From an uncultured Coriobacteriaceae bacterium (GTDB lineage Bacteria; Actinomycetota; Coriobacteriia; Coriobacteriales; Atopobiaceae): 64,000 bases of DNA. Both the position numbers and the translations under genes were made by a program. Shown here one piece after another: positions 1 through 64,000 of this stretch. Under the pieces are notes generated by a model, which saw only the letters and a program-made list of their open reading frames with translations, was not told where the DNA came from and did no database searches. The stretch covers positions 1 to 64,000 of the forward strand of contig CACYWP010000004.1 in the NCBI GenBank assembly GCA_902778135.1. The letters are read 5' to 3'. How positions within the stretch are numbered: position 1 is the first letter of the stretch; each line of letters starts with the position of its first letter.

Positions 1-115
1 ATTGTGGCGCGCGGCCACGGTTGGTGGTACGACCATTGTCGCCCGACCCACGGAGCTGCGACAGGTGAGGGGCTCACAATGCTCAGCTCATATCGTCTGC
101 CGCCGCGCGCCCGCA

Positions 116-219
116 CTGGGGATTCGAACCCGGGAGGGCGCGACGCGGGAGCGTCGCGGGCCGAGGGCGCCAGCCCGAGGCCGTTGAGCCCCGCCGCAGG
201 CGGGGCGGCGAATCCCCAG
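116..219 (+). ncRNA. candidate four-way-junction structured RNA
   Basis: A perfect 11-bp closing helix (116-126 with 209-219) encloses three hairpins. The first is 139-158 (8 bp, GGGA tetraloop of the GNRA type). The second is 159-182 (4 bp, tandem G-A/A-G mismatches, 4 bp). The third is 188-206 (8 bp, 3-nt loop). A strong intrinsic terminator follows at 240-269 on the plus strand, which favours plus-strand transcription. The sequence contains a TTCGAA motif and is followed by GCCA, so it looks tRNA-like. However, no T-arm of 5 bp with a 7-nt loop and no anticodon arm can be formed on either strand. I do not recognise the family. Bases 1-115 hold only small hairpins (for example 66-78) and no convincing gene. 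Confidence 0.35.
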
Positions 220-239
220 CTCTCCGCCAGACCATGAGG

Positions 240-269
240 GGCAGGTGCCAGCGGGCGCCTGCCTTTTTT
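240..269 (+). terminator. intrinsic terminator after the structured RNA
   Basis: A 10-bp stem (240-249 with 254-263, one G-U pair) with a 4-nt loop is followed directly by six T residues. The orientation is plus strand. Confidence 0.8.
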
Positions 270-448
270 GCCGCCGCGCGCCTGTTCCCCACGCTGGCCC
301 AAAGCCGACTTGTCACAAATCCTCCAATTGGATATGCGCCTTTACCTCTGTTGCTATGCTCTCGGCTACAGACTTTGTCCACACGGGCGGAATTCTCGAA
401 GAAAGTCCTTGACACCCTTCTCCGCGAGTGGCATTCTACTTCTTGCAC

Positions 449-525
449 GCGGCGTTACCTCAGCTGGATAGAGGGTCTGACTACGAATCAGAACGTCACA
501 GGTTCGAATCCTGTACGCCGCACCA
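449..525 (+). tRNA. tRNA-Arg (anticodon ACG)
   Basis: The acceptor stem is GCGGCGT paired with ACGCCGC. The anticodon loop CTACGAA sits on a perfect TCTGA/TCAGA stem and gives anticodon ACG. The T-loop is TTCGAAT, the discriminator base is A, and the CCA end is encoded. The A34 anticodon is the arginine tRNA normally deaminated to inosine to read CGU, CGC and CGA. Confidence 0.97.
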
Positions 526-535
526 CGAATTCTCG

Positions 536-558
536 GAGCCCCTGACAGGGGCTCTTTT
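536..558 (+). terminator. tRNA-Arg terminator
   Basis: A perfect 7-bp hairpin (GAGCCCC/GGGGCTC, 5-nt loop) is followed by TTTT. It lies 10 bp after the tRNA-Arg CCA end. Confidence 0.85.
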
Positions 559-648
559 CATATCTCGACAACCTCCTGAAGTGATCGATGCCGGTCCGCA
601 GCCCGGGGCGGAACGAACCTCGTTGCGGCTCTATCGCCACCCGACCCC

Positions 649-1014
649 CTAGCGAGCCCTGAACGCCACGTCGCCGACAGTGTCCCAGGCCACGTAGGTG
701 TAGGTCTCCCCCGCACGGTCGAAGCGGTCCATGATGTCGGAGAGATACGTCTCCCGTCCGGAACGCGCGAACAGCCCCGACAGCGCGGCGCACACGTCCG
801 CAACGTGCACGCCCAGCACGCGGGCAAACGCATCCCTGTCGCACATCATCTTGTGCAGGAACCTGTCCGTGCCGTAAGCCGCAGCCGTCACCGGACCACT
901 CGAGCACTCGACCAGCGCCAAGGAATCCCCCGAGACGACCGACACACTCCGACGCTCCCCCTCCTCGACCTCGTCCATCAGCACCAACTCGCGCAGCTCC
1001 ATCGCCTCAGCCAT
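649..1014 (-). CDS. hypothetical protein, putative SOS-regulated
   Basis: A 121-aa soluble protein that I do not recognise. It has an acidic N-terminus (MAEAMELRELVLMDEVEEGE) and no membrane segment or signal peptide. The ATG at 1014 is chosen because GGAAGGGG lies just upstream, although the frame stays open further upstream. The promoter region contains a LexA-type palindrome (CGAAC-AAA-TGTTC on the coding strand) directly after a TATACT -10 box. The gene is therefore probably repressed by LexA and induced by DNA damage. It stands alone: serS ends 155 bp upstream on the same strand, and a plus-strand tRNA lies downstream. A role in the DNA-damage response is inferred only from the operator. 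Confidence 0.7.
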   Translation of the reverse strand: MAEAMELRELVLMDEVEEGERRSVSVVSGDSLALVECSSGPVTAAAYGTDRFLHKMMCDRDAFARVLGVHVADVCAALSGLFARSGRETYLSDIMDRFDRAGETYTYVAWDTVGDVAFRAR

Positions 1015-1032
1015 GCTTCCCCTTCCAAAACA

Positions 1033-1052
1033 GAACATTTGTTCGTAGTATA
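1033..1052 (-). promoter_or_regulatory. LexA-type operator with -10 box
   Basis: Read on the minus strand, TATACT (1047-1052) is followed by CGAACAAATGTTC (1033-1045). The latter matches the Gram-positive SOS consensus CGAACRNRYGTTC at every position. The operator covers the expected transcription start of the 649-1014 gene, a position suited to repression. Confidence 0.65.
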
Positions 1053-1168
1053 CGACAGAAAAAGGGACAGCGCAAGGCTGTCCCAAGATTCTCTTGCCTG
1101 TTTCCCGGACGAACCGCCGCACCCCACCGCGAGGCGAGAACGGGCGCTCGCGGCGAGCAGGCCTGCCG

Positions 1169-2455
1169 TTAGCCCTCGGGGACGATCGTCTCCACGCCGC
1201 CCATGTAGGGCACCAGCGCCGCGGGAACCGTGATGGTGCCGTCGGCGTTCTGGTAGTTCTCGATGATGGCAGCCATCGTGCGCCCCACCGCAAGACCGGA
1301 CCCGTTGAGCGTGTGCACATAGCGCGTGCCCTTGAAGTTGGCCGGGTCCTTGTACTTGATGTTGGCGCGACGAGCCTGGAAGTCCCAGCAGTTGGAGCAG
1401 CTCGAAATCTCCTTGTAGGCGTTGTAGCTGGGCAGCCACACCTCGACGTCATAGGTCTTGCGGGCGGAGAAGCCGATGTCGCCGGTGCACAGCGTGATGA
1501 CGCGATGCGGCAGGTCGAGCGCCTTCAGCACCTCCTGCGCCTCCACGGTCATGCTCTCCAGCTCGTCCATGGAGGTCTCGGGGGTGGCGAACTTCACCAT
1601 CTCGACCTTGTCGAACTCGTGCACGCGAATGATGCCGCGCGTGTCACGGCCAGCCGAACCGGCCTCCTCGCGGAAACACGGGGTGAAGGCGGTGTACCAC
1701 AGCGGCAGGTCGGCCACGTCGAGCGTCTCGTCGCGATGCAGGTTGGTCAGCATGACCTCGGCCGTGGGAATGAGGTAGAGGTCGGGGTTGACGTGGTAGA
1801 GGTCCTCCTCGAACTTGGGCAGCTGGCCCGTGCCAAAGAGAGTGGCCTGGTTGGTGATGACGGGCAGCCACCACTCCTTGAAGCCGATCTTGGTGTGCAT
1901 GTCGATCATGAAGCTGATGAGCGCGCGCTCCAGGCGTGCGCCCATGCCACCCAGCACGTAGAAGCGCGACCCGGCGATCTTGACGCCTCGCTCGAAGTCG
2001 ATGATGCCCAGCTCGGGACCGAGGTCCCAGTGGGCCTTGGGCTCGAAGTCGAACTCGCGCGGGGTGCCCCAGCGACGCACCTCGGGGTTGTCGGAGTCGT
2101 CGGCACCATAGGGCACGCTCTCGTCGGGGATGTTGGGGATGCCCGCCACCAGGTCGAACAGCTCCTGCTCGATCTCGCTGCGACGGGTGTCCAGCTCGGC
2201 GATGCGGTCCTTGTTGGAGGCGACCTGGGCCTTTGCGGCCTCGGCCTCCTCGCGCTTGCCCTCGCGCATCAGCTGGCCAATCTTCTTGGACGCGGCGTTG
2301 CGCTCGGCCTGCAGGCCCTCCACCTCGACGATGGTCGCCCGACGCTCCTCGTCCAGCTCGAAGAAGCGCTCGCGGTCCCAGTGGGCGTTTTGACGCGAGG
2401 CGCAGGACTCGTCGACCAGGTCGGGGTTCTCGCGTACGAACTTGATGTCTAGCAT
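1169..2455 (-). CDS. serS: seryl-tRNA synthetase
   Basis: A 428-aa class II synthetase that charges tRNA-Ser (and tRNA-Sec where present) with serine in the cytoplasm. The N-terminus MLDIKFVRENP followed by a charged helical-hairpin arm (about residues 30-105, rich in E, K, R and A) is typical of SerRS. The catalytic domain has motif 2 (CFREEAGSAGRDTRG) and motif 3 (GSGLAVGRTMAAIIEN). The ATG at 2455 is preferred over an in-frame ATG 12 bp upstream, because AGAAAGGA lies at a workable distance only from 2455. Length is normal for the family. I see no T-box leader; the upstream gap to the divergent gene is about 130 bp. Confidence 0.97.
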   Translation of the reverse strand: MLDIKFVRENPDLVDESCASRQNAHWDRERFFELDEERRATIVEVEGLQAERNAASKKIGQLMREGKREEAEAAKAQVASNKDRIAELDTRRSEIEQELFDLVAGIPNIPDESVPYGADDSDNPEVRRWGTPREFDFEPKAHWDLGPELGIIDFERGVKIAGSRFYVLGGMGARLERALISFMIDMHTKIGFKEWWLPVITNQATLFGTGQLPKFEEDLYHVNPDLYLIPTAEVMLTNLHRDETLDVADLPLWYTAFTPCFREEAGSAGRDTRGIIRVHEFDKVEMVKFATPETSMDELESMTVEAQEVLKALDLPHRVITLCTGDIGFSARKTYDVEVWLPSYNAYKEISSCSNCWDFQARRANIKYKDPANFKGTRYVHTLNGSGLAVGRTMAAIIENYQNADGTITVPAALVPYMGGVETIVPEG

Positions 2456-2497
2456 GGGGATGGTCATCCTTTCTGCGGTGGCAACGTCGTGGTCAAC

Positions 2498-2511
2498 CAA
2501 GTATATACTTG
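2498..2511. promoter_or_regulatory. palindromic divergent promoter element
   Basis: CAAGTATATACTTG is a perfect 14-bp palindrome between serS (minus) and the 2583 gene (plus). It contains TATACT on both strands (plus 2504-2509, minus 2500-2505), so it could supply the -10 of both genes. No matching -35 hexamers are evident. Confidence 0.35.
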
Positions 2512-2582
2512 TGCCTGCAATCGTCCAAAGAACGCGCGGGAAGCACAGAGCACACCCGTCAGCATATAGCAGGGAGCATCGC

Positions 2583-2798
2583 ATGGATTTGATCGCAGGG
2601 GCCTTCAAGTGGCTGTTTGGCACACGGACCGGCGTCATGGCCCTGTTGGTGGGCGGCATCGTGCTGTTCTTCCTCATCTCGGCAGTCCTCGAGGTGCGCA
2701 CGCGCGCACGCTACAAGAACCACGAGAAGTCCCCAGATGACTGGGACCTCTTCGACGACGAGGACGGCTGGTCCGACTTCGAGGACGACAACAAGTAG
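2583..2798 (+). CDS. small single-pass membrane protein, acidic C-terminus
   Basis: 71 aa. A hydrophobic segment at about residues 16-38 (VMALLVGGIVLFFLISAV) is followed by a basic patch (RTRARYK) and a strongly acidic tail ending DDEDGWSDFEDDNK. The basic patch suggests an N-out, C-in orientation. The start is ATG at 2583, with AGGGAG upstream. It is divergent from serS and about 100 bp upstream of the NifX-like gene. I do not recognise a family and propose no function. Confidence 0.7.
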   Translation: MDLIAGAFKWLFGTRTGVMALLVGGIVLFFLISAVLEVRTRARYKNHEKSPDDWDLFDDEDGWSDFEDDNK

Positions 2799-2897
2799 GC
2801 CCTGTACCTAAGAATTAATTGTCCGATGGTTAGAGAGGCCTTGCGGCTGGGCTCGTCCTGCGAGTCCTGACGGAACAGGCCTCCGAAAGGAACAAGA

Positions 2898-3263
2898 ATG
2901 CGCATCGTCATTCCCTGTGAGACCGACCAGCTGCTCGACGCCCCCCGCTCTGGCCACTTTGGGCACGCACCCTGGCTCATCGTGGTGGAGCTCGACGAGC
3001 AGGGATCCGCCACCTCGGTCGAGGCCGTCAAGAACGCCGAGCATGGCGCGGGTGGCTGTGGCAACGTCATCGCGCACGTGCTGGGTCTCGACGCCGACGC
3101 CATCATCGCGGCGGGCATGGGCATGCCGCCCCTCATGCGCTTCACGCAGGCAGGCGTGACCGTCTATGCCGACCGCTCGGTCGCCACGGCAGGCGAGGTG
3201 CTTGACCTGTTCAGAAGGGGACAGGTCACCCGCATGTCCCCGGATGACGCCTGCCGTCACTAG
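2898..3263 (+). CDS. dinitrogenase iron-molybdenum cofactor (NifX/NifB-type) family protein
   Basis: 121 aa, the whole length of the NifX/NifB/NafY-like single-domain fold. It starts MRIVIPCETDQ, has the SGHFGHAPWLIVVE strand-loop, a GGCGNVIAHVLG glycine/cysteine turn and the AAGMGMPPLMRFTQAGV segment typical of this family. No nif genes are nearby, so a nitrogenase role is not implied. Stand-alone members in anaerobes are thought to bind metal clusters, and the function here is unknown. GAAAGGAA lies upstream of the ATG, and a GC-rich hairpin follows the stop. Confidence 0.85.
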   Translation: MRIVIPCETDQLLDAPRSGHFGHAPWLIVVELDEQGSATSVEAVKNAEHGAGGCGNVIAHVLGLDADAIIAAGMGMPPLMRFTQAGVTVYADRSVATAGEVLDLFRRGQVTRMSPDDACRH

Positions 3264-3289
3264 CGTCGCCCGCTTCCGTTCGAATCGCC

Positions 3290-3322
3290 GGGGCCCACGG
3301 GAGGCAGACCCTCGTGGGCCCC
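3290..3322 (+). terminator. possible terminator after the NifX-like gene
   Basis: A 10-bp perfect stem GGGGCCCACG/CGTGGGCCCC (3290-3299 with 3313-3322). The following sequence is only weakly T-rich, so termination is likely but not certain. Confidence 0.5.
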
Positions 3323-3350
3323 AAGCTCTTTGGCAAGGGCTTTGCGCATG

Positions 3351-3370
3351 AAAAAAGGCCCCGGAGGGCC
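3351..3370 (-). terminator. tRNA-Leu terminator
   Basis: On the minus strand the hairpin GGCCCTCCGGGGCC is followed by TTTTTT. It lies just beyond the 3' end of tRNA-Leu. Confidence 0.8.
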
Positions 3371-3380
3371 TGAGAGTGCG

Positions 3381-3467
3381 TGGTGCGGGCGAAAGGACTT
3401 GAACCTTCACGGGGTTGCCCCCATACGGACCTGAACCGTACGCGTCTGCCAATTCCGCCACGCCCGC
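3381..3467 (-). tRNA. tRNA-Leu (anticodon CAG)
   Basis: 87 nt with encoded CCA. The acceptor stem is GCGGGCG/CGCCCGC. The anticodon loop TTCAGGT gives CAG. A long variable arm (TGGGGGCAACCCC) marks it as class II, and the T-arm is GGTTCAAGTCC. Confidence 0.97.
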
Positions 3468-3693
3468 GTTGCAGTTGAAGATATTAGCACTACTGGCCCC
3501 TACTGCGCAACTAGCATTTTTGCCTTTTTCTCTGGCGATGCGGGGACGGGGCACCGCCACGCCCGCACGGCAGCTCGATCGTCCGTCGCGAACGTTTGAA
3601 GCCTTCCTTCCATTGCATCTCTGGCGCGCAAGAGGGGTACACTAGACATCAGCCCGAAAACGAACTCACAGCTCAAACGACGCAGGAAGGGCC

Positions 3694-5439
3694 ATGGCAG
3701 AACCCAGCCACAGCTATCAGACCACCATTGCCTCGCAGCCTTACGACGATGTGCTGCTCAGCCGCTACCGCATCATGAACTCGTGCGGGACGGGCGGCTT
3801 CGGCACGGTCCTCACCTGCTGGGACACCCGCCTGCAGCGTCGCGTGGCCATCAAGCGCCTGCCCTTGGCGGGTACTGGCGCCGCCGCGACGCTCTCCGAG
3901 GCCCTGGCCGAGGCGCGCACCTCCTCGATGTTGGCCCATCCCAACATCGTCACGGTCTTCGACTTCGAGGTCGAGGGCCCCTACGCCTACCTGGTGATGG
4001 AGTACGTGGACGGGATGACCCTGGCCGAGCTGCTGTCGCGCGTCGAGGGCGGCACCCTCACCCACGACGAGTGCGCCTGCCTGGTCCAGTCGGTCGCCTC
4101 GGCACTGGGGTTCGCGCACGAGAACGGTGTCCTGCACATGGACATCAAGCCGACCAACATCATGATCGACCGCACGGGCACGGTGAAGCTGTGCGACTTC
4201 GGCATGGCGACGCTGGCATCCGCCGCGGGCTACGGCGGGGCGCGCGGCGGCACGGTGGGCTACATGCCACCCGAGCAGATAGAGGGGGACCTAGTCGACG
4301 AGCGCACCGACGTCTTCTCGCTGGCCGTCGTCGTCTGGCAGGCGCTGCTGGGCTACAGCCCCTTCGCCGCACCAAGCGCCGAGAAGTCCCTCGCCCTCAT
4401 TGCGAAGGGACCGGGTTCCCCGTCGAAATACGACCCGTCCCTGGCCGGCATGGCCGAGGAGGCCCTGCTTGGGGCCCTTGCCCCCAGCCCGTCGGCCCGC
4501 ATCCCCTCCGTCGAGACGCTGGCAAAGGAGCTCGTCTTCGCACTCGGCGACCCCACGGCCGGCACGGAGTCGCTGCGTAGCCTGCTCTCCCAGGCTCCCG
4601 AGTCCGCCGCGGACGACCCCGAGGACTGGGAGGGCGAGCGCCTGCCGCTGTCCATCAGCCATCCGTGGGTGCCGCGTGCCTTCGCGCGGCTGCTCTCTGC
4701 GGGAATCACCGCCTATGTCGCCTGGCAGATCGCACCGGCGCTCCTGCCTGCCGACCATGCCTACCTCGCCGGAGCGACGGCGGGATGCTCCCTGCTGGCC
4801 GCCCTGTGGCCTCCCCTGGGGTCGGGCCTCGTCGCCGCGGCGCTCTGCGCCGCCATCATCCTGCACGCATCCAGCGCAGCCCCACTCCTGCTGGGCATCG
4901 TCGCCGCCATCGGCCTGCTGCTCTGGTGGGCGACGTGCGCCACCGCCAGCGACCTGTCGACACCGGCCCTGCTGCTGCCCTGCTGCCTGTCCTCGCCCAT
5001 AGCGGGCGTCGCGGTCGCAGGCTTTGCGCTGACGCCGGCCGCGGCCTTCGCCACGGGGCTTGCGTCATGGATGGTCGGTCACCTATGGCCCGCGGCGGTC
5101 GCCTCGGGCTTCGCCCTTGACGGCCTGGTGGACCAGCTGCTGCTGCCTCTGGTCACGCCACCCGTCCTGGTGTCGGTCGCCGGATGCGGCGCGGCGGCAC
5201 TGCTCTGCTCCGTCCTGTCCTGGTGGCGGCCCTCCACCGCCTACTCCGTGGCGGGCCAGATCGTCGGTTGCGCAGCCTTGGTTGGCTCTCAGCTTCTCGC
5301 CGCACGGATGGAGAATGGCGGCATATGGGCCGACCCGTCCTGGGCCAACACGGGTGTTGCGGTACTCTGTAGTGTGCTCGTATGCACGGCATGCGTCCTA
5401 CATGGCCCCCGACTGGAGGGCCAGGAGAGCGAGGGTTGA
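3694..5439 (+). CDS. membrane-anchored Ser/Thr protein kinase
   Basis: 581 aa. The kinase domain spans about residues 24-280, with Gly-rich loop GTGGFG (32-37), VAIK lysine K54, catalytic loop HMDIKPTN with D150, and DFG at 168-170. The usual HRD arginine is Met, making it a non-RD kinase that may not need activation-loop phosphorylation. The C-terminal ~270 residues contain roughly nine to eleven hydrophobic segments instead of an extracellular PASTA or sensor region, so the sensed signal, if any, is probably within the membrane. It is the first gene of the co-directional cluster, and its stop lies 2 bp before fhaA. The start is ATG at 3694 after AGGAAGGG. Substrates are inferred to be the FHA proteins and wall enzymes downstream. 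Confidence 0.9.
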   Translation: MAEPSHSYQTTIASQPYDDVLLSRYRIMNSCGTGGFGTVLTCWDTRLQRRVAIKRLPLAGTGAAATLSEALAEARTSSMLAHPNIVTVFDFEVEGPYAYLVMEYVDGMTLAELLSRVEGGTLTHDECACLVQSVASALGFAHENGVLHMDIKPTNIMIDRTGTVKLCDFGMATLASAAGYGGARGGTVGYMPPEQIEGDLVDERTDVFSLAVVVWQALLGYSPFAAPSAEKSLALIAKGPGSPSKYDPSLAGMAEEALLGALAPSPSARIPSVETLAKELVFALGDPTAGTESLRSLLSQAPESAADDPEDWEGERLPLSISHPWVPRAFARLLSAGITAYVAWQIAPALLPADHAYLAGATAGCSLLAALWPPLGSGLVAAALCAAIILHASSAAPLLLGIVAAIGLLLWWATCATASDLSTPALLLPCCLSSPIAGVAVAGFALTPAAAFATGLASWMVGHLWPAAVASGFALDGLVDQLLLPLVTPPVLVSVAGCGAAALLCSVLSWWRPSTAYSVAGQIVGCAALVGSQLLAARMENGGIWADPSWANTGVAVLCSVLVCTACVLHGPRLEGQESEG

Positions 5440-5441
5440 CA

Positions 5442-6557
5442 ATGAACATGTTCAGGGCGTTCGAGAGCCGCGTGGCAGAGGCATTCGGTGCCACCTCGCA
5501 GGGCCAGGCCCCCTTCTCCTTCCGCAAGCTTGCCAGGCGGGCCACCAAGGAGATGGAGCAGGAGACCTATGTGGTGGACGGCGTCGACACCGCGCCGGCG
5601 CTCATCACCGTACTGGTCTCGCCCGACGACGACGCCGCCATGAAGACGCTCTATCCCCAGCTGACCACCGAGATCGCCGATTTCGTCGAGGCGGAGGCGG
5701 CCCGCAAGGGCTATGTCTTCGTCGGCAGGCCCCTGGCCCGCTTCATGGTCGACCCATCGCTGCGCCGCGGGCGCTTCGCCGTCTTTGCCAACAACGTCGA
5801 CGCCATGACCTTGGAGAAGCTCCGCGAGGAAGAGGAGGCCTTCCTGTCCGGCTTCGGCGCCTTCGGGGGCGCCGCGTCGGCCCAGCCGGGCATCGTCACC
5901 CCCGTCGAGCAGCACGTTGCCGCCCCCGAGCAGGTCGGCGACATCCCCGTCGTCGAGCACGCCGTCAGCGACGACTCGTCCGCCGGTCTGGGCGTCCTGC
6001 CCGCCGACTTCGTCGACGAGTCGCTCAACCTCGTGGCCACCCCCGATCGGGTTGCCGTCGAGGCCCGCTCGCTGGCCGAGGCGCTTCCCGAGGTCATCGA
6101 CGTCAACGCGAACCCCATCGCCACGCCGGTGCCCGAGGTCGTCGGCCCGCAGGTGGCCCAGGTCCCCGAGGTCGAGGGCGCCCCGGCCCCGATTGCCGTG
6201 CCGCAGGCCGCCCACAGCACCCAGGATTCCACCGTCGGCGCAGCGCCGGTGCCTGTGGTCGAGACCGAGCCGGCCAGCTGCCTGCTCATCGACCGCCAGA
6301 GCGGCCGCACCTACCAGGGCATGGCACCCAAGACCTACATCGGCCGCGAGCGCACGCCCGGCGGCATCGTCCTGCACGACCCCAACGTCTCTCGCCGCCA
6401 TGCCGAGCTGACCTATGACGGGCGCGCCTGGCGCATCCACGACCTGGGCTCCACCAACGGGACCCTGGTCAACGACGTCGACGTCGAGGCCTGCGTCCTG
6501 CGCGATGGCGACCTCATCACCGTTGGCCTGCTGAACCTCGAATTCCGGGAGTCGTAG
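5442..6557 (+). CDS. fhaA: FhaA-like FHA-domain protein
   Basis: 371 aa. The N-terminal ~130 residues match the FhaA_N (DUF3662) domain (MNMFRAFESRVAEAFGA..., FRKLARRATKEMEQ, LARFMVDPSLRRGRFAVFAN). A low-complexity Pro/Val/Ala/Glu linker covers about residues 140-275. A C-terminal FHA domain follows at about 285-370, with GRERTPGGIVLHDPNVSRRHAEL and GSTNGT, the phosphothreonine-binding signature. In mycobacteria FhaA is bound after kinase phosphorylation and regulates late peptidoglycan synthesis. The position between a kinase and FhaB supports that role. The ATG is 2 bp after the kinase stop, pointing to translational coupling. Confidence 0.9.
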   Translation: MNMFRAFESRVAEAFGATSQGQAPFSFRKLARRATKEMEQETYVVDGVDTAPALITVLVSPDDDAAMKTLYPQLTTEIADFVEAEAARKGYVFVGRPLARFMVDPSLRRGRFAVFANNVDAMTLEKLREEEEAFLSGFGAFGGAASAQPGIVTPVEQHVAAPEQVGDIPVVEHAVSDDSSAGLGVLPADFVDESLNLVATPDRVAVEARSLAEALPEVIDVNANPIATPVPEVVGPQVAQVPEVEGAPAPIAVPQAAHSTQDSTVGAAPVPVVETEPASCLLIDRQSGRTYQGMAPKTYIGRERTPGGIVLHDPNVSRRHAELTYDGRAWRIHDLGSTNGTLVNDVDVEACVLRDGDLITVGLLNLEFRES

Positions 6558-6559
6558 CC

Positions 6560-6973
6560 ATGATCGACCTGGTATTGTTCGCGGGTCGCATCCTGCTCGT
6601 CGCGCTGCTGTACGTGTTCCTGTTCTCCACGATGAGGACGGGCATCGGCCTGGTGCGTGGCCAGCGTCGCGATGCGGCGATCTGGTCGATCGACGTGGAG
6701 AAGGGCAGCAAGGCGCTGCGCGGCCTGCACGTCGACATCCTGGGACCGGTCGTCATCGGCCGCAGCCCCTCCTCCGACATCGTCATCAGCGAGCCGTTCG
6801 TCTCGGCCACCCATGCGCGCTTCACCCTGCAGGGTCCCGCGCTCGTGCTGGAGGACCTTGGGTCCACCAACGGCACCCTGGTCAACGGCCATCCCATCGG
6901 CCAGCCCGTCACCCTGCGCGATGGCGACGAGGTGCAGGTGGGTGACGCCATCATGAGGGTGAGCCGGCGATGA
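6560..6973 (+). CDS. fhaB: FhaB-like membrane-anchored FHA protein
   Basis: 137 aa. There is an N-terminal membrane segment (about residues 3-22, LVLFAGRILLVALLYVFLFS). The FHA domain covers about 52-135, with GRSPSSDIVISEPFVSATHARF and GSTNGTLVNG. Size and arrangement equal mycobacterial FhaB (FipA), which recruits phosphorylated division proteins. It starts 2 bp after fhaA, and its 3' end overlaps the pstP start by 4 bp (ATGA), so it is tightly coupled. Confidence 0.92.
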   Translation: MIDLVLFAGRILLVALLYVFLFSTMRTGIGLVRGQRRDAAIWSIDVEKGSKALRGLHVDILGPVVIGRSPSSDIVISEPFVSATHARFTLQGPALVLEDLGSTNGTLVNGHPIGQPVTLRDGDEVQVGDAIMRVSRR

Positions 6974-8274
6974 GGCTGCCATGGCAGATGCTGTCCCGCA
7001 CCAACTCGGTTGGACAGGACGCGGAGCCCGCCCCCGTCAACAGCCCCGGACACGACGACCCCCGCATCACCGAAGGTGCGGGTGCCCAGGTCTCGCGCGG
7101 CGCCAACACGCAGCTGTCGTGGGCCGCGCGCACCGACGTAGGCCTGGTCCGCGGCCACAACGAGGACTCGTTCCTCGCCCAAGCCCCCACCTTTGCCGTC
7201 AGCGACGGCATGGGCGGGCACGCGGCGGGCGAGGTGGCCAGCGCCATAGCCGTCGCCACCATCTCCGAGCATGCTCCCGTGCACGCCGACGACCTGCTGC
7301 TGGGTGCCTCCGTCGAGATGGCCAACGCCGCCGTCATCAACGGTGCCGAGACCGGACAGGGCAAGCCCGGCATGGGTTGCACGGCCTCGGTCGTCTCCAT
7401 CGAGCAGAACAAGATGGCCGTCGCGCACGTCGGTGACTCGCGTGTCTACCTGCTGCACAACGGCGCGCTGGTCCGCCTGACCCACGACCACTCCTATGTC
7501 GAGGAGCTGGTGGATGCCGGGGAGATCACCGCCGACGAGGCGCGCGTGCACCCCTCGCGCTCGGTCATCACGCGCGCCTTGGGGTCGGATCCCGACATGT
7601 ACGCAGACCACTTCACCATCGACGTCTCGGCCGGCGACCGCGTGCTGCTGTGCTCCGACGGCCTCTCGTCGATGATCGAGGATTCCCAGATCGAGGCCAT
7701 CGCGGTCTCGTCCGCCACGCCCCAGGCCGCCGTCGACAACCTCGTCGCAGCGGCACTGCAGGAGGGTGGACACGACAACGTGACCGTGGTCGTCGTCGAC
7801 GTCACCGACGACGGCGTCATCGAGCAGCATCGTCGCAGGTACCTGCTGCGCTTCTTCACGGTCGGCCTCATCATCATGGGCATCTGCGCCGCGCTCTTCG
7901 TCGCGGCGACCCTGTTCGTGCGCAACTCCTGGTACGTGGGGGCCAATGGCGACACCGTGGCCATATACCACGGCGTCAACGCCTCGCTGCTGGGACACGA
8001 CCTCTACGCGCTCTCGGAGACGACCACGGTCCAGCTGGACGACCTGCCCGACGCGCTGCAGTCCAGCCTGCGCGACGGCGTGGTCGTCTCGAGCGAGGCC
8101 GAGGCGCACGCGACCATCGAGAGCTATCGCGACCAAATCCAGACCGACAAGGTCCATGCCCAGCAGGTGGCCGACAAGTCCACCGCCGGAACCGAGACGT
8201 CGCAGGAGAAGCCCGCCGTTCCCAAGTCCGAAAGCGAGGGCGAGGACGACGAGGCAGACGAGGGAGGTGAGTAG
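6970..8274 (+). CDS. pstP: PP2C-family Ser/Thr phosphatase PstP
   Basis: 434 aa. The cytoplasmic PP2C domain spans about residues 48-275, with [26 protein letters not shown] (metal-binding Asp), [14 protein letters not shown] and [13 protein letters not shown] transmembrane helix follows at about 297-318, then an extracytoplasmic tail ending in an acidic run. It dephosphorylates Ser/Thr kinase targets and counterbalances the two kinases of the cluster. It overlaps fhaB by 4 bp, and its stop is 2 bp before the RodA-PBP gene. Confidence 0.95.
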
Positions 8275-8276
8275 CC

Positions 8277-11153
8277 ATGGCGTTGCGTGAGGGCAACACC
8301 CGCAGAAACACCGAGCTGTGGCTGCTCATGTTGGCAGCCATGCCGGTGACCCTGCTGTATGCGATGTATGTCGTCAACATGAAGGTCGAGCTGTCCGTCT
8401 CGTCGCTGTCGGTGCCCCTGGGGCTGTTCGCCGCCTTCGCCGTGGCGCACATCGCCATCCGACGGCTGGCGCCTGGGGCCGACTCGGCCATCCTGCCGCT
8501 GGTCTTCTTCCTGTCCGGCATAGGCATCGCCTTCGTCACACGCCTGGCCCCGGCACTGGCCGTCAACCAGGTCATCTGGCTCTTCGTCTCGGTGGCGGCG
8601 ATGGTGGCGACGCTGGCCTTCGTCCCCAGCCTGGACGAGCTGGCCGACTACAAGTACACCCTGGGTGCGGCCGGCGTCGTCCTGCTGCTGCTGCCCATGC
8701 TCTTCGGCACCGAGATCGGCGGCTCGAAGCTGTGGCTGTCCATCGCGGGCCACACCTTCCAGCCCGGTGAGCTGGCCAAGATCTGCATCACGCTCTTCCT
8801 GGCCGCCTACCTTGCCGAAAACCGCGAGATGCTCTCGGCCTCCATGCGCCAGGTGGGGCCGCTGGCCCTCCCGCGTCCAAGGATGCTCTTCCCGATGTTC
8901 GTCATGTGGGGCCTGTCGCTCCTGGTCGTGGTCTTCGAGCGCGACCTGGGCAGCGCCCTGCTCTTCTTCACCTTCTTCGTCATCATGCTCTACGTCTGCA
9001 CCGGGCGCGTCAGCTACGTCATCGTCTCGCTGGCGCTGCTGGCGCTGGGCGGGACCGCCTGCTACGGGCTGTTCTCGCACGTGCAGAACCGCGTCCAGAT
9101 CTGGATGGACCCCTTCCGCGACCCCGCGGGCGGCGGCTACCAGATCGTGCAGTCCCTGTACTCCCTCGCCGACGGGGGCCTCTCGGGCAGCGGCATCGGC
9201 AAGGGCATGCCCCACCTCATCCCCGTGGTCGAGTCCGACTTCATCTTCTCGGCCATCGCCGAGGAGATGGGCCTGCTTGGCGCGGCGGCCATCCTCATCG
9301 CCTTCATGCTGCTGGCGGTGCGCGGCCTGACCACCGCGGCGCGCGCCAAGTCCGACGTCTCCGCCTTCACGGCGGTCGGCCTCACCTCCGCCATCACCGT
9401 GCAGGCGTTCCTCATCGTCGGCGGCGTCACGAGGCTGCTGCCCCTGACAGGCGTCACCCTGCCCTTCATGAGCCAGGGCGGCAGCTCGCTGCTGGCCAGC
9501 TTCATCATCGTGGGCCTGCTGCTGAGGGCCGGGGACGAGGCCACGGGCCACGAGTCCCTGATGGAGATGGCCCCTGCCGCGATCATCGGGCCGGCCGCCA
9601 CCGCGGCACCGCCCTCCGACGGCTCTCGCGTCTCCAAGGTCCTGCATGGCGCCCATGTCCGCGGTCGCTATGGCATGCTGACGCCCGAGTCCGGCATCCT
9701 GGGGCGCGTCGCGCTCTCCAACCGCCTGACGGTGCTGGTGACGGTCTTCACCGTCATGTTCGCGACGCTCATCGCCAACCTCACCTACATCCAGGTGGTG
9801 AAGGCCGAGGAATACCAGCAGATGCCCAACAACAACCACACCCTCGCCCGCAGCGCCCAAGTGCAGCGCGGCGCGATCATCACGCACGACGGCCTGACCC
9901 TGGCCGAATCGGTCCAGCAGGAGGACGGCACCTACCTGCGCACCTACCCACAGGGGTCGCTGGCCTCCCACACCGTCGGCTATGTGTCGACGCGCTATGG
10001 CGCCAGCGGCATCGAGCGCACGATGAACGAGCGGCTGACGGGTCGCGCCGACTACTCCAGCTGGACCAGCACCCTGTACTCGCTTGCCGGCGTCAAGCTG
10101 CCCGGGTCATCGGTCGTCCTGACCATCAACTCGCAGATGCAGATGGCCTGCGAGGCCGCCCTGTCCGGACTGACCGGGGCAATCGTCGTGCTGGACCCCT
10201 CGACGGGCGCCGTCCTGGCCAAGGCGTCCTCCCCGACCTACAGCTACGAGGAGCTGGCGGGACTCATCGAGTCCAGCGAGCCCAGCAGCTCCCTGCTGGA
10301 CCGGTCGGTCAACGCACGCTACGCGCCGGGCTCGACCTTCAAGGTCCTGACGCTGGCAGCGGCACTCGACGCGGGCGTCGCAGACCTCGACACCCAGTAC
10401 TCCGCCCCCGGCAGCATGGAGATCGGCAACGCCGACGTCACCAACATCAATGGCGAAGGCTGGGAGACGCTGACCCTGCGCGAGGCGCTGGCCCTGTCGG
10501 CCAACACCGTCTTCGGCCAGGTCGGCTCGCAGCTGGGGGCATCGTCGCTGGTCAACTACGCACGCGCCTTCGGCTACGGCTCCGATGGCCTGGGCCAGGA
10601 CTTCGTCACGACGTCCTCGCTGATGCCCGAGCCCGCCGAGATGACCGAGTGGGAGCTGGCCTGGTCCGCATGCGGCCAGCCCGTCGGCGAGCACCCGAGC
10701 CCCGCGGGCCCGCAGGCCACCGTCATGCAGAACGCCGTCATGGTGGCCGCCATCGCCAACGGTGGCATCGCCATGAATCCCTACGTGGTCGACCACGTCC
10801 TCTCCCCCGAGGGGGCAACCGTCTCCACCGCACAGCCGCGCGCCATCGGCCAGCCCGTCTCCGCCCAGACCGCGGAGAGCGTCAAGGACGCGATGCTGAC
10901 GGTCGTCGAGGTCGGCACCGGCTGGGCCGCCCAGATCGACGGCGTCCGCGTGGCAGGCAAGACCGGCACGGCGGAGACCAGCTCGACCACCGCCAACTCG
11001 CTGTTCGTCGGGTTCGCGCCCTACGACCAGCCGACCCTGGCCATCTCCATCTGCATCGAGGGATCGGAGAGCACCGAGGTCAACGGCGTTGCGACACGCA
11101 TTGCAGGGCAGGTGCTGGCCACCTGCCTCAACATCCAGGCATGGGGGGCATGA
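8277..11153 (+). CDS. fused RodA/FtsW-type SEDS glycosyltransferase and class B penicillin-binding protein
   Basis: 958 aa joining two normally separate enzymes. Residues ~15-430 are a multi-pass SEDS domain (glycan polymerase), including [28 protein letters not shown] and [10 protein letters not shown]. After a ~50-residue linker and another membrane helix (about 482-505), residues ~505-958 form a PbpA-like transpeptidase. This carries SxxK (S686-T-F-K), SxN (S741-A-N) and KTG (K895-T-G), so all catalytic motifs are intact. A SEDS protein and its class B PBP work as a pair in the elongation or division complex. In Mycobacterium rodA and pbpA are adjacent genes in this same cluster. No stop or frameshift separates the halves. 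The product probably makes both glycan strands and cross-links. Confidence 0.95.
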
Positions 11154-11222
11154 GGCATATGGGCACCCCACTGTTAGGCAAGCAGTTCCGCGGCCAGGCC
11201 GCGGCTATGATGGGAGCACGTG

Positions 11223-13247
11223 ATGGCAGGTAAGGTTCTTGGCGGACGCTACACGGTCCAAGACAGAATCGGCACGGGCGGCATGGCCATCGTGTACCGA
11301 GGGCTCGACGAGGTCCTTGGGCGCACGGTCGCCATCAAGACCATGCTGCCGCAATACGCCACCGACCCCTCGTTTGCGGCACGGTTCAAGCAGGAGGCCC
11401 AGGCGGCGGCAGCGCTGTCCAGCCCCTACATCGTCAGCGTCTACGACTGGGGCAAGGACGAGGACACCTATTACATCGTCATGGAATACCTGCGCGGCAC
11501 CGACCTGAAGAGCGGCATCCGTCGCCACGGTGCGCTGGACGGCAAGAAGGTCGCCCAGATCGGCTCGCAGATCGCCCAGGCGCTCTCGGTGGCCCATCGC
11601 CACGAGATCATCCATCGCGACATCAAGCCGCAGAACATCATGGTGCTGCGTGACGGCAACATCAAGGTGATGGACTTCGGCATCGCGCGAGCCAAGAACA
11701 GCCACCTGACCACGGACAACTCGGTGCTGGGCACCGCCCACTACGTCTCGCCGGAACAGACCCAGGGCAAGGAGCTGGGCCCCACGACCGACATCTATTC
11801 GCTGGGCATCGTGATGTACGAGGCCGCCACCGGCCAGGTCCCCTTCGAGGGCGACGACGCCATCACCGTGGCCCTCAAGCAGGTCAACGAGCAGCCCAAG
11901 CCGCCCAGCCAGATCAACCCCAACGTCGACCCGTCGCTGGAGTCCATCATCCTCAAGTGCATGCAGAAGGATCCCGCCGCGCGCTTCCAGACGGCGGATG
12001 AGCTGTACCACACCCTGCGTGACTACATGGCCGGGCGCCTGCAGGCCGTCAATGCCGTCACCAGCGTCATCCCCGTCACCACGACGACCAACATCGCCGG
12101 CAAGACGACGCCCATCATCCCCGCCACCGACGCCACCAGCGCCTCGCGCACCGGCGGGCGCTCGACGGGCCGCGCCTCTCGCACCGGTCGCACCAAGCCG
12201 ACGACCGCGACCGAGCGCGCACGCCAGCAGGCCGAGCAGCGGGCCCGCAGGGACCGCCGCAGGCGCATCTTCACCACCATCGGGTTCATCGCGCTGCTCC
12301 TTGCCATCGGCACGGCGGTGGCGATGTACTTCAGCAACCGCGAGACCACGCATGCGGTGCCCAACCTGCTGAACTACACCCAGACCCAGGCGCTGACCGC
12401 CATCGCGGACTCCGACTTCTTCGAGCGCGGCGAGGTGACCGAGGAGTACTCCAGCACGGTCGAGGAGGGCAAGGTCATCAGCCAGAACCCCGTGGCGGGC
12501 AAGATGGCCGAGCGCGGCACCAAGATCGACCTCGTCGTCTCGAAGGGCGAGGAGCCCAAGCAGTCCGTCGAGGTGCCCGACCTGCACAACATGACGCCGA
12601 CCGACGCCCAGGCGGCATTGGCCGCGGTGGGCCTGAAGGGCGAGAATGGCGACTCGGTCTACGACGAGAGCGTCGAGGCCGGCAAGGTTGCCCAGCAGGA
12701 TCCCGCTGCCAAGACCCAGGCAAAGGAGGGCGACGTCGTCACCTACCACCTGTCCAAGGGCAAGGAGACCGTCGAGGTGCCCAGCGTCGTGGGCGACTAC
12801 GAGTCCAACGCCGTGGCGACGCTGAAGGAACGCGGCTTTGTGGTCGACGTCGACTACGACAACAGCAATTCCTATGACAGCGGCGTGGTGATGGAGCAGT
12901 CCAAGACCGGCACCGCCGAGAAGGGCAGCACCATCCGCATCATCGTTTCGGTCGGCAAGGCGACCATCGAGATTCCCAGCGTCATGGGCTACAACCAGGC
13001 GGATGCCACCTCGACGCTGCAGGCGGCCGGGTTCACCGTGGTGGTCAACACCCAGCACAGCGACTCCGAGTCGGGCACGGTCATCTACCAGAGCCCCACG
13101 GGCACCATCTCCTCGGATGGCGACAAGACCGTCACCATCACGGTGTCCAGTGGGCCCGAACCCACCTACGAGGAGCCGAGCACCGACACCGGCGGCGATC
13201 AGACCGTCACCGTGGAGGACACCGGCAACAACGGCAACGCCGGATAG
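11223..13247 (+). CDS. pknB: PASTA-domain Ser/Thr protein kinase PknB
   Basis: 674 aa from ATG 11223. A GTG at 11220 is an alternative start, but GGGAG is well spaced from the ATG. The kinase domain (about 9-275) has GTGGMAIVY, VAIK, HRDIKPQN and MDFGIA, all intact. A Thr/Arg-rich juxtamembrane region follows, then a transmembrane helix at about 344-365. Four PASTA repeats follow, each beginning near VPNL, VPDL, VPSV or IPSV, and the end is an acidic/Thr-rich tail. PASTA domains bind muropeptides or lipid II and report wall status, so this is the sensor kinase of the cluster. A terminator follows 24 bp after the stop. Confidence 0.96.
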   Translation: MAGKVLGGRYTVQDRIGTGGMAIVYRGLDEVLGRTVAIKTMLPQYATDPSFAARFKQEAQAAAALSSPYIVSVYDWGKDEDTYYIVMEYLRGTDLKSGIRRHGALDGKKVAQIGSQIAQALSVAHRHEIIHRDIKPQNIMVLRDGNIKVMDFGIARAKNSHLTTDNSVLGTAHYVSPEQTQGKELGPTTDIYSLGIVMYEAATGQVPFEGDDAITVALKQVNEQPKPPSQINPNVDPSLESIILKCMQKDPAARFQTADELYHTLRDYMAGRLQAVNAVTSVIPVTTTTNIAGKTTPIIPATDATSASRTGGRSTGRASRTGRTKPTTATERARQQAEQRARRDRRRRIFTTIGFIALLLAIGTAVAMYFSNRETTHAVPNLLNYTQTQALTAIADSDFFERGEVTEEYSSTVEEGKVISQNPVAGKMAERGTKIDLVVSKGEEPKQSVEVPDLHNMTPTDAQAALAAVGLKGENGDSVYDESVEAGKVAQQDPAAKTQAKEGDVVTYHLSKGKETVEVPSVVGDYESNAVATLKERGFVVDVDYDNSNSYDSGVVMEQSKTGTAEKGSTIRIIVSVGKATIEIPSVMGYNQADATSTLQAAGFTVVVNTQHSDSESGTVIYQSPTGTISSDGDKTVTITVSSGPEPTYEEPSTDTGGDQTVTVEDTGNNGNAG

Positions 13248-13270
13248 CGAAACGAGGGAGATTGCCCCGA

Positions 13271-13310
13271 GCCGCCACCTGCGCACATCGCGTGGGTGGC
13301 GGCTTTCTTT
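13271..13310 (+). terminator. terminator of the kinase/wall cluster
   Basis: A 9-bp perfect stem GCCGCCACC/GGTGGCGGC (13271-13279 with 13295-13303) is followed by TTTCTTT. It ends the cluster that starts at 3694. Confidence 0.85.
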
Positions 13311-13387
13311 GGCGGACTCGCCCGCCGCGACCTCACCCCGTACGCAAGCAGGCCAGCAGCCTCATGGCCGCTGGCCTGCGAATGTTC

Positions 13388-13463
13388 TGGTGCCCCCGGA
13401 CGGATTCGAACCGCCGACACCCGCTTTAGGAGAGCGGTGCTCTATCCCCTGAGCTACGAGGGC
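13388..13463 (-). tRNA. tRNA-Arg (anticodon CCT)
   Basis: 76 nt including CCA. The acceptor GCCCTCG/CGGGGGC contains one T-G pair. The anticodon loop CTCCTAA on the CCGCT/AGCGG stem gives CCT. The T-arm is GGTTCGAATCC. Confidence 0.96.
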
Positions 13464-13517
13464 GTAACGGTTATTCTAGCATCTCTCGCTCGCATGGGAG
13501 ACGAGATGCGCAATCGC

Positions 13518-14147
13518 CTACTTCTTGTTCTTCTTCTCCGCAGCAGCCTCGGCGTTCTCGGCAGCCATCTTCTGCAGGCGCCGCTTGCTGAGACCAACGA
13601 CCTTCTCGCTGGCGGCGTTGCGCATGGGGCGCACCTTCACCATGTCGAAGATGAACGCGCCGATGACCAGCACGTATGCGATCACCATCAGCGCGATGGA
13701 GAACATGGCCAGGTTCTCGCCACCGGTGGAGTCGTTCTGCAGGGAGCGCATGATCAGCCACGAGAAGGCCGCGCACGCCATGCCAGCGATGACGCAGGCC
13801 CACCAGATGCGCTGGTTGCGCACGTAGCCGGGCTGCTCCTTCAGGATGGACTCCGCGACGTCGCGACGCAGGTCGTCCTCGTTCTGCTGCGCCTTGCGCT
13901 GGGCCTTGCGCTCCTCCTTGGTCATGTCCTTGGCGGCGCTGGCCGACGTGCGCACGGACCCCGCCACCTCGCGCTTGGGCTTGGCGCGGGCCGTAGACCT
14001 GCGCGAGAACCCGGTGTTGCCCTCCGAGGCCTCGTCGGTGGTGGACGTCACTTCGGTCTTGGCCTTCTTGGCGACGTTGGAACCGAGCAGCGTGCCGGCC
14101 TCCTGAGCCTCCTCGCGAGCACCCTTGATGGTATCTAGCAGCGACAT
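13518..14147 (-). CDS. two-TM membrane protein of unknown function
   Basis: 209 aa. The N-terminal ~100 residues are soluble and rich in Lys, Arg, Ala and Thr. Two membrane segments follow (about residues 116-135, WWACVIAGMACAAFSWLIM, and 146-168, AMFSIALMVIAYVLVIGAFIF), then a basic C-terminal tail ending KKNKK. It starts 3 bp after the purC stop, so it is probably co-transcribed with purC, but nothing links it to purine synthesis. I do not recognise a family. Confidence 0.8.
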   Translation of the reverse strand: MSLLDTIKGAREEAQEAGTLLGSNVAKKAKTEVTSTTDEASEGNTGFSRRSTARAKPKREVAGSVRTSASAAKDMTKEERKAQRKAQQNEDDLRRDVAESILKEQPGYVRNQRIWWACVIAGMACAAFSWLIMRSLQNDSTGGENLAMFSIALMVIAYVLVIGAFIFDMVKVRPMRNAASEKVVGLSKRRLQKMAAENAEAAAEKKNKK

Positions 14148-14150
14148 TGC

Positions 14151-15029
14151 TTACCTCATTGCCTCGAACGTGGAACCGGTAATGATCTGGAACGCTTCCT
14201 GGTAGCGCGCGGACGTGCCCTCGATGACCTCGCTGGGCAGGTGGGGCGGCTGGCCGGTCATGTCCCAGTTGGCGCGCAGCCAGTCGCGCACGTACTGCTT
14301 GTCATAGCTGGGCTGGACGATGCCCTCCTGGTAGCCCTCCTGCGGCCAGAAGCGGCTGGAGTCCGGTGTCAGGCACTCGTCGATGAGCGTCAGTTGGCCG
14401 TCGATCAGGCCAAACTCGAACTTGGTGTCGGCGATGATGATGCCGCGCGTGGCCGCATAGTCGGCGGCGGCGTTGTAGATGGCCAGCGACGCGTCGCGCA
14501 GCTGCTCGGCCAGCTCCAGGCCCACGATGTCGGCGCAGCGCTCGAACGAGATGTTCTCGTCATGGTCACCCAGGTCGGCCTTGGTCGACGGGGTGAAGAT
14601 CGCCTCGGGCAGCCTGGAGGCCTCCGTCAGGCCGTCGGGCAGCTTGATGCCGCACACGGTGCCATCCTCGTCGTAGGTCTTCTTGCCCGAACCCGTCAGG
14701 TAGCCACGCACGATGCACTCGATGGGGATGGTCTGGGCCTTGCGCACCAGCATCGAGCGACCCGTCAGGTACTCGGCGTAGGCCTGATACTCCGCGGGAT
14801 AGTCGGCGACGTCCATCGAGATGAGGTGGTTGGGCATGAGGTCGGCGAAGCGGTCGAACCAGAACGCCGAGATGCGGGTGAGGATCTCGCCCTTGAAGGG
14901 GATCTCGTCGGGCAGGATGAAGTCATACGCGCTGATGCGGTCGCTCGCAACCATCAGCAGGCTGTCGCCGCAATCGTAGATGTCGCGAACCTTGCCGTGG
15001 GAGTCAGGGCGCAAATCGAGAGAGGCCAT
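14151..15029 (-). CDS. purC: phosphoribosylaminoimidazole-succinocarboxamide synthase (SAICAR synthetase)
   Basis: 292 aa, the longer single-domain form. It joins CAIR and aspartate with ATP in de novo purine synthesis. Signatures are GKVRDIYD, the SDRISAYDFILPD motif, the IECIVRGYLTGSG motif and the IIADTKFEFG motif. The ATG at 15029 has AAAGGAAG upstream. The membrane protein at 13518 follows after 3 bp. purB, which acts on the product, lies 4.3 kb away as a separate unit. Confidence 0.97.
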   Translation of the reverse strand: MASLDLRPDSHGKVRDIYDCGDSLLMVASDRISAYDFILPDEIPFKGEILTRISAFWFDRFADLMPNHLISMDVADYPAEYQAYAEYLTGRSMLVRKAQTIPIECIVRGYLTGSGKKTYDEDGTVCGIKLPDGLTEASRLPEAIFTPSTKADLGDHDENISFERCADIVGLELAEQLRDASLAIYNAAADYAATRGIIIADTKFEFGLIDGQLTLIDECLTPDSSRFWPQEGYQEGIVQPSYDKQYVRDWLRANWDMTGQPPHLPSEVIEGTSARYQEAFQIITGSTFEAMR

Positions 15030-15148
15030 GTGCTTCCTTTCGTGGCCGTTGCACATACGTCGGCTATTGTAGCCGACTGAGCAGGCAAGATGCTCGACAG
15101 GCGGAAGCGACAGAGGGCCACCATGAGCAGGGCGGCTGCAGGCCACCC

Positions 15149-16657
15149 CTATCCCTCGCGCTGGTCCCTGGCCCGGACGATGGGTATGTGCAGGGTGAAC
15201 TTCGTCCCCTTGCCCAGCTCGCTCTCCACGATGATCTTGCCGTTGTGCTGCTCGACGATCTCCTTGGTGATGGCCAGGCCGACGCCCAGACCCCCGGAGA
15301 CGCGCTCGCGGCTGGCGTCGGAGCGCCAGAACCGCGAGAACACCTTGGGGATGTCCTCCTCGGCGATGCCGATGCCCGTGTCGCGCACGGAGATCAGCAC
15401 GTCCTTGCGATCCGTCTCGACCGACACCACGATCCATCCGCCCGATGCCGTGTAGCGCATGGCGTTGGACATGATGTTGGTGATGGCCTCTCGGATGAGG
15501 TCGGGATCGATGTCGGCATAGCACTCGTGCCGGCTGGTCTTGTCGTCGAAGCGCAGGTGCAGGCCCCTCTCGTGGAAGAGCTGGTGCTGGACGGACACGA
15601 GGCTGCGCACCATGTAGACGACATCGGTCGACTCGATCTTGAGCTCGCGCTTGCCGTTCTCGATGCGCGACAGGTGCAGCATCGCGTCGACCAGGCGCGA
15701 CAGGCGGCGAACCTCGCTGGCCACGGTCTCGAAGTGCTCGTCGTCAGAAGGCAGGACCCCGTCCTGCATGGCTTCGACCGTCACCAGCATGGCCATCAGC
15801 GGCGTGCGCAGCTCGTGCGCGACATCGCTGGTCAGGCGATGCTCGAACTTGATGTCATGCTCCAGCGAGGTGGCCATGTCGTCGAAGGTCTCACCCAGAC
15901 GGCCTATCTCGTCCTCGCCGGTCAGGCCCGTGCGAGCCGTCAGGTCTCCCCCGCGGATCTGCGATGCCGTCGAGGTGATGATCTTGATGGGACGCGTCAG
16001 CGACCGAGACGCGAAGGATCCCATGATGAACGCGAGGAGCACCGCGACGGCCGCGGAGGTGGCGATGGCCATGTACGAGTTGGTGCGGAAGGCTGCATCG
16101 GACTTGGTCAGCAGGGCCTCCGAGCCAAACGACCACAGGCGCACCTGCCCCACCGTACGCCCGTCCACGTCGAAGATGTCGGCCGACACGATGGAGTCCG
16201 CCTCGGCGGGCATGAGCGACGGGGCGTCCTTGCTGGTAGAACGCCGTCCGTGCAGCATTGCCCAGGTGTCGTCGTACAGCACGTGCCCGCGCTCGTCGAT
16301 GACCTGCACGCCTATCTCGGTGGATGCTGACGACGCCGAGCGCGCGTACTCCAGCGCCTCGTCGGTCAGCTCGCCCTCGCGCTGGTACTCGCTCGAGAGC
16401 GTGTCGGCCGTCGCCTGGGCCAGGCGCTGCATGTTCTCGCGCGTGTAGCCTCGGAACTGCCCCTCCCACACGTAGGCCAGCACGATCGTCATGACCACGG
16501 CGGTCACCACGGCGACCAGCGCGAAGAGCAGCATCATCTTCATGCGGAAGTTGCCCGCCAGATGCGGGCGTGGCGCAGGTCGCACCGTGTTGTACGAGGC
16601 CCTATTTGAAGAGGAAGAGGAGTCGCCCCCTCTTCCCATCACGAACTTCTTTGCCAC
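15149..16657 (-). CDS. sensor histidine kinase
   Basis: 502 aa. Two membrane helices (about 39-65 and 193-218) bracket an extracytoplasmic sensor domain. A HAMP domain (about 219-272, SLTRPIKIITSTASQIRGGD) follows. Next come the phosphoacceptor helix SDVAHELRTPL (His near 291) and the HATPase_c domain with the N box near ITNIMSNAMRYTASG, RDTGIGI and GGLGVGLAI. The GTG at 16657 is 12 bp after the response-regulator stop and has GAGG upstream. It pairs with that regulator. The stimulus is unknown. Confidence 0.95.
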   Translation of the reverse strand: MAKKFVMGRGGDSSSSSNRASYNTVRPAPRPHLAGNFRMKMMLLFALVAVVTAVVMTIVLAYVWEGQFRGYTRENMQRLAQATADTLSSEYQREGELTDEALEYARSASSASTEIGVQVIDERGHVLYDDTWAMLHGRRSTSKDAPSLMPAEADSIVSADIFDVDGRTVGQVRLWSFGSEALLTKSDAAFRTNSYMAIATSAAVAVLLAFIMGSFASRSLTRPIKIITSTASQIRGGDLTARTGLTGEDEIGRLGETFDDMATSLEHDIKFEHRLTSDVAHELRTPLMAMLVTVEAMQDGVLPSDDEHFETVASEVRRLSRLVDAMLHLSRIENGKRELKIESTDVVYMVRSLVSVQHQLFHERGLHLRFDDKTSRHECYADIDPDLIREAITNIMSNAMRYTASGGWIVVSVETDRKDVLISVRDTGIGIAEEDIPKVFSRFWRSDASRERVSGGLGVGLAITKEIVEQHNGKIIVESELGKGTKFTLHIPIVRARDQREG

Positions 16658-16669
16658 CGATACCTCGCG

Positions 16670-17383
16670 CTACTCCTCGGCGGCGCGCTGCGGCGCCTCG
16701 AAGCGATAGCCCACGCCGTGGACCGTGTACAGCCAGCGCGGGTTGCGCGGGTCGTCGCCCAGCTTGGCGCGCAGGTTCTTGACATGGCTGTCAATGGTGC
16801 GCTCGTAGCCCTCGAAGTCGTAGCCGAGGACCTTCTCGACCAGCTCCATGCGCGTGTAGACGCGACCCGGATAGCGGGCCAGCGTAGTCAGCAGCTTGAA
16901 CTCGGAGGCCGTCAGGTCGACCTCCTTGCCCTCGACCGTCACCTTGTGGCCCGAGATGTCGATGATGAGGTCGGTGAAGTCCAGGACCTCCAGTGCGGGC
17001 TCGGTCTCGGCATGGGCACGACGCAGCAGCGCACGCACGCGGGCGACCAGCTCGCGCGGGGAGAAGGGCTTGATGAGGTAGTCGTCGGCGCCCAGCTCGA
17101 GGCCGATGATGCGGTCCTCCACCTCGCCCTTGGCGGTCAGCATGATGATGGGGACGTTGGACGTCTCGCGGATGGCGCGGCAGACGCGCTCGCCGGACAG
17201 CTTGGGCAGCATCAGGTCGAGGATGATGAGGTCGAACGAGTGCTTCTCGAACTCCTCCAAGGCGCTCTGGCCGTCGCCCACGCCACGCACCACATAGTTC
17301 TCACGCTCGAGATAGGCAGCGACGGCGTCGCGAATGGCCTTCTCGTCCTCGACCAACAGGATCCTCTTCTCGTCTGAAGCCAT
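16670..17383 (-). CDS. OmpR/PhoB-family response regulator
   Basis: 237 aa. The receiver domain (about 6-118) has the acidic pair VEDE, phosphoacceptor D in IILDLMLP, the LTAKGE threonine and the IKPF lysine. A winged-helix DNA-binding domain (about 135-232) follows with LTASEFKLLTTLARYPGRVYTR and VHGVGYRFE. The ATG at 17383 has a near-perfect AAAGGAGG 5 bp upstream. It is the first gene of the pair with the histidine kinase. Confidence 0.96.
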   Translation of the reverse strand: MASDEKRILLVEDEKAIRDAVAAYLERENYVVRGVGDGQSALEEFEKHSFDLIILDLMLPKLSGERVCRAIRETSNVPIIMLTAKGEVEDRIIGLELGADDYLIKPFSPRELVARVRALLRRAHAETEPALEVLDFTDLIIDISGHKVTVEGKEVDLTASEFKLLTTLARYPGRVYTRMELVEKVLGYDFEGYERTIDSHVKNLRAKLGDDPRNPRWLYTVHGVGYRFEAPQRAAEE

Positions 17384-17470
17384 GATGGCCTCCTTTGGTA
17401 GCAACCAGTACCCCGCAAGGGTAGACATATATCATTAGTTTACCCCACAGCGAGCATTTGTTGCACCTGC

Positions 17471-18688
17471 CTAGAGGGCAAAGCTCCTTACCGAAACGGT
17501 AGACGGATAGCCCGTCGTGGCGTCCTTCACGGTCGCGAAGGTCACGAACTGCGAGCAGATGCCCTCGCTGGCAGGGTATTCGCCGTAGTCGACGCAGCGG
17601 TTGGTGGCAGTCAGGATCGAATAGGTCTCCCTGGCCGTGTCGACGACGAAGTACGAGGCGCGGCTCTTGATGATGAAGAGGTCGTTGGTACCCGCGACCT
17701 GCGCGGCAGGCTCGCGCACCAGCGTGATGAAGGGTCCATCGCCCATGCCGATGTAGGTGCCCATCTGCCCCAGCAGGCCTCCGGACGAATAGTTGGCCTC
17801 GACGGAGAAGGCAAAGCGGTCGCCCATGCGCACCGCGCGGAACGGGCGCACGCTCTGGGGCAGGACCAGCTGGTCGACGATGGTCGCCAGGTCGTCTCCC
17901 AGGTTGTAGGCGGTGATGCCATAGTAGACGCCCTCGTCAGCACGGACGCGCGGGGCCAGCGTGATCGTGGAACCGCTGATGGCCGGCGCCGCGGCGAAGC
18001 GACCCGGCGACTCGACCACCGCCTGGGCGTCGCGGTCGCCCATGTGCCAGAGGTAGCAGAAGGAATGGTCTCGGGTGTGCGAGCCGGAGATGGCAGGCAT
18101 GACCTGCCAGATGACCGCATCCCCCACCACGGCGAACAGGGGCGGGTCCCACTCGCTGTCGCCCGTCCACAGGGTCGAGACGTCACCCGAGACGGCACCG
18201 TCGGCGAAGCGCTGCGCCTGCAGGGCCCACGTACGCTTGAGCATGTCCATCTCCACCCATGCGTAGACCTGGTCGGAGCAACGCACGTCGTAGATGGCCA
18301 TGTTGGGCTCGTCGCCTATGACCAAGCTGGTGACGACGTCTGCTAGGGTTCCCGTCTGGGTGGAGAGCGCTACCGCCTTGACCACGGGATAGGCTGACGA
18401 TCCTGCCGCCAGCCCCGGCACCCACGTGCCAGCCGTCTGGCGGAAGACCGTCCCGACCGGCAGGGTCCAGTTGCCCTGTTCGGCCAAGGCGAGGTCGACC
18501 TCCTTGTAGGCGGAGTCCTCGGCCAGGATGTTGTTGGCAGCGCGCTCGTCCACGACCACGGGGTCCGAGACCTCGTCGCCGCGATGGCGACAGCCCGCGA
18601 GCAATCCGATGGTCGTAGCTGTCGCAGCCCCTGCGGCCGATGCGCGGAACAGTCCGCGACGGGAGATGTTGTTACCGAACAGGCCCAC
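17471..18688 (-). CDS. Tat-exported lipoprotein of unknown function
   Basis: 405 aa. The N-terminus contains a twin-arginine motif (ISRRGLFRASA), a hydrophobic stretch and a lipobox LAGC (Cys near residue 33). The protein is therefore probably exported folded by Tat and lipid-anchored outside the membrane. The remainder is beta-rich, with repeated W/Y-containing strands that could form a propeller; no family is recognised. The GTG start at 18688 has AGGGA upstream and lies 10 bp after the TSCPD-family gene stop, so the two are co-transcribed. The two-component genes follow 87 bp downstream. Confidence 0.8.
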   Translation of the reverse strand: MGLFGNNISRRGLFRASAAGAATATTIGLLAGCRHRGDEVSDPVVVDERAANNILAEDSAYKEVDLALAEQGNWTLPVGTVFRQTAGTWVPGLAAGSSAYPVVKAVALSTQTGTLADVVTSLVIGDEPNMAIYDVRCSDQVYAWVEMDMLKRTWALQAQRFADGAVSGDVSTLWTGDSEWDPPLFAVVGDAVIWQVMPAISGSHTRDHSFCYLWHMGDRDAQAVVESPGRFAAAPAISGSTITLAPRVRADEGVYYGITAYNLGDDLATIVDQLVLPQSVRPFRAVRMGDRFAFSVEANYSSGGLLGQMGTYIGMGDGPFITLVREPAAQVAGTNDLFIIKSRASYFVVDTARETYSILTATNRCVDYGEYPASEGICSQFVTFATVKDATTGYPSTVSVRSFAL

Positions 18689-18698
18689 GGGTGTGTCC

Positions 18699-18974
18699 CT
18701 ACGCCACCTGGGCCCGCGCGGCCTCCTGAGCCTTGCGCAAGGCGATGGTCATCTGGTCGGCGCATGAGGTGCCGCGATCGCGGCACTGGTTGCCGGCCAG
18801 CAGCTCGACAATCTCGTCGACGGGCTTGCCCTGCACCAGCTTGGCAACAGCCTTGGTGTTGCCGTTGCAGCCTCCGTCAAAGGTGACGTTTTCGATGGTG
18901 TTGCCGTCGTCGGAGACCTCGACGTGAATGCTGCGCGGGCAGACCCGCGACGGAGTGAAGTCGAGCGCGTACAT
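18699..18974 (-). CDS. four-cysteine TSCPD-domain protein (TIGR03905-like)
   Basis: 91 aa. There are four conserved cysteines in the arrangement VCPRSIHVEV, DGGCNGN, GNQCRDRG and TSCADQ. The last resembles the TSCPD motif of a domain also found at the C-terminus of some class II ribonucleotide reductases. The cysteines probably bind metal. The stand-alone protein has no established function. AAGGGGG precedes the ATG at 18974. It is first in an operon with the Tat lipoprotein. Confidence 0.85.
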   Translation of the reverse strand: MYALDFTPSRVCPRSIHVEVSDDGNTIENVTFDGGCNGNTKAVAKLVQGKPVDEIVELLAGNQCRDRGTSCADQMTIALRKAQEAARAQVA

Positions 18975-19005
18975 GATGGTTCCCCCTTGTGTCGTCGTGG
19001 GTACC

Positions 19006-19011
19006 AGTATA
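19006..19011 (-). promoter_or_regulatory. -10 box of the TSCPD-lipoprotein operon
   Basis: TATACT on the minus strand, 31 bp before the ATG at 18974. No clear -35 is seen. Confidence 0.4.
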
Positions 19012-19138
19012 CTCGGCGGACGGGCCGGCCATCGCACAAGCGCAGACAAGCATAGGTTTTCACCAATTGAGTCGCACAAACGCCCGTTTGTCGAAAAGTC
19101 TTGTTTATAACCTCTTCTTATGTTGAAATACTCCGCAC

Positions 19139-19169
19139 CACCCGACTCCTGGACGGCAGGAGTCGGGTG
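19139..19169. repeat. 13-bp perfect hairpin
   Basis: 19139-19151 pairs perfectly with 19157-19169 around a 5-nt loop (GACGG). There is no T-run on either side, so this is not a standard terminator. It lies 26 bp before the larger structured element. Confidence 0.7.
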
Positions 19170-19195
19170 TCAGACGCACTTCGCCTCAGCCCGAT

Positions 19196-19321
19196 GGACG
19201 AAGTTGCGGATATGCGCGATTGTTTCACGACCTGCCGAGTATCGGCGACGTGCCAACTGGGGTTTTATGGCCCAGCTACTCGGGAGGTACCGGAAAACCG
19301 CGCATATCCGCAACTTTGTCC
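19196..19321 (+). ncRNA. candidate structured RNA with 23-bp closing helix
   Basis: A 126-nt element closed by 19196-19218 with 19299-19321 (22 Watson-Crick pairs plus one G-U on the plus strand; A-C if read on the minus strand). Inside, ACCT-CCGAGTA (19230-19241) pairs with TACTCGG-AGGT (19277-19288) around one mismatch. CTGGG/CCCAG (19257-19261 with 19271-19275) forms an apical hairpin. CCGAgtaTCGG (19235-19245) is an alternative small hairpin that would break the second helix. No coding frame is convincing. The element lies between the convergent-facing purB end and the divergent TSCPD operon. A palindromic mobile repeat (MITE-like) is the main alternative. Confidence 0.45.
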
Positions 19322-19324
19322 AAC

Positions 19325-19350
19325 GGCGCAGGCGCGTCGGCGCCTGCGCC
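19325..19350. repeat. GC-rich hairpin next to purB 3' end
   Basis: An 11-bp perfect stem GGCGCAGGCGC/GCGCCTGCGCC with a 4-nt loop, 15 bp beyond the purB stop. There is no T-run; it may stabilise or end the purB message. Confidence 0.5.
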
Positions 19351-19364
19351 TCGAAACCTCGCCC

Positions 19365-20711
19365 CTACTCGAAGCTCAGCTGCTCCAGACGGTCGAACAC
19401 CACGCCGATGCGACCGAGGAAGCTCCACGGGTCAAAGATTGCGTCCAGCTGCTCGGAGGTCAGCGTGCACTCGGGGTCATCTTCCAGGCGTTCGCGCAGC
19501 GTCTTGCCAGCGCGGGCCTGCTGGACGTCCTCCCACACCTCCATCGAGTTGCGCTGGACGATAGCGTAGGCAGCCTCGCGCGTGATGCCCGTGTCAACCA
19601 GCGCCAGCAATACCTTGGACGAGTAGATGAGGCCTCGCGTACGGTTGAGGTTGGCCTCCATGCTGCGCGGATACAGCACGAGCCCGTCGATGATGCGGAT
19701 GAGGCACTGGAACATGTGGTCCAGCGCGATGAAGCTGTCGGCCAAGGCGACGCGCTCGTTGGACGAGTGGCTGATGTCGCGCTCGTGCCACAGGGCGACG
19801 TTGTCGTAGGCCACCTGGGCGTTTGCCTTGACGCAGCGCGCGAGGCCGCAGACCTTCTCCACGGTGATGGGGTTGCGCTTGTGCGGCATGGCGCTGGAGC
19901 CCTTCTGCCCCTTGCGGAACGGCTCCTCCGCCTCCAGGGTGTCGGTCTTCTGGTAGGCGCGCACCTCCTGGGCGATGCGCTCGCAGCTGGCGGCCGTGGT
20001 GGCCAGGACGCTGGCCAGGTAGGCGTGGTGGTCGCGGCTGATGACCTGGGTGGACAGGGGGTCGCTGTCCAGGCCCATATGCTCGCAGACGTAGGCCTCG
20101 ATGAACGGGTCGATGGAGCTGTAGGTGCCCACGGCACCGCTGATGGCACCGACGGCCACCTGGCGACGAGCGTCGCGCAGGCGCTCCAGGTCGCGATAGA
20201 GCTCCCACGCCCAGCTGCCGAACTTCATGCCAAAGGTCATGGGCTCGGCGTGGATGCCATGGGTACGACCCACGCACAGGGTCTCCCGTTCCTCGAAGGC
20301 GCGGCGCTTGCAGATCTCGCCGAGGCGGCGGCAGTCCTCGATGATGATGTCGGTGGCCTGGGTCAGCTGGTAGCACAGGGCCGTGTCGCCCAGGTCGGAG
20401 CTGGTCATGCCGTAGTGGACCCAACGGCTGGGCTTGGGATCGCCCTCGGGAACGTCGGCATCGATGTACTCGCCCATGTTGGTGAGGAAGGCGATGACGT
20501 CGTGGTTGGTGACGGCCTCGATCTCGTCGACCTCCTCCTTCTTGAAGGCAGCGTGGTCGCGAATCCAGGCGGCCTCCTCGCGCGTGATGCCGATCTTGCC
20601 CATCTCGGCGTGGGCTTCGCAGGCAAGCACCTCTATCTCCTGCCAGATGGCGTACTTGTTCTCGAGGGAGAAGATGTGGCCCATCTCGGGACGGGTGTAG
20701 CGGTCGATCAT
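19365..20711 (-). CDS. purB: adenylosuccinate lyase
   Basis: 448 aa of the fumarase/aspartase superfamily. It cleaves SAICAR to AICAR and adenylosuccinate to AMP. Motifs: MTSSDLGDTAL, the GRTHGIHAEPMTFG catalytic segment and the family signature GSSAMPHKRNPI. The start is ATG at 20711 with GAAAGGA upstream, and TAGAAT (minus strand, 20748-20753) is a candidate -10. It follows argH with a gap of about 105 bp on the same strand, but its own promoter is likely. Confidence 0.97.
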   Translation of the reverse strand: MIDRYTRPEMGHIFSLENKYAIWQEIEVLACEAHAEMGKIGITREEAAWIRDHAAFKKEEVDEIEAVTNHDVIAFLTNMGEYIDADVPEGDPKPSRWVHYGMTSSDLGDTALCYQLTQATDIIIEDCRRLGEICKRRAFEERETLCVGRTHGIHAEPMTFGMKFGSWAWELYRDLERLRDARRQVAVGAISGAVGTYSSIDPFIEAYVCEHMGLDSDPLSTQVISRDHHAYLASVLATTAASCERIAQEVRAYQKTDTLEAEEPFRKGQKGSSAMPHKRNPITVEKVCGLARCVKANAQVAYDNVALWHERDISHSSNERVALADSFIALDHMFQCLIRIIDGLVLYPRSMEANLNRTRGLIYSSKVLLALVDTGITREAAYAIVQRNSMEVWEDVQQARAGKTLRERLEDDPECTLTSEQLDAIFDPWSFLGRIGVVFDRLEQLSFE

Positions 20712-20817
20712 GGCGGTCCTTTCGCGCGACGGTGCGTACCGGGAATGATTCTAGCTGGTCGCTATGGTGGGAGTGTGCCGGAGGGCTACAAAGGCGCAGG
20801 ACCCGCCACGCGCGCCT

Positions 20818-22239
20818 CTACTCGATGACGCCGCCCTTGTCGCGGATGGCCTTCACCACGCGACGGTCGCGCTTCAGCTGCTGGCTGGCCTCGCGCAGCT
20901 GCTGGCGCACCGCGTCGTGGCCCGTCCCGCCATAGGTCGTACGGGCGCGCGCGATGGCCTCGGGGTCCAGCTCGCCGACGATGTCCTCGCGGAAGATCGG
21001 CGACGCCTTCTTGAACTCCTCCAGCGTCAGGTCCTCCAGTCCGCACTTGTGCTTCTCGCAGTACAGCACCAGCTCGCCGACGATCTCGTGGGCCTTGCGG
21101 AACGGCACGCCACGCTTGGCCAGGTAGTCGGCCACGTCCGTTGCCGCGGTAAAGCCCAACCCCGCCTCCTTCAGCATGATGTCGCGATGCACGGTCCACG
21201 TGTCGATCATGCCCTCCATGCAGATCATCGAGTCGCGCAGGGTGTCAAATGCGTCGATGGCACCCTCCTTGCATTCCTGCAGGTCCTTGTTGTAGGCCAA
21301 CGGCAGTGACTTCATGGTCACCATCAGCCCCACCAGGTCGCCCACGACGCGGCCGGTCTTGCCGCGCGTCAGCTCGGCGAAGTCGGGGTTCTTCTTCTGC
21401 GGCATGATGGACGAGCCCGTGGCGTAGCTGTCCGAAAGCGTGATGAATCCGAACTCGGTCGTGGACCACAGCACGATCTCCTCGCACAGGCGCGAGAGGT
21501 GCATCATGCTCATGCTGCAGGCATACTCCAGATCCAGCAGGTAGTCGCGGTCACTGACGGCGTCCAGCGAGTTGGGCGAGGGATGGTCGAACCCCAGCAG
21601 CTCGGTGGTATAGAAGCGGTCCAGCGGATAGGTGGTGCCCGCCAGCGCCGCGGACCCCAGCGGGTTGACGTCGGCGGCCTGGTATGCGTCGTGCAAGCGC
21701 TTGAAGTCGCGCGTGAACATCCAGAAGTACGCCAGCAGGTGGTGCGAGAACAGGATGGGCTGGGCGTGCTGCAGGTGGGTGTAGCCGGGCATGACGACGC
21801 CGAAGTACTTGCGTGCCGCCCGCGCGATGACCTTGCGCAGGGAGTAGTTCTCGGCCATCAGCGTCAGCAGCATGCTCTTGGCATGCAGGCGGATGTCGGT
21901 GGCCACCTGGTCGTTGCGCGAGCGCCCCGTGTGCAGGCGCTGGCCGGCGGCACCGATGTCGTCGATCAGCTCGCTCTCCACGGCCATGTGGATGTCCTCG
22001 TCGTTGATGTCGTACTTGAAGCGCCCTTGGTCGATCTGGTGCTCGATCTCCAGCAGGCCGACCTCGATGTGCTCGAAGTCGCTCTGGCTGATGACGCCCT
22101 GACGCGCCAGCATCCGGGCATGCGCAATCGATCCGGCGATGTCCTGGCGGTACATCTTCTTGTCCACCTCGAGCGACGCGCCGAACCGCTGCGTGAACTC
22201 GCTGACGCTCTGCTCGAACCTGCCGGACCACAGTGCCAT
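20818..22239 (-). CDS. argH: argininosuccinate lyase
   Basis: 473 aa. It catalyses the last step of arginine synthesis, argininosuccinate to arginine plus fumarate. The start MALWSGRFEQSVSEF is characteristic. Other motifs are HTGRSRNDQVATDIRL, the PGYTHLQHAQP catalytic histidine and the GSSIMPQKKNPD signature. The ATG at 22239 follows AGGAGAGA. argG lies 93 bp upstream on the same strand, separated by a strong hairpin. The pair is probably one transcript controlled by the leader upstream of argG. Confidence 0.97.
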   Translation of the reverse strand: MALWSGRFEQSVSEFTQRFGASLEVDKKMYRQDIAGSIAHARMLARQGVISQSDFEHIEVGLLEIEHQIDQGRFKYDINDEDIHMAVESELIDDIGAAGQRLHTGRSRNDQVATDIRLHAKSMLLTLMAENYSLRKVIARAARKYFGVVMPGYTHLQHAQPILFSHHLLAYFWMFTRDFKRLHDAYQAADVNPLGSAALAGTTYPLDRFYTTELLGFDHPSPNSLDAVSDRDYLLDLEYACSMSMMHLSRLCEEIVLWSTTEFGFITLSDSYATGSSIMPQKKNPDFAELTRGKTGRVVGDLVGLMVTMKSLPLAYNKDLQECKEGAIDAFDTLRDSMICMEGMIDTWTVHRDIMLKEAGLGFTAATDVADYLAKRGVPFRKAHEIVGELVLYCEKHKCGLEDLTLEEFKKASPIFREDIVGELDPEAIARARTTYGGTGHDAVRQQLREASQQLKRDRRVVKAIRDKGGVIE

Positions 22240-22268
22240 GGATCTCTCCTTATACGTTCCTATCAGAA

Positions 22269-22303
22269 GGTGAGCCAAAAGGGTTCGCCCCCTTTGGCTC
22301 ACC
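22269..22303 (-). other. intercistronic hairpin between argG and argH
   Basis: GGTGAGCC at each end and AAAGGG/CCCTTT inside form a stem of about 14-15 bp with a short loop. No U-run follows on the minus strand. mRNA stabilisation or partial termination are the likely roles. Confidence 0.5.
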
Positions 22304-22332
22304 TGATTCTACCGTTAGACGCCCGCGACGGC

Positions 22333-23580
22333 CTAGAACTGGTCGAAGTCGTGGCCCTCGTTGGCGCGGTGCGAGCCGGGGCCCTGCACCTGCGACCACG
22401 TCTTGCTCTGCAGGCTATGGATGTCGATGAAGCCCTTGGAGGCGGTGCGGTCGAACGTGTCGCCCTCGCTGTAGGTGGCCAGGCCGTACTGGTAGATGGC
22501 ATAGTCGCTCTTGCGGCCCACGACGGTCAGGCTGCCCTTGTACAGCTTGAAGCGCACGTCACCGGTCACGAACTCCTGCGTGGAGGCGATGAACGCGTCC
22601 AGGGCCTTCTTCAGCTGGGAGAACCACAGGCCGTCGTAGATGAGCGTGGACCAGGTCTGGTCGATCTGATGCTTGTAGTGCTGGGTGTCGTGGTCCAGGA
22701 CCAGCGACTCCAGGGCCTGGTGGCACTTGATGATGGCCAGCGACGCGGGGCACTCGTAGCACTCGTGGCTCTTGATGCCGATGACGCGGTTCTCGATCAT
22801 GTCGATGCGGCCGAAGCCGTGGGCGCCCACCATCTCGTTGAGCTTGATGATCAGCGGCAGCAGCTTCATCTTCTCGCCGTTGATGGCGGTGGGGATGCCA
22901 TGCTCGAAGGAAAGAACGACGTATTCGGGGGTGTCGGGTGCCTCGGTGGGATCGACGGTCATCGTCCAGATGTCCGCGGGCGGCTCGTTCCACGGATCCT
23001 CCAGGACGCCGCACTCGATGGCGCGGCCCCACAGGTTGTCATCGATGGAGTAGGGCTTGGCGGCGGTGGTGGGCACCGGCACGTCATGCTCCTCGGCCCA
23101 TTCCATCTCCTGCTCGCGGGTCAGCAGGTCCCACTCGCGCACCGGCGCGATGATCTTGAGGTCGGGGTCCAGCGCATGGATGCAGGTCTCGAAGCGCACC
23201 TGGTCGTTGCCCTTGCCCGTGCAGCCGTGGGCGATGTAGTGGGCGCCGTGCTTGTGGGCGTAGTCCACCAGGTACTTGGCCAGCATCGGGCGGGAGAGGG
23301 CGGAGAGCAGCGGGTAGGTGTCCTCGTAGAGGGCGTTGGCGGCGATGGCCTTGGTCAGCACGCGGCTGGCGTAGGACTTGCGCAAGTCCACGGCGTCAGA
23401 GTAGATGGCACCCATGTTGTAGGCCTTCTGCTTGACCCACTCCAGGTCGGACTCGTCCTGGCCGACGTTGCCGCAGATGGCGATGACGTCGAGGTTCTTC
23501 TCGATCTGCAGCCACTTGACCATGACCGACGTGTCCAGGCCGCCGGAGTACGCGAGGACGACTTTCTCTTTCTCTGCCAT
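22333..23580 (-). CDS. argG: argininosuccinate synthase
   Basis: 415 aa. It condenses citrulline and aspartate using ATP. The PP-loop motif AYSGGLDTSV is at residues 9-18, with the AHGCTGKGNDQVRFE substrate loop and the SIDDNLWGRAIE motif. The ATG at 23580 is preferred to an in-frame ATG 9 bp upstream, because AAGGG overlaps that codon but is well placed for 23580. Upstream lie a 128-nt untranslated stretch, an intrinsic terminator and an Arg-rich leader peptide, which together suggest arginine-dependent attenuation of argGH. Confidence 0.97.
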   Translation of the reverse strand: MAEKEKVVLAYSGGLDTSVMVKWLQIEKNLDVIAICGNVGQDESDLEWVKQKAYNMGAIYSDAVDLRKSYASRVLTKAIAANALYEDTYPLLSALSRPMLAKYLVDYAHKHGAHYIAHGCTGKGNDQVRFETCIHALDPDLKIIAPVREWDLLTREQEMEWAEEHDVPVPTTAAKPYSIDDNLWGRAIECGVLEDPWNEPPADIWTMTVDPTEAPDTPEYVVLSFEHGIPTAINGEKMKLLPLIIKLNEMVGAHGFGRIDMIENRVIGIKSHECYECPASLAIIKCHQALESLVLDHDTQHYKHQIDQTWSTLIYDGLWFSQLKKALDAFIASTQEFVTGDVRFKLYKGSLTVVGRKSDYAIYQYGLATYSEGDTFDRTASKGFIDIHSLQSKTWSQVQGPGSHRANEGHDFDQF

Positions 23581-23707
23581 GTTGCTCATCCCTTCTGCGC
23601 GGATTGCCCGCTCTGTCTGACGTTCGTCGATTCGTATCGAATGGTGCCGTTAGTGCCTCTGTGTTGCATACGCGCTGGTAGCGCCCATGCCGCAACGCAT
23701 GGGCAAG

Positions 23708-23729
23708 AAAAAACCCGGCGACGCCGGGT
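23708..23729 (-). terminator. attenuator terminator in the argG leader
   Basis: On the minus strand an 8-bp stem ACCCGGCG/CGCCGGGT with a 1-nt apex is followed by TTTTT. It lies 128 bp before the argG ATG and about 62 bp after the leader-peptide stop. GUGUUGUUC (23780-23788), directly after that stop codon, can pair with GAACAGCAC (23728-23736), which overlaps the 5' edge of the terminator stem and so forms a candidate antiterminator. Confidence 0.8.
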
Positions 23730-23791
23730 GCTGTTCCGTCCGTATGTGCATCGAGGAGGTTGCTCGCTCCTTGGACCCAGAACAACACGCG

Positions 23792-23860
23792 CTAGCGTCG
23801 CGGCGTGGTACGTCGGTTCTGGCGTCGGAGGGAACCCTGCTTGGCGGTGGTGTGCTGCAT
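23792..23860 (-). CDS. argG leader peptide, Arg-rich (attenuator)
   Basis: 22 aa: MQHTTAKQGS, then LRRQNRRTTPRR. Six of the last eleven residues are Arg, in three Arg-Arg pairs, and each pair begins with a CGA codon (CGA-CGC, CGA-CGT, CGA-CGC). The ATG at 23860 has an unusually strong GAAGGAGGG site. The stop lies 62 bp before an intrinsic terminator that precedes argG. This is the classic layout of ribosome-mediated attenuation. When charged tRNA-Arg is scarce, the ribosome stalls on Arg codons and leaves the antiterminator segment after the stop codon free. When arginine is plentiful, the ribosome reaches the stop, masks that segment and the terminator forms. The regulatory role is inferred. 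Confidence 0.75.
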   Translation of the reverse strand: MQHTTAKQGSLRRQNRRTTPRR

Positions 23861-23931
23861 GTCGTTGCCCTCCTTCGTTCGTGTCCATGCGGCATGGCCG
23901 CGTGCGATTACGAGGGTTACCCTACCCTACC

Positions 23932-24001
23932 TATGCAAATCGATGCAACAAAGCCGCACGTATTGAAGCGTGTTGGAAACATACGCCATAGGATATGCAA
24001 A
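23932..24001 (-). promoter_or_regulatory. argG promoter region with two TTTGCATA half-sites
   Basis: TTTGCATA occurs on the minus strand at 23932-23939 and 23994-24001, and TTGCATC at 23942-23948. TTGCATA-like half-sites are reported for actinobacterial ArgR, so an ArgR operator is possible. The spacing is not a clean palindrome. The -35/-10 cannot be assigned with confidence. Confidence 0.25.
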
Positions 24002-24061
24002 GGCACGAGCGTCGACGCCAGAGGGACGTAGGGGTCAGGCCACGAAGCCTGCACACAAAGA

Positions 24062-24117
24062 CACCCACAGCCCGGGCGATGCGGCGCCAATAACCGCCCG
24101 TCCCGAACTGTGGGTAT
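24062..24117 (-). terminator. possible terminator of the vWA surface gene
   Basis: A long imperfect hairpin has ACCCACAG/CTGTGGGT as outer arms and complementary G/C-rich inner arms. On the minus strand it is followed by a weakly T-rich run (GTGTCTTTGTG). It lies 21 bp after the surface-protein stop. Confidence 0.35.
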
Positions 24118-24137
24118 CGAATACCGTCAGAGGGCCC

Positions 24138-27100
24138 TTACGCCACCTGCCTCCTTGCCCGCAGCGCCAGGCTCAGCCCCGCGATTGCCATGACCATGCC
24201 ACCGAACAGGTAGAACACCGCAGTTCCCATCCCGCCCGAGTTGGGCAGCGGCACGCCCGGCTCGTTGGTTATCGTCAGCAGCGCCAGGTTGTTCCCACTT
24301 GCCTTGACGAATTTCAGCGAATCGTCTTCGGTCACCATCTGCATCACGCGATCGGTGATCGTGAACTCGATGCGATCCAGCTGGCACACGTATCCAGCCG
24401 GCACGTACACCTCGTACAGCCGATAGGTCCCATCCGGCAGGCCGGCGAGCGTCTGCACGCCACCAGTGGTCTCGAAGGCGCTCTCGTAGGTCTTGGTCTC
24501 GCCGTCGACCACCTTCGTAACGGTGCCAAGACCGTCAACCTCTGTCAGTGGCGCCTCGCCGTCATCGCCAACGGACACCAAGCGGAACACCGCGCCTTCA
24601 AGCCCATTGCCGCTCTCGTCGACCTTCTGGATGGTGATGTCGGCGAGATGGTACCGGTTGGTAAAGACCGCGTAGTTGTGGTGGTTCGGAACGATGGTGC
24701 CCTCGATCTTCTGGTTGCGCAAATCGATGCTCGGATCGTCTACCTCAAGGTCATCAGCAGGGTCGATGGAGTAGTCGATGTCAATCAGCTCGTACCCCGT
24801 CTTGTTGCCCTCGGTGATGGTGTAGGTCGTACCCGCCGGGACGTTTGCGATGCTCAGGCGCTCGGTCTGGGAGATCCACAGCTCCGCCGTAGCGGTCTTG
24901 TTGCCATTTGACGAGGTGCTCTGGTTGCCCCACAGGTGCAGCGTCGTTTGCTCGCCGTCAACCAGATACGTGATGGTCTGCTCGCTGGCATCGTCGACGT
25001 CATAGGTGCCCACAACCTCATAGACATTGCCTGCCTCGTCCTTGAGCGTATAGGTTTCGCCGTTATAACTCACCTGGTAGTAGTTGAAGTCCGCGTCATG
25101 GTAGAAGAGGTCGTTGATGGCGTACCAGGGGATGTGCGTGCCATCGAACGGAGCGTCGGCGTTGTTCAGGACGACCGTGTACTTGAACTTCGTCCTGTTG
25201 GATTCCATCCGCTGTCCGTCCTCGTCGACGACCACCTTCTCCAGATGGATGTAGCCGCGCAGCGTGTTCTCCACCTTGAGTGAGGACAGCCCCGTCGTGG
25301 TGGTGGTCATGTCGGAGATGCTGATGCTGTTGTCGCTCTGCGTGAAGATGACGTTCTGCATCTTGCCGTCCACCAGCATGGGATGGAAGACGTCCGCCTC
25401 GAAGTCGAACTCGTAGGACAGGCCACGCTCCTTTATCGTGTAGTCATGCCCGTTTTCCAGCAGGTAGTAGGTCTTGGTGATGGTTTCTCCGTCTTCCTCG
25501 TAGCTGTAGGTGCCAGACGGATAAGCGCTCTTGTCCATCTCCAGCGCATCCATCCGCTCCTCGCTGAGCATCAGGCCGGTGGAAATCGCGAAGTCCTTCT
25601 TCCATGTGGTGCCAATCTGGTAGGTCTGTTTGTTGTACTCGATGTCCCGTACGCTGTCTGCCTCCCAGACATACTCGTTGAGCGTCGAGTCCCAACCCAG
25701 GTTCACCGTGGTGTACGGGGTCGTATTGGTGCCCTGGAAGATGTCGAACCCCAGCGTGTAGTGCTCACCGCTAGCCGGATACAGCAGCTGTGCCAGGATG
25801 CTCGGGTTCATGTCGATGTTCCACTGCTTTTCGATGGCATAGTCAGTGTCGACCAGGTCCATCGGCTTCTGCTTTTCAAGATTCACCGGCTCCTGCGGAT
25901 CTGTCGTAATCGTTGTGTCGCCCGTCAGTTCGTTTGTCTGCGTGTTGACGATGGAGTAGTTCAGCTTCTGATGCGTGTTGGTCAGAACGCTGTACACATC
26001 CTGGTTCGCATACCGCACGATCGAGGAGTGCGCTTCGACGCCTCCGGTGTAGTATCCGTACGTCTGGTCGCCGACGGTCACCTCATAGTAGTTGTCAGGA
26101 TTGCTCTCGACGCTGCTGTCCCACGTGTATCCCTCGAGGTGGTTGTTGAGGCCCGCGACGTAGTCGTACGCGGCCTGGTTCGGCCACACGATGAGATCCA
26201 TCTTGTAGGTGCATTCGGGCAGCAGTATGCCGATTGCCGACAGGTCCCACGTCAGCTCCCGACCGTTGAGGTCCGCGAGCGCCATCTTGTATTCCGCCCC
26301 TCCCACCGAAACGGAATAGTACGGCTTGTTGTCCATGCCAACCTTGCTGGCCCCGGCGTCGTAGTCGACCCCGTCGATATGGAAGGTGACCGTCGGGTTG
26401 GTGTCGCTGCCGCTCGCGGTGACATAGTACAGCTCGGTGCCGTTTTTGTCGGTGACAGAATAGCGGTAGCCGCCTGCATTGCCCGCATGAATCGTCGTCG
26501 TCATGGCGTCGGCAGACTGCAGGCCGTCCTCGAGGACCACCTGGCCATGGCCGGTGGTGCTCATGATGTCGGCAAAGATGTTCTCGAATGCCGCGGCCAG
26601 ATTCTCGGGCGTGTCGGCGTTGGTGAAGTACTTCTTAACGATCTCGGTGTCTTCCGTCGTCGCTTCGTTCTCGTACGCCTTGTCGACGCCGGTATAGGCA
26701 AAGTTCATCAGGCGACGCAGGTACTTCGTCTGGGCCTCGCCGGGATTGAAGGTGAAGATGCCGTAGAACTTGTAGCCAGCGTCGACGATCTCCTTGGCCC
26801 GGTCGAGGGAGTTCTTGCCGTCGTCGCTGTTAGGTGGCGTCCCGTACCATCCAGTCGCCTGCCTGTCTTCGGTCAATGCGAACTCGAAGCCGCCACGCTC
26901 GGAATTGTAATGATACGCGTCCCCAGATTCCCCGGCCACCGCAGTGGGCTCGCCATCCGTCAGGAAGATGACGTACAGGTCCTCATTCGGCTGGTCTTCC
27001 TTCTTCTGGTCGGCGATCTCCTTGGCATACATCAAGGCGTCTTCCCAGTTGGTGCCAGAGGGGCAGTGGGTCTGGTTGATGGCGGTCATCAGGTCCGTAT

Positions 27101-30077
27101 AACCTTGCACGGCATCGCTTGCCCAACCGGTGTATTCCGTGTTCTTCCCCGTCTGCCTCTCGTCCGCAAAACTGATCACCGAAATTTCGATGATATCGCT
27201 TTTGCCCGGAGTGTTCGGGTCGTTCTTGCCAAGCAGATCTTGGATCAGGACATCCATTGCCGCCTGTTCGGCCGCAAGGCGCGTAACACCGGTATATACC
27301 GTTCCGTTATACGGCCGCCCCCAGTAGTAGTATCGTCCACCTTGATACGTAAGGGTAAAAAAGGTCTTTCCATTGTCATTGCTACCATAATATGTCGTAC
27401 CATTCTGGTATGCCCCAGTATATGGAATATAGTCCACATTATTGTTCTTCATACTGCTCGAACGGTCCATGATGAACAGTACGTTCTTCTTGTCATAGAT
27501 AATCTCGGAGTAGGAGTCTCCCTTGACCGTCAGTGACAGGGTGTACGTGCCGTCATTGTTGTTGGTCAGGCTCTTGTGCGCCTCGATGTCTTTGAGTGTC
27601 CCGCTGCCGGTCGGCACGAGCCTCGACATGGCCAACGGGCTCATCTGGTACGGCACGTTGTCAAAGGTCTTCTGACCGACATAGGTGCCGACGCCCGAGA
27701 AGCTGTCCTGCTCGTAGGAGAACTCGACCAGCTTGCCCTTCTTGTTGCGCTTGGTCTCCACGTCGTCGATCAGCTCCACGCCGTCCTTGGTGTAATGGGC
27801 GACGCCGACGATTGCCTCGTCCTTTGCGGCGCTTGTCTCCAGCCCGTCTACATAGCGGATGTCGACCTGGACGGGCGCCTTCGGCTCCACCTCATCGTCG
27901 CCATGCATGAGCTTGATGTCGAAGAATCGCGCGTCGTCCAAGTTCACCGGGCGGATGTCCTCGCCCTCGCGGTCGTCCAGTCCGCCGTTGTTATTGTGCT
28001 GCAGGGCCTTTTCCTCCTGCTCGAGGTAGTCCTTGTTGACCTCCTCCCAGGCCTGGCACAGATGCTGGACGTACTCGTCGCTGTCCTCTTTGATTTCCTT
28101 CGCGACCAGCTTGGTCCCCCGCGGGATCTCGGCATCGTCGTCGAAAGTCACGGTGATCTCGTAGGTCTTCCCGTCGGCCGTCAGGACGTTGGTGGTAATC
28201 TGCTCGTCTGTCACATGGATGGCCACCTTCTCACCGTTGGTCATGGTGATGGTCAGGGTCTCATTGGTGTCGAACGCCGCCAGCGAGAGGAGCGCCCAGT
28301 CGGGTGCGGCCAGCTGTCGCGCTTCCATCTCGGCAATCTGCTCGGATGTCAGCTCTGCACTGTACGTAGGCTGCAGGCCCAAGCTCTTGACCAGCTCGCT
28401 TACCGTCATGGTCTCGTCCATGCGCGCCACGGCCACCAGCTCGGGGTCGGAGAAGGTGACGTCGGCGACATGGCTCACGAATCCGTCGAACTCATCCTCT
28501 CTCACGATGCCCAGCGCGGGCAGGAGCTCGCGCAGGCACGTCGCGCCGCCACCCTGGATGCTCCAGACATAGTCCTGTCCGTCGACCACCCAGTGGAAGT
28601 CCACGGTATACACAACGCCCCAGACCGAGAAGCTGTCGGCGTCGAAGGTCGTCACGCCATCGTCCTCGCTGGCGGGGACCAGCTCGGCAGTCTTCCCAAA
28701 GTGCACGACATTCGCCTCGGCGCCGGACGGCGCGTCGGCCAGCTCAATCTCGACCTGTACGGGCTCGGCCGGCTGGATTTCGGAGCCGTCCGCAGCCAGA
28801 ATCGTGATGTCAAAGAAGCGAGCAAGCTCGACCTCTTCCGCTCCGATTGCCGCGAGGGCATCGGACTCGTAGCCCTGCCAGTCGGAGCTGCCCTGCGCGA
28901 CCTCGCGCACCTGCAGCTCCGCATCCTGCGGGATGCCCGCCCCCGCCGGCGCGTCCACCGTCACGGTGACGGTCGCTCCGTCGCTTGCCTGCATGACCTT
29001 GTGCAGGGACGTGACGGCCAGCACGTAGGTCGAGAAACGGTCGCTCTCGAAGGACAGCTGGTTCTCGGAGAGTTCGACGTCACGACGGGCGAGCTCGCGA
29101 TCGGAGAGCGCCTCGAAGGCCTCGGCGGAACGCTGGGGCTCGGCTTCCTCGGCGGTCTTTCCGTCCATGAGGGCGAACTCCTGCTGGCGCAGCTGGTCGT
29201 CGGTCAGGTCGTCAATGTGCACGATGAGTGCCTTGTCGTCGGTATTGATGAGTCCGGACGTCATGGTCACGGTCACGTTGGCCGCAGGCTCGACCTTGGC
29301 GCCGGTAGCGTCGCGGAACTCGATGTCCACGGCCTGCATGCCCAGCACCTGGCCGTCAACCTTGGCTGCGATGGCGCCGTCGACCGCATCCTGCTGCTTC
29401 TGGGACATGGTCGCGGGGTCGACCCACGTGGCCACCATCGTGGTCCCCTTGGGCAGCGCGCCCACCGGGGCCTCAACATCCACGCGAAGGATCAGGTGCT
29501 GGTCAGCGTCCCTGAACTCGTGCTTGAAGGCCTGTGCGGGATGGGTCGCGGCCAGGGCCGCGTCGCCCGCCTCCTGCGACAACGGGCTTCCGGCGACCAG
29601 ACCCTGGTCCTCCGTCGGCACTGCGTCGGGAACCTCGACCTCGACCGTCGTGAAGCAACCGGACCCATGCACGTGGGTCTCGGTGGCCTCGTCCTGTCCG
29701 CAGACGAGGGTCCGCTCGGTCTCGTAGCACGAGTCGTCGTGGGTGTGGCCCTCGCCCTCCTCGAGCTTGCAGGTCAGCACGCGCTCCTCCAGGTAGCAAG
29801 AGTCATCGTGGATGTGGATCTCGCGCTCCGGCAAGGGGCAGACAAGGTTGCCGTACTCGTCGTAGCAGCTGTCGTCGTGCGTGTGCGCAGCGATTCCGTC
29901 GAAGCGACAGTCCAGCACCTGCTGCGTGGTGATGGATGCATGTCCCTCTTGCGTCAGCACGGAGGCCACGCTCATCGCGACTGTCACGGCTAGCAGAGCA
30001 AGTGCGGCCAGATACTGGTTGCGACGCTTTTCGTCCTTCAAGAGACGGGCAATCTTCTTTCTCACCTTAGTCGGCAT
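24138..30077 (-). CDS. giant vWA-domain cell-wall-anchored surface protein
   Basis: 1979 aa. A basic N-terminus and hydrophobic signal segment (about 21-42) precede His/Cys repeats of HxHDDSCY...C type (about 48-140). A Glu/Asp-rich region shared with the two paralogs runs to about 650. A von Willebrand A domain (about 865-1120) has MIDAS DRSSSM beginning at D871. Cna-B/prealbumin-like modules include a SpaA-type domain at about 1812-1925. The C-terminus is LPNSGG, a hydrophobic helix and RARRQVA, a non-canonical sortase signal. vWA plus SpaA modules are typical of pilus-tip or adhesin proteins. The ATG at 30077 is chosen because MPTKVRKKIARLL matches the paralogs and GGGAGG is upstream. A dedicated sortase and pilin partners are not in the window. 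Confidence 0.85.
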   Translation of the reverse strand: MPTKVRKKIARLLKDEKRRNQYLAALALLAVTVAMSVASVLTQEGHASITTQQVLDCRFDGIAAHTHDDSCYDEYGNLVCPLPEREIHIHDDSCYLEERVLTCKLEEGEGHTHDDSCYETERTLVCGQDEATETHVHGSGCFTTVEVEVPDAVPTEDQGLVAGSPLSQEAGDAALAATHPAQAFKHEFRDADQHLILRVDVEAPVGALPKGTTMVATWVDPATMSQKQQDAVDGAIAAKVDGQVLGMQAVDIEFRDATGAKVEPAANVTVTMTSGLINTDDKALIVHIDDLTDDQLRQQEFALMDGKTAEEAEPQRSAEAFEALSDRELARRDVELSENQLSFESDRFSTYVLAVTSLHKVMQASDGATVTVTVDAPAGAGIPQDAELQVREVAQGSSDWQGYESDALAAIGAEEVELARFFDITILAADGSEIQPAEPVQVEIELADAPSGAEANVVHFGKTAELVPASEDDGVTTFDADSFSVWGVVYTVDFHWVVDGQDYVWSIQGGGATCLRELLPALGIVREDEFDGFVSHVADVTFSDPELVAVARMDETMTVSELVKSLGLQPTYSAELTSEQIAEMEARQLAAPDWALLSLAAFDTNETLTITMTNGEKVAIHVTDEQITTNVLTADGKTYEITVTFDDDAEIPRGTKLVAKEIKEDSDEYVQHLCQAWEEVNKDYLEQEEKALQHNNNGGLDDREGEDIRPVNLDDARFFDIKLMHGDDEVEPKAPVQVDIRYVDGLETSAAKDEAIVGVAHYTKDGVELIDDVETKRNKKGKLVEFSYEQDSFSGVGTYVGQKTFDNVPYQMSPLAMSRLVPTGSGTLKDIEAHKSLTNNNDGTYTLSLTVKGDSYSEIIYDKKNVLFIMDRSSSMKNNNVDYIPYTGAYQNGTTYYGSNDNGKTFFTLTYQGGRYYYWGRPYNGTVYTGVTRLAAEQAAMDVLIQDLLGKNDPNTPGKSDIIEISVISFADERQTGKNTEYTGWASDAVQGYTDLMTAINQTHCPSGTNWEDALMYAKEIADQKKEDQPNEDLYVIFLTDGEPTAVAGESGDAYHYNSERGGFEFALTEDRQATGWYGTPPNSDDGKNSLDRAKEIVDAGYKFYGIFTFNPGEAQTKYLRRLMNFAYTGVDKAYENEATTEDTEIVKKYFTNADTPENLAAAFENIFADIMSTTGHGQVVLEDGLQSADAMTTTIHAGNAGGYRYSVTDKNGTELYYVTASGSDTNPTVTFHIDGVDYDAGASKVGMDNKPYYSVSVGGAEYKMALADLNGRELTWDLSAIGILLPECTYKMDLIVWPNQAAYDYVAGLNNHLEGYTWDSSVESNPDNYYEVTVGDQTYGYYTGGVEAHSSIVRYANQDVYSVLTNTHQKLNYSIVNTQTNELTGDTTITTDPQEPVNLEKQKPMDLVDTDYAIEKQWNIDMNPSILAQLLYPASGEHYTLGFDIFQGTNTTPYTTVNLGWDSTLNEYVWEADSVRDIEYNKQTYQIGTTWKKDFAISTGLMLSEERMDALEMDKSAYPSGTYSYEEDGETITKTYYLLENGHDYTIKERGLSYEFDFEADVFHPMLVDGKMQNVIFTQSDNSISISDMTTTTTGLSSLKVENTLRGYIHLEKVVVDEDGQRMESNRTKFKYTVVLNNADAPFDGTHIPWYAINDLFYHDADFNYYQVSYNGETYTLKDEAGNVYEVVGTYDVDDASEQTITYLVDGEQTTLHLWGNQSTSSNGNKTATAELWISQTERLSIANVPAGTTYTITEGNKTGYELIDIDYSIDPADDLEVDDPSIDLRNQKIEGTIVPNHHNYAVFTNRYHLADITIQKVDESGNGLEGAVFRLVSVGDDGEAPLTEVDGLGTVTKVVDGETKTYESAFETTGGVQTLAGLPDGTYRLYEVYVPAGYVCQLDRIEFTITDRVMQMVTEDDSLKFVKASGNNLALLTITNEPGVPLPNSGGMGTAVFYLFGGMVMAIAGLSLALRARRQVA

Positions 30078-30102
30078 GCCTGCGCCTCCCTCATTTATCA
30101 GT

Positions 30103-30184
30103 CCGGGACGCATTGCCCCGGAGAATAGCCTTTGGCACATCTTAGCTTCATGCGGGGCGCAGGAATTAGGCCTGTCTGAATTGT
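30103..30184 (-). promoter_or_regulatory. surface-gene promoter: upstream element, -10 and palindrome (vWA gene)
   Basis: Reading toward the gene: ACAATTCAGACA (30173-30184), 45 bp, TATTCT (30122-30127), then the inverted repeat CCGGGgcaatgcgtCCCGG (30103-30121), then the ribosome site. The same order and spacing occur before the genes at 36965 and 47707. The upstream element sits near -60, suited to an activator. The palindrome begins near the predicted transcript start. Confidence 0.55.
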
Positions 30185-30413
30185 AATACCTGCATTGTTG
30201 GATGTAAGGTTTTCGCGCTGCATATGTGTACACATTGTCGTTTGGAGGATTTGAGCGACGCTTTCCATTTATATATTAGAGTTCTTTTGTATAACTTTTG
30301 TCTCTTTGGAAGACTCGTGCAACCAGGATTGTCGCGGCCATGGGCCAATCCGGAAGTCCCTCGTAGCGTTGAGCTCCAACGCTCCGACACGCGCCGTTCT
30401 TTTTTGCGCAGAA

Positions 30414-30446
30414 GAAAGGAGGCCGGCCGCTTTGCGACCGACCTCC
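30414..30446 (-). terminator. terminator of the mosaic surface gene
   Basis: On the minus strand GGAGGTCGGTCGC/GCGGCCGGCCTCC (near-perfect stem, AAA loop) is followed by TTTCTT, directly after the stop codon region at 30457. The rest of 30185-30456 shows no gene. Confidence 0.75.
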
Positions 30447-30456
30447 TCGCGAGTCT

Positions 30457-30772
30457 CTACGCCATCCTTCTTCTTCGCACCAGCATGAGCAGTGCTCCGA
30501 TCATGAGGCTCGTGCCGACAGTCACGAAGATTCCCGTGCCAGGGCCGCCGGCGTTGGGAAGGGCGGCACCGTAGGTGTTACCGACCCTGAATGTCGCATT
30601 CGCAGCTTCTGTCGGCGGATTACCGTCAGGATTCGCTTCCTGCGCTCCCATGAAGTACACAGTTGCGCCACCACTATTTGGAGCAGCTGTCCATTCAGAA
30701 GGTTTATTGCTTCCCTTCTGTACGTACGTTATCACGCCTCCATCAACCCTTAGATAGAAAGTAACATCTTGT
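30457..30772 (-). pseudogene. frameshifted C-terminal wall-anchor segment of the mosaic surface protein
   Basis: This frame encodes the missing end of the gene at 30750-36965. It reads DVTFYLRVDGGVITYVQKGS, then about 55 residues, then LPNAGG, a hydrophobic helix and the basic tail LVRRRRMA. The upstream frame changes into it near 30770, where TAC AAG ATG would read TAC AAA GAT with one extra A, so a one-base loss in an A-run is the simplest explanation. The segment would not be translated unless the frame is restored. Sequencing error, strain-specific decay and phase variation cannot be separated here. Confidence 0.75.
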
Positions 30773-33700
30773 AGGTCAAATTGGAAAAAGTTAATCTTCC
30801 GTTGGAACCCGTTGTCGCGCTCGTAACAATCACCTGATCGTTTTCTTTTACATACGTCAAGGTTCCGCCAGGAGTCGGCGCCACATCTTCCAGTTTCCGC
30901 AGCTCGAACACCGCGCCGGGCAGATGTGTTGTCGTCTCATTGCCTTTTTCCACTTTGAGAACATCCACTTCCGTCGGGATTTCCGTGTAGATGTTTTCAA
31001 TTGTAAAGCTGTTTTCAGCTGAGGTCGAAGTGTAAGCAATGTCTACTCTCACCTCATGGCTGGAGGATTTATGAGGTATTTTTACCTGATTCCCTTCAAA
31101 GTAAATCGTCCTGCCGCCATAGGAGAAGCTGTCTCCCTGTATCTCATGGCTGAAGTAAACAAAGTTCATCACCCATTGAGCGTTAGCGCCATCATCTCCC
31201 GGTATCTTTCCGCCATTGTCCCGAAGCTTTTTCTCGATTGCCTGCCTTGTGGAATAACTCAAAGACTTCTGCGAAACAATGACCGTAGCATGATTTGTCA
31301 TGCGTACAAGGAGAATCTGATTATCCTCGACGGTAAATACTTTATTGTTGTCCGTTGTGGTGTAATCGCTTGTGGGATTCGTCATTGTGATCTCAGGCAC
31401 AAGTACGGATACGGTCTGCGGAACTCCCGGATTCTGTACTTCACTGCCGTTGATCTTTGTGATTCGTGTATAACCGGTGATATCGTAGTTGCTCTCGTAA
31501 ACCCCAAAACCCGTGGCGGTTTTAGGAATCTGGGTAATTCTCCAGTGCCAAGTCAGACCGTCAAGACTCTTGGTACAGGTAACGTTTCCTTGCGTGGATC
31601 CTGTCAATGGAACGATCACGGGTGACCCATTATATGTATAGGTCAGCACCGCCTCATAATTTGCGGGAATCTTAGATGAATTCGGCAGACCCGTAAAGGT
31701 CTTCTCCAGCTCGATCGCCAGTTCGTCCGGATTATCGCTCTCCTCCTTGTTGTTCGTGAAGCTGGCAATCGCGGGCTTATTTGTAGTCTGATCCGCTGTT
31801 ATTGTTACCTTGATACGGTTTTCATCCGGTGTAACGCCGGTCTGGCTCGGAGTCTGTTCTTCAATCCAGTAATCCCCGACCGGAAGCTTGACCGTTTCGC
31901 TGGATTTCGCGGCTCCGTCTTCGCCGATCGTGACGGTGAGCTCCAGATCGGTTGCCTGCTGATTTGGCGCCTCTCCTTGAATCACCTTATAGGGTTTCGA
32001 GCAATTTTCGTCGGTATACACATTAAAGGTATATGTACCGGCCAGGTCAGACTTCTTTCCATCCGGCACCGGTGAAATACCATTATATGTTACTGCCTTA
32101 TCGATTCGGAGGTAACCGGTCGGCACCTTATTGGTAATCGTCTGCGTTCCGGATGTCGACGTCTCCGCATCAGTCGGAGAGTTGATCGGATTTCCTGCGA
32201 GATCCGTATAGACTACCGTTGTTCCCTCGGGAGCTGTATTGCTCACCTCTTCCAGATAATAGGTGTAGTTGAAGGCGACATCATAACTGGTCCCGTCTAT
32301 AACAACGGTTCCTCTGCCGAAGGTCGGCAGTTCGGTAAAGTCATAGGACCATGTGTTCGGATCGATCGGCAGCGTGACCTGATTACCGGTCACATGATCG
32401 CCGGTGTAGCTGAAGTCAGGATCCGGTTCGGTATGAGTAGTGAATTCGTGGATGACACCGCCGCCGGAGTTGCCGTAGAACTGCTGTCCCGCAACGTTGA
32501 TACTGCGGATAGCCTCGCCGTTTTCAGAGTTATCGATTACATAGAATGTAGCCGATCCACCGGCAGCCGGCATGTTAAAAGCCTGAGAATAAACATTGGT
32601 TGAAACAGGCGTTTTGGGATATTGCGTTCCGTTCAAAATATATCCGACAGTTCCATCATACCCGTCTTTATAACCCCAGGAAACCGTTGGCCGAGTCCCG
32701 GCGACAAGATCATATTCCGCGTGAATATGAGTCTCTCCGTTGTGGATCCAGCCGACCGTCAGGTGGGAAACCTGTCTTCCCTCTCCCTCAATCGTCTGTT
32801 CCCTATACGTCTCATAGGTCCGGATCCGCTTGATCTCGAAGGTCGCCTCAGCGCCTGCAGGGGCGGTGATGGTTTCGTCATCTTCATTCTGCCATACTTT
32901 CAACAGCCCGAGATCGATCGGCTGCGGCTTTTTATTTGTGATTTTGACGCCTTCCTCCACATCCTGATCGTCTATCTCGACCTTGATTTTTACCTGTCCT
33001 GTCGACTGATCATAATATACTTCAACTGTATGAATCGTATTATCGAGCGGATATCCGGCCGGTGCATGAAGCTCCTTCAGATAATATGTTCCGAGCGGGA
33101 TATCCGAAAACTGAACATGACCAGTAGCGTTTGACCTTGCGACATATGCCCGTGACGTTCCGTCTTTCAGATTCTCCATCAGCGGTGTTGTGCAGCCTGC
33201 ATCCTTGTAGATCCCAAACACAGCGCCCGCCAGTTGATCACTCGGCTCATCCTCATCGACCTTGTCAAAATGAATGTCGCCGTACAGCGTCATGTTGAAC
33301 TGGATCCTACAGTTGGAGTCGCAGCCGCCGCGCTCGATGTAGAACACCTGCAGGGTGTGCTGCTTTCCGTCGTACAGATCCGGGAAGCGGCTACTGAACT
33401 GGCTGGCAGTCAACTGCCTATTACCGTTGACCGTAACCACCCCGGTCTGGAAATTGATCGTACCGGAGGTGGGCTGGTGGATGCCGCCGATATCCATGGC
33501 CAGCTTGCCGTCGATGAACACCCACAGGTCGTCATCGCCGGAGAATTCAAAGACAATGGGCTGTCCGTTCGTGTCGACCACGGCCTTTGGATCCTTCGGC
33601 AGGCTGAACGGCACGCTCATGGACATGCCGAAGTGATGGTTCAGGTTCTTGTTCCAGTTCACATACAGGTCATACTGATTGTCCCAGCGATGGAACGGGA

Positions 33701-36700
33701 AGAAGCCAATGGCTTTGTTCTGGGTCGTCCCCGATTCGCCACCGCTCTTTTGGTTATACGTGCTGTTATAAACTTGGAAACTACCGCCGTTTCCCTGTGA
33801 GACATCATAGTAGGCATAGTTCTGATTGCTGTCGTAGACGTAATAATCGCCATCTTTCTTGAACAGCCCATTTACATTTGTATATGCCTTTTTATCCGTG
33901 CCGTCAGAAGGTGTGAACAGGTAGGACAAGTCCCTGTTTCCTGATCCGCCGCTATTGTTACTTAATACAGGATAACCTGCCGAATTCAGGTTTGTGTTAA
34001 CAATGCTCGTGACGCCATGTTCCACATATTGGTTCAGACTTCCGTAATTATTTCCGATGCCGCTGCCCCAGAACTTGAGAGCGTTTCCGCTGTTAATACC
34101 ATGGCCGGCGAAATCGCTGATGCAAGTATTGTCATAATGGGAGGAACCATTAAAATAATCATCCAGATAATTATCCAGATCGTAGTCAAACAGATTCAAA
34201 GTCAGGCCGATGCTGGCGTTATTGATCGTATCGATCGTCGCCGGGGGCGTCGTCCCGGTTCGTGCGGGGCGCACCGTGATCTCTTTATATTGCCCCTGAT
34301 TATATCTGTTATAAATACGGAATGTACCCGTACTGATTGCTGTTACAGTTTTGAAATTGTCGTCATCCGGCTGCAGTTGTCCCCAACCATCAGGATCCCA
34401 TCCGTTATTATGCTTTGTCTCTGACACTACAGACCCGATATTGGTGACCCAGTAGTCCGCCTGGTCCCACATGTAAATCTCATCACCAACATAGATTGTA
34501 CTCGGAAGATTGTTGAAGCTGTGTTCAGAAGTTGTATCGAATAGATAATCGGAGAAGGATTCCGTCTCGAACTGCATGACGATCTTGTCATCCGTCATGT
34601 TGTTCTCTACATCCTCTATGATCTCAGCGGTTCCGTCGTCGGCAATATGCGCAATCCTGCATCCGGTCAGGACGACGTCATCAAGGGAAATCTCCTGGCC
34701 GTTGAACAGGATCATGCCTGTCTCCTTCTTGGACGACAGGACTCCCTCGAGGTCCGCATCTTCCACAGCAGATGCAGCCTCTTCAAACATAGACTTTGCC
34801 AGTCTAATCTCCACTTTTACAGTGCTGCCCTCTTTGGGCTCCACCTCTTCGTCTCCAGAAACGATACTGATGTCGAACTGCACCGGATTGGATACTTCCG
34901 ACTCATCGTTGGATGCAAGCTCCTTGTTGACCAGATCGATGTTTTTGGCAAACTCTTTGGAGTCGCTTCGGAGCTCTTTGACCACTAGCTCCGCATCCTC
35001 GGGAATCCCGGCGCTCTCATCGTAAGTGACAATCACTTCATAGGTATCACCAGAATCGGATATCACATATGTATGCAGCTGCCCATCGGAAACTTTGACC
35101 GTAAAGACCTCGCCGTTGGTCATGGTGATGGTCAGGGTCTCTTCGGTGTCGAAGGGCTTCAGGCCGACAAGCGCCCAGTCGGGGGCTGCCAGCAGCTTTG
35201 CGTCCATGGCGGCGATGTCCTTCTTGGACAGCTCGGCACTGTACTCGGGCTGCAGGCCCTGGGCCTTCTTCAGCTCGCCCGCAGTCGTGTCCGCGGTCAC
35301 CTGCGCCACGGCGATGAGGCTCGGGTCGGAGAACTCGACGCTCGCGATGTGGGCCACGAAGCCGTCAATCGCGTCGGCGTCCACGGCACCCAGCGCGGGC
35401 AGCAGCTCGCGCAGGCCCACGGCGTCGCCACCCTGCAGGTTGTACTCGAAGTCCTGGCCGTCCACGTTCCAGTGGAAGTCCACCGTGTAGACCACGCCGT
35501 AGACCGAGAAGCCGCTGGCGTCGAACGTGGCCACGCCGGCGTCCTCGGTGGCGGGCACGACCTCGGTCTCTTCCCCGAAGTGCACGACAGACGCCTCGGC
35601 GTCCTTGGGGGCGTCGGCCAATTCAATCTCCACCTGCACCGGCTGGGCCGGCTGGATCTCCTGGCCGTCCTCGCCCACGATCGCGATGTCGAAGAAGCGG
35701 GCCAGCTCCGACTCGTCGGCGCCGATGGCGCCGAGCGCCTGGGCCTCGTAGCCCTGCCAGTCGGCGCTGCCCTGGGCGATCTCCTGCACCCGCAGCTCGG
35801 CGCCCTGCGGGATGCCCGCCTCGGCCGGCGCGTCCACGGTCACGGTGACCGTCGACCCGTCGCTCGCCTGCATCACCTTGTGCAGCGACGTGACGGCCAG
35901 CACGTAGGTGCTGAAGCGGTCGCTCTCGAAGGAGAGGCGGTCGTCGCCCGCGGCGACGTCGCGCTGGGCCAGGGCCTGGTCGCTCAGCTGGCCGAGGACC
36001 TCGGCGCTGCGCGCGGGCTCGGCCTCCTCCGCGGACGCGCCGTCGCGGATGGCTTGCTCCTGGGCCCTCTCCTGGGCCTCGGTCAGGTCGTCGATGTGCA
36101 CGACCAGCGGCTGGTCGTCCGTGTTCACCAGCGCGGAGGTCATGGTCACGGTGACGGGCGCCGCCGGCTCGACCTCGGCGCCGAGGGCGTCGACGAACTT
36201 GATGTCCACCGCCTGCATGCCCAGGACCTGGCCGTCGGCCTTCTTTGCGATGGCGCCGTCGACCGCGTCCTGCTGCTTCTGGGACAGGCTCTCGGGGTCG
36301 ACCCACGTCGCGACCATCATCGAGCCGGCGGGCAGCGCGCCCTCGGGCGCCTTCACGTCCACGCGCAGCACCAGGTTGCCGTCCGCGTCCTTGAACTCGT
36401 GGTAGAGATTCTGCTCGGGATGGGTCTCTGCCAGTGCGGGGTCCTGAACGGCGGGGGTAGCCGCCTCCTTGCCGGGAGTCGCGGGGACAGCCCCGTCCCC
36501 GGCCGGCTCCTCGTCGGGCACCTCGACATCGACGGTCCTGAAGCAGCCGGGCCCGTGGACGTGGGTCTCGGTGACCTCGTCCTTCCCGCAGACGAGCGTG
36601 CGCACGACCTCGTAGCACTCGTCCGTGTGTACGTGCCCCTCGCCCTCCTCGAGCCCGCAGACGAGGACGCGCTCCTCGGCGTAGCAGGAGTCGTCGTGAA

Positions 36701-36965
36701 CGTGCGCCTCAACCTCGGGCAGGGGGCAGACGAGGTTGCCGTCCCCGTCGTAGCAGGACTCGTCGTGGGCGTGGGCCACCGTCCCGGTGACGGGGCAGTC
36801 CAGGACCCGGACCTCCTGCGTGGCGGCGTGGCCCTGCTGGGTCAGCACCGCCGCCACGGCCACCACCACCACCACCGCGAGCATCGCGAGCGCCGTCAAG
36901 TACTCGTCGCGGCGCCTCTTGTCGCCCAGAATGCGGGCGATCCGCCTTCTCACCTGCGTCGGCAT
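30750..36965 (-). CDS. giant fibro-slime/Cna-B surface protein, mosaic, frameshifted before the anchor
   Basis: 2071 aa to the premature stop. Residues 1 to ~620 (signal segment, His/Cys repeats, acidic repeats) closely resemble the paralogs and are GC-rich. From about residue 625 (near 35,090) to the frameshift the DNA is visibly AT-richer. This part contains a fibro-slime domain (about 1045-1235, with FEFSGDDDLWVFIDGKLAMD), a SpaA-like domain (KVDEDEPSDQLAGAVFGIYKD) and several Cna-B/prealbumin modules (for example TGYLRIDKAV and GDYWIEEQTPS). The frame ends NLTYKMLLSI-stop instead of continuing to the LPNAGG anchor at 30457-30530. If expressed as read, the product would be secreted unanchored. 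The ATG at 36965 has GGGAGG upstream and matches the paralogs. Confidence 0.8.
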   Translation of the reverse strand: MPTQVRRRIARILGDKRRRDEYLTALAMLAVVVVVAVAAVLTQQGHAATQEVRVLDCPVTGTVAHAHDESCYDGDGNLVCPLPEVEAHVHDDSCYAEERVLVCGLEEGEGHVHTDECYEVVRTLVCGKDEVTETHVHGPGCFRTVDVEVPDEEPAGDGAVPATPGKEAATPAVQDPALAETHPEQNLYHEFKDADGNLVLRVDVKAPEGALPAGSMMVATWVDPESLSQKQQDAVDGAIAKKADGQVLGMQAVDIKFVDALGAEVEPAAPVTVTMTSALVNTDDQPLVVHIDDLTEAQERAQEQAIRDGASAEEAEPARSAEVLGQLSDQALAQRDVAAGDDRLSFESDRFSTYVLAVTSLHKVMQASDGSTVTVTVDAPAEAGIPQGAELRVQEIAQGSADWQGYEAQALGAIGADESELARFFDIAIVGEDGQEIQPAQPVQVEIELADAPKDAEASVVHFGEETEVVPATEDAGVATFDASGFSVYGVVYTVDFHWNVDGQDFEYNLQGGDAVGLRELLPALGAVDADAIDGFVAHIASVEFSDPSLIAVAQVTADTTAGELKKAQGLQPEYSAELSKKDIAAMDAKLLAAPDWALVGLKPFDTEETLTITMTNGEVFTVKVSDGQLHTYVISDSGDTYEVIVTYDESAGIPEDAELVVKELRSDSKEFAKNIDLVNKELASNDESEVSNPVQFDISIVSGDEEVEPKEGSTVKVEIRLAKSMFEEAASAVEDADLEGVLSSKKETGMILFNGQEISLDDVVLTGCRIAHIADDGTAEIIEDVENNMTDDKIVMQFETESFSDYLFDTTSEHSFNNLPSTIYVGDEIYMWDQADYWVTNIGSVVSETKHNNGWDPDGWGQLQPDDDNFKTVTAISTGTFRIYNRYNQGQYKEITVRPARTGTTPPATIDTINNASIGLTLNLFDYDLDNYLDDYFNGSSHYDNTCISDFAGHGINSGNALKFWGSGIGNNYGSLNQYVEHGVTSIVNTNLNSAGYPVLSNNSGGSGNRDLSYLFTPSDGTDKKAYTNVNGLFKKDGDYYVYDSNQNYAYYDVSQGNGGSFQVYNSTYNQKSGGESGTTQNKAIGFFPFHRWDNQYDLYVNWNKNLNHHFGMSMSVPFSLPKDPKAVVDTNGQPIVFEFSGDDDLWVFIDGKLAMDIGGIHQPTSGTINFQTGVVTVNGNRQLTASQFSSRFPDLYDGKQHTLQVFYIERGGCDSNCRIQFNMTLYGDIHFDKVDEDEPSDQLAGAVFGIYKDAGCTTPLMENLKDGTSRAYVARSNATGHVQFSDIPLGTYYLKELHAPAGYPLDNTIHTVEVYYDQSTGQVKIKVEIDDQDVEEGVKITNKKPQPIDLGLLKVWQNEDDETITAPAGAEATFEIKRIRTYETYREQTIEGEGRQVSHLTVGWIHNGETHIHAEYDLVAGTRPTVSWGYKDGYDGTVGYILNGTQYPKTPVSTNVYSQAFNMPAAGGSATFYVIDNSENGEAIRSINVAGQQFYGNSGGGVIHEFTTHTEPDPDFSYTGDHVTGNQVTLPIDPNTWSYDFTELPTFGRGTVVIDGTSYDVAFNYTYYLEEVSNTAPEGTTVVYTDLAGNPINSPTDAETSTSGTQTITNKVPTGYLRIDKAVTYNGISPVPDGKKSDLAGTYTFNVYTDENCSKPYKVIQGEAPNQQATDLELTVTIGEDGAAKSSETVKLPVGDYWIEEQTPSQTGVTPDENRIKVTITADQTTNKPAIASFTNNKEESDNPDELAIELEKTFTGLPNSSKIPANYEAVLTYTYNGSPVIVPLTGSTQGNVTCTKSLDGLTWHWRITQIPKTATGFGVYESNYDITGYTRITKINGSEVQNPGVPQTVSVLVPEITMTNPTSDYTTTDNNKVFTVEDNQILLVRMTNHATVIVSQKSLSYSTRQAIEKKLRDNGGKIPGDDGANAQWVMNFVYFSHEIQGDSFSYGGRTIYFEGNQVKIPHKSSSHEVRVDIAYTSTSAENSFTIENIYTEIPTEVDVLKVEKGNETTTHLPGAVFELRKLEDVAPTPGGTLTYVKENDQVIVTSATTGSNGRLTFSNLTYKMLLSI

Positions 36966-36991
36966 GCCTCCGCCTCCCGTCATATCGACTC

Positions 36992-37071
36992 GGGGCACAG
37001 AGACCCCATAGGATAGTCTTTGGAACATCTTACGGTCCCAAAACTAACGGTTTTCTAATTGTCTGATTTGT
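36992..37071 (-). promoter_or_regulatory. surface-gene promoter: upstream element, -10 and palindrome (mosaic gene)
   Basis: ACAAATCAGACA (37060-37071), 44 bp, TATCCT (37010-37015), then GGGGtctctgtgCCCC (36992-37007). AAGATGTTCCAAAG, between the element and the -10, is nearly identical to the corresponding stretch of the vWA gene. Confidence 0.55.
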
Positions 37072-37670
37072 TGCGAAAACCTCCTTGATTGTACTCTATG
37101 CGTTGTCGTTCCCCAGGAGCTTTGTTCTTGTTTGGAGTGCTATTTTGACTTCCCTGCTAGATTGCCTGTTTGGTGGTCCATAATTGTCTACTTGCTGCAG
37201 CATTTAATTGACTTCATTATTCTAATCTGGGTTACTCTTCGTCTCCTGAATTCGCTTTTCTTGAATGCCTGCCTATCTGACCCTCACCACCGCAAGTAGG
37301 CGCATCAGAACCCATACCCTCGCACTTCACATGCCGGAGGCGACGACTAGAGGGGACAGCCGCGCTTGGTCAGATAACCTGTTTTGTCCGATTTGTTAGT
37401 CTCGTCCTATTAATTGTTATCTCATTGACTACATAATATAAGTTGTTTAATTGTTATTTTGATATAGTAGCTTTATCCATATACCTGCAAGTTGATTCAG
37501 ATTTATACTTCTATATTAAAGTGTTCTGTAGTCCGTTTGCTATTGCGGATACTTACATAATCTGTAATACTATTTAGCACCTTAACGCAGTATTTATCTA
37601 GATTTGATGCAAGCCCATTCTCGAGCCTGAGATGGACCCGACGAGGGCGGCGTCTAAAACCCTCGTGTCA
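37072..37670. other. AT-rich gene-free spacer with an orphan regulatory element
   Basis: About 600 bp with no convincing gene. It is markedly AT-rich at 37,390-37,610. It carries an extra copy of the upstream element (ACAAATCGGACA on the minus strand, 37385-37396) with no TATNCT box at the expected distance, and an ACGAGGG/CCCTCGT hairpin near 37,640-37,668. It may be the remains of a lost paralog promoter or an insertion scar. Confidence 0.4.
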
Positions 37671-37671
37671 T

Positions 37672-37704
37672 GAAAGAAGCCAGCCCCGAAGGACTGGCTT
37701 CTTC
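37672..37704 (-). terminator. terminator of the decayed surface gene
   Basis: On the minus strand GAAGCCAGTCC/GGGCTGGCTTC around a TTCG loop is followed by TTTC. It lies just after the pseudogene stop at 37716. Confidence 0.75.
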
Positions 37705-37715
37705 TCACCTAGCGT

Positions 37716-39480
37716 TTAAGCCACTCTCTTTCGCCGTTCCGACACCAACCACATGCCAACAACTCCCATGATCGCGATGCCGGCGAGGTACACCAGCCCG
37801 GTACCCGACCCGCCAGCATTGGGTAGCTCGACACCTCCGTCGTTCGCGATGTCGTAGTACATCGTCTCGTTCACCGCACTCGGGTCCAGACCGGTCTACG
37901 TAAGATCGTTCTCGCCCGTCGCATCCGTTCTGCGCACCCAGTTGGACGTCCCAAGCGTCAACGTAGCGCTTTGCTGCCAGTCATAGGGACCTGACGCAGG
38001 TTTGTCCGACGTCGCCGTGCCATTTGGCTTCGGCGTGTATGTGTTGGTGAACGTCAGGTTGACCGGAATCGGCTCGGCAAGCATCAGATACCCCGCGGGT
38101 GCCTTCGTCTCGACAAGGTAGTACTGCTCGCCGGCCTTCAGCGCCGCGACGCTATCGATGGTAGCCACGCTGCTAGACGTCATGTCCAAGGTCGCAAAGG
38201 GGAAGTAGTTCGTGCCGTCGATCTCCTTCAGACCTTGCGTCTCGCCTGTCCTTGCGGTCCGGTACAGCTTGAACTCCGCACCGGTGAGCTTAGTCGAGAA
38301 GCTCTGGTCCTTCTTCGTGATCTGCAGGCCCTTGACGTAGACGTTGATCACGTGATGGTTGGTGCTGTTCATGTTGTTGCCGGTCTTGGGGACGGGCTCG
38401 CCAGCAGACCCGTTCGGTGTGGTGTGGTAGTCGTCGTTCGTTATCTGCAGCTCTGTATTCCGCTCCCCGTTCGTCCTAGGCTGGTACTCGACCTTTAGCG
38501 TGAACTCGGCGTCCTTGCCAACGGCCTCTGTCGCGTGATTGTCCTTGTTGTAGCAGCCCGAGGTATTCTTCAGCGTGAGGACGATGTCGCCTACGTGTCC
38601 ATGTCTTGGGCCTCGGTCAGGTCGTCGATGTGCACGACCAGGGCCTGGTCCTCGGTGTCGACGAGGCCGGAGGTCATGGTGACGGTGACCTTCCTGGCGG
38701 GCTCCACCTCGGCGCCGTCCGCGTCCAGGAACTCGATGTCGACCGCCTGCATGCCCAGCACCTGGCCGTCGGCCTTCTCGGCGATGGCGCCGTCGACCGC
38801 ATCCTGCTGCTTCTGGGACAGGCTCTCGGGGTCGACCCACGTGGCCACCATGATGGTCCCCCGGGCAGCGCGCCCTCGGGAGCCTCGACCTCTACCCTCA
38901 GGACGAGGTTGCCGTCCGCGTCCTTGAACTCGTGCTTGAACGACTGGGCGGGATACGTCTCGTCGTCAGACGCCGCCTTTGTCTGACCGGCTGCCGGCAC
39001 CGCCGCCTGGCCCTGCACCGGCTCTGCGTCGGGCACCTCTATCTCTACCGTCTTGAAGCAACCCGACCCGTGGACGTGGGTCTCCGTGACCTCGTCCCTT
39101 CCGCAGACCAGTGTGCGCGTCACCTCTTAGCACTCGTCCGTGTGGGCGTGCCCCTCGCCCTCCTCGAGCCCGCAGATGAGAATGCGATCTTCGGCGTAGC
39201 ACGAGTCGTCGTGGACATGGGCCTCGACCTCGGGCAGGGGGCAGAAGAGGTTGCCGTCCTTGTCGTAGCAGGACTCGTCGTGGGCGTGGGCCACCGTGCC
39301 GGTGACGGGGCAGTCCAACACCTGGACCTCCTGCGTCGCGGCATGGCCCTGCTGGGTGAGCACCGATGCCACCCCCGTTGCGACAATCGCAGCTAGCAGC
39401 GTCAATGCTGCCAGATACTCTCTGCGGTGCCGCTTATCGCTCAGCAGACGTGCAATCTGCCTTCTCACCTGCGTAGGCAT
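37716..39480 (-). pseudogene. decayed surface-protein paralog
   Basis: The gene begins MPTQVRRQIARLLSDKRHRR with the same signal and His/Cys repeats as the neighbours. It has a TAA where the paralogs have Tyr in DECYEVVRTL (near 39,127), then a frameshift in a G/C run at GALPGG (near 38,860). After DDLTEAQDMDT (near 38,600) most of the middle is missing. It then continues in another frame with a SpaA-like module (LQITKKDQSFSTKLTGAEFKLYRT), an in-frame TAG (near 37,896), and finally an intact LPNAGG, helix and RRKRVA tail ending TAA at 37716. At least two stops, frame changes and a deletion make it non-functional. Confidence 0.85.
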
Positions 39481-39521
39481 ATGCAAGCCCCCATCCATCA
39501 CCTTGGGGTATTACTTTCCAA

Positions 39522-39574
39522 AGTATAAATGGTAGGCAGCCCTATCTTTCAGTTTTGAACCGCGTCCGAATTGT
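39522..39574 (-). promoter_or_regulatory. relic promoter of the decayed paralog
   Basis: ACAATTCGGACG (39563-39574) lies 35 bp from TATACT (39522-39527), about one helical turn closer than in the intact paralogs. The GGGG/CCCC palindrome after the -10 is degraded. Confidence 0.4.
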
Positions 39575-39666
39575 TCAACTCGCTCATAAAATTGTGTAGT
39601 TTTGTTCCATCAATTAAACATATATTTTACTATTAAAACATTAAAAAAGGAAAGCAGCAGGTAATA

Positions 39667-39764
39667 GGGGACGTGTTTACGTTCCAGCCTGGAACGATAA
39701 CCCGTCCCCTGTTCCTGCGTCCCCTGTTCCTGCGCCGTGACAGGGGGACGGAGGTGCTGTCACG
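39667..39764. repeat. REP-like nested palindromes with a 15-bp tandem repeat
   Basis: GGGGACG (39667-39673) pairs with CGTCCCC (39703-39709), enclosing GTTCCA/TGGAAC. CGTCCCCTGTTCCTG is repeated exactly at 39703-39717 and 39718-39732. CGTGACAG/CTGTCACG (39736-39743 with 39757-39764) forms a further hairpin. The look is that of a dispersed palindromic repeat. The flanks (39,580-39,660) are AT-rich with no gene. Confidence 0.55.
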
Positions 39765-39806
39765 CTCCGCTCTTTCGACCGCAGAGAACCGTCCCAGATA
39801 GACGAA

Positions 39807-39838
39807 GGGGGCCAGCCTGGTGTGGCTGACCCCCTCTT
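39807..39838 (-). terminator. hairpin after the large Cna-B surface gene
   Basis: An 11-bp stem with one mismatch (39807-39817 with 39824-39834), 22 bp beyond the surface-gene stop. The U-run is poor on the minus strand and better on the plus strand (CTCTTTG), so its efficiency is uncertain. Confidence 0.45.
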
Positions 39839-39859
39839 TGAACTCGTTCGGTTGCCTTG

Positions 39860-42800
39860 CTACGCCATCCTTCTCCTGCGCAGCAGCATTGCCCCGGCCA
39901 CGGCCATCATGGCCGCGCCAACGACGGTGAAGACCTCGGTACCGACGCCGCCGGCATTGGGTAGCGGCTTGCCCGGCGTGTTGTGGACGGTCACAGTGGC
40001 GGACTTCTGGTTGGTGCCAGAGATGCTCCCCAGATCGTAGCTGCTGTCCGTCGTCACATCCTTCGCAATCGCAACCTCGCCATTCTCATAGCTCACCGTG
40101 AACTGCACCGGCTGGCCCAGCAGGATGTAGCCGTTAGGAGCGAGTGTCTCCTCCAGCTGGTAACTTCCGGGCAGCAGACCCTTGATCGTCACGCCATTGC
40201 TGCCGTCGGCCACCGTGAATTCACCATCGCTAGACACCGTCACAGCAGCGTTGTCCTTGTCGACCACAGAGAAGCTGAAGACGGCATACTCTTCCTTGTC
40301 GTCCAGCTTCGTGAGCTTGAACTTCGCCCCGTTGAGGTACTTCGACGTCGTCTCGGCGTCGTTCTTCTTCAGCACGACATCCAAGCCGCGGACCGTGTTG
40401 GTGGCACGCAGGTGGGCCTTGCCCTCGCCGGCAGTCAGCGTGACGGAGGGACTGCTCTCGGTCGCACTGTCACTAGTCGGCAACTCGGCAACCCCCGTCG
40501 TCGACGACCCGTACTTCGGATAGCCAGCCGCGTTGCCATGCAGTAGGTCGGCAATGGGATGGACCGCGTTGCTCGTATCCATGTACATGGTCTCCTGGAC
40601 CCAGTAGTTCAGGTTCGTCCAGCTGGTCAGCAGACCATCCGCATCCTCCACTGGCTTCACGACCGGTAGCTTCGTGAGCTGCTTGCTCACGTCGGTTCCC
40701 CATCCAGTCGCAGGCTTCGTCAACGCGATGTAGTAGTCGTAGCTGAACTCATAGTCTCCGCTTGCTAACTCATCTGCGGTAAGCTCAGCCAGATCCTCCT
40801 CACTGACCGGCTGCCCACCATGTGTCACCGTACGCACGTAGTACACATCCTGCTCGCCCAGACCATAGGCTTGCGGGTTGCGTGCGACCATCTCGGTGAT
40901 GTCTGAGCCGCCAGTCTTGTCGGCATGTTCGCCCTGGTACAGCTTGTACAGGACCGCCTTCACTTTGCTGTTCGCATACGTGCGGCTATAGTCGTCAGCC
41001 CAAGCCTTGTGCAGGGTCAGATCGTTCGTCGGACGGTTCATCAGCTGCAGTGTGTATGCAACGGTTCCGTCGCCGTTGTCCTTCTGACACGCCGACGTCC
41101 ATTCCGTCGTCACGTCGTGGTCGTTCGCGTCATACACGCGATACTCGCTGACATAGTAGGTGAACTGTGCGTTGGTGTAGGTCTGCCCCTCGTACGTGAA
41201 CGGGCCGCTTGCCGGCAGCTGATCGACATCTGCCCCCTCCTTTGTCACCTTCTCCGGAATGGTGAACTGCCAATCGCCGCTGCCATGCACGACCTGGAAC
41301 AGGTCGGAGTTCCTCAGCACGCTATCCTTGCTGATGATGAAGGCCTTGCCGTAGGGGCAGCTACCAATCGTCGTACCATTGACTTTTGCCGTCTGCATCA
41401 GCTGGATCTCGACGGTCGTGCCGTCGTCCTTGCTCACTTCGGTTATCCCGTCGCTCTGGAACCACTGCTTCTCGATGGCCAAAGGCTTGCTCAGGTATTC
41501 GTTCTCGGAGTTGAAGACACCCAGCGTACCAGTGCCGTCGTAGTCCTTGTCCCAAGTCTTGACCCGCACCTTCGTGGCATTGTCGTTCAGCCATGCCACA
41601 TCGATAGCAGCATTGTTCGCCGGCGCCGTGGCACCCTGGCTGTAGCTCATGTAGTTGGGGCGTTCCGCGCCGCTGCCCTTGGATTGGTAGCGGATATTGA
41701 GGCCCTCGATGGGCTCGGTGCCGTCCTCCTTGAAGCCCAGCTCCTGCACGTAGTACTGGTAGTACTTATATGTGTCAGTCTGCCCGTACGGCGCTATCTC
41801 GATGTCGTCGAAGAAGTGTGTCCAGCTGGACTTCTCGCTCATGCTGAACGTCTTGACCAGCTCGGGCGTACCGCTGCACGTATTGCCATCGGTCAGCACG
41901 CGGTACAGGCCGAACCACACGTCCTTGTCGCCGACGATGTTCTCCTTGTTGGTCTGCCAGACCTTGTCGGCGTAGAGCGTGGTCTTCTTCTCGACGTTGT
42001 TGATGGTATAGGTACCCGGTACGTCGGCGCGGAACGGGTGGTCAGCGTCGACCTCGTCGCCATTGACGTCGGTGTAGGAGACCTGCAGGCTCTTGGTATC
42101 GGACTCGTCGGCCAGTATCGGCGTGCCAGAGGCGTTAGTCTCAACGATGTAGTACTGGTAGTTGAAGTCCAGGCTGTCGAACGTCTTGGTCGCCCAATGC
42201 GCGGGGGTGTCGTCCGTGGCCTCGACCCAGTTCAGGTCAAAGACCTCTCCGTTGTTGTAGAAGCCCTGGTCGGTATCGCCCTGCATCATACCCAGCTTGA
42301 AGTAGACCGTCTTCACGGTCGGCTCGGACGCCAGATGCTTGCCGTTGTTGTCAATCACGTACCACTGTTTGGTGATGTTGATCTCGCGCCTGCTGTTGAC
42401 GTTGACGATGGTCTCGGACTGGGCTGTGGTCGCATCGGCCGCAGCGTCGCTTGCTTCCGTGAAGGTCTTATCTCCGGCAAGGTAGTAAGTGACCATCGTC
42501 GTGCCATCGGCCACAGGACTGGTCTCCTGGACATAGTAGGTGATGGGCTTCAGGTCGTCGCCGACCTTCTTCCACAGGGGGAGGTCGGCAAATTCGGCCT
42601 TCGACCAAGCCCCGTCCGCATACGTGATCGTACCGTGCTCGCGCACCGTGGCATCCTGGCCCTCTACCTGCTGGTACAGGTCGAACTCGACGGTCTTTTC
42701 GCTGTCGTTAGGCTCGTAGGGCGTCTTCCCATCGGACCCGTACCATTCCTTTGTCACCGAGAGGGAGGTCTTGGGCATGACCTTGTTGGTGATCTTGACC

Positions 42801-45800
42801 GCCTTGATGCCCGAGGTCTTATCGCCGTGCACGTTGTACTCATAAGAGTACGAGGAGGTCACGATATCGTCGTCGGTGCCGTGCGCCAGATTGACCGACA
42901 CCTCCTTGACGTAGTACTCGTGGGTGCGCACGCAGCTGTAGTCGCCTTCGGTGTAGTTCTCAGACTTGGGGAGATCGGACCACGTGTACGACCAGCCAAC
43001 CTCACCACTGTTGAGGGTCACCTCATAGTTAGTAACAGTTGTCGCCGGACTACCCTGCGTCTCTTCGCCCGTTGACGCGATCTCGTCGCTCGACAGCGCC
43101 TTCGCCATGGACGGCCGACGGCTGACCTTGGCCCCCGAGCTGGTCGAGCTAGCATTAGTGAATGGCGTGCTGCTGAGTTCGATTCGTATCTGCTCACCAG
43201 TTTCGGGAACTGTAAAGTGATCATTGTTGTGATCGTTTTTTAAGGTATATTCGTATCTTGGGTCAGAGCTATCACCATAATTGAATGCTCTAGGAGTTAT
43301 TCTTATGTATATTCTTTCGTTAGGCTGAAGGTTATTTCCTGTGAATTTGAAATGATATCCATAGCCACTATTTGCTAAAGCGGTTTCTGAGCTTGATAAA
43401 GTGATTACATTTTGGCTGCTTGATGTTATCTCAATATTACTCTGTGGCCAATCGTTTGGATTAACATCTCCATACCATGATGTATTATTTCCTTGTTTCT
43501 GAAGCTTAATATCTTCAATTCTTATACTCTTGTTATCTCCAAAATTGACCCTACTGGCATCGATAACAATGCCACCCTGGGTGCTCGGCTTCACCGTACC
43601 CTGGAGGTAGACGGTTCCATCCGCACCCTGCACCGTATCGTTCCCGCTGACTTCAGCCGACTGAACGACCGTGCCATCCGTGTTGGTCACGGTAACGGTG
43701 TACGTAATGTACTCACCATCTTCCATAGCCTTCAGGTCCTGGTGGGTGTTGCTCCAATTTCCACCCTGCGGCAGCGTCCCCGTAATCTCCCGCTCTCCCG
43801 CATCGTTGGTGATCTTGTAGCTGATCGATCCGTTGTTCGGCGCTTCCGCAGTCACGCCATCGGTGTCCACCCACTCGTTGACCGCAACCGTCAGATCGAT
43901 CTTGCCGCCCGAGACGCGCTTCTCGGTCACCTTGTCGTACAGCTGGACCGTGACGGTGTCGTTCGTGTGGTTGCTGTTACCGTCCTCCCAAATCTTCTCC
44001 ACCGAGATGCTCGTTTTCTCGTTCTTGGGTGTATTGGGGTACAGAAGTGTGTTGTCCTCGACGGTCAGAGCCTGGTCGTCGCTGCGCAGCTTCAACACCT
44101 GCACGCCAGACTGGTCGACTACCACGCGGTATATGTCGTCAGAAGGCAGATAACCGTCAGGGGTAGCCGTCTCCTTCATATAGAACGTGCCCTCGGGGAT
44201 GTCCTTGAACGAGACTTTGCCGGTGGCGCTATCGGACGTGGCAACCAGATTGTGTCCGTCCTTGTTCTTGGCCACAGTAGTCAGGTCCTCGGACTCGTAC
44301 AGCGTAAAGGTGGCCCCACCGACCTTCGTAGCGTGGTTCTTGGCGTCGACCTTCGTGAAGTCAAGGTCCTTGTATACCTCGGGCTCGTTGATGATCTGCC
44401 GGTTGCCGGCCTCAAGCACAACCCACTCTGAGCCGCTCTTCTTCCAGACCTGCGTTTCGTCATTGCCCTCATGCGCCAGAATCTTGTACACCGTGTCATC
44501 CAGTTTGTAGCCGGTGGGAGGCACGACCTCCTTCATGTAGTACGTCATGGTCGGGATGAGACCGTCGACGACGACCTTACCAAGCGGGCTCTCGCTCGAC
44601 GTGACGACAACTGCCACCTTGTCCTGAGTAACTTCCTGGGTGCACGCCTCGTCGCTATAGAGCTTGAACTCTGCACCAGCAAGACCAGTCGGAGGCGTCA
44701 CATTGTTGACCTTGTCCAGCTCAACGCTCTTGGGCTCGGGATAGGTCGGCAGGTTCATCGTGATGGCCAGGTTGGAGTACATGCCACCGCGTTCCATGTA
44801 GAAGATCTTGATATCGTGGCTAGTCAGGGGATTGTCGTCCCAGACCTTCGGGTTGCCGGGGTTGTTCTGGTTGTACTTGTCGAACGCGGCCTGGATCGTC
44901 GTGTTGGCACCCAGCGCGTATGCGCCGCCACCCGATGCAGTCTTGACGCTGCTGACGCTGACCTGACCGGTCGTGAAGTTGATATGGCCCGCTACGGGGT
45001 TGTGGATACCGCCGATGTCCAGCACCAGCACGCCATCGATGAAGACCCACATGTCGTCGTCGCCCGAGAAGTCAAAGATAATGTCGTTGCCGTTGACCTT
45101 CTTGTCCTCGGTCATATAGAACTTGCCCTCGACCGTCATGCCGAAGTGGTGGTTGTAGTGGCCCACCTGGTCGCGCGTGTTCCGGTCTTTGCTGCCCTTG
45201 CAGCCCCAGTTGAAGTTGTCGCCATGGATGCAGCGGTACTTGTTGTTGTAGTCATTGAAGGGGAAGAAGCCTATGCCGAACGGACTGTCACTGTCGGCAC
45301 CTTCCTCCATGTAGGTCGTATTGTAGACCTTGAAGGAGTTGCTGTCCTGCTGGTAGTAGGCGTAGTTGCGATCGCTGTCGTACCTCAGGTAGCCGTTCTC
45401 GTCCTGTTGGAACAGACCAGTCACGTCTCTATACGTGGCGATGCGACCATTGACCTGACCCTGCTTGTCGGGATCGAACAGGTAGGCCAAGCTCTCGCCG
45501 CGACTCGTGCTGGTGATGGGGTAACCGTCAGTCCCAAGACCGGAACGCACGACACCCTGGTTGGCATAGGCGCCGCCCGTGAAGTTGTTGATGGTACTGC
45601 CGTTGGTGCCGTAGGAATAGAACTTCAGGTCGTGGTTCTGGTTGATACCCGAGTTGTCGGGGCTGTTGTAGGTGTTGCCGACGTTGTCCAGGCGATCCGG
45701 ACCGAAGTCAAAGAGGTTGATCTTCAGGCCCGCGGCTCTGTTGTCGTAGGTATCAATGGTTCCGGGCTTCACGCCATTCGTCTTCGTATCGAAATCGACG

Positions 45801-47707
45801 CCTGTCGCGTCGTCCGTCACACGGATGGTGAACACGTCACCGTTCTTCATCGTGATGGTCAGCGATTCCTCGCTGCTAAACGATTGGAGCATCAGTAGCA
45901 TCCAGTCGGGAGCGAACAGCTGGCGACCATCGATCTCGGCTACGCGCTCGTCGGTGATGTCAGCCGAGTACTGCGGCTCCAAGCCCTGCTGCTCCTTGAT
46001 GGCACCGACCGTCGTGTCGTTGTCGATACGAGCCACGGCCACCAGCTCGGGGTCAGAGAAGGTGACATCGGCAATGCGCTCGATCAGTTCGAGGGCCTCA
46101 CCCTCGTCGCTCACGATACCCAGCTGCTGCACCAGCTCGCGCAGGCTGATGGCATCTCCACCCTTGACGCTGTAGTCATAGGATGCGCCGTTCACGTCCC
46201 AGTGGAAGTCGACCGTATAGACGACGCCCCAGACGGAGAAGCCGTCCGCCTGGAAGGACGCAACACCATCATCTTCGGTCGCGCCGACGACCTGGTCGCC
46301 CTCGGCGCCGAAGTGCACGACACTGGCGTCGGCATCGGACGGGGCGTCAGCCAGTGCGATATCGACAGACACCGGCTCGGTCGGCTGGATCTCCTGCCCG
46401 TCCTCGCCCAAGATGGCAATGTCAAAGAAGCGGGCCATCTGGACCTCGTCGACATCCAGCATGCCGGTGGCACGCTGGACGTAGCCCTGCCAGTCGGAGC
46501 CTCCCTGCGCGACCTCGCGCACCTGCAGCTCGGCGCCCTGCGGGATGCCCGCCTCGGCCGGGGCGTCGACCGTCACGGTGACCGTCGCCCCGTCGGAGGC
46601 CTGCATCACCTTGTGCAGGCTCGTGACGGCCAGCACGTATGTGGAGAAGCTGTCGCTGTCGAAGGAGAGGCGGTCGTCGCCGGCGGCCACGTCGCGCTCC
46701 GCCAGGGCCTGGTCGGAGAGTGCCTCGACGGCCTCGGCCGTGCGGCGGGGCTCGGCCTCATCGGCGGTCTTGCCCTCGCGAAGGGCTTTTTCTTGGGCCT
46801 TCTTCTGGGCCTCGGTCAGGTCGTCGATGTGCACGACCAGAGCTTGGTCGTCGGTATCCACCATCGGCGTGACGAAGGTCACGGTGACGGGGATCCGGGG
46901 CTCCACCTCGGCGCCGTCCGCGTCACGGAACGTGATGTCCACGGCCTGCATGCCCAGCACCTGGCCCTCGGCCTTGGCAGCGATGGCGTCGCCGACCGCG
47001 TCCTGCTGCTTGGCGGACAGGGTCTCGGGGTCCACCCAGGTGGCTTCCATCGTGGTGCCCTTGGGCAGCGCGCCGGCCTTCGCCTTCACGTCAACACGCA
47101 TGACCAGCTGGTCGTCCGCGTCCTTGAACTCGTGGTAGAAGCTCTGCTCGGGGTGGGTCTCGGCCAGCGTCGGGTCCTGCGCCAGGGCGGCCGCGGACTC
47201 CGCTCCGGGGGAGGCGGGGGCGTCGGTCTGGTCGGCCGCCTGGGGCTCGGCCTCGTCCTCGACCGGCACCTCGACGGTCCGGAAGCAGCCAGCTCCGTGG
47301 ACGTGGGTCTCGGCGACCTCGTCCTGGCCGCAGACGAGGGTGCGCACGACCTCGTAGCAGGAGTCGTCGTGGGTGTGCTCTTCGCCCTCTGCGAGGTCGC
47401 AGGTCAGCACGCGGTCCTCGACGTAGCAGGAGTCGTCGTGCACGTGCGCCTCACGCTCGGGCAGGGGACAGACGAGGTTGCCGTCCTCGTCGTAGCAAGA
47501 GGCATCGTGCGTGTGAGCGGCAATACCGTCGAAGTGACAGTCCAGCACTTGGACTTCCTTCGTCGCAGCATGACCCTGTTGGGTCAGGATAGATGCCACC
47601 CCCACGGTCACGACCAACGCAAGCAGTGCGAGTGCCGCCAGGTATTCGTGACGATGCCGCTTGTCGCTCAACAGACGGGCAATCTGCCTTCTCACCTGCG
47701 TGGGCAT
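39860..47707 (-). CDS. giant fibro-slime/multi-Cna-B cell-wall-anchored surface protein
   Basis: 2615 aa. Order: signal segment (about 22-45), His/Cys repeats (about 50-145), the paralog-shared acidic region (to about 640), a fibro-slime domain (about 780-985, [23 protein letters not shown]), and SpaA-type domains near 990-1090 and 1110-1200 ([25 protein letters not shown]). Many Cna-B repeats follow (about 1220-2450, for example [22 protein letters not shown]), then a final SpaA module and LPNAGG, a hydrophobic helix and LLRRRRMA. Repeated Cna-B modules form long stalks. The fibro-slime/PA14-like head suggests ligand binding, so an adhesin is likely. The ATG at 47707 matches the paralogs and is better spaced from AGGAG than the ATG at 47713. 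A short AT-rich stretch (about 43,185-43,560) interrupts otherwise GC-rich DNA. Confidence 0.87.
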   Translation of the reverse strand: [2615 protein letters not shown]

Positions 47708-47731
47708 ATCCATGCTCCTCATCTATCGTTT

Positions 47732-47812
47732 CGGGGCACGATTGCCCCGTAGCATACTTATGTTGAAGCGTAGGCCTCAAACCCGATGAGCAGTTGGTTC
47801 TGTCCGATTTGT
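47732..47812 (-). promoter_or_regulatory. surface-gene promoter: upstream element, -10 and palindrome (Cna-B gene)
   Basis: ACAAATCGGACA (47801-47812), 44 bp, TATGCT (47751-47756), then CGGGGCAatcgTGCCCCG (47732-47749), a 7-bp perfect inverted repeat at the expected transcript start. 47,813-48,010 is AT-rich at first and shows no gene. Confidence 0.55.
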
Positions 47813-48014
47813 TGAGCTAGGGTACTTGAATGTGTTATTTATGTTATATCATTTATTCATAATTTTTAGTTTCTAAAGTTCTATCACTTTTTGCACTTCT
47901 GACGTGACGGATGTGTCCGTTTTCTCGTACGTCGCCTCCGCCAGGCAGCCTGCGTCCAGATCGAGTGTCCTACTGGCCAATTACAAACGAATGATCCTAA
48001 TAGGGAAAGAGGAC

Positions 48015-48050
48015 GTGCCCCTGACAGCTCATTCGGGCTATCAGGGGCAC
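48015..48050 (-). terminator. terminator of the M28-like membrane protein gene
   Basis: A 14-bp stem GTGCCCCTGAYAGC/GCTRTCAGGGGCAC (48015-48028 with 48037-48050), 30 bp after the stop. On the minus strand it is followed by GTCCTCTTTC, a weak T-run. Confidence 0.6.
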
Positions 48051-48079
48051 GCTTCTTGTGACGCTGCTTCTAGGTGGCG

Positions 48080-51000
48080 CTATGACCTGCGAATCAGTTC
48101 CGCAACGATATCCGCCACGTCGGCAATCTGCTGATCGTCCAGGTACTCTGGCTCGTCATCAGATGTGCGCGACCGTGCCGCCACTCCATCATCGGACATG
48201 CCCATCAGCGTGCTCACGCGCACAGACTGTTGCATGGCGGGCGTCGCATCGGTGGTATCCCAGCTATAGTCGGCCTTGCCAAGGTTGATGTGCAGGGCTT
48301 CCGCGATGTTGTTCAGCATTCGCCCCATCCTGCGGTCGGAACGACGTTTGTTACCCGTACCCTCGCGGGTCAGCAAGGTCAGGTCTCCACCACCGACGCT
48401 GTCAAGGTTAATCAGGAAGGCACCGCGGATGTCGCGCCTATGCTCGTCAAGGAACGCCCTTATGCCGGCATGGTCCAGCGTCGATGCACCGACACCCACG
48501 AACCAGATGTCGTGTGCGATCAGGTCGTCGTCACCCAGACTCAGGACTGCCTCGCGCAGGTCCTCCATCGTCTCCTCGTCGAGATCGTCAGGCTCTTCCA
48601 ATCCCTCGTCCTCCACGTAGGGGTCGCCCCTCAGATCCAGCGAGTCGAAGTTGGGAATGGTCGGAATGGGAGTGACGATGCCGTCGAGATTGCCCGACTC
48701 CTCGTCTTCACGCAAGCCAGCACGCAAGGTGGCACCACCCTTCCAATGTCCACGATCGCCATTGTCATCGAAGTTGTCCCAAGAGCCGATCTGGCGACCA
48801 TCCTTCTTGGCGTCATAGTCGTCACCCAGGCCCAGCCACTCGCCCATCGACTCGGTCTGCTGCTGGTCCTCGGCCTTGGGCTTGCGTCCGAAGCGCATCT
48901 TGCGCTTCGAGTTCTTCTTCGGGGAGCGGCTGCCGATGTTCTGGCTCTTGCCCTGGTTGTACCTGCGCGTCTGCGCAGGCTGCTCGGGCGCGGGCTCAGC
49001 CTTGGGCTCGGGAGCCGCCTCTCTGGGCACTGACGTCTGCTCCGAAACGTCAGACGCTGGCTCGTCATAGGGTGACGGGACCCTGCGCAGGACCTCGAAC
49101 CGGCGCGCGACCTCATCGTTCATCTGGGGAAGTGCCTGGGTCCGATCGTCACGGTCCGCCGATGTCAGAGGGTCGACCGCGATGATCGATGGGTCAGGCA
49201 GATCGAGCAGCATGGCACGACGACCGGCAGACATGACCGAAGGCTTGAACGTGCTCTTGCCCCAGTTGGGGTCATCGACGGCGCGTGGCCGAGGTATGTG
49301 CTCCTGGACAGGGGGAAGGATGTCCTCGATATCGGCCTGGCTCTCCAGCGACATGACCGTCAAACCAGTCAGGTCCTTGTCTTCGAGCTCATCCTCCGGC
49401 GCATCCTTCTCGGACGAGAAGGTAAGCCCCTCGGCAACGCTTGTCACGATGGGAGCAGATTCGGGCTCTGGCTCTAGTTCGGGTTCCGGCTCTGGCTCAG
49501 GCTCGGGTTCCGGTTCCGGCTCGAGTTCAGGTTCGGGCTCCGGTTCAACCTCGGGCTCAGGTTCCGGCTCGAGTTCGGGTTCGGGTTCGGGTTCCGGTTC
49601 AACCTCGGGCTCCGGTTCCGGCTCGGGTTCGGGTCCGGGCTCCGGTTCCGGCTCGGGTTCGGGCTCCGGTTCCGGTTCAAGCTCGGGCTCTAGCTCGGGC
49701 TCGGGTTCCGGCTCGGGTTCGGGCTCAGACATGGGCTCAAACTCATCCTCCGTCACAGGCTGAGATTCGAGAACGGGCTCCGGCTCAAGCTCGACAACAT
49801 CCCCAGGTTCCGACGCTTCCTCGCTCGGCGTCACGAGCACGTCGTTGGGTAGCAGCCCTGGCTCCGGTTCGGATTCTGGCTCAGACTCCATCTCGGGTTC
49901 TGGTTCTGGCTCGAACTCCGCCATCGTTTCGGGTTCCGGCTCCAGCTCGGGCTCAGGCTCGATTTCGTCCCTCACCTCGTCAACGAACGCGGGCTCGGGT
50001 TCCGCATCCACAGTCGGCTCTTCGCTCTCGAAGACAGGCGTATCCTCAGCCTCGTCGATGTCAGACAGCGGTTCATCGTCCACTTCCGTCATCGTCTCTG
50101 GTTCCGGCTCCACTTCCTGGACAAGCTCTTCCAGCAGCTCGCCAACCTCTGGTACTGTCTCAAGCGCGGCATCGGTATCAGCGTCGTCATCCAACTCCGC
50201 AGAATCTTCGTCGAGTTCCTCGGATGCGGCGTCTGTCGGCTCGAGTGTCGCTTCCGGCGTCTCAGGCTCGTATGCCTGAGTGGCAGCATCGTCCTGCTCG
50301 ACAACCGGTTCCGCTACCTCCTGCTCCTCTTCCTCGTCAGCAAGCACCGGAATCAGGTCGAGACCGTCGAAATCCTCGTCAACAACCTCGACGTCAGGGA
50401 TGTCCTCGTCGATGATGCTTGGCACGGGTGCGGCCTTGTAGGCGTGCTCGGAATCCGCCTCCGGAGCCGTTTCCTCCTCGCCCTGTGCGACACTCGCAGG
50501 CTCGACTTCCGTCTCACCCATCTCGCGACTCACAGCGGGACGTGCAAAGAGATCCTCTGGCTCCTCGTCCATCTGTGTGATGGTAACCAGCTCGACGGGT
50601 GTCCTGTCACTCGGCTCATCGTCGTCGATCGGCTCCCATTCCGCATCGGGCAGGTCGGGTATCAGGTTCAGCACACCCGTTGACTCGATCGACGTCCAGT
50701 CGTCATCGACAGGTGCCACCTCTGCGACAGGCTCGACAACACGAGAAGATGCCTGGGCGCGACGGGCCTCCAACCAGTCGCGAGCGCTCATCGGCCGCTC
50801 TTCGACCTTTTCAATTGGCTCCGCCTCAGGCTCGGGCCAAGCCTCGGGCTCCTCGCTCTCTACTGTTGGCTCCTCGACCACAGGCATGTCTTCGACTGGG
50901 TCGGCATCCACAGACTGTTCCACAACCGGTTCGCTCGTCACGGGCAGCGGCGCCGACTCGTGAATGACCTCGACAGGCTGTGGCGCGACGACTGGCATCG

Positions 51001-54000
51001 GCATCGGTTCGATGTTCGGCAGCGAGGCGAACATCTCGTGCAGGACATCGGTCTGCTTGGGCTGCGGCGCGGGTGCCGCCACTCGCTCCTGCTCGGGTGC
51101 GGAGGCAAACAGCTCATGCAGAATCGCAGCGGCATCCTGCTCTTCGCGGGTCACTCTCTGCTCGGTCTCCAGTCGGTCAGCTTCGACCTGATCTTCTGTC
51201 AGGGGCTCGAACGAGGCGGTCGACTGCTGCTCGAACTCGAGGTCCTCGGCATCCAGCAGCTCCTCGGACGGCGTCCACAGCCTCACCGGTTCCGCAGGCG
51301 CCTCGACAACCTGCTCGACGTATTCGGTGACGGATTCATCAGACACATACGGCTCTTCGTCAGATGCCACGTCCTCGACAGGCTCGTCGAGAGGTTCCGG
51401 CTCGGACAGCGGCTCCTCGAAAGCCTCGGGCTCCTCTGCCACCGCAGCCTCGACATCTTCGTCCGTCTCCTCGATCGCAGGAGCATCAACGACGCTCGTC
51501 GCAACATCGTAGGTGTCGATGGTCGGCTGCACGGGCACGGGTTCGCCGATTATCTCTTGCTCTCCAGCGGTGTCGTCAACCGAAGACTCGACAATCTCGT
51601 CCGCCTCAGGCTCATCGAGCTCTGCCTGGACCTCGTCCTCGACCGGCTCCATCGTCATTCCCAGAGCCTCGTCCTTTGGCTCGGCCTGGTCGGTCTCCCC
51701 AGCCTCGTCCTCAGGTTCGACATCCTCTAGTGGCTCGTCGTCCACCACAACGGGCTCAAGCTCCTCGATGACCGTTTCGTCAGGCTCAGGCTCGACGCTC
51801 TCGAGAGCGGCTTCGTAAGGCTCGGGTTGGGTCTCTTCGAAGATGGGTGCCACAACTCCGTCATCCTCGGGAGCCAGCCCCTCAAGAACGGACGTCTCGT
51901 CCTCAAGCTCCTCCGCGACCGTCACCGATGGCTCATCAACCAACCGCTCCACAGCCTCATCGAAACCAGCGAAGGCTGCGCGGGTCTGGTCCTCCAGCCC
52001 CTCGGGCTCGTCGGACACCATCTGAGAGATATCGACGACCTCGACCGGCACGTTGGGCTCGATGTGCCCTTCCTCGTCATCGCCAATCGGCTCCCATTCC
52101 GCATCGAGAACCTCGTACCTCGGATCGTTCCAATCGTCCTCTTCGTAGGTCTCGTCGACAGTCTCCTCGTACGGCTCCTCGTCCGTCTCTTCGAACGAGT
52201 CGTAGGCGTCATCGATCTCGGGGGCCTCGTCGGTGGGGGAGAGAATCGTCAGGGGTTGAAAGTCGGACACCACCTCCGCGGGCTCATCCTCCGTCGACGA
52301 CTCATTCTCCGTCGTTTCAACATATATATCTATGGGTTGGTCCGCATCGGCAGGCTGCTCCGTGTCAATGGTCTCGACACGCTCGGACTCGCTACCCTCG
52401 CCTGCCACACGCTGATACAGCTTGTCGACAAACCTCCTGTCGATGGCTGCGGTGTCGTCGGCACTCGGAGCAACCTCATCGCCGTCTTCGTTGATGACGG
52501 GAAGGTCAGGAAGGATGTTCACGTGCTCAGGGACGTCGAACGTCGGCAGTTGCAGCTCGGCAACGGCGCCCGACATGTCGATTGACTCGGTCGCATCCTG
52601 CTCGTCGACATACTCGCCAACGCTCTCCTCGGCGAACTCGTCGACATCCTCGTCAACGCTCTCCTCGGCGAACCCGTCGACAAACTCGCCAACGCTCTCC
52701 TCGGCGAACCCGTCGATATCCTCCTCGACGTATTCCTCCACATCCTCCTCGACGGGTTCCTCGTCCAGCGCGCGACGACGCTTGGAGGACAACCAGGCGA
52801 ACACGCTCATCGGGCCAGAGGGCTCGGCATCCTCATCAGCCTCTTCCGTCTGCTCGAACTCGGCATCAAAGGACTGTCCCTCTTCGTCCTCGTCGTACGC
52901 GACGGGTCCATAGGCAACGGAGCCGTCCTCAGCCTCGTCCTCGCCCCACTCGGCTTCGGGCGTCTCGTCATTCGAGCGGATGCGGTCGAGCAGCGCGGCA
53001 AAGAGCGCGGCAATCTTGCCAAAGATTCCCGATGCCCCAGCACCGACCGATCCCAATCCTCCACCCATGCGCTCGCCCAGGTTGCCACCAACCTCGCGCA
53101 AACGGTCGAATCGCGACGAGGCCTGCTCAACGGCTTCGTCCTCTTCGGCAGCGATGCGCTCGATGACCTCGTCGCGCGGGGTCAGGTTCTCGTAGACGAT
53201 CTCGCATCCTTCGGGCAGCACCTGCAGGCTCTGCAGCAACGCGGCACCACGACGGACCGTCGACGGAGATTCCAAGCCGTACTCGTCGAGAAGATCTTCC
53301 GGAACGCGCTCGTCGTCGTCCTCGACCCACGAGGGCGTCTCGTCCTCGGGCTGCTCGTCTTCCTCTTCCTCGTAGGGCATCGGCGCGACGGCAAACCCCT
53401 CGTCGTCCCAGTCCTCGCCTTCGCCCTCACCCTCGTCCTCGTAGAGCTCCTCCTCATAGAGGTCTTCGTCCTCGGGCTCCATCTCTATCTCGAGCTGGCG
53501 GCGGACGGACTGCGGATGGGTCTCGGCCCAGTCCTTCGCGTCGTCAGGACCCGGACGCACCATGTCCAGCACGCCCAGCATCGCGGCGACCGAAGCCTTG
53601 TTGTCGTTCGCACCTGTCGTGCAGGCCGCAAAGCGCTCATAGATTGCCGCAGCACCCAACAGAAGCAACGGGAGGGCGCACAGCACGCCCAGTGCCCAGA
53701 ACACATGGCGCGCGGCAACGGGGATGAACGGGACGATCTGGAACAGGGCAAGCACGGCGACCGCGATGGACAACGGCCAGGAAAGGCGCTTGATGAGGGG
53801 CTGCCACTTGGCCAGCTGACGGTTGTTCAGGAAGTTCTCGCGCGGGGTGTCATAGTGCGCAATGATGACGATGGGACGGTTGCCCTTGATGACGTTGGGG
53901 CCCGTTGCGCGATGGACGCCGATGACGTTCTGGCTGCGGGCCTGCGGACCCACCGACCCCAGGACGTCGTTGCCCCTCTGCGCCATCAGCAGCAGCACGA

Positions 54001-54271
54001 ACGAGATGGCCACCAGCACCAGGCCAACGATCTGGGCCGGCGTGTTCAGGATGCCGGCAAGGACCATGCCGACGAACAGGATGACGAGGTAGATGCGCGT
54101 GGTCAGGCCGGCCGCCTGGGGCGCGTCGAACTCTTGGATCTGGGTTTCCAGGCCATGCTGCACGAACAGGCCCTCTATCAGCTCTGCTGCCTGCATCTCC
54201 TCCTGGCTGTTGACCGGGGCGATGTCGACCTGGTCGTTGAGATAGTCAGTATATGCGCGCGTGCTCGCCAT
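48080..54271 (-). CDS. membrane protein with split M28-peptidase-like domain and giant acidic insert
   Basis: 2063 aa. The N-terminal part (1-235) has membrane helices at about 57-78 and 80-97, then the M28 motif IIAHYDTP (H139, D141), two more helices (about 165-215) and GANDNKAS (D223). The C-terminal part (about 1910-2063) resumes with [23 protein letters not shown] and a terminal segment with SDDGVAARS. The expected EE metal/catalytic pair (here GAS) and the final metal-binding His are not evident, so peptidase activity is doubtful. Between them lie about 1,670 residues that are extremely Glu/Asp-rich, including a Glu-Pro repeat (about 1514-1611) and short blocks such as [10 protein letters not shown]. 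No frameshift is seen. The gene is single, with its own promoter and terminator. Confidence 0.75.
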
Positions 54272-54318
54272 GTTGCGTCCTTCGCCTAGCGGTTGCGTGT
54301 GTAGACATTCATCCCTTC

Positions 54319-54324
54319 AGTATA
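54319..54324 (-). promoter_or_regulatory. -10 box of the M28-like gene
   Basis: TATACT on the minus strand, about 48 bp before the ATG at 54271. The rest of the 343-bp divergent spacer (54272-54614) shows only small hairpins, such as GTGCCActgcTGGCAC near 54,420. Confidence 0.4.
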
Positions 54325-54573
54325 CGCCGAGCGTCCGTCTTTGTGCTCACCCATGGCAGGTAAAAAAGTCATTGGCTCCCAACAGGGACTCTCACAAGGG
54401 CCCTTTGGCACCCAATCCGTGCCACTGCTGGCACGAACCGTCCGATACTCGGGCGAATCGCGACGAATCGTGGGAAAACGCCAACCTACGAGCGTGGTTT
54501 GGGCAACCATGGCAGACGGTGGCAGGACAACGGCCCGCCACCTGTCCCGGACGGTTCCACCCCGCCATCGCGG

Positions 54574-54579
54574 TATAGT
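54574..54579 (+). promoter_or_regulatory. -10 box of the WYL regulator
   Basis: TATAGT on the plus strand, 35 bp before the ATG at 54615. No good -35 was found. Confidence 0.4.
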
Positions 54580-54614
54580 ACTGTCGTTCGCTCAACACAC
54601 CAGACGGAGGGCAC

Positions 54615-56576
54615 ATGTCGAGACGAGACAATCACCTGCGGATGACTGCCGACGACCTGCGTGCGGCACGTGTGCTGACCTTGGCCGTCAAGTTCTTCGG
54701 CACACGTCATCCCATCTCCTCGTCGTCCATCAACATCGACCTCTACCCTGACCTGGACGATGAGTCGTTCAACCGTCAGTACCTGCGCGATCGCGAGCTG
54801 CTGGCCACGTTCGGCATCCACATACGGGAGGCCGGCAGCGACGGCAACGACACATGCTGGCAGATTGACGAGAACTCGTACGTGCAGGGCGAGGGGTTGG
54901 GTGCCCAAGACGCGCGCATCCTCTACGTGCTATGCCACGATATGGCCTACGACCAGTCGTTTGCCTATCGCGACGAGCTGCGTATGGCCCTTGCCAAGAT
55001 CTCGCAGATGTATCGCGGGACGACCTTCCCCCATACCGACGAGACCACGCCCTCCCAGCACAAGCTGTTGTCGGTGCTCGTCTCCTGCATGGGCTCCCAA
55101 CAAGGCGTCAGGGTCACCTACACCAAGGCGGATGGGGATACGATCACTCGCGACCTTGCGTTGCTGGGCTCGTTCGGCCTGCGCGGGAGGACCTACTTCG
55201 TCGCCAGCAAGGTGCTGCACGATGGCTCCCTGGCCCCCGACTCGGTACGCACCTACCGACTTGACCGTTTCGAGAAGGCCCGCGCGATTGCCGGCATCAC
55301 CTACCAGGTTCCCTTGGACTTCTCGGTGAGCGACTACGAGCGACTACCATTCCAGATGGGGGAATTCGCTGGTAAAGCACAGTTTCTTGTTCCTGTCGAC
55401 ATCGGTCGGGAGGTCACTCGGGCCATGTCGACGCATGGCACGTCGACAATGCGGGACGACGGGTCCCTGCTTTGGGAGGTCATCTACAGCGACGCGCATG
55501 CAGCTGCCTCTTGGGCCGTGGGCACGGGCATCACGGCAGTCGCGCCACAGCAGCTGGTCGAGGAATGTGAGAGCGTCTGCCAGACAACCTGCAATGCCTG
55601 CCTCTATGACGGGCGACTCGGTGGGCTTGCGGAGGCGGCACCGGTCTCTACCAGACAGAACAGGGCAGGTCGCACCGGCAGTGTGACCGTCGTGCGCCAG
55701 CTGCTGGCCCTGGCGGGCAGCCTGACCAACGAGGGCGAGGTCATCACGGCCGACGACATCGCCGGCACCTTGGGCATCAGCTACGACCAGGCTCGCCACC
55801 TCATTGCCCTGGTGTCCCTAGGCAGTGGCGAGTCCATCGACTACCTCCCCGTCATCATGAGCGACGAGGACGATGAGGTGGCCTTGATGGAAGGTGCCGG
55901 CCTCAGCGCACGCAGGGTCCGCCTGACGCGTTCCGAGACGATCGCGCTGTCCGCAGCGCTTGCCGAGCTGGGTGTCGCGGACGACGATCCGCTGGTACAG
56001 ACCCTGAATGCATCATATGTGGCACCCTCCTTCTCGACGCAGGACATCATGCGCTCGCTGGAGGCCCCCAGCTCGGCGACGGACGGGGCGACCCTGAGGC
56101 TCTGCTCCCAGGCGATCACTGATGGCAAGACGCTGCGCTTCTCGTACGTGCCCGTCGCTGGCGGCGCGATGGCCTGGCGCCACGTGGTGCCCCGTCTGGT
56201 GCGGCGTGGCGACGACAGCTGGTATCTCGACGCATACGACCTGCGCCGCGGCGCCGACCGTGTCTTCCGCATAGACCACATGGGCGAGGTCTCGCTGGAG
56301 GATGCGGCGCCAGCACCGGCACCCCCTGCGCCGAATCAGAAGAAACGCCTGGTCAACCTGCACTTTTCCGATTCGCGCTATCTCGACCTCTTCCATTGGG
56401 AGGGCTTGGAGGTCGTATCTCGGGACGATGGTGGGACGACTGCACGTCTGCCCCACTATGGTGGCAACTGGCTGACACGGCACGTCGCAGCCTGTGCTGG
56501 CACGGTGACCACCGACGACTCAACCCTCGCCGAGCAGGCAAAGGCATACGCATCGAGGGTCTTGGCCGAATCCTAG
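54615..56576 (+). CDS. double WYL-domain transcriptional regulator (PafBC-fusion-like)
   Basis: 653 aa made of two similar halves. Each has an N-terminal helix-turn-helix-like region (about 12-90 and 350-420) and a WYL-type C-terminal domain (about 150-260 and 480-580; the second has LRFSYVPVAG, VVPRLVRRGDDSWYLDAYDLRRGADRVFRIDH). The length and the second half, with LTRSETIALSAALAELG before the WYL domain, resemble PafB and PafC joined in one chain. PafBC activates a LexA-independent DNA-damage response in mycobacteria, so a related role is possible; the assignment is by layout only. The ATG at 54615 follows CGGAGG. It is convergent with dinG (70 bp gap). Confidence 0.75.
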   Translation: MSRRDNHLRMTADDLRAARVLTLAVKFFGTRHPISSSSINIDLYPDLDDESFNRQYLRDRELLATFGIHIREAGSDGNDTCWQIDENSYVQGEGLGAQDARILYVLCHDMAYDQSFAYRDELRMALAKISQMYRGTTFPHTDETTPSQHKLLSVLVSCMGSQQGVRVTYTKADGDTITRDLALLGSFGLRGRTYFVASKVLHDGSLAPDSVRTYRLDRFEKARAIAGITYQVPLDFSVSDYERLPFQMGEFAGKAQFLVPVDIGREVTRAMSTHGTSTMRDDGSLLWEVIYSDAHAAASWAVGTGITAVAPQQLVEECESVCQTTCNACLYDGRLGGLAEAAPVSTRQNRAGRTGSVTVVRQLLALAGSLTNEGEVITADDIAGTLGISYDQARHLIALVSLGSGESIDYLPVIMSDEDDEVALMEGAGLSARRVRLTRSETIALSAALAELGVADDDPLVQTLNASYVAPSFSTQDIMRSLEAPSSATDGATLRLCSQAITDGKTLRFSYVPVAGGAMAWRHVVPRLVRRGDDSWYLDAYDLRRGADRVFRIDHMGEVSLEDAAPAPAPPAPNQKKRLVNLHFSDSRYLDLFHWEGLEVVSRDDGGTTARLPHYGGNWLTRHVAACAGTVTTDDSTLAEQAKAYASRVLAES

Positions 56577-56646
56577 GGACAAGAATTCCGTAGGGCAAGC
56601 CGTGGTCGCCCACCCTACGGAAGAGATTGCAATCCTCTGGTCCGTC

Positions 56647-59580
56647 CTACCGCCTGTGCGACGCGCGCCACATCTGGATGTAGCGACCCACATTCTGGCA
56701 ATCCATCTGCTGGCAGGACGTGGTGGGCATGGAACGTACGAACTGCTGGCCGTAGCGCTTGGAGGCGACGCGCGAATCGGCGAACACGACGATTCCCGCA
56801 TCGTTTGCCGTGCGGATGAGCCGCCCTGCCGCCTGTTTGACGGACAGGACCGCCTCGGGCAGGGAATAGCGCCACCAAGAACGGTCCTCGCGCAGGTCAC
56901 GCTCGCGCACCAGTGGGTCGTTGGGGTTTGCGAAGGGCAGCTTGGGAATGACCACGCAACGCAGCGTGTCACCCGCAGCGTCAAACCCCTCCCAGAACGA
57001 CTTCAGCGCCATCAGCGAGCGGCTCTCGTCCGCCATGAACCGGTCGCGCAGGCGACGCGGCGAAGACCCACGCTCCTGGCAGTCGACCTCCAGCCCAATG
57101 GCCTCCAGACGCGGTGCCAGCGCGGCATGCACGCGCTCCATCTCGCGACGGTTGGTGAACAGCGTCAGAACCGATCCACCCATGCTCTGATGAATGTCGA
57201 ACAACAGGTCACCCAAGGCATCCAAATAGCTGCGCGTCCCGGGAGCTGGCATGTCCCGACACACCACCACGGACATATTTCTATCAAAATCGAAACTTGA
57301 TGACAGTTTCAGGCTGCCGCGTGACGAACGTTCCAGCTGGTCAAGGCCCACAGCGTGGTCAAAATGCTCAAATGACTCACCAACAGCTATCGTGGCCGAG
57401 GTGAACGTCACGCTCATCATCTCGGGCAGCCAGCGCCCGGCGAGGTCCGTGCCCACGTCAACCTTCTCCGCCACGAGGGCCTCGGTGCCGATGTCGCGCT
57501 TGCGGCGGGACAGTCGCGCCGAATACACATAGGTGTGGTCCTCGCCCGCCTCGATGAGCGACAGGGCATCGCGCAGCTCGGATAGGAACCCTGTGGCTTC
57601 CTTCAAGTCGCCTGCCAGCTGCGGAGATAGGTCCCCCAAGGCCTCGGTGGCGTCCGCCGCATCCTTTGCGGACTCGTCCAGTCGGTCGATGGCACGCAGC
57701 ATCGCCTCGGAAAGGGCTGCCCAGGCCGGGGACTGGCGCACGCCGTCGTCAATCCAGAGGGTCTGGCTCTCATACCCACCGCTGGGGCCCGCCACGCTGC
57801 CCAGTTCGTGAATCGCCTCGAACACGTCGGCCGTGCTCACGGTCGCGCGCGAGGCCGATGCCGCCAGCTTGGTCAGCAGCCGTGTCGGCAGAGTTGCCCC
57901 CTCACGCTGGGTCAACTGGCCAAAGAGCGTGTGAATGGTACCAGTCTTGGCACCGCCAAGCTTCTCGAACGAGGCACGGACGTCCTCTCCCTGCACCTCG
58001 ACGGCCCATTGGCGCCGCGCCTCGGCCTCGAAGCCGTGGGCCTCGTCGACAACCCAATGCCTGATGGGTGGCAGTATGCGTCCCTCGGCCATGACGTTGC
58101 GCAGCAGCAGGGAGTGGTTGGTGACCACAACATCCGCGCATGCCGCGCGGCGGCGAGCACCATGGACCATGCATTCGTTGGGGAAGAAGGGGCAGCGCGT
58201 GCGCTGGCATTCGGACGGACTGGTCGTCAGCATGCCACGCGGCACGAACTTCCAGCGTATGCCCAGCGTATCAAGGTCGCCCTCGGCAGCCTGACAGACC
58301 GAGGCATAGGTGACTGCAATGGCTGTCAGCATGTCCGCGGCGATGGAGTCGGACGACCGCGCACCCGCGACCTGGTCGACCGGCAGCTCGACGTTCGTGG
58401 CCCGTTGCAGGCGATTGAGACAGGGGTAATGCTCGTAGCCCTTCAGGCTCGTGAAGGTGACTCCCTGGGGCAGTGCCGCGTCCAACGCCGGCAGCTCGTG
58501 GGAAACCAGCTGGTCCGTAAGGGCGTTCGTCTTGGTCGCAACGCCTACCGTGATGCCGTTACGCTGGGCAAACTGCACCATGGGTACCAGATAGGCCATG
58601 GACTTGCCAACGCCAGTGCCAGCCTCGATGGCACGATGGGTGGAGGTCGCCAGGGCCTCGCGCACCTCCAGGGCCATGGCTTCCTGCTCGCCACGGCGCT
58701 CGTAGACCGGATACATGCGCGAGACCAGTCCGTCTGCTCCGAAGGCATCCGCGATCTCGTCGCGATTCGGTGCGACGAGCGGACCATCTGCCTGCGCCGC
58801 ATCGCAACGCGTCTGCCAAGAGACGCTGGAAACCAGCTCGTGGCGCACCGCCTTGAGGGAGAATCCCTGCACCGGGTTGCGCGTTGCCAGATAAGAGAGG
58901 ATGGGTCGGAACGACCACTCGACGTCTGCATGCATGTCGGCCAGATGGCCAAGCAAACCAGCAGGTAAATCGCATAGTCCCATAAGCATGATGGGCCACA
59001 TGCCGCACAGGGCGTCCACGTCGTCCATGGCACGGTGGGTCACCGAATCGCAGCCAAAGGCAGCGGCCATGTCGGACAGCCGATGCGAGCGAAGGCGTGG
59101 CAGGGCAAGCCTTGACAACGCAAGCGTGTCTATCCAGAGGTCGCTGACGTTGCGTCCACCAGGCACCTTCTCGATGAAGGTCCGGTCGAACAGGGCGTTG
59201 TGAGCGAGGACCGGCGCACCACCGACAAAGTCCTCCAGATCCCTGATCGCTGTGACCGCATCCGGCGCGCTGGCCACATCGATGGCACGAATTCCCGTCA
59301 GTCGCTGAATCTCCTCAGGTATCGGACGTGATGGATTCACGAAGGTCCGATAGCGGTCCACGACTTCCCTGCCCGATATGCGTGCGGCGGCTATCTCGAT
59401 CAGCTCGCAGTCTCGAAACGACAGACCTGTCGTCTCGGTATCCAAGACGACCATGTCCTCTTCGAGCGGGCCAAAGTCGTCCTGATGGGCCCGTTCGGCC
59501 AGTGTCAGGTAGGCATCGCGCACGACATCGGGCGTGGAGGGCATCAACAGCTGCTGTAGCAGGTCATTCGTCTGTGTCAT
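56647..59580 (-). CDS. dinG: DinG-type helicase with N-terminal DEDDh 3'-5' exonuclease
   Basis: 977 aa. The DnaQ-like exonuclease domain (about 40-210) has VVLDTETTGL, LAHNALFD and HRAMDDVDAL. The XPD-family helicase part has Walker A EAGTGVGKS, four cysteines suited to a 4Fe-4S cluster (CQRTRCPFFPNEC...C), DEAH and the late motifs KSFWEGFD and QAAGRLIRTANDAG. This is the architecture of Firmicute/actinobacterial DinG proteins, which act on structured or damaged nucleic acid. The ATG at 59580 has AGGAAAG about 9 bp upstream; a longer start at 59652 exists but adds unconserved residues. No LexA box is seen upstream. It follows ddl on the same strand, 129 bp apart. Confidence 0.93.
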   Translation of the reverse strand: MTQTNDLLQQLLMPSTPDVVRDAYLTLAERAHQDDFGPLEEDMVVLDTETTGLSFRDCELIEIAAARISGREVVDRYRTFVNPSRPIPEEIQRLTGIRAIDVASAPDAVTAIRDLEDFVGGAPVLAHNALFDRTFIEKVPGGRNVSDLWIDTLALSRLALPRLRSHRLSDMAAAFGCDSVTHRAMDDVDALCGMWPIMLMGLCDLPAGLLGHLADMHADVEWSFRPILSYLATRNPVQGFSLKAVRHELVSSVSWQTRCDAAQADGPLVAPNRDEIADAFGADGLVSRMYPVYERRGEQEAMALEVREALATSTHRAIEAGTGVGKSMAYLVPMVQFAQRNGITVGVATKTNALTDQLVSHELPALDAALPQGVTFTSLKGYEHYPCLNRLQRATNVELPVDQVAGARSSDSIAADMLTAIAVTYASVCQAAEGDLDTLGIRWKFVPRGMLTTSPSECQRTRCPFFPNECMVHGARRRAACADVVVTNHSLLLRNVMAEGRILPPIRHWVVDEAHGFEAEARRQWAVEVQGEDVRASFEKLGGAKTGTIHTLFGQLTQREGATLPTRLLTKLAASASRATVSTADVFEAIHELGSVAGPSGGYESQTLWIDDGVRQSPAWAALSEAMLRAIDRLDESAKDAADATEALGDLSPQLAGDLKEATGFLSELRDALSLIEAGEDHTYVYSARLSRRKRDIGTEALVAEKVDVGTDLAGRWLPEMMSVTFTSATIAVGESFEHFDHAVGLDQLERSSRGSLKLSSSFDFDRNMSVVVCRDMPAPGTRSYLDALGDLLFDIHQSMGGSVLTLFTNRREMERVHAALAPRLEAIGLEVDCQERGSSPRRLRDRFMADESRSLMALKSFWEGFDAAGDTLRCVVIPKLPFANPNDPLVRERDLREDRSWWRYSLPEAVLSVKQAAGRLIRTANDAGIVVFADSRVASKRYGQQFVRSMPTTSCQQMDCQNVGRYIQMWRASHRR

Positions 59581-59709
59581 CAACTCGCGCTTTCCTATTC
59601 TGGCAACTGGCACGCGATCCCAGCCACCATCTATGAACAGTCCCCACGCCACGAATCCAGCTCTGGTCGCGGCACGGGGACCTGCTTCCTACGGTCTCTC
59701 CTCTGGCGC

Positions 59710-60660
59710 CTATTCCAGTGCCAGCTCCACGAGATGGCGGCAGAGCTGCGGAAACTCCATGCCAGCATGGCGGGCGGAGTCGGGGAGCAGGCTGGTCTCG
59801 GTCATGCCGGGGATGGTGTTGGTCTCCAGGATGTAAGGGGTCCCCTCAGACGTCACGATGAAGTCGCTCCGGGAGACGCCACGGCATCCCAACACCTTGT
59901 GTGCTTCGACGGCCAGCTGCTGGGCGCGGGCATAGACCTCCTCGTCCAAGCGCGCAGGGATGATATGGTGCAGCTCGCCCGGCTCGTACTTCACCTTGAG
60001 GTCATAGAACTCTGCCCCCGTGTTGACCTCGATGATGGGTAGGGCTTGGGGATCGTCGTTGCCCATCACCGGTACGGTGATTTCGGTGCCTTCGATGCAC
60101 TGTTCCACAAGCACCGTGTCGCCTTGGGAGCCTGCCAGCTCGATGGCAGCAGGCAGCTGTGATGGGTCGGTCACGCGCGTGATACCATAACTAGAGCCGT
60201 TACCTGCAGGTTTGACGAACATGGGCAGGCCAAGGCGCTGCACAAGACTGTCAATCTGACCTTCGTCCAGCTGTGTCCCCGGAGCGAGGTTCACCCCTTC
60301 CGGCGTCGGGATGCCCACCATACGGTACATCTGCTTCGAGACGTCCTTGGCTGTTCCCATGGCAGAGGCAAGCACTCCCGAGAACGTGTAGGGCAGATGG
60401 AGAATCTCCAACAGGCCTTGGATGCTGCCGTCCTCGCCATATCGTCCATGCATTGCGACGAAGGCAACGTCATAGTCTCCGGCCGCGATGGTCGAGACAA
60501 AGCCATCTGCCGCTACATCCAGCAGCTCTACCGAGGTGAAGCCAGCCTGACGCAGGGCCTTTTCGCATGCGCGACCTGATGCGAGCGATATCTCGCGCTC
60601 ATCGGACCAACCACCTGCAAGGACGACAACCTTGCAGTCTGTCACGTTCTCTGCCGACAT
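59710..60660 (-). CDS. ddl: D-alanine-D-alanine ligase
   Basis: 316 aa, ATP-grasp. It makes D-Ala-D-Ala for the peptidoglycan stem. Motifs: AGGWSDEREISLASG, AMHGRYGEDGSIQG, VKPAGNGSSYGI and the final ILETNTIPGMTETSLLP. The last has Thr-Asn where many members have Val-Asn. Length is typical. The ATG at 60660 has GAAGGAG upstream. It is divergent from rlmN (110 bp). Confidence 0.96.
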   Translation of the reverse strand: MSAENVTDCKVVVLAGGWSDEREISLASGRACEKALRQAGFTSVELLDVAADGFVSTIAAGDYDVAFVAMHGRYGEDGSIQGLLEILHLPYTFSGVLASAMGTAKDVSKQMYRMVGIPTPEGVNLAPGTQLDEGQIDSLVQRLGLPMFVKPAGNGSSYGITRVTDPSQLPAAIELAGSQGDTVLVEQCIEGTEITVPVMGNDDPQALPIIEVNTGAEFYDLKVKYEPGELHHIIPARLDEEVYARAQQLAVEAHKVLGCRGVSRSDFIVTSEGTPYILETNTIPGMTETSLLPDSARHAGMEFPQLCRHLVELALE

Positions 60661-60769
60661 GGGGCAACTCCTTCATACCATGCTTGCGCTAGACTCACCA
60701 AGTGAGCATCAATCCACGGGGAAAATGGTACCCCACGTGGGAAATCTGACATAGAAGAGGTACGAAATC

Positions 60770-61831
60770 ATGCAAGAAGCCAGAAACCTCCCGACAGAAG
60801 GGACGGTCCTGACCGATCTGCGTTCCTTTACGCACGGACAGCTCGTCGAGACGCTCAAGGAGTTGGGCCAGCCAACGTTTCGCGTGAAACAAATCGAGGA
60901 GTGGATCTGGGAGAAGGGTGCAACGTCCTTCGATGACATGACCAACCTTCCCAAGGCCCTGCGTGCGCAGCTGGCCGAGCGCTTCACTCTCGGTGGGGTC
61001 AAGCAGGTCGCACGACAGATCTCCGAGGATGGCAGCCGCAAATACCTGCTGCGCTATCCCGATGGGACGACCGTGGAGTGCGTAGGCATGCCCACAGGCA
61101 GCAAGCTGGCCGTTTGCGTCTCCTCCCAGGCTGGTTGTGCCATGGGATGCGCATTCTGCGCAACAGGCGCGGCTGGCCTGACCCGTTCGTTGACTTCCAG
61201 CGAAATCTACGACCAGGTCATGCACGTACGTAACGACTTTGACATGCGCGTGACGAGCGTGGTCCTCATGGGTCAGGGCGAGCCGTTCATGAACTACGAC
61301 GCTTCGCTAGCCGCCATGCGCCGTCTGAACTCGCCTGACGGCCTCGGTATCGGTGCGCGCCACATTACGGTATCTACCTGCGGTGTCATTCCTGCGATCA
61401 AACGCTTTGCCAACGAGCCCGAGCAGTTCACCCTTGCGGTTTCCCTTCATTCGGCGGTGCAGAAGACGCGCAACGCCCTGATGCCCGGTGTACGCAAGTA
61501 CTCGCTCCTGCATCTCTATGAGGTCATGGGGGAGTATGTGGACAAGACCGGGCGTCGGCCGACCTACGAGTACGCGCTGATTCGCGGTGTCAACGATACC
61601 GAAGACGAGCTTGGGGCTCTTTGTGACTTCTGTCGGGACAACCTTGCGCACGTCAACATCATCAAGCTCAACGAAGTGAAGGGCTCCCGGTTCCAGCCGT
61701 CCTCTGATGCTCGCGCCGGAGAGTTCGTCCGCCGCCTAGCCAGCGTTGGCGTCGAGGCGACCATTCGTCAGTCTCGAGGACAGGACATCGATGCAGCCTG
61801 TGGACAGCTGAAACAGCGGTTGAGCAGGTAA
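60770..61831 (+). CDS. rlmN: 23S rRNA (adenine-2503-C2)-methyltransferase RlmN
   Basis: 353 aa radical-SAM enzyme that methylates C2 of A2503 in 23S rRNA and A37 of some tRNAs. It has an N-terminal accessory domain (1-100, FRVKQIEEWIWEKG), the cluster motif CAMGCAFC, MGQGEPFMNYD, and conserved cysteines for the methyl-transfer mechanism (near C350 region and VSTCG). The length and the motif FRVKQ point to RlmN rather than Cfr. A hairpin follows the stop. Confidence 0.94.
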   Translation: MQEARNLPTEGTVLTDLRSFTHGQLVETLKELGQPTFRVKQIEEWIWEKGATSFDDMTNLPKALRAQLAERFTLGGVKQVARQISEDGSRKYLLRYPDGTTVECVGMPTGSKLAVCVSSQAGCAMGCAFCATGAAGLTRSLTSSEIYDQVMHVRNDFDMRVTSVVLMGQGEPFMNYDASLAAMRRLNSPDGLGIGARHITVSTCGVIPAIKRFANEPEQFTLAVSLHSAVQKTRNALMPGVRKYSLLHLYEVMGEYVDKTGRRPTYEYALIRGVNDTEDELGALCDFCRDNLAHVNIIKLNEVKGSRFQPSSDARAGEFVRRLASVGVEATIRQSRGQDIDAACGQLKQRLSR

Positions 61832-61869
61832 ATAGAACAATTGTTCCTGTGTTTTGACGCTATATGAGT

Positions 61870-61903
61870 CAGCCCCGGTACATCATTCGATGTTCCGGGG
61901 CTG
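61870..61903. terminator. bidirectional terminator between rlmN and the small membrane gene
   Basis: A 15-bp stem with one mismatch (61870-61884 with 61889-61903) and an ATTC loop lies between convergent genes. The flanks are modestly T-rich on both strands (ATGCTTTC on plus). Confidence 0.65.
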
Positions 61904-61928
61904 ATGCTTTCAATCACGCTATCTTGAC

Positions 61929-62195
61929 CTAGAAGCCGAGATTCTCCCATGCGGTACGAACCTGAGCCCTATTCTGGACGACGACTTCCTCATCCATGAT
62001 CGTACCAATGCGCTCGTTAACGAGGTTCGAGAGCTGAAGGTACGACTTTCCCATCGTCGCGTAGAGCTGCTTCATCTGGGCCTTTGCCTCGTCGTCGAGG
62101 AAGTACTGATATGCCGCATATCCTGCCAGCGCGACGACAGCAGTGGCCACAATCTGGAACTTGATTATCTTGATGATCTTCACGTCATTCACCAT
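61929..62195 (-). CDS. small membrane protein co-translated with parB
   Basis: 88 aa. A membrane segment at about residues 13-30 (FQIVATAVVALAGYAAYQYF) follows a short basic N-terminus. The remainder is a helical soluble domain (DDEAKAQMKQLYATMG...). The ATG at 62195 overlaps the parB stop by 11 bp, so translation is coupled. I do not recognise a family. Linkage suggests a link with ParAB, for example membrane attachment, but that is inference. Confidence 0.8.
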   Translation of the reverse strand: MVNDVKIIKIIKFQIVATAVVALAGYAAYQYFLDDEAKAQMKQLYATMGKSYLQLSNLVNERIGTIMDEEVVVQNRAQVRTAWENLGF

Positions 62196-63057
62196 CCGTC
62201 ATCGAAATCTTGCTCAACTGTTCGACCAAACGTGCAAGGTCTTCTTCGGTCCCAAACTCAATTTCAATCTTGTTCTTGTTCCGCAGACGCTTGACCTTCA
62301 CGTTGGTATCCAAGGCCAACCGCAGTTGTCGTGCGGCACGTTTATATGACTGTGGCGTCGGTTGACGGCGCGGAGGTTCGCGGTTCATGTCAGAAAACAA
62401 CGGTGCGAGGTTTTCTGTCTGACGGACCGTCAATCCGTCTTCTACTACCTTCTGAGCCAGCTTGATTCTGCCTTCCTCACTGGGCACGGCCAGAATCGCA
62501 CGAGCATGGCCCGCGGTCAGCAAACGCTGAGCCATCATCTCCTGTACCTCGACTGGCAGGTCCAACAGACGAAGGGAGTTCGCAATCGCAGGACGAGACT
62601 TGGACAATGCCTGGCCCAACTCGGCCTGTGTCATACCCGTCTGTTTGATCAGCGTACGGAAACCCTGAGCTTCCTCGATGGGGTCAAGGTCGGCGCGCTG
62701 GAGATTCTCGATGAGGGCAAGCTTGAAGACATCATTGTCCGAGATCTCTCGTATTACGACTGGTATCTCCTCGAGACCAGCCCTCTTTGCCGCCTGATAG
62801 CGCCGTTCGCCAGCGACGATCTCGTACTTCTGACCCTTCTTACGCACCAGAATGGGCTGCAGCACCCCATTCTGACGAATGGAGTCGGTCAGTTCCTCAA
62901 GGGCATCCTCGTCGAAGTTCTTTCGCGGCTGTCCTTTGTTCGGCAGAATCGAGCTCAGGGGGAGAGACGCATCAGGGGCGGCCGCACCTGCAACCTCGGC
63001 ATCAGCGCCACCCATGAGGGAGTTGAGTCCCTTTCCCAATCCACTTTTCCTAGCCAC
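62185..63057 (-). CDS. parB: chromosome-partitioning protein ParB
   Basis: 290 aa. It begins VARKSGLGKGLNSLMGG, the ParA-stimulating N-terminal motif. The CTPase/clamp domain has LPLSSILPNKGQPRK and the GERRYQAAK box. The helix-turn-helix for parS includes MTQAELGQALSKSRPAIANSLRLL, and a C-terminal dimerisation segment follows. It binds parS and spreads by CTP-dependent sliding. The GTG at 63057 overlaps the parA stop by 8 bp. Confidence 0.97.
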   Translation of the reverse strand: MARKSGLGKGLNSLMGGADAEVAGAAAPDASLPLSSILPNKGQPRKNFDEDALEELTDSIRQNGVLQPILVRKKGQKYEIVAGERRYQAAKRAGLEEIPVVIREISDNDVFKLALIENLQRADLDPIEEAQGFRTLIKQTGMTQAELGQALSKSRPAIANSLRLLDLPVEVQEMMAQRLLTAGHARAILAVPSEEGRIKLAQKVVEDGLTVRQTENLAPLFSDMNREPPRRQPTPQSYKRAARQLRLALDTNVKVKRLRNKNKIEIEFGTEEDLARLVEQLSKISMTDGE

Positions 63058-63868
63058 GCCTGATCACTTCCCTTGCCAACTTGGTGTATGCCTGCGAACC
63101 CTTGCTCAGCCAAGCGTACTGGGTAACGGGCAGACCATGGCTTGGCGCTTCCGAGAGCTTGACATTACGCGGAATGATCTGCTTGAAGACCTTCTTGCCA
63201 AAGTACTTCTGAACCTCTTCGGCCACCTGGCGTGAAAGTGTCGTACGGCTGTCATACATCGTCAGAAGAACGCCGAAGATATCAAGATCGGGGTTCAGGC
63301 GCTGTTTGACCATGCGCATCGATTCGAGGAGCTTCGTAACGCCCTCCAACGCATAGAACTCGCACTGGATGGGGATGAGCAACTCGTCTGCGGCAACCAG
63401 AGCATTGACCGTCAGAAGGCCGAGAGACGGCGGACAATCGATCAAGACATAGTCGAAGTACTCTCGAATGTCGAGAAGAACCGATTCGAGAACTGTTTCG
63501 CGATTGTTCAACGATACAAGCTCGACTTCGGCACCAGCCAACTGAATCGTCGCCGGAACGGCGAAGACATTTGGCTCACACGTTGACATGATAAGGTCTT
63601 CGATCGGATAGTCGTTCAGCAGAGCATCGTAGATATCGTATTCGAGCTCTTCCTTTTCGATGCCATAGCCGCTGGTCGTGTTTCCTTGCGGATCAAGGTC
63701 GACAATCAGAACCTTCTTCTTCGCCTCTCCGAGAGCAGCCGATAGGTTCACAACGGTAGTCGATTTTCCAACGCCACCTTTTTGGTTTATTACTGCGAGG
63801 ACCTTCGTCTTTTTGAGGGGATTTCCGCGCTTAACATCTAGATATCCCACCATACCTCCAAACCGCAT
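63050..63868 (-). CDS. parA: chromosome-partitioning ATPase ParA/Soj
   Basis: 272 aa. The deviant Walker A is NQKGGVGKSTT and Walker B is YVLIDCPPS, with the ParA signature VDLDPQGN. It partners ParB in origin segregation. The start is uncertain: ATG 63868 has only a weak ribosome site, and ATG 63853 lies directly after GGAGGT. The conserved domain begins at KTKVLAVINQKGG, so function is unaffected. parS lies 43 bp upstream. Confidence 0.95.
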   Translation of the reverse strand: MRFGGMVGYLDVKRGNPLKKTKVLAVINQKGGVGKSTTVVNLSAALGEAKKKVLIVDLDPQGNTTSGYGIEKEELEYDIYDALLNDYPIEDLIMSTCEPNVFAVPATIQLAGAEVELVSLNNRETVLESVLLDIREYFDYVLIDCPPSLGLLTVNALVAADELLIPIQCEFYALEGVTKLLESMRMVKQRLNPDLDIFGVLLTMYDSRTTLSRQVAEEVQKYFGKKVFKQIIPRNVKLSEAPSHGLPVTQYAWLSKGSQAYTKLAREVIRRG

Positions 63869-63911
63869 CGTTTTGAGTCCGTTCCGTTTGGTGTCTCTAT
63901 CATAGAGGATA

Positions 63912-63925
63912 GTTTCACGTGAAAC
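63912..63925. promoter_or_regulatory. parS site
   Basis: GTTTCACGTGAAAC is the perfect 14-bp palindromic core of the bacterial parS consensus. It is immediately upstream of parA, as in many origin-proximal par loci. It could also let ParB act on the parAB promoter. Confidence 0.92.
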
Positions 63926-64000
63926 GTTGGCAGTTGTGTTTTCTCTTGGAAGGAACCAGCACTTGTCACATCAGTGGCGCGACCTGGCGCGTAAGCCCTT

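Follow-up and report, generated by a model that had tools for sequence, protein, structure and literature searches.

The minus-strand region in front of argG and argH, at positions 23860-23708 of the window (the whole 64,000-nt stretch of an uncultured Coriobacteriaceae genome analyzed here), is very probably a ribosome-mediated transcription attenuator of the trp/his type that senses charged tRNA-Arg, in which a stalled ribosome would allow read-through into argG. A first-pass annotation had proposed that argG, and probably argH, are controlled through Arg codons, and our comparative checks support this interpretation, argH lying behind argG. The observations that carry it are an Arg-rich leader frame, a bias of this frame towards CGA, covarying RNA helices, a position before argG, and a fit of stall and stop positions in a folding model. 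The elements concerned are listed here.

Positions 23919-23948, minus strand: predicted promoter, consisting of TTGCAT (23948-23943), an 18-nt spacer and TAGGGT (23924-23919).
Positions 23868-23875, minus strand: strong ribosome-binding site AAGGAGGG of the leader peptide, read from the sequence.
Positions 23792-23860, minus strand: leader peptide frame of 22 codons, translated from the window as MQHTTAKQGSLRRQNRRTTPRR and a stop.
Positions 23822-23827, minus strand: Arg pair 1, CGA CGC.
Positions 23816-23822, minus strand: region 1 (CCAGAAC), which forms helix 1:2 with its partner 23783-23777, as judged from the predicted fold and partner swaps.
Positions 23810-23815, minus strand: Arg pair 2, CGA CGT.
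Positions 23795-23800, minus strand: Arg pair 3, CGA CGC.
Positions 23794-23792, minus strand: stop codon of the leader frame.
Positions 23773-23788, minus strand: region 2 (GUGUUGUUCUGGGUCC), the 5' side of the antiterminator, whose first part would be covered by a ribosome at the stop codon.
Positions 23728-23741, minus strand: region 3 (GGACGGAACAGCAC), the 3' side of the antiterminator, which ends in the two bases that form the terminator stem's foot.
Positions 23708-23729, minus strand: intrinsic terminator, with the 7-bp stem ACCCGGCGTCGCCGGGT (23729-23713) and a U run.
Positions 22333-23589, minus strand: argG, argininosuccinate synthase (PF00764, PF20979).
Positions 20818-22302, minus strand: argH, argininosuccinate lyase, downstream of argG (PF00206, PF14698).
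Positions 449-525, plus strand: tRNA-Arg(ACG), the sole CGA-reading tRNA among those typed in the genome.

The 22-codon frame, its ribosome site, the three CGA-led Arg pairs, the stop and the terminator had all been described by the first-pass annotation, and their presence and coordinates were confirmed in the sequence. The three Arg-Arg pairs sit within the last 11 codons of the frame. A leader frame with a ribosome site, clustered Arg codons ahead of argG-argH and a terminator before argG are found together. The leader region lies between argG and a large surface-protein-like gene (24138-30233). The latter, also on the minus strand, gave SpaA and VWA domain matches and its product looks like a surface adhesin; it is one of four minus-strand frames of about 2000 to 2600 codons (24138-30233, 30750-37028, 39860-47722 and 48080-54271). 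At the other end of the locus, an adenylosuccinate lyase gene (19365-20711, minus strand) stands directly behind argH and possibly shares a transcript with it.

A consensus scan found no promoter on either side of the leader terminator. The promoter predicted at 23919-23948 would place the start of the argGH transcript near 23912. In a 16-row upstream alignment its -10 part (GTAxxGTAC) was retained in most rows, and TTGCAT was present in only about one-third of them.

We infer the transcript start, expression of the leader, stalling, switching, read-through and the response to arginine, which would be connected in the following way. With ample arginine, the ribosome would reach the stop codon and cover region 2, leaving the terminator free, and transcription would end near 23708. 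With charged tRNA-Arg(ICG) scarce, the ribosome would stall at the CGA codon of Arg pair 1 or 2 and cover region 1, upon which region 2 would pair with region 3 and take the terminator foot. Once the foot is occupied, RNA polymerase would proceed into argG and then argH.

The distribution of the leader was determined with a covariance model (R1) built from 17 leaders. R1 matches occurred in 75 of the 140 genomes of the window's family, spread over 15 of its 35 genera, and 74 of the 77 matches in the family lie 35 to 180 nt upstream of argG on the same strand. Across the order, 86 of 395 genomes gave matches: 74 of the family, 10 of a genus of another family (g97), G233 and G253. All 10 matches in g97 precede argG, with the argH start motif next in 9 of them. 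The matches in G069, G233 and G253 and the additional ones in G324, G085 and G029 were rejected as chance, because no argG start motif was found in the stretches read; several of these rejected matches fall inside other frames. Outside the order, nine weak matches in eight genomes (E values of 5.7e-5 to 7.3e-4 per genome, among 396 genomes of the phylum) are probably due to chance as well. R1 gave no second leader before a gene other than argG. It does not detect the frames upstream of argG in a third family, f10 (three genomes read, L238 to L240), which end in AIRRQRAISRRR and a stop; the f10 frame is a diverged form of the leader frame. Close relatives of the window's argG itself (90 to 96% identity) were found in eight Atopobiaceae/Coriobacteriaceae records, with sources including water-deer ileum and sheep jejunum. 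In one genome, an additional argG copy and fragments (G032:C2:494-3189) lie beside the leader-bearing argG.

In the family, R1 did not match where argR stands directly before argG. Among the 122 of 140 genomes with argG, argR lies in the same orientation no more than 1.5 kb upstream of argG in 20, all of which lack an R1 match. A further 28 of the 122 have neither an R1 match nor an adjacent argR; upstream regions were read in 20 of these, and ten g52 and four g53 genomes (L133 to L146) lack such a leader, while the six genomes of g49, g15 and g4 retain leader remnants. Bacterial arginine biosynthesis is usually explained by repression through ArgR. Loss of ArgR as the reason for the leader was rejected, since an ArgR gene is present elsewhere in the window's genome and in 58 of 74 leader genomes. 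The leader is therefore no substitute for a lost repressor, and arginine control may also act on the promoter. A repeat, TGCATCGATTTGCAT, lies at 23933-23947 on the minus strand, between the predicted -35 and -10; it resembles ArgR operators and could be one. A scan for a shared ArgR operator with a loose motif matched twice in the region of argJ of the window's genome, at positions 1015 and 5868 of L235. The match at 5868 stands about 1.5 kb before argJ and has a 7-base rather than a 5-base gap; there was no match in L218, L236 or L237, nor near argF or argR.

Of the 84 genomes with a leader, 56 contributed to an alignment in which conservation of the frame was assessed: 46 of the family's 74 and all 10 of g97. 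A frame-finding script connected an in-frame start to the core in 54 of the 56 leaders, and inspection by eye did so in the other two, L124 and L130. Purine-rich sites resembling AAGGAGGG precede the leader in relatives, the script having required such a motif before the start, and are weak in L125 and L127. Codons were tabulated for 55 leaders, L012 being excluded for its different layout. Counting from the first CGA, the opening codons of Arg pairs 1 and 2 (codons 1 and 5) are CGA in every one of the 55 leaders. That of pair 3, codon 10, is CGA in 44 of 55; its neighbor, codon 11, drifts and encodes Arg in only 32 of 55, and the frame of four leaders stops at codon 10 or earlier. The second codons of the pairs make use of CGC and CGT. 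Altogether, CGA accounts for 71 of 154 Arg codons in leaders L001 to L023, compared to 1 of 335 in argG of L002 to L023, and the 13 Arg codons of the window's argG are all CGC. A codon table drawn up from every long frame in the window was set aside, since some of those frames were spurious ones running antisense to argGH. Relatives thus retain the frame rich in Arg, whose conservation the first-pass annotation had put forward as a check, and its CGA codons.

At the level of the peptide, RRQxRR is the most conserved part and the N-terminal part drifts freely. This would suit a nascent-peptide sensor, in which ribosome arrest by RRQxRR in the exit tunnel, jointly with free arginine or some other ligand, would determine the RNA fold; the f10 leaders L238 to L240 also keep RRQ. 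The fungal arginine attenuator peptide (arg-2/CPA1) likewise stands for arginine control by an upstream peptide: it arrests ribosomes at high arginine and acts on translation, whereas the argG leader has Arg codons and a transcription terminator instead. Fungal-type arrest at the stop by a conserved peptide is argued against by the argG leaders themselves, in which the distance of the stop from the first CGA ranges from +21 to +66 and the residues that precede the stop are unconserved. Moreover, pair 3 preserves its CGA more often than its Arg partner; what is conserved there is CGA rather than Arg as such, which points to decoding. We therefore regard a nascent-peptide sensor as unlikely, even though an Arg-Leu-Arg motif is described for antibiotic-responsive stalling leaders in PMC8632094.

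The leader can form three RNA helices that compete with one another, namely helix 1:2, the antiterminator (helix 2:3) and the terminator, and these RNA elements were evaluated by covariation. Regions 2 and 3 contain the segments GTGTTGTTC (also given as GUGUUGUUC, 23788-23780) and GAACAGCAC (23736-23728), which pair over 9 bp with one G-U. This pairing had been noted in the first-pass annotation and stands, but the overlap with the 5' arm of the terminator that was ascribed to it amounts to two bases only (23729-23728), these being all that the 9-bp helix and the terminator stem have in common. The full competitor of the terminator in the window is the 9-bp helix plus an extension that takes in the last Arg codons. 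Between 23500 and 24140, counting both strands, there were 3 terminator-like sites, against 0.5 in shuffles. Free-leader folding alone was unremarkable (z of -0.93); the evidence that sets the leader apart from chance is comparative.

In a structure-blind MAFFT alignment (A1) of 17 of 24 leader loci, the seven diverged ones being left out (L011 to L016 and L029), the helix 2:3, its inner extension and the terminator were paired in 85.2% of cells, compared to 81.5% after shuffling, and the covariation was 0.183, compared to 0.134 (sd 0.012) after shuffling and at most 0.121 in slid registers. Two of the five measures were ordinary: pairs with two-sided changes were as numerous in 119 of 500 shuffles, and pair types in 110 of 500. 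A second alignment (A2), which contains 55 distinct leaders and was fitted to the model's structure and hence favors it, had 92 cells with two-sided changes, compared to 37.3 (sd 6.4) after shuffling and at most 39 in slid registers. In the 55 distinct leaders the five model pairs of the terminator were formed in 96.3% of cells. A terminator finder located an intrinsic terminator in 45 of the 56 aligned leaders and no terminator followed by T in the other 11, among them the same-genus leaders L007 and L009.

Exchanging helix partners among 17 leaders in 5,000 permutations gave pairings as good as those of the true partners 0 times for helix 2:3 and once for helix 1:2. The inner helix showed no species-specific partner preference (490 of 5,000 permutations as good). 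The same held for the complementarity between GCGACGC, in the codons around the last Arg pair (23801-23795), and GCGTCGC in the terminator loop (23724-23718): as the first-pass annotation had noted, the two are complementary, and they are paired in the window's predicted fold, but 1,082 of 5,000 permutations were as good. This helix between Arg codons 5 and 6 and the terminator loop is not supported as a conserved feature, although it contributes in the window. The shuffle and swap tests do not control for relatedness, which was allowed for with a quick tree of 54 argG proteins (L120 and L126 being left out, as the search pattern found no argG there). On this 54-row tree, helix 2:3 requires at least 33 two-sided compensatory changes, compared to 7 to 16 in slid registers. 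The alignments, the swaps and the argG tree therefore all provide the compensatory changes that had been suggested as a check of the competing helices, and these back the antiterminator.

Strong covariation would also be compatible with an RNA that itself binds arginine or ArgR, the frame being incidental, and ArgR is indeed encoded in the genome. We consider such a riboswitch or protein-bound RNA highly improbable. The frame and its CGA codons are retained across the aligned leaders, the invariant bases of the leader lie mostly within codons, and the helices are alternative duplexes of changing sequence. In addition, an Rfam search of the window at gathering thresholds gave three tRNAs only and matched neither a T-box nor any other described RNA family.

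The fit of a translating ribosome to these helices was modeled by placing its leading edge 12 nt downstream of where the A-site codon begins. Under this assumption, region 2 stays free in stalls at Arg codons 1 to 5 and is partly covered in a stall at the sixth. A ribosome at the stop covers the first six bases of region 2 when the stop lies at +33, as in the window, or the whole 9-bp arm when it lies at +42 or later; in six leaders the stop, at +21 to +30, is too early to cover region 2 in the window's register. In a nascent-transcript model of 17 leaders, the mean probability of helix 2:3 was 0.70 to 0.84 with the ribosome at Arg codons 1 to 5, 0.18 at codon 6, 0.00 at the stop (partly from the masking of region 2) and 0.46 without a ribosome. 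In the window, the probability of the terminator (outer pairs) was 0.96 for a ribosome at the stop and 0.00 for one at Arg codon 1 or 3, the latter value being explained by an antiterminator that reaches across the last Arg codons into the terminator arm. A ribosome at Arg codon 4 or 5 left the terminator at 0.93 and 0.96, respectively, and both hairpins stood in the model, which suggests that effective stalling would take place at pair 1 and at the first codon of pair 2. Without a ribosome, helix 1:2 would favor the terminator in the window (probability of 0.88), though not in every relative.

Opposite folds at stall and stop were found in the window and, with the same 12-nt edge, in 26 of the 44 leaders that could be scored, in which the probability of the terminator dropped by more than 0.3 with the ribosome at Arg codon 1; the reverse was seen in none. 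The 44 exclude, from the 56, the 11 leaders in which the finder gave no terminator and L130, for which the script missed the stop. The mean drop over the 44 was 0.52, compared to 0.10 with the exposed segment shuffled, and in 40 shuffle sets it did not exceed 0.19 in any, with at most 10 of 44 leaders dropping by more than 0.3. In the remaining 18 of 44 leaders, where the equilibrium model gives no drop above 0.3, the antiterminator and a shortened terminator can coexist, and a kinetic effect or a weakened shortened terminator must therefore be assumed.

An ordinary terminator accompanied by a chance frame, in which the hairpin ends some transcript from upstream and the argG promoter lies downstream of it, would be compatible with a possible promoter within 23708-23589 and with the lack of a consensus promoter on either side, but is extremely improbable given the conserved position before argG in 74 genomes of the family, the CGA bias, and the compensatory changes that link the sequence just behind the frame to the terminator foot.

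The preference for CGA was considered in light of the tRNA supply. The window's genome (98.6% complete) yielded 45 tRNA genes, all of them typed; the Arg tRNAs among them are ACG, CCG, TCT and CCT, and no tRNA-Arg(UCG) was among the 45. CGA is thus read by the inosine form of tRNA-Arg(ACG), whose modification to inosine is well established. The gene for this tRNA had been pointed out in the window by the first-pass annotation and is the sole CGA reader among the tRNAs found. Experiments with his-leader constructs in Salmonella gave significantly faster reading for CGU and CGC than for CGA, and de-attenuation was high with Arg pairs that include CGA, the CGA codons stalling ribosomes strongly (PMC4046918). 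In theory, leaders should favor the codon whose reading responds most sensitively to starvation (PMC1183508). Both the his-leader data and the use of CGA in the leader far above that in argG could also speak for a general slow-codon sensor, in which CGA slows the ribosome regardless of arginine and gives a fixed read-through, or a response to tRNA inosine modification or growth rate; this we regard as scarcely credible, since the second places of the pairs hold other Arg codons (CGC and CGT), three pairs would be superfluous for a fixed pause, and every verified match is followed by argG, which fits amino-acid sensing.

The attenuator of charged tRNA-Arg proposed here is of a textbook kind. 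Like the trp and his attenuators (PMC1183508), it combines a short frame containing codons for the product, competing helices, an intrinsic terminator and biosynthetic genes behind. It differs from them in that the amino acid is arginine, in that the regulatory codon is CGA, read by inosine wobble, and in that the place of the argG leader's stop relative to region 2 differs among species, ahead of this region in some and behind it in the rest. The attenuators of trp, trpS, leuS, ilvB and cys in Actinobacteria were likewise predicted from leader peptides, terminators and antiterminators by comparison, and in the same phylum; the abstract of that survey (PMC1262725) names tryptophan, cysteine and leucine, with no arginine among them, and the argGH leader belongs to another order. 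The uORFC-8-2 before cysS of Rhodobacterales, also discovered comparatively, carries tandem codons (Cys) for the matching amino acid but precedes a tRNA synthetase gene, in another phylum and for another amino acid, as described in PMC8632094. Full-text searches of open-licence papers, with subscription papers outside their scope, yielded no bacterial arginine leader peptide; in two papers on arginine in Staphylococcus aureus among the results, an attenuator appears solely in a reference on leucine.

What is new is therefore not the mechanism, with its trp/his layout, but arginine and the use of CGA as a trip wire. With somewhat less confidence than for the attenuator itself, we think it likely that the leader is the first ribosome attenuator specific for arginine in bacteria and that it divides sensor and effector within a single tRNA: the CGA codons of the leader, the worst for the inosine tRNA-Arg, would serve as the trip wire, and argG, which uses almost only CGC and CGT, better codons of the same tRNA, would still be made into enzyme while the sensor stalls. 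In one order, the leader would stand in for the arrangement in which argG is linked to argR.

An attenuator common to two families of one order, with a diverged frame in a third, would extend the range of amino acids that stalled ribosomes sense to arginine. Why leaders prefer certain synonymous codons, here CGA over CGC and CGT of the same tRNA, becomes a testable question, and the argG genes with a leader, set against those directly behind argR, constitute a natural experiment.
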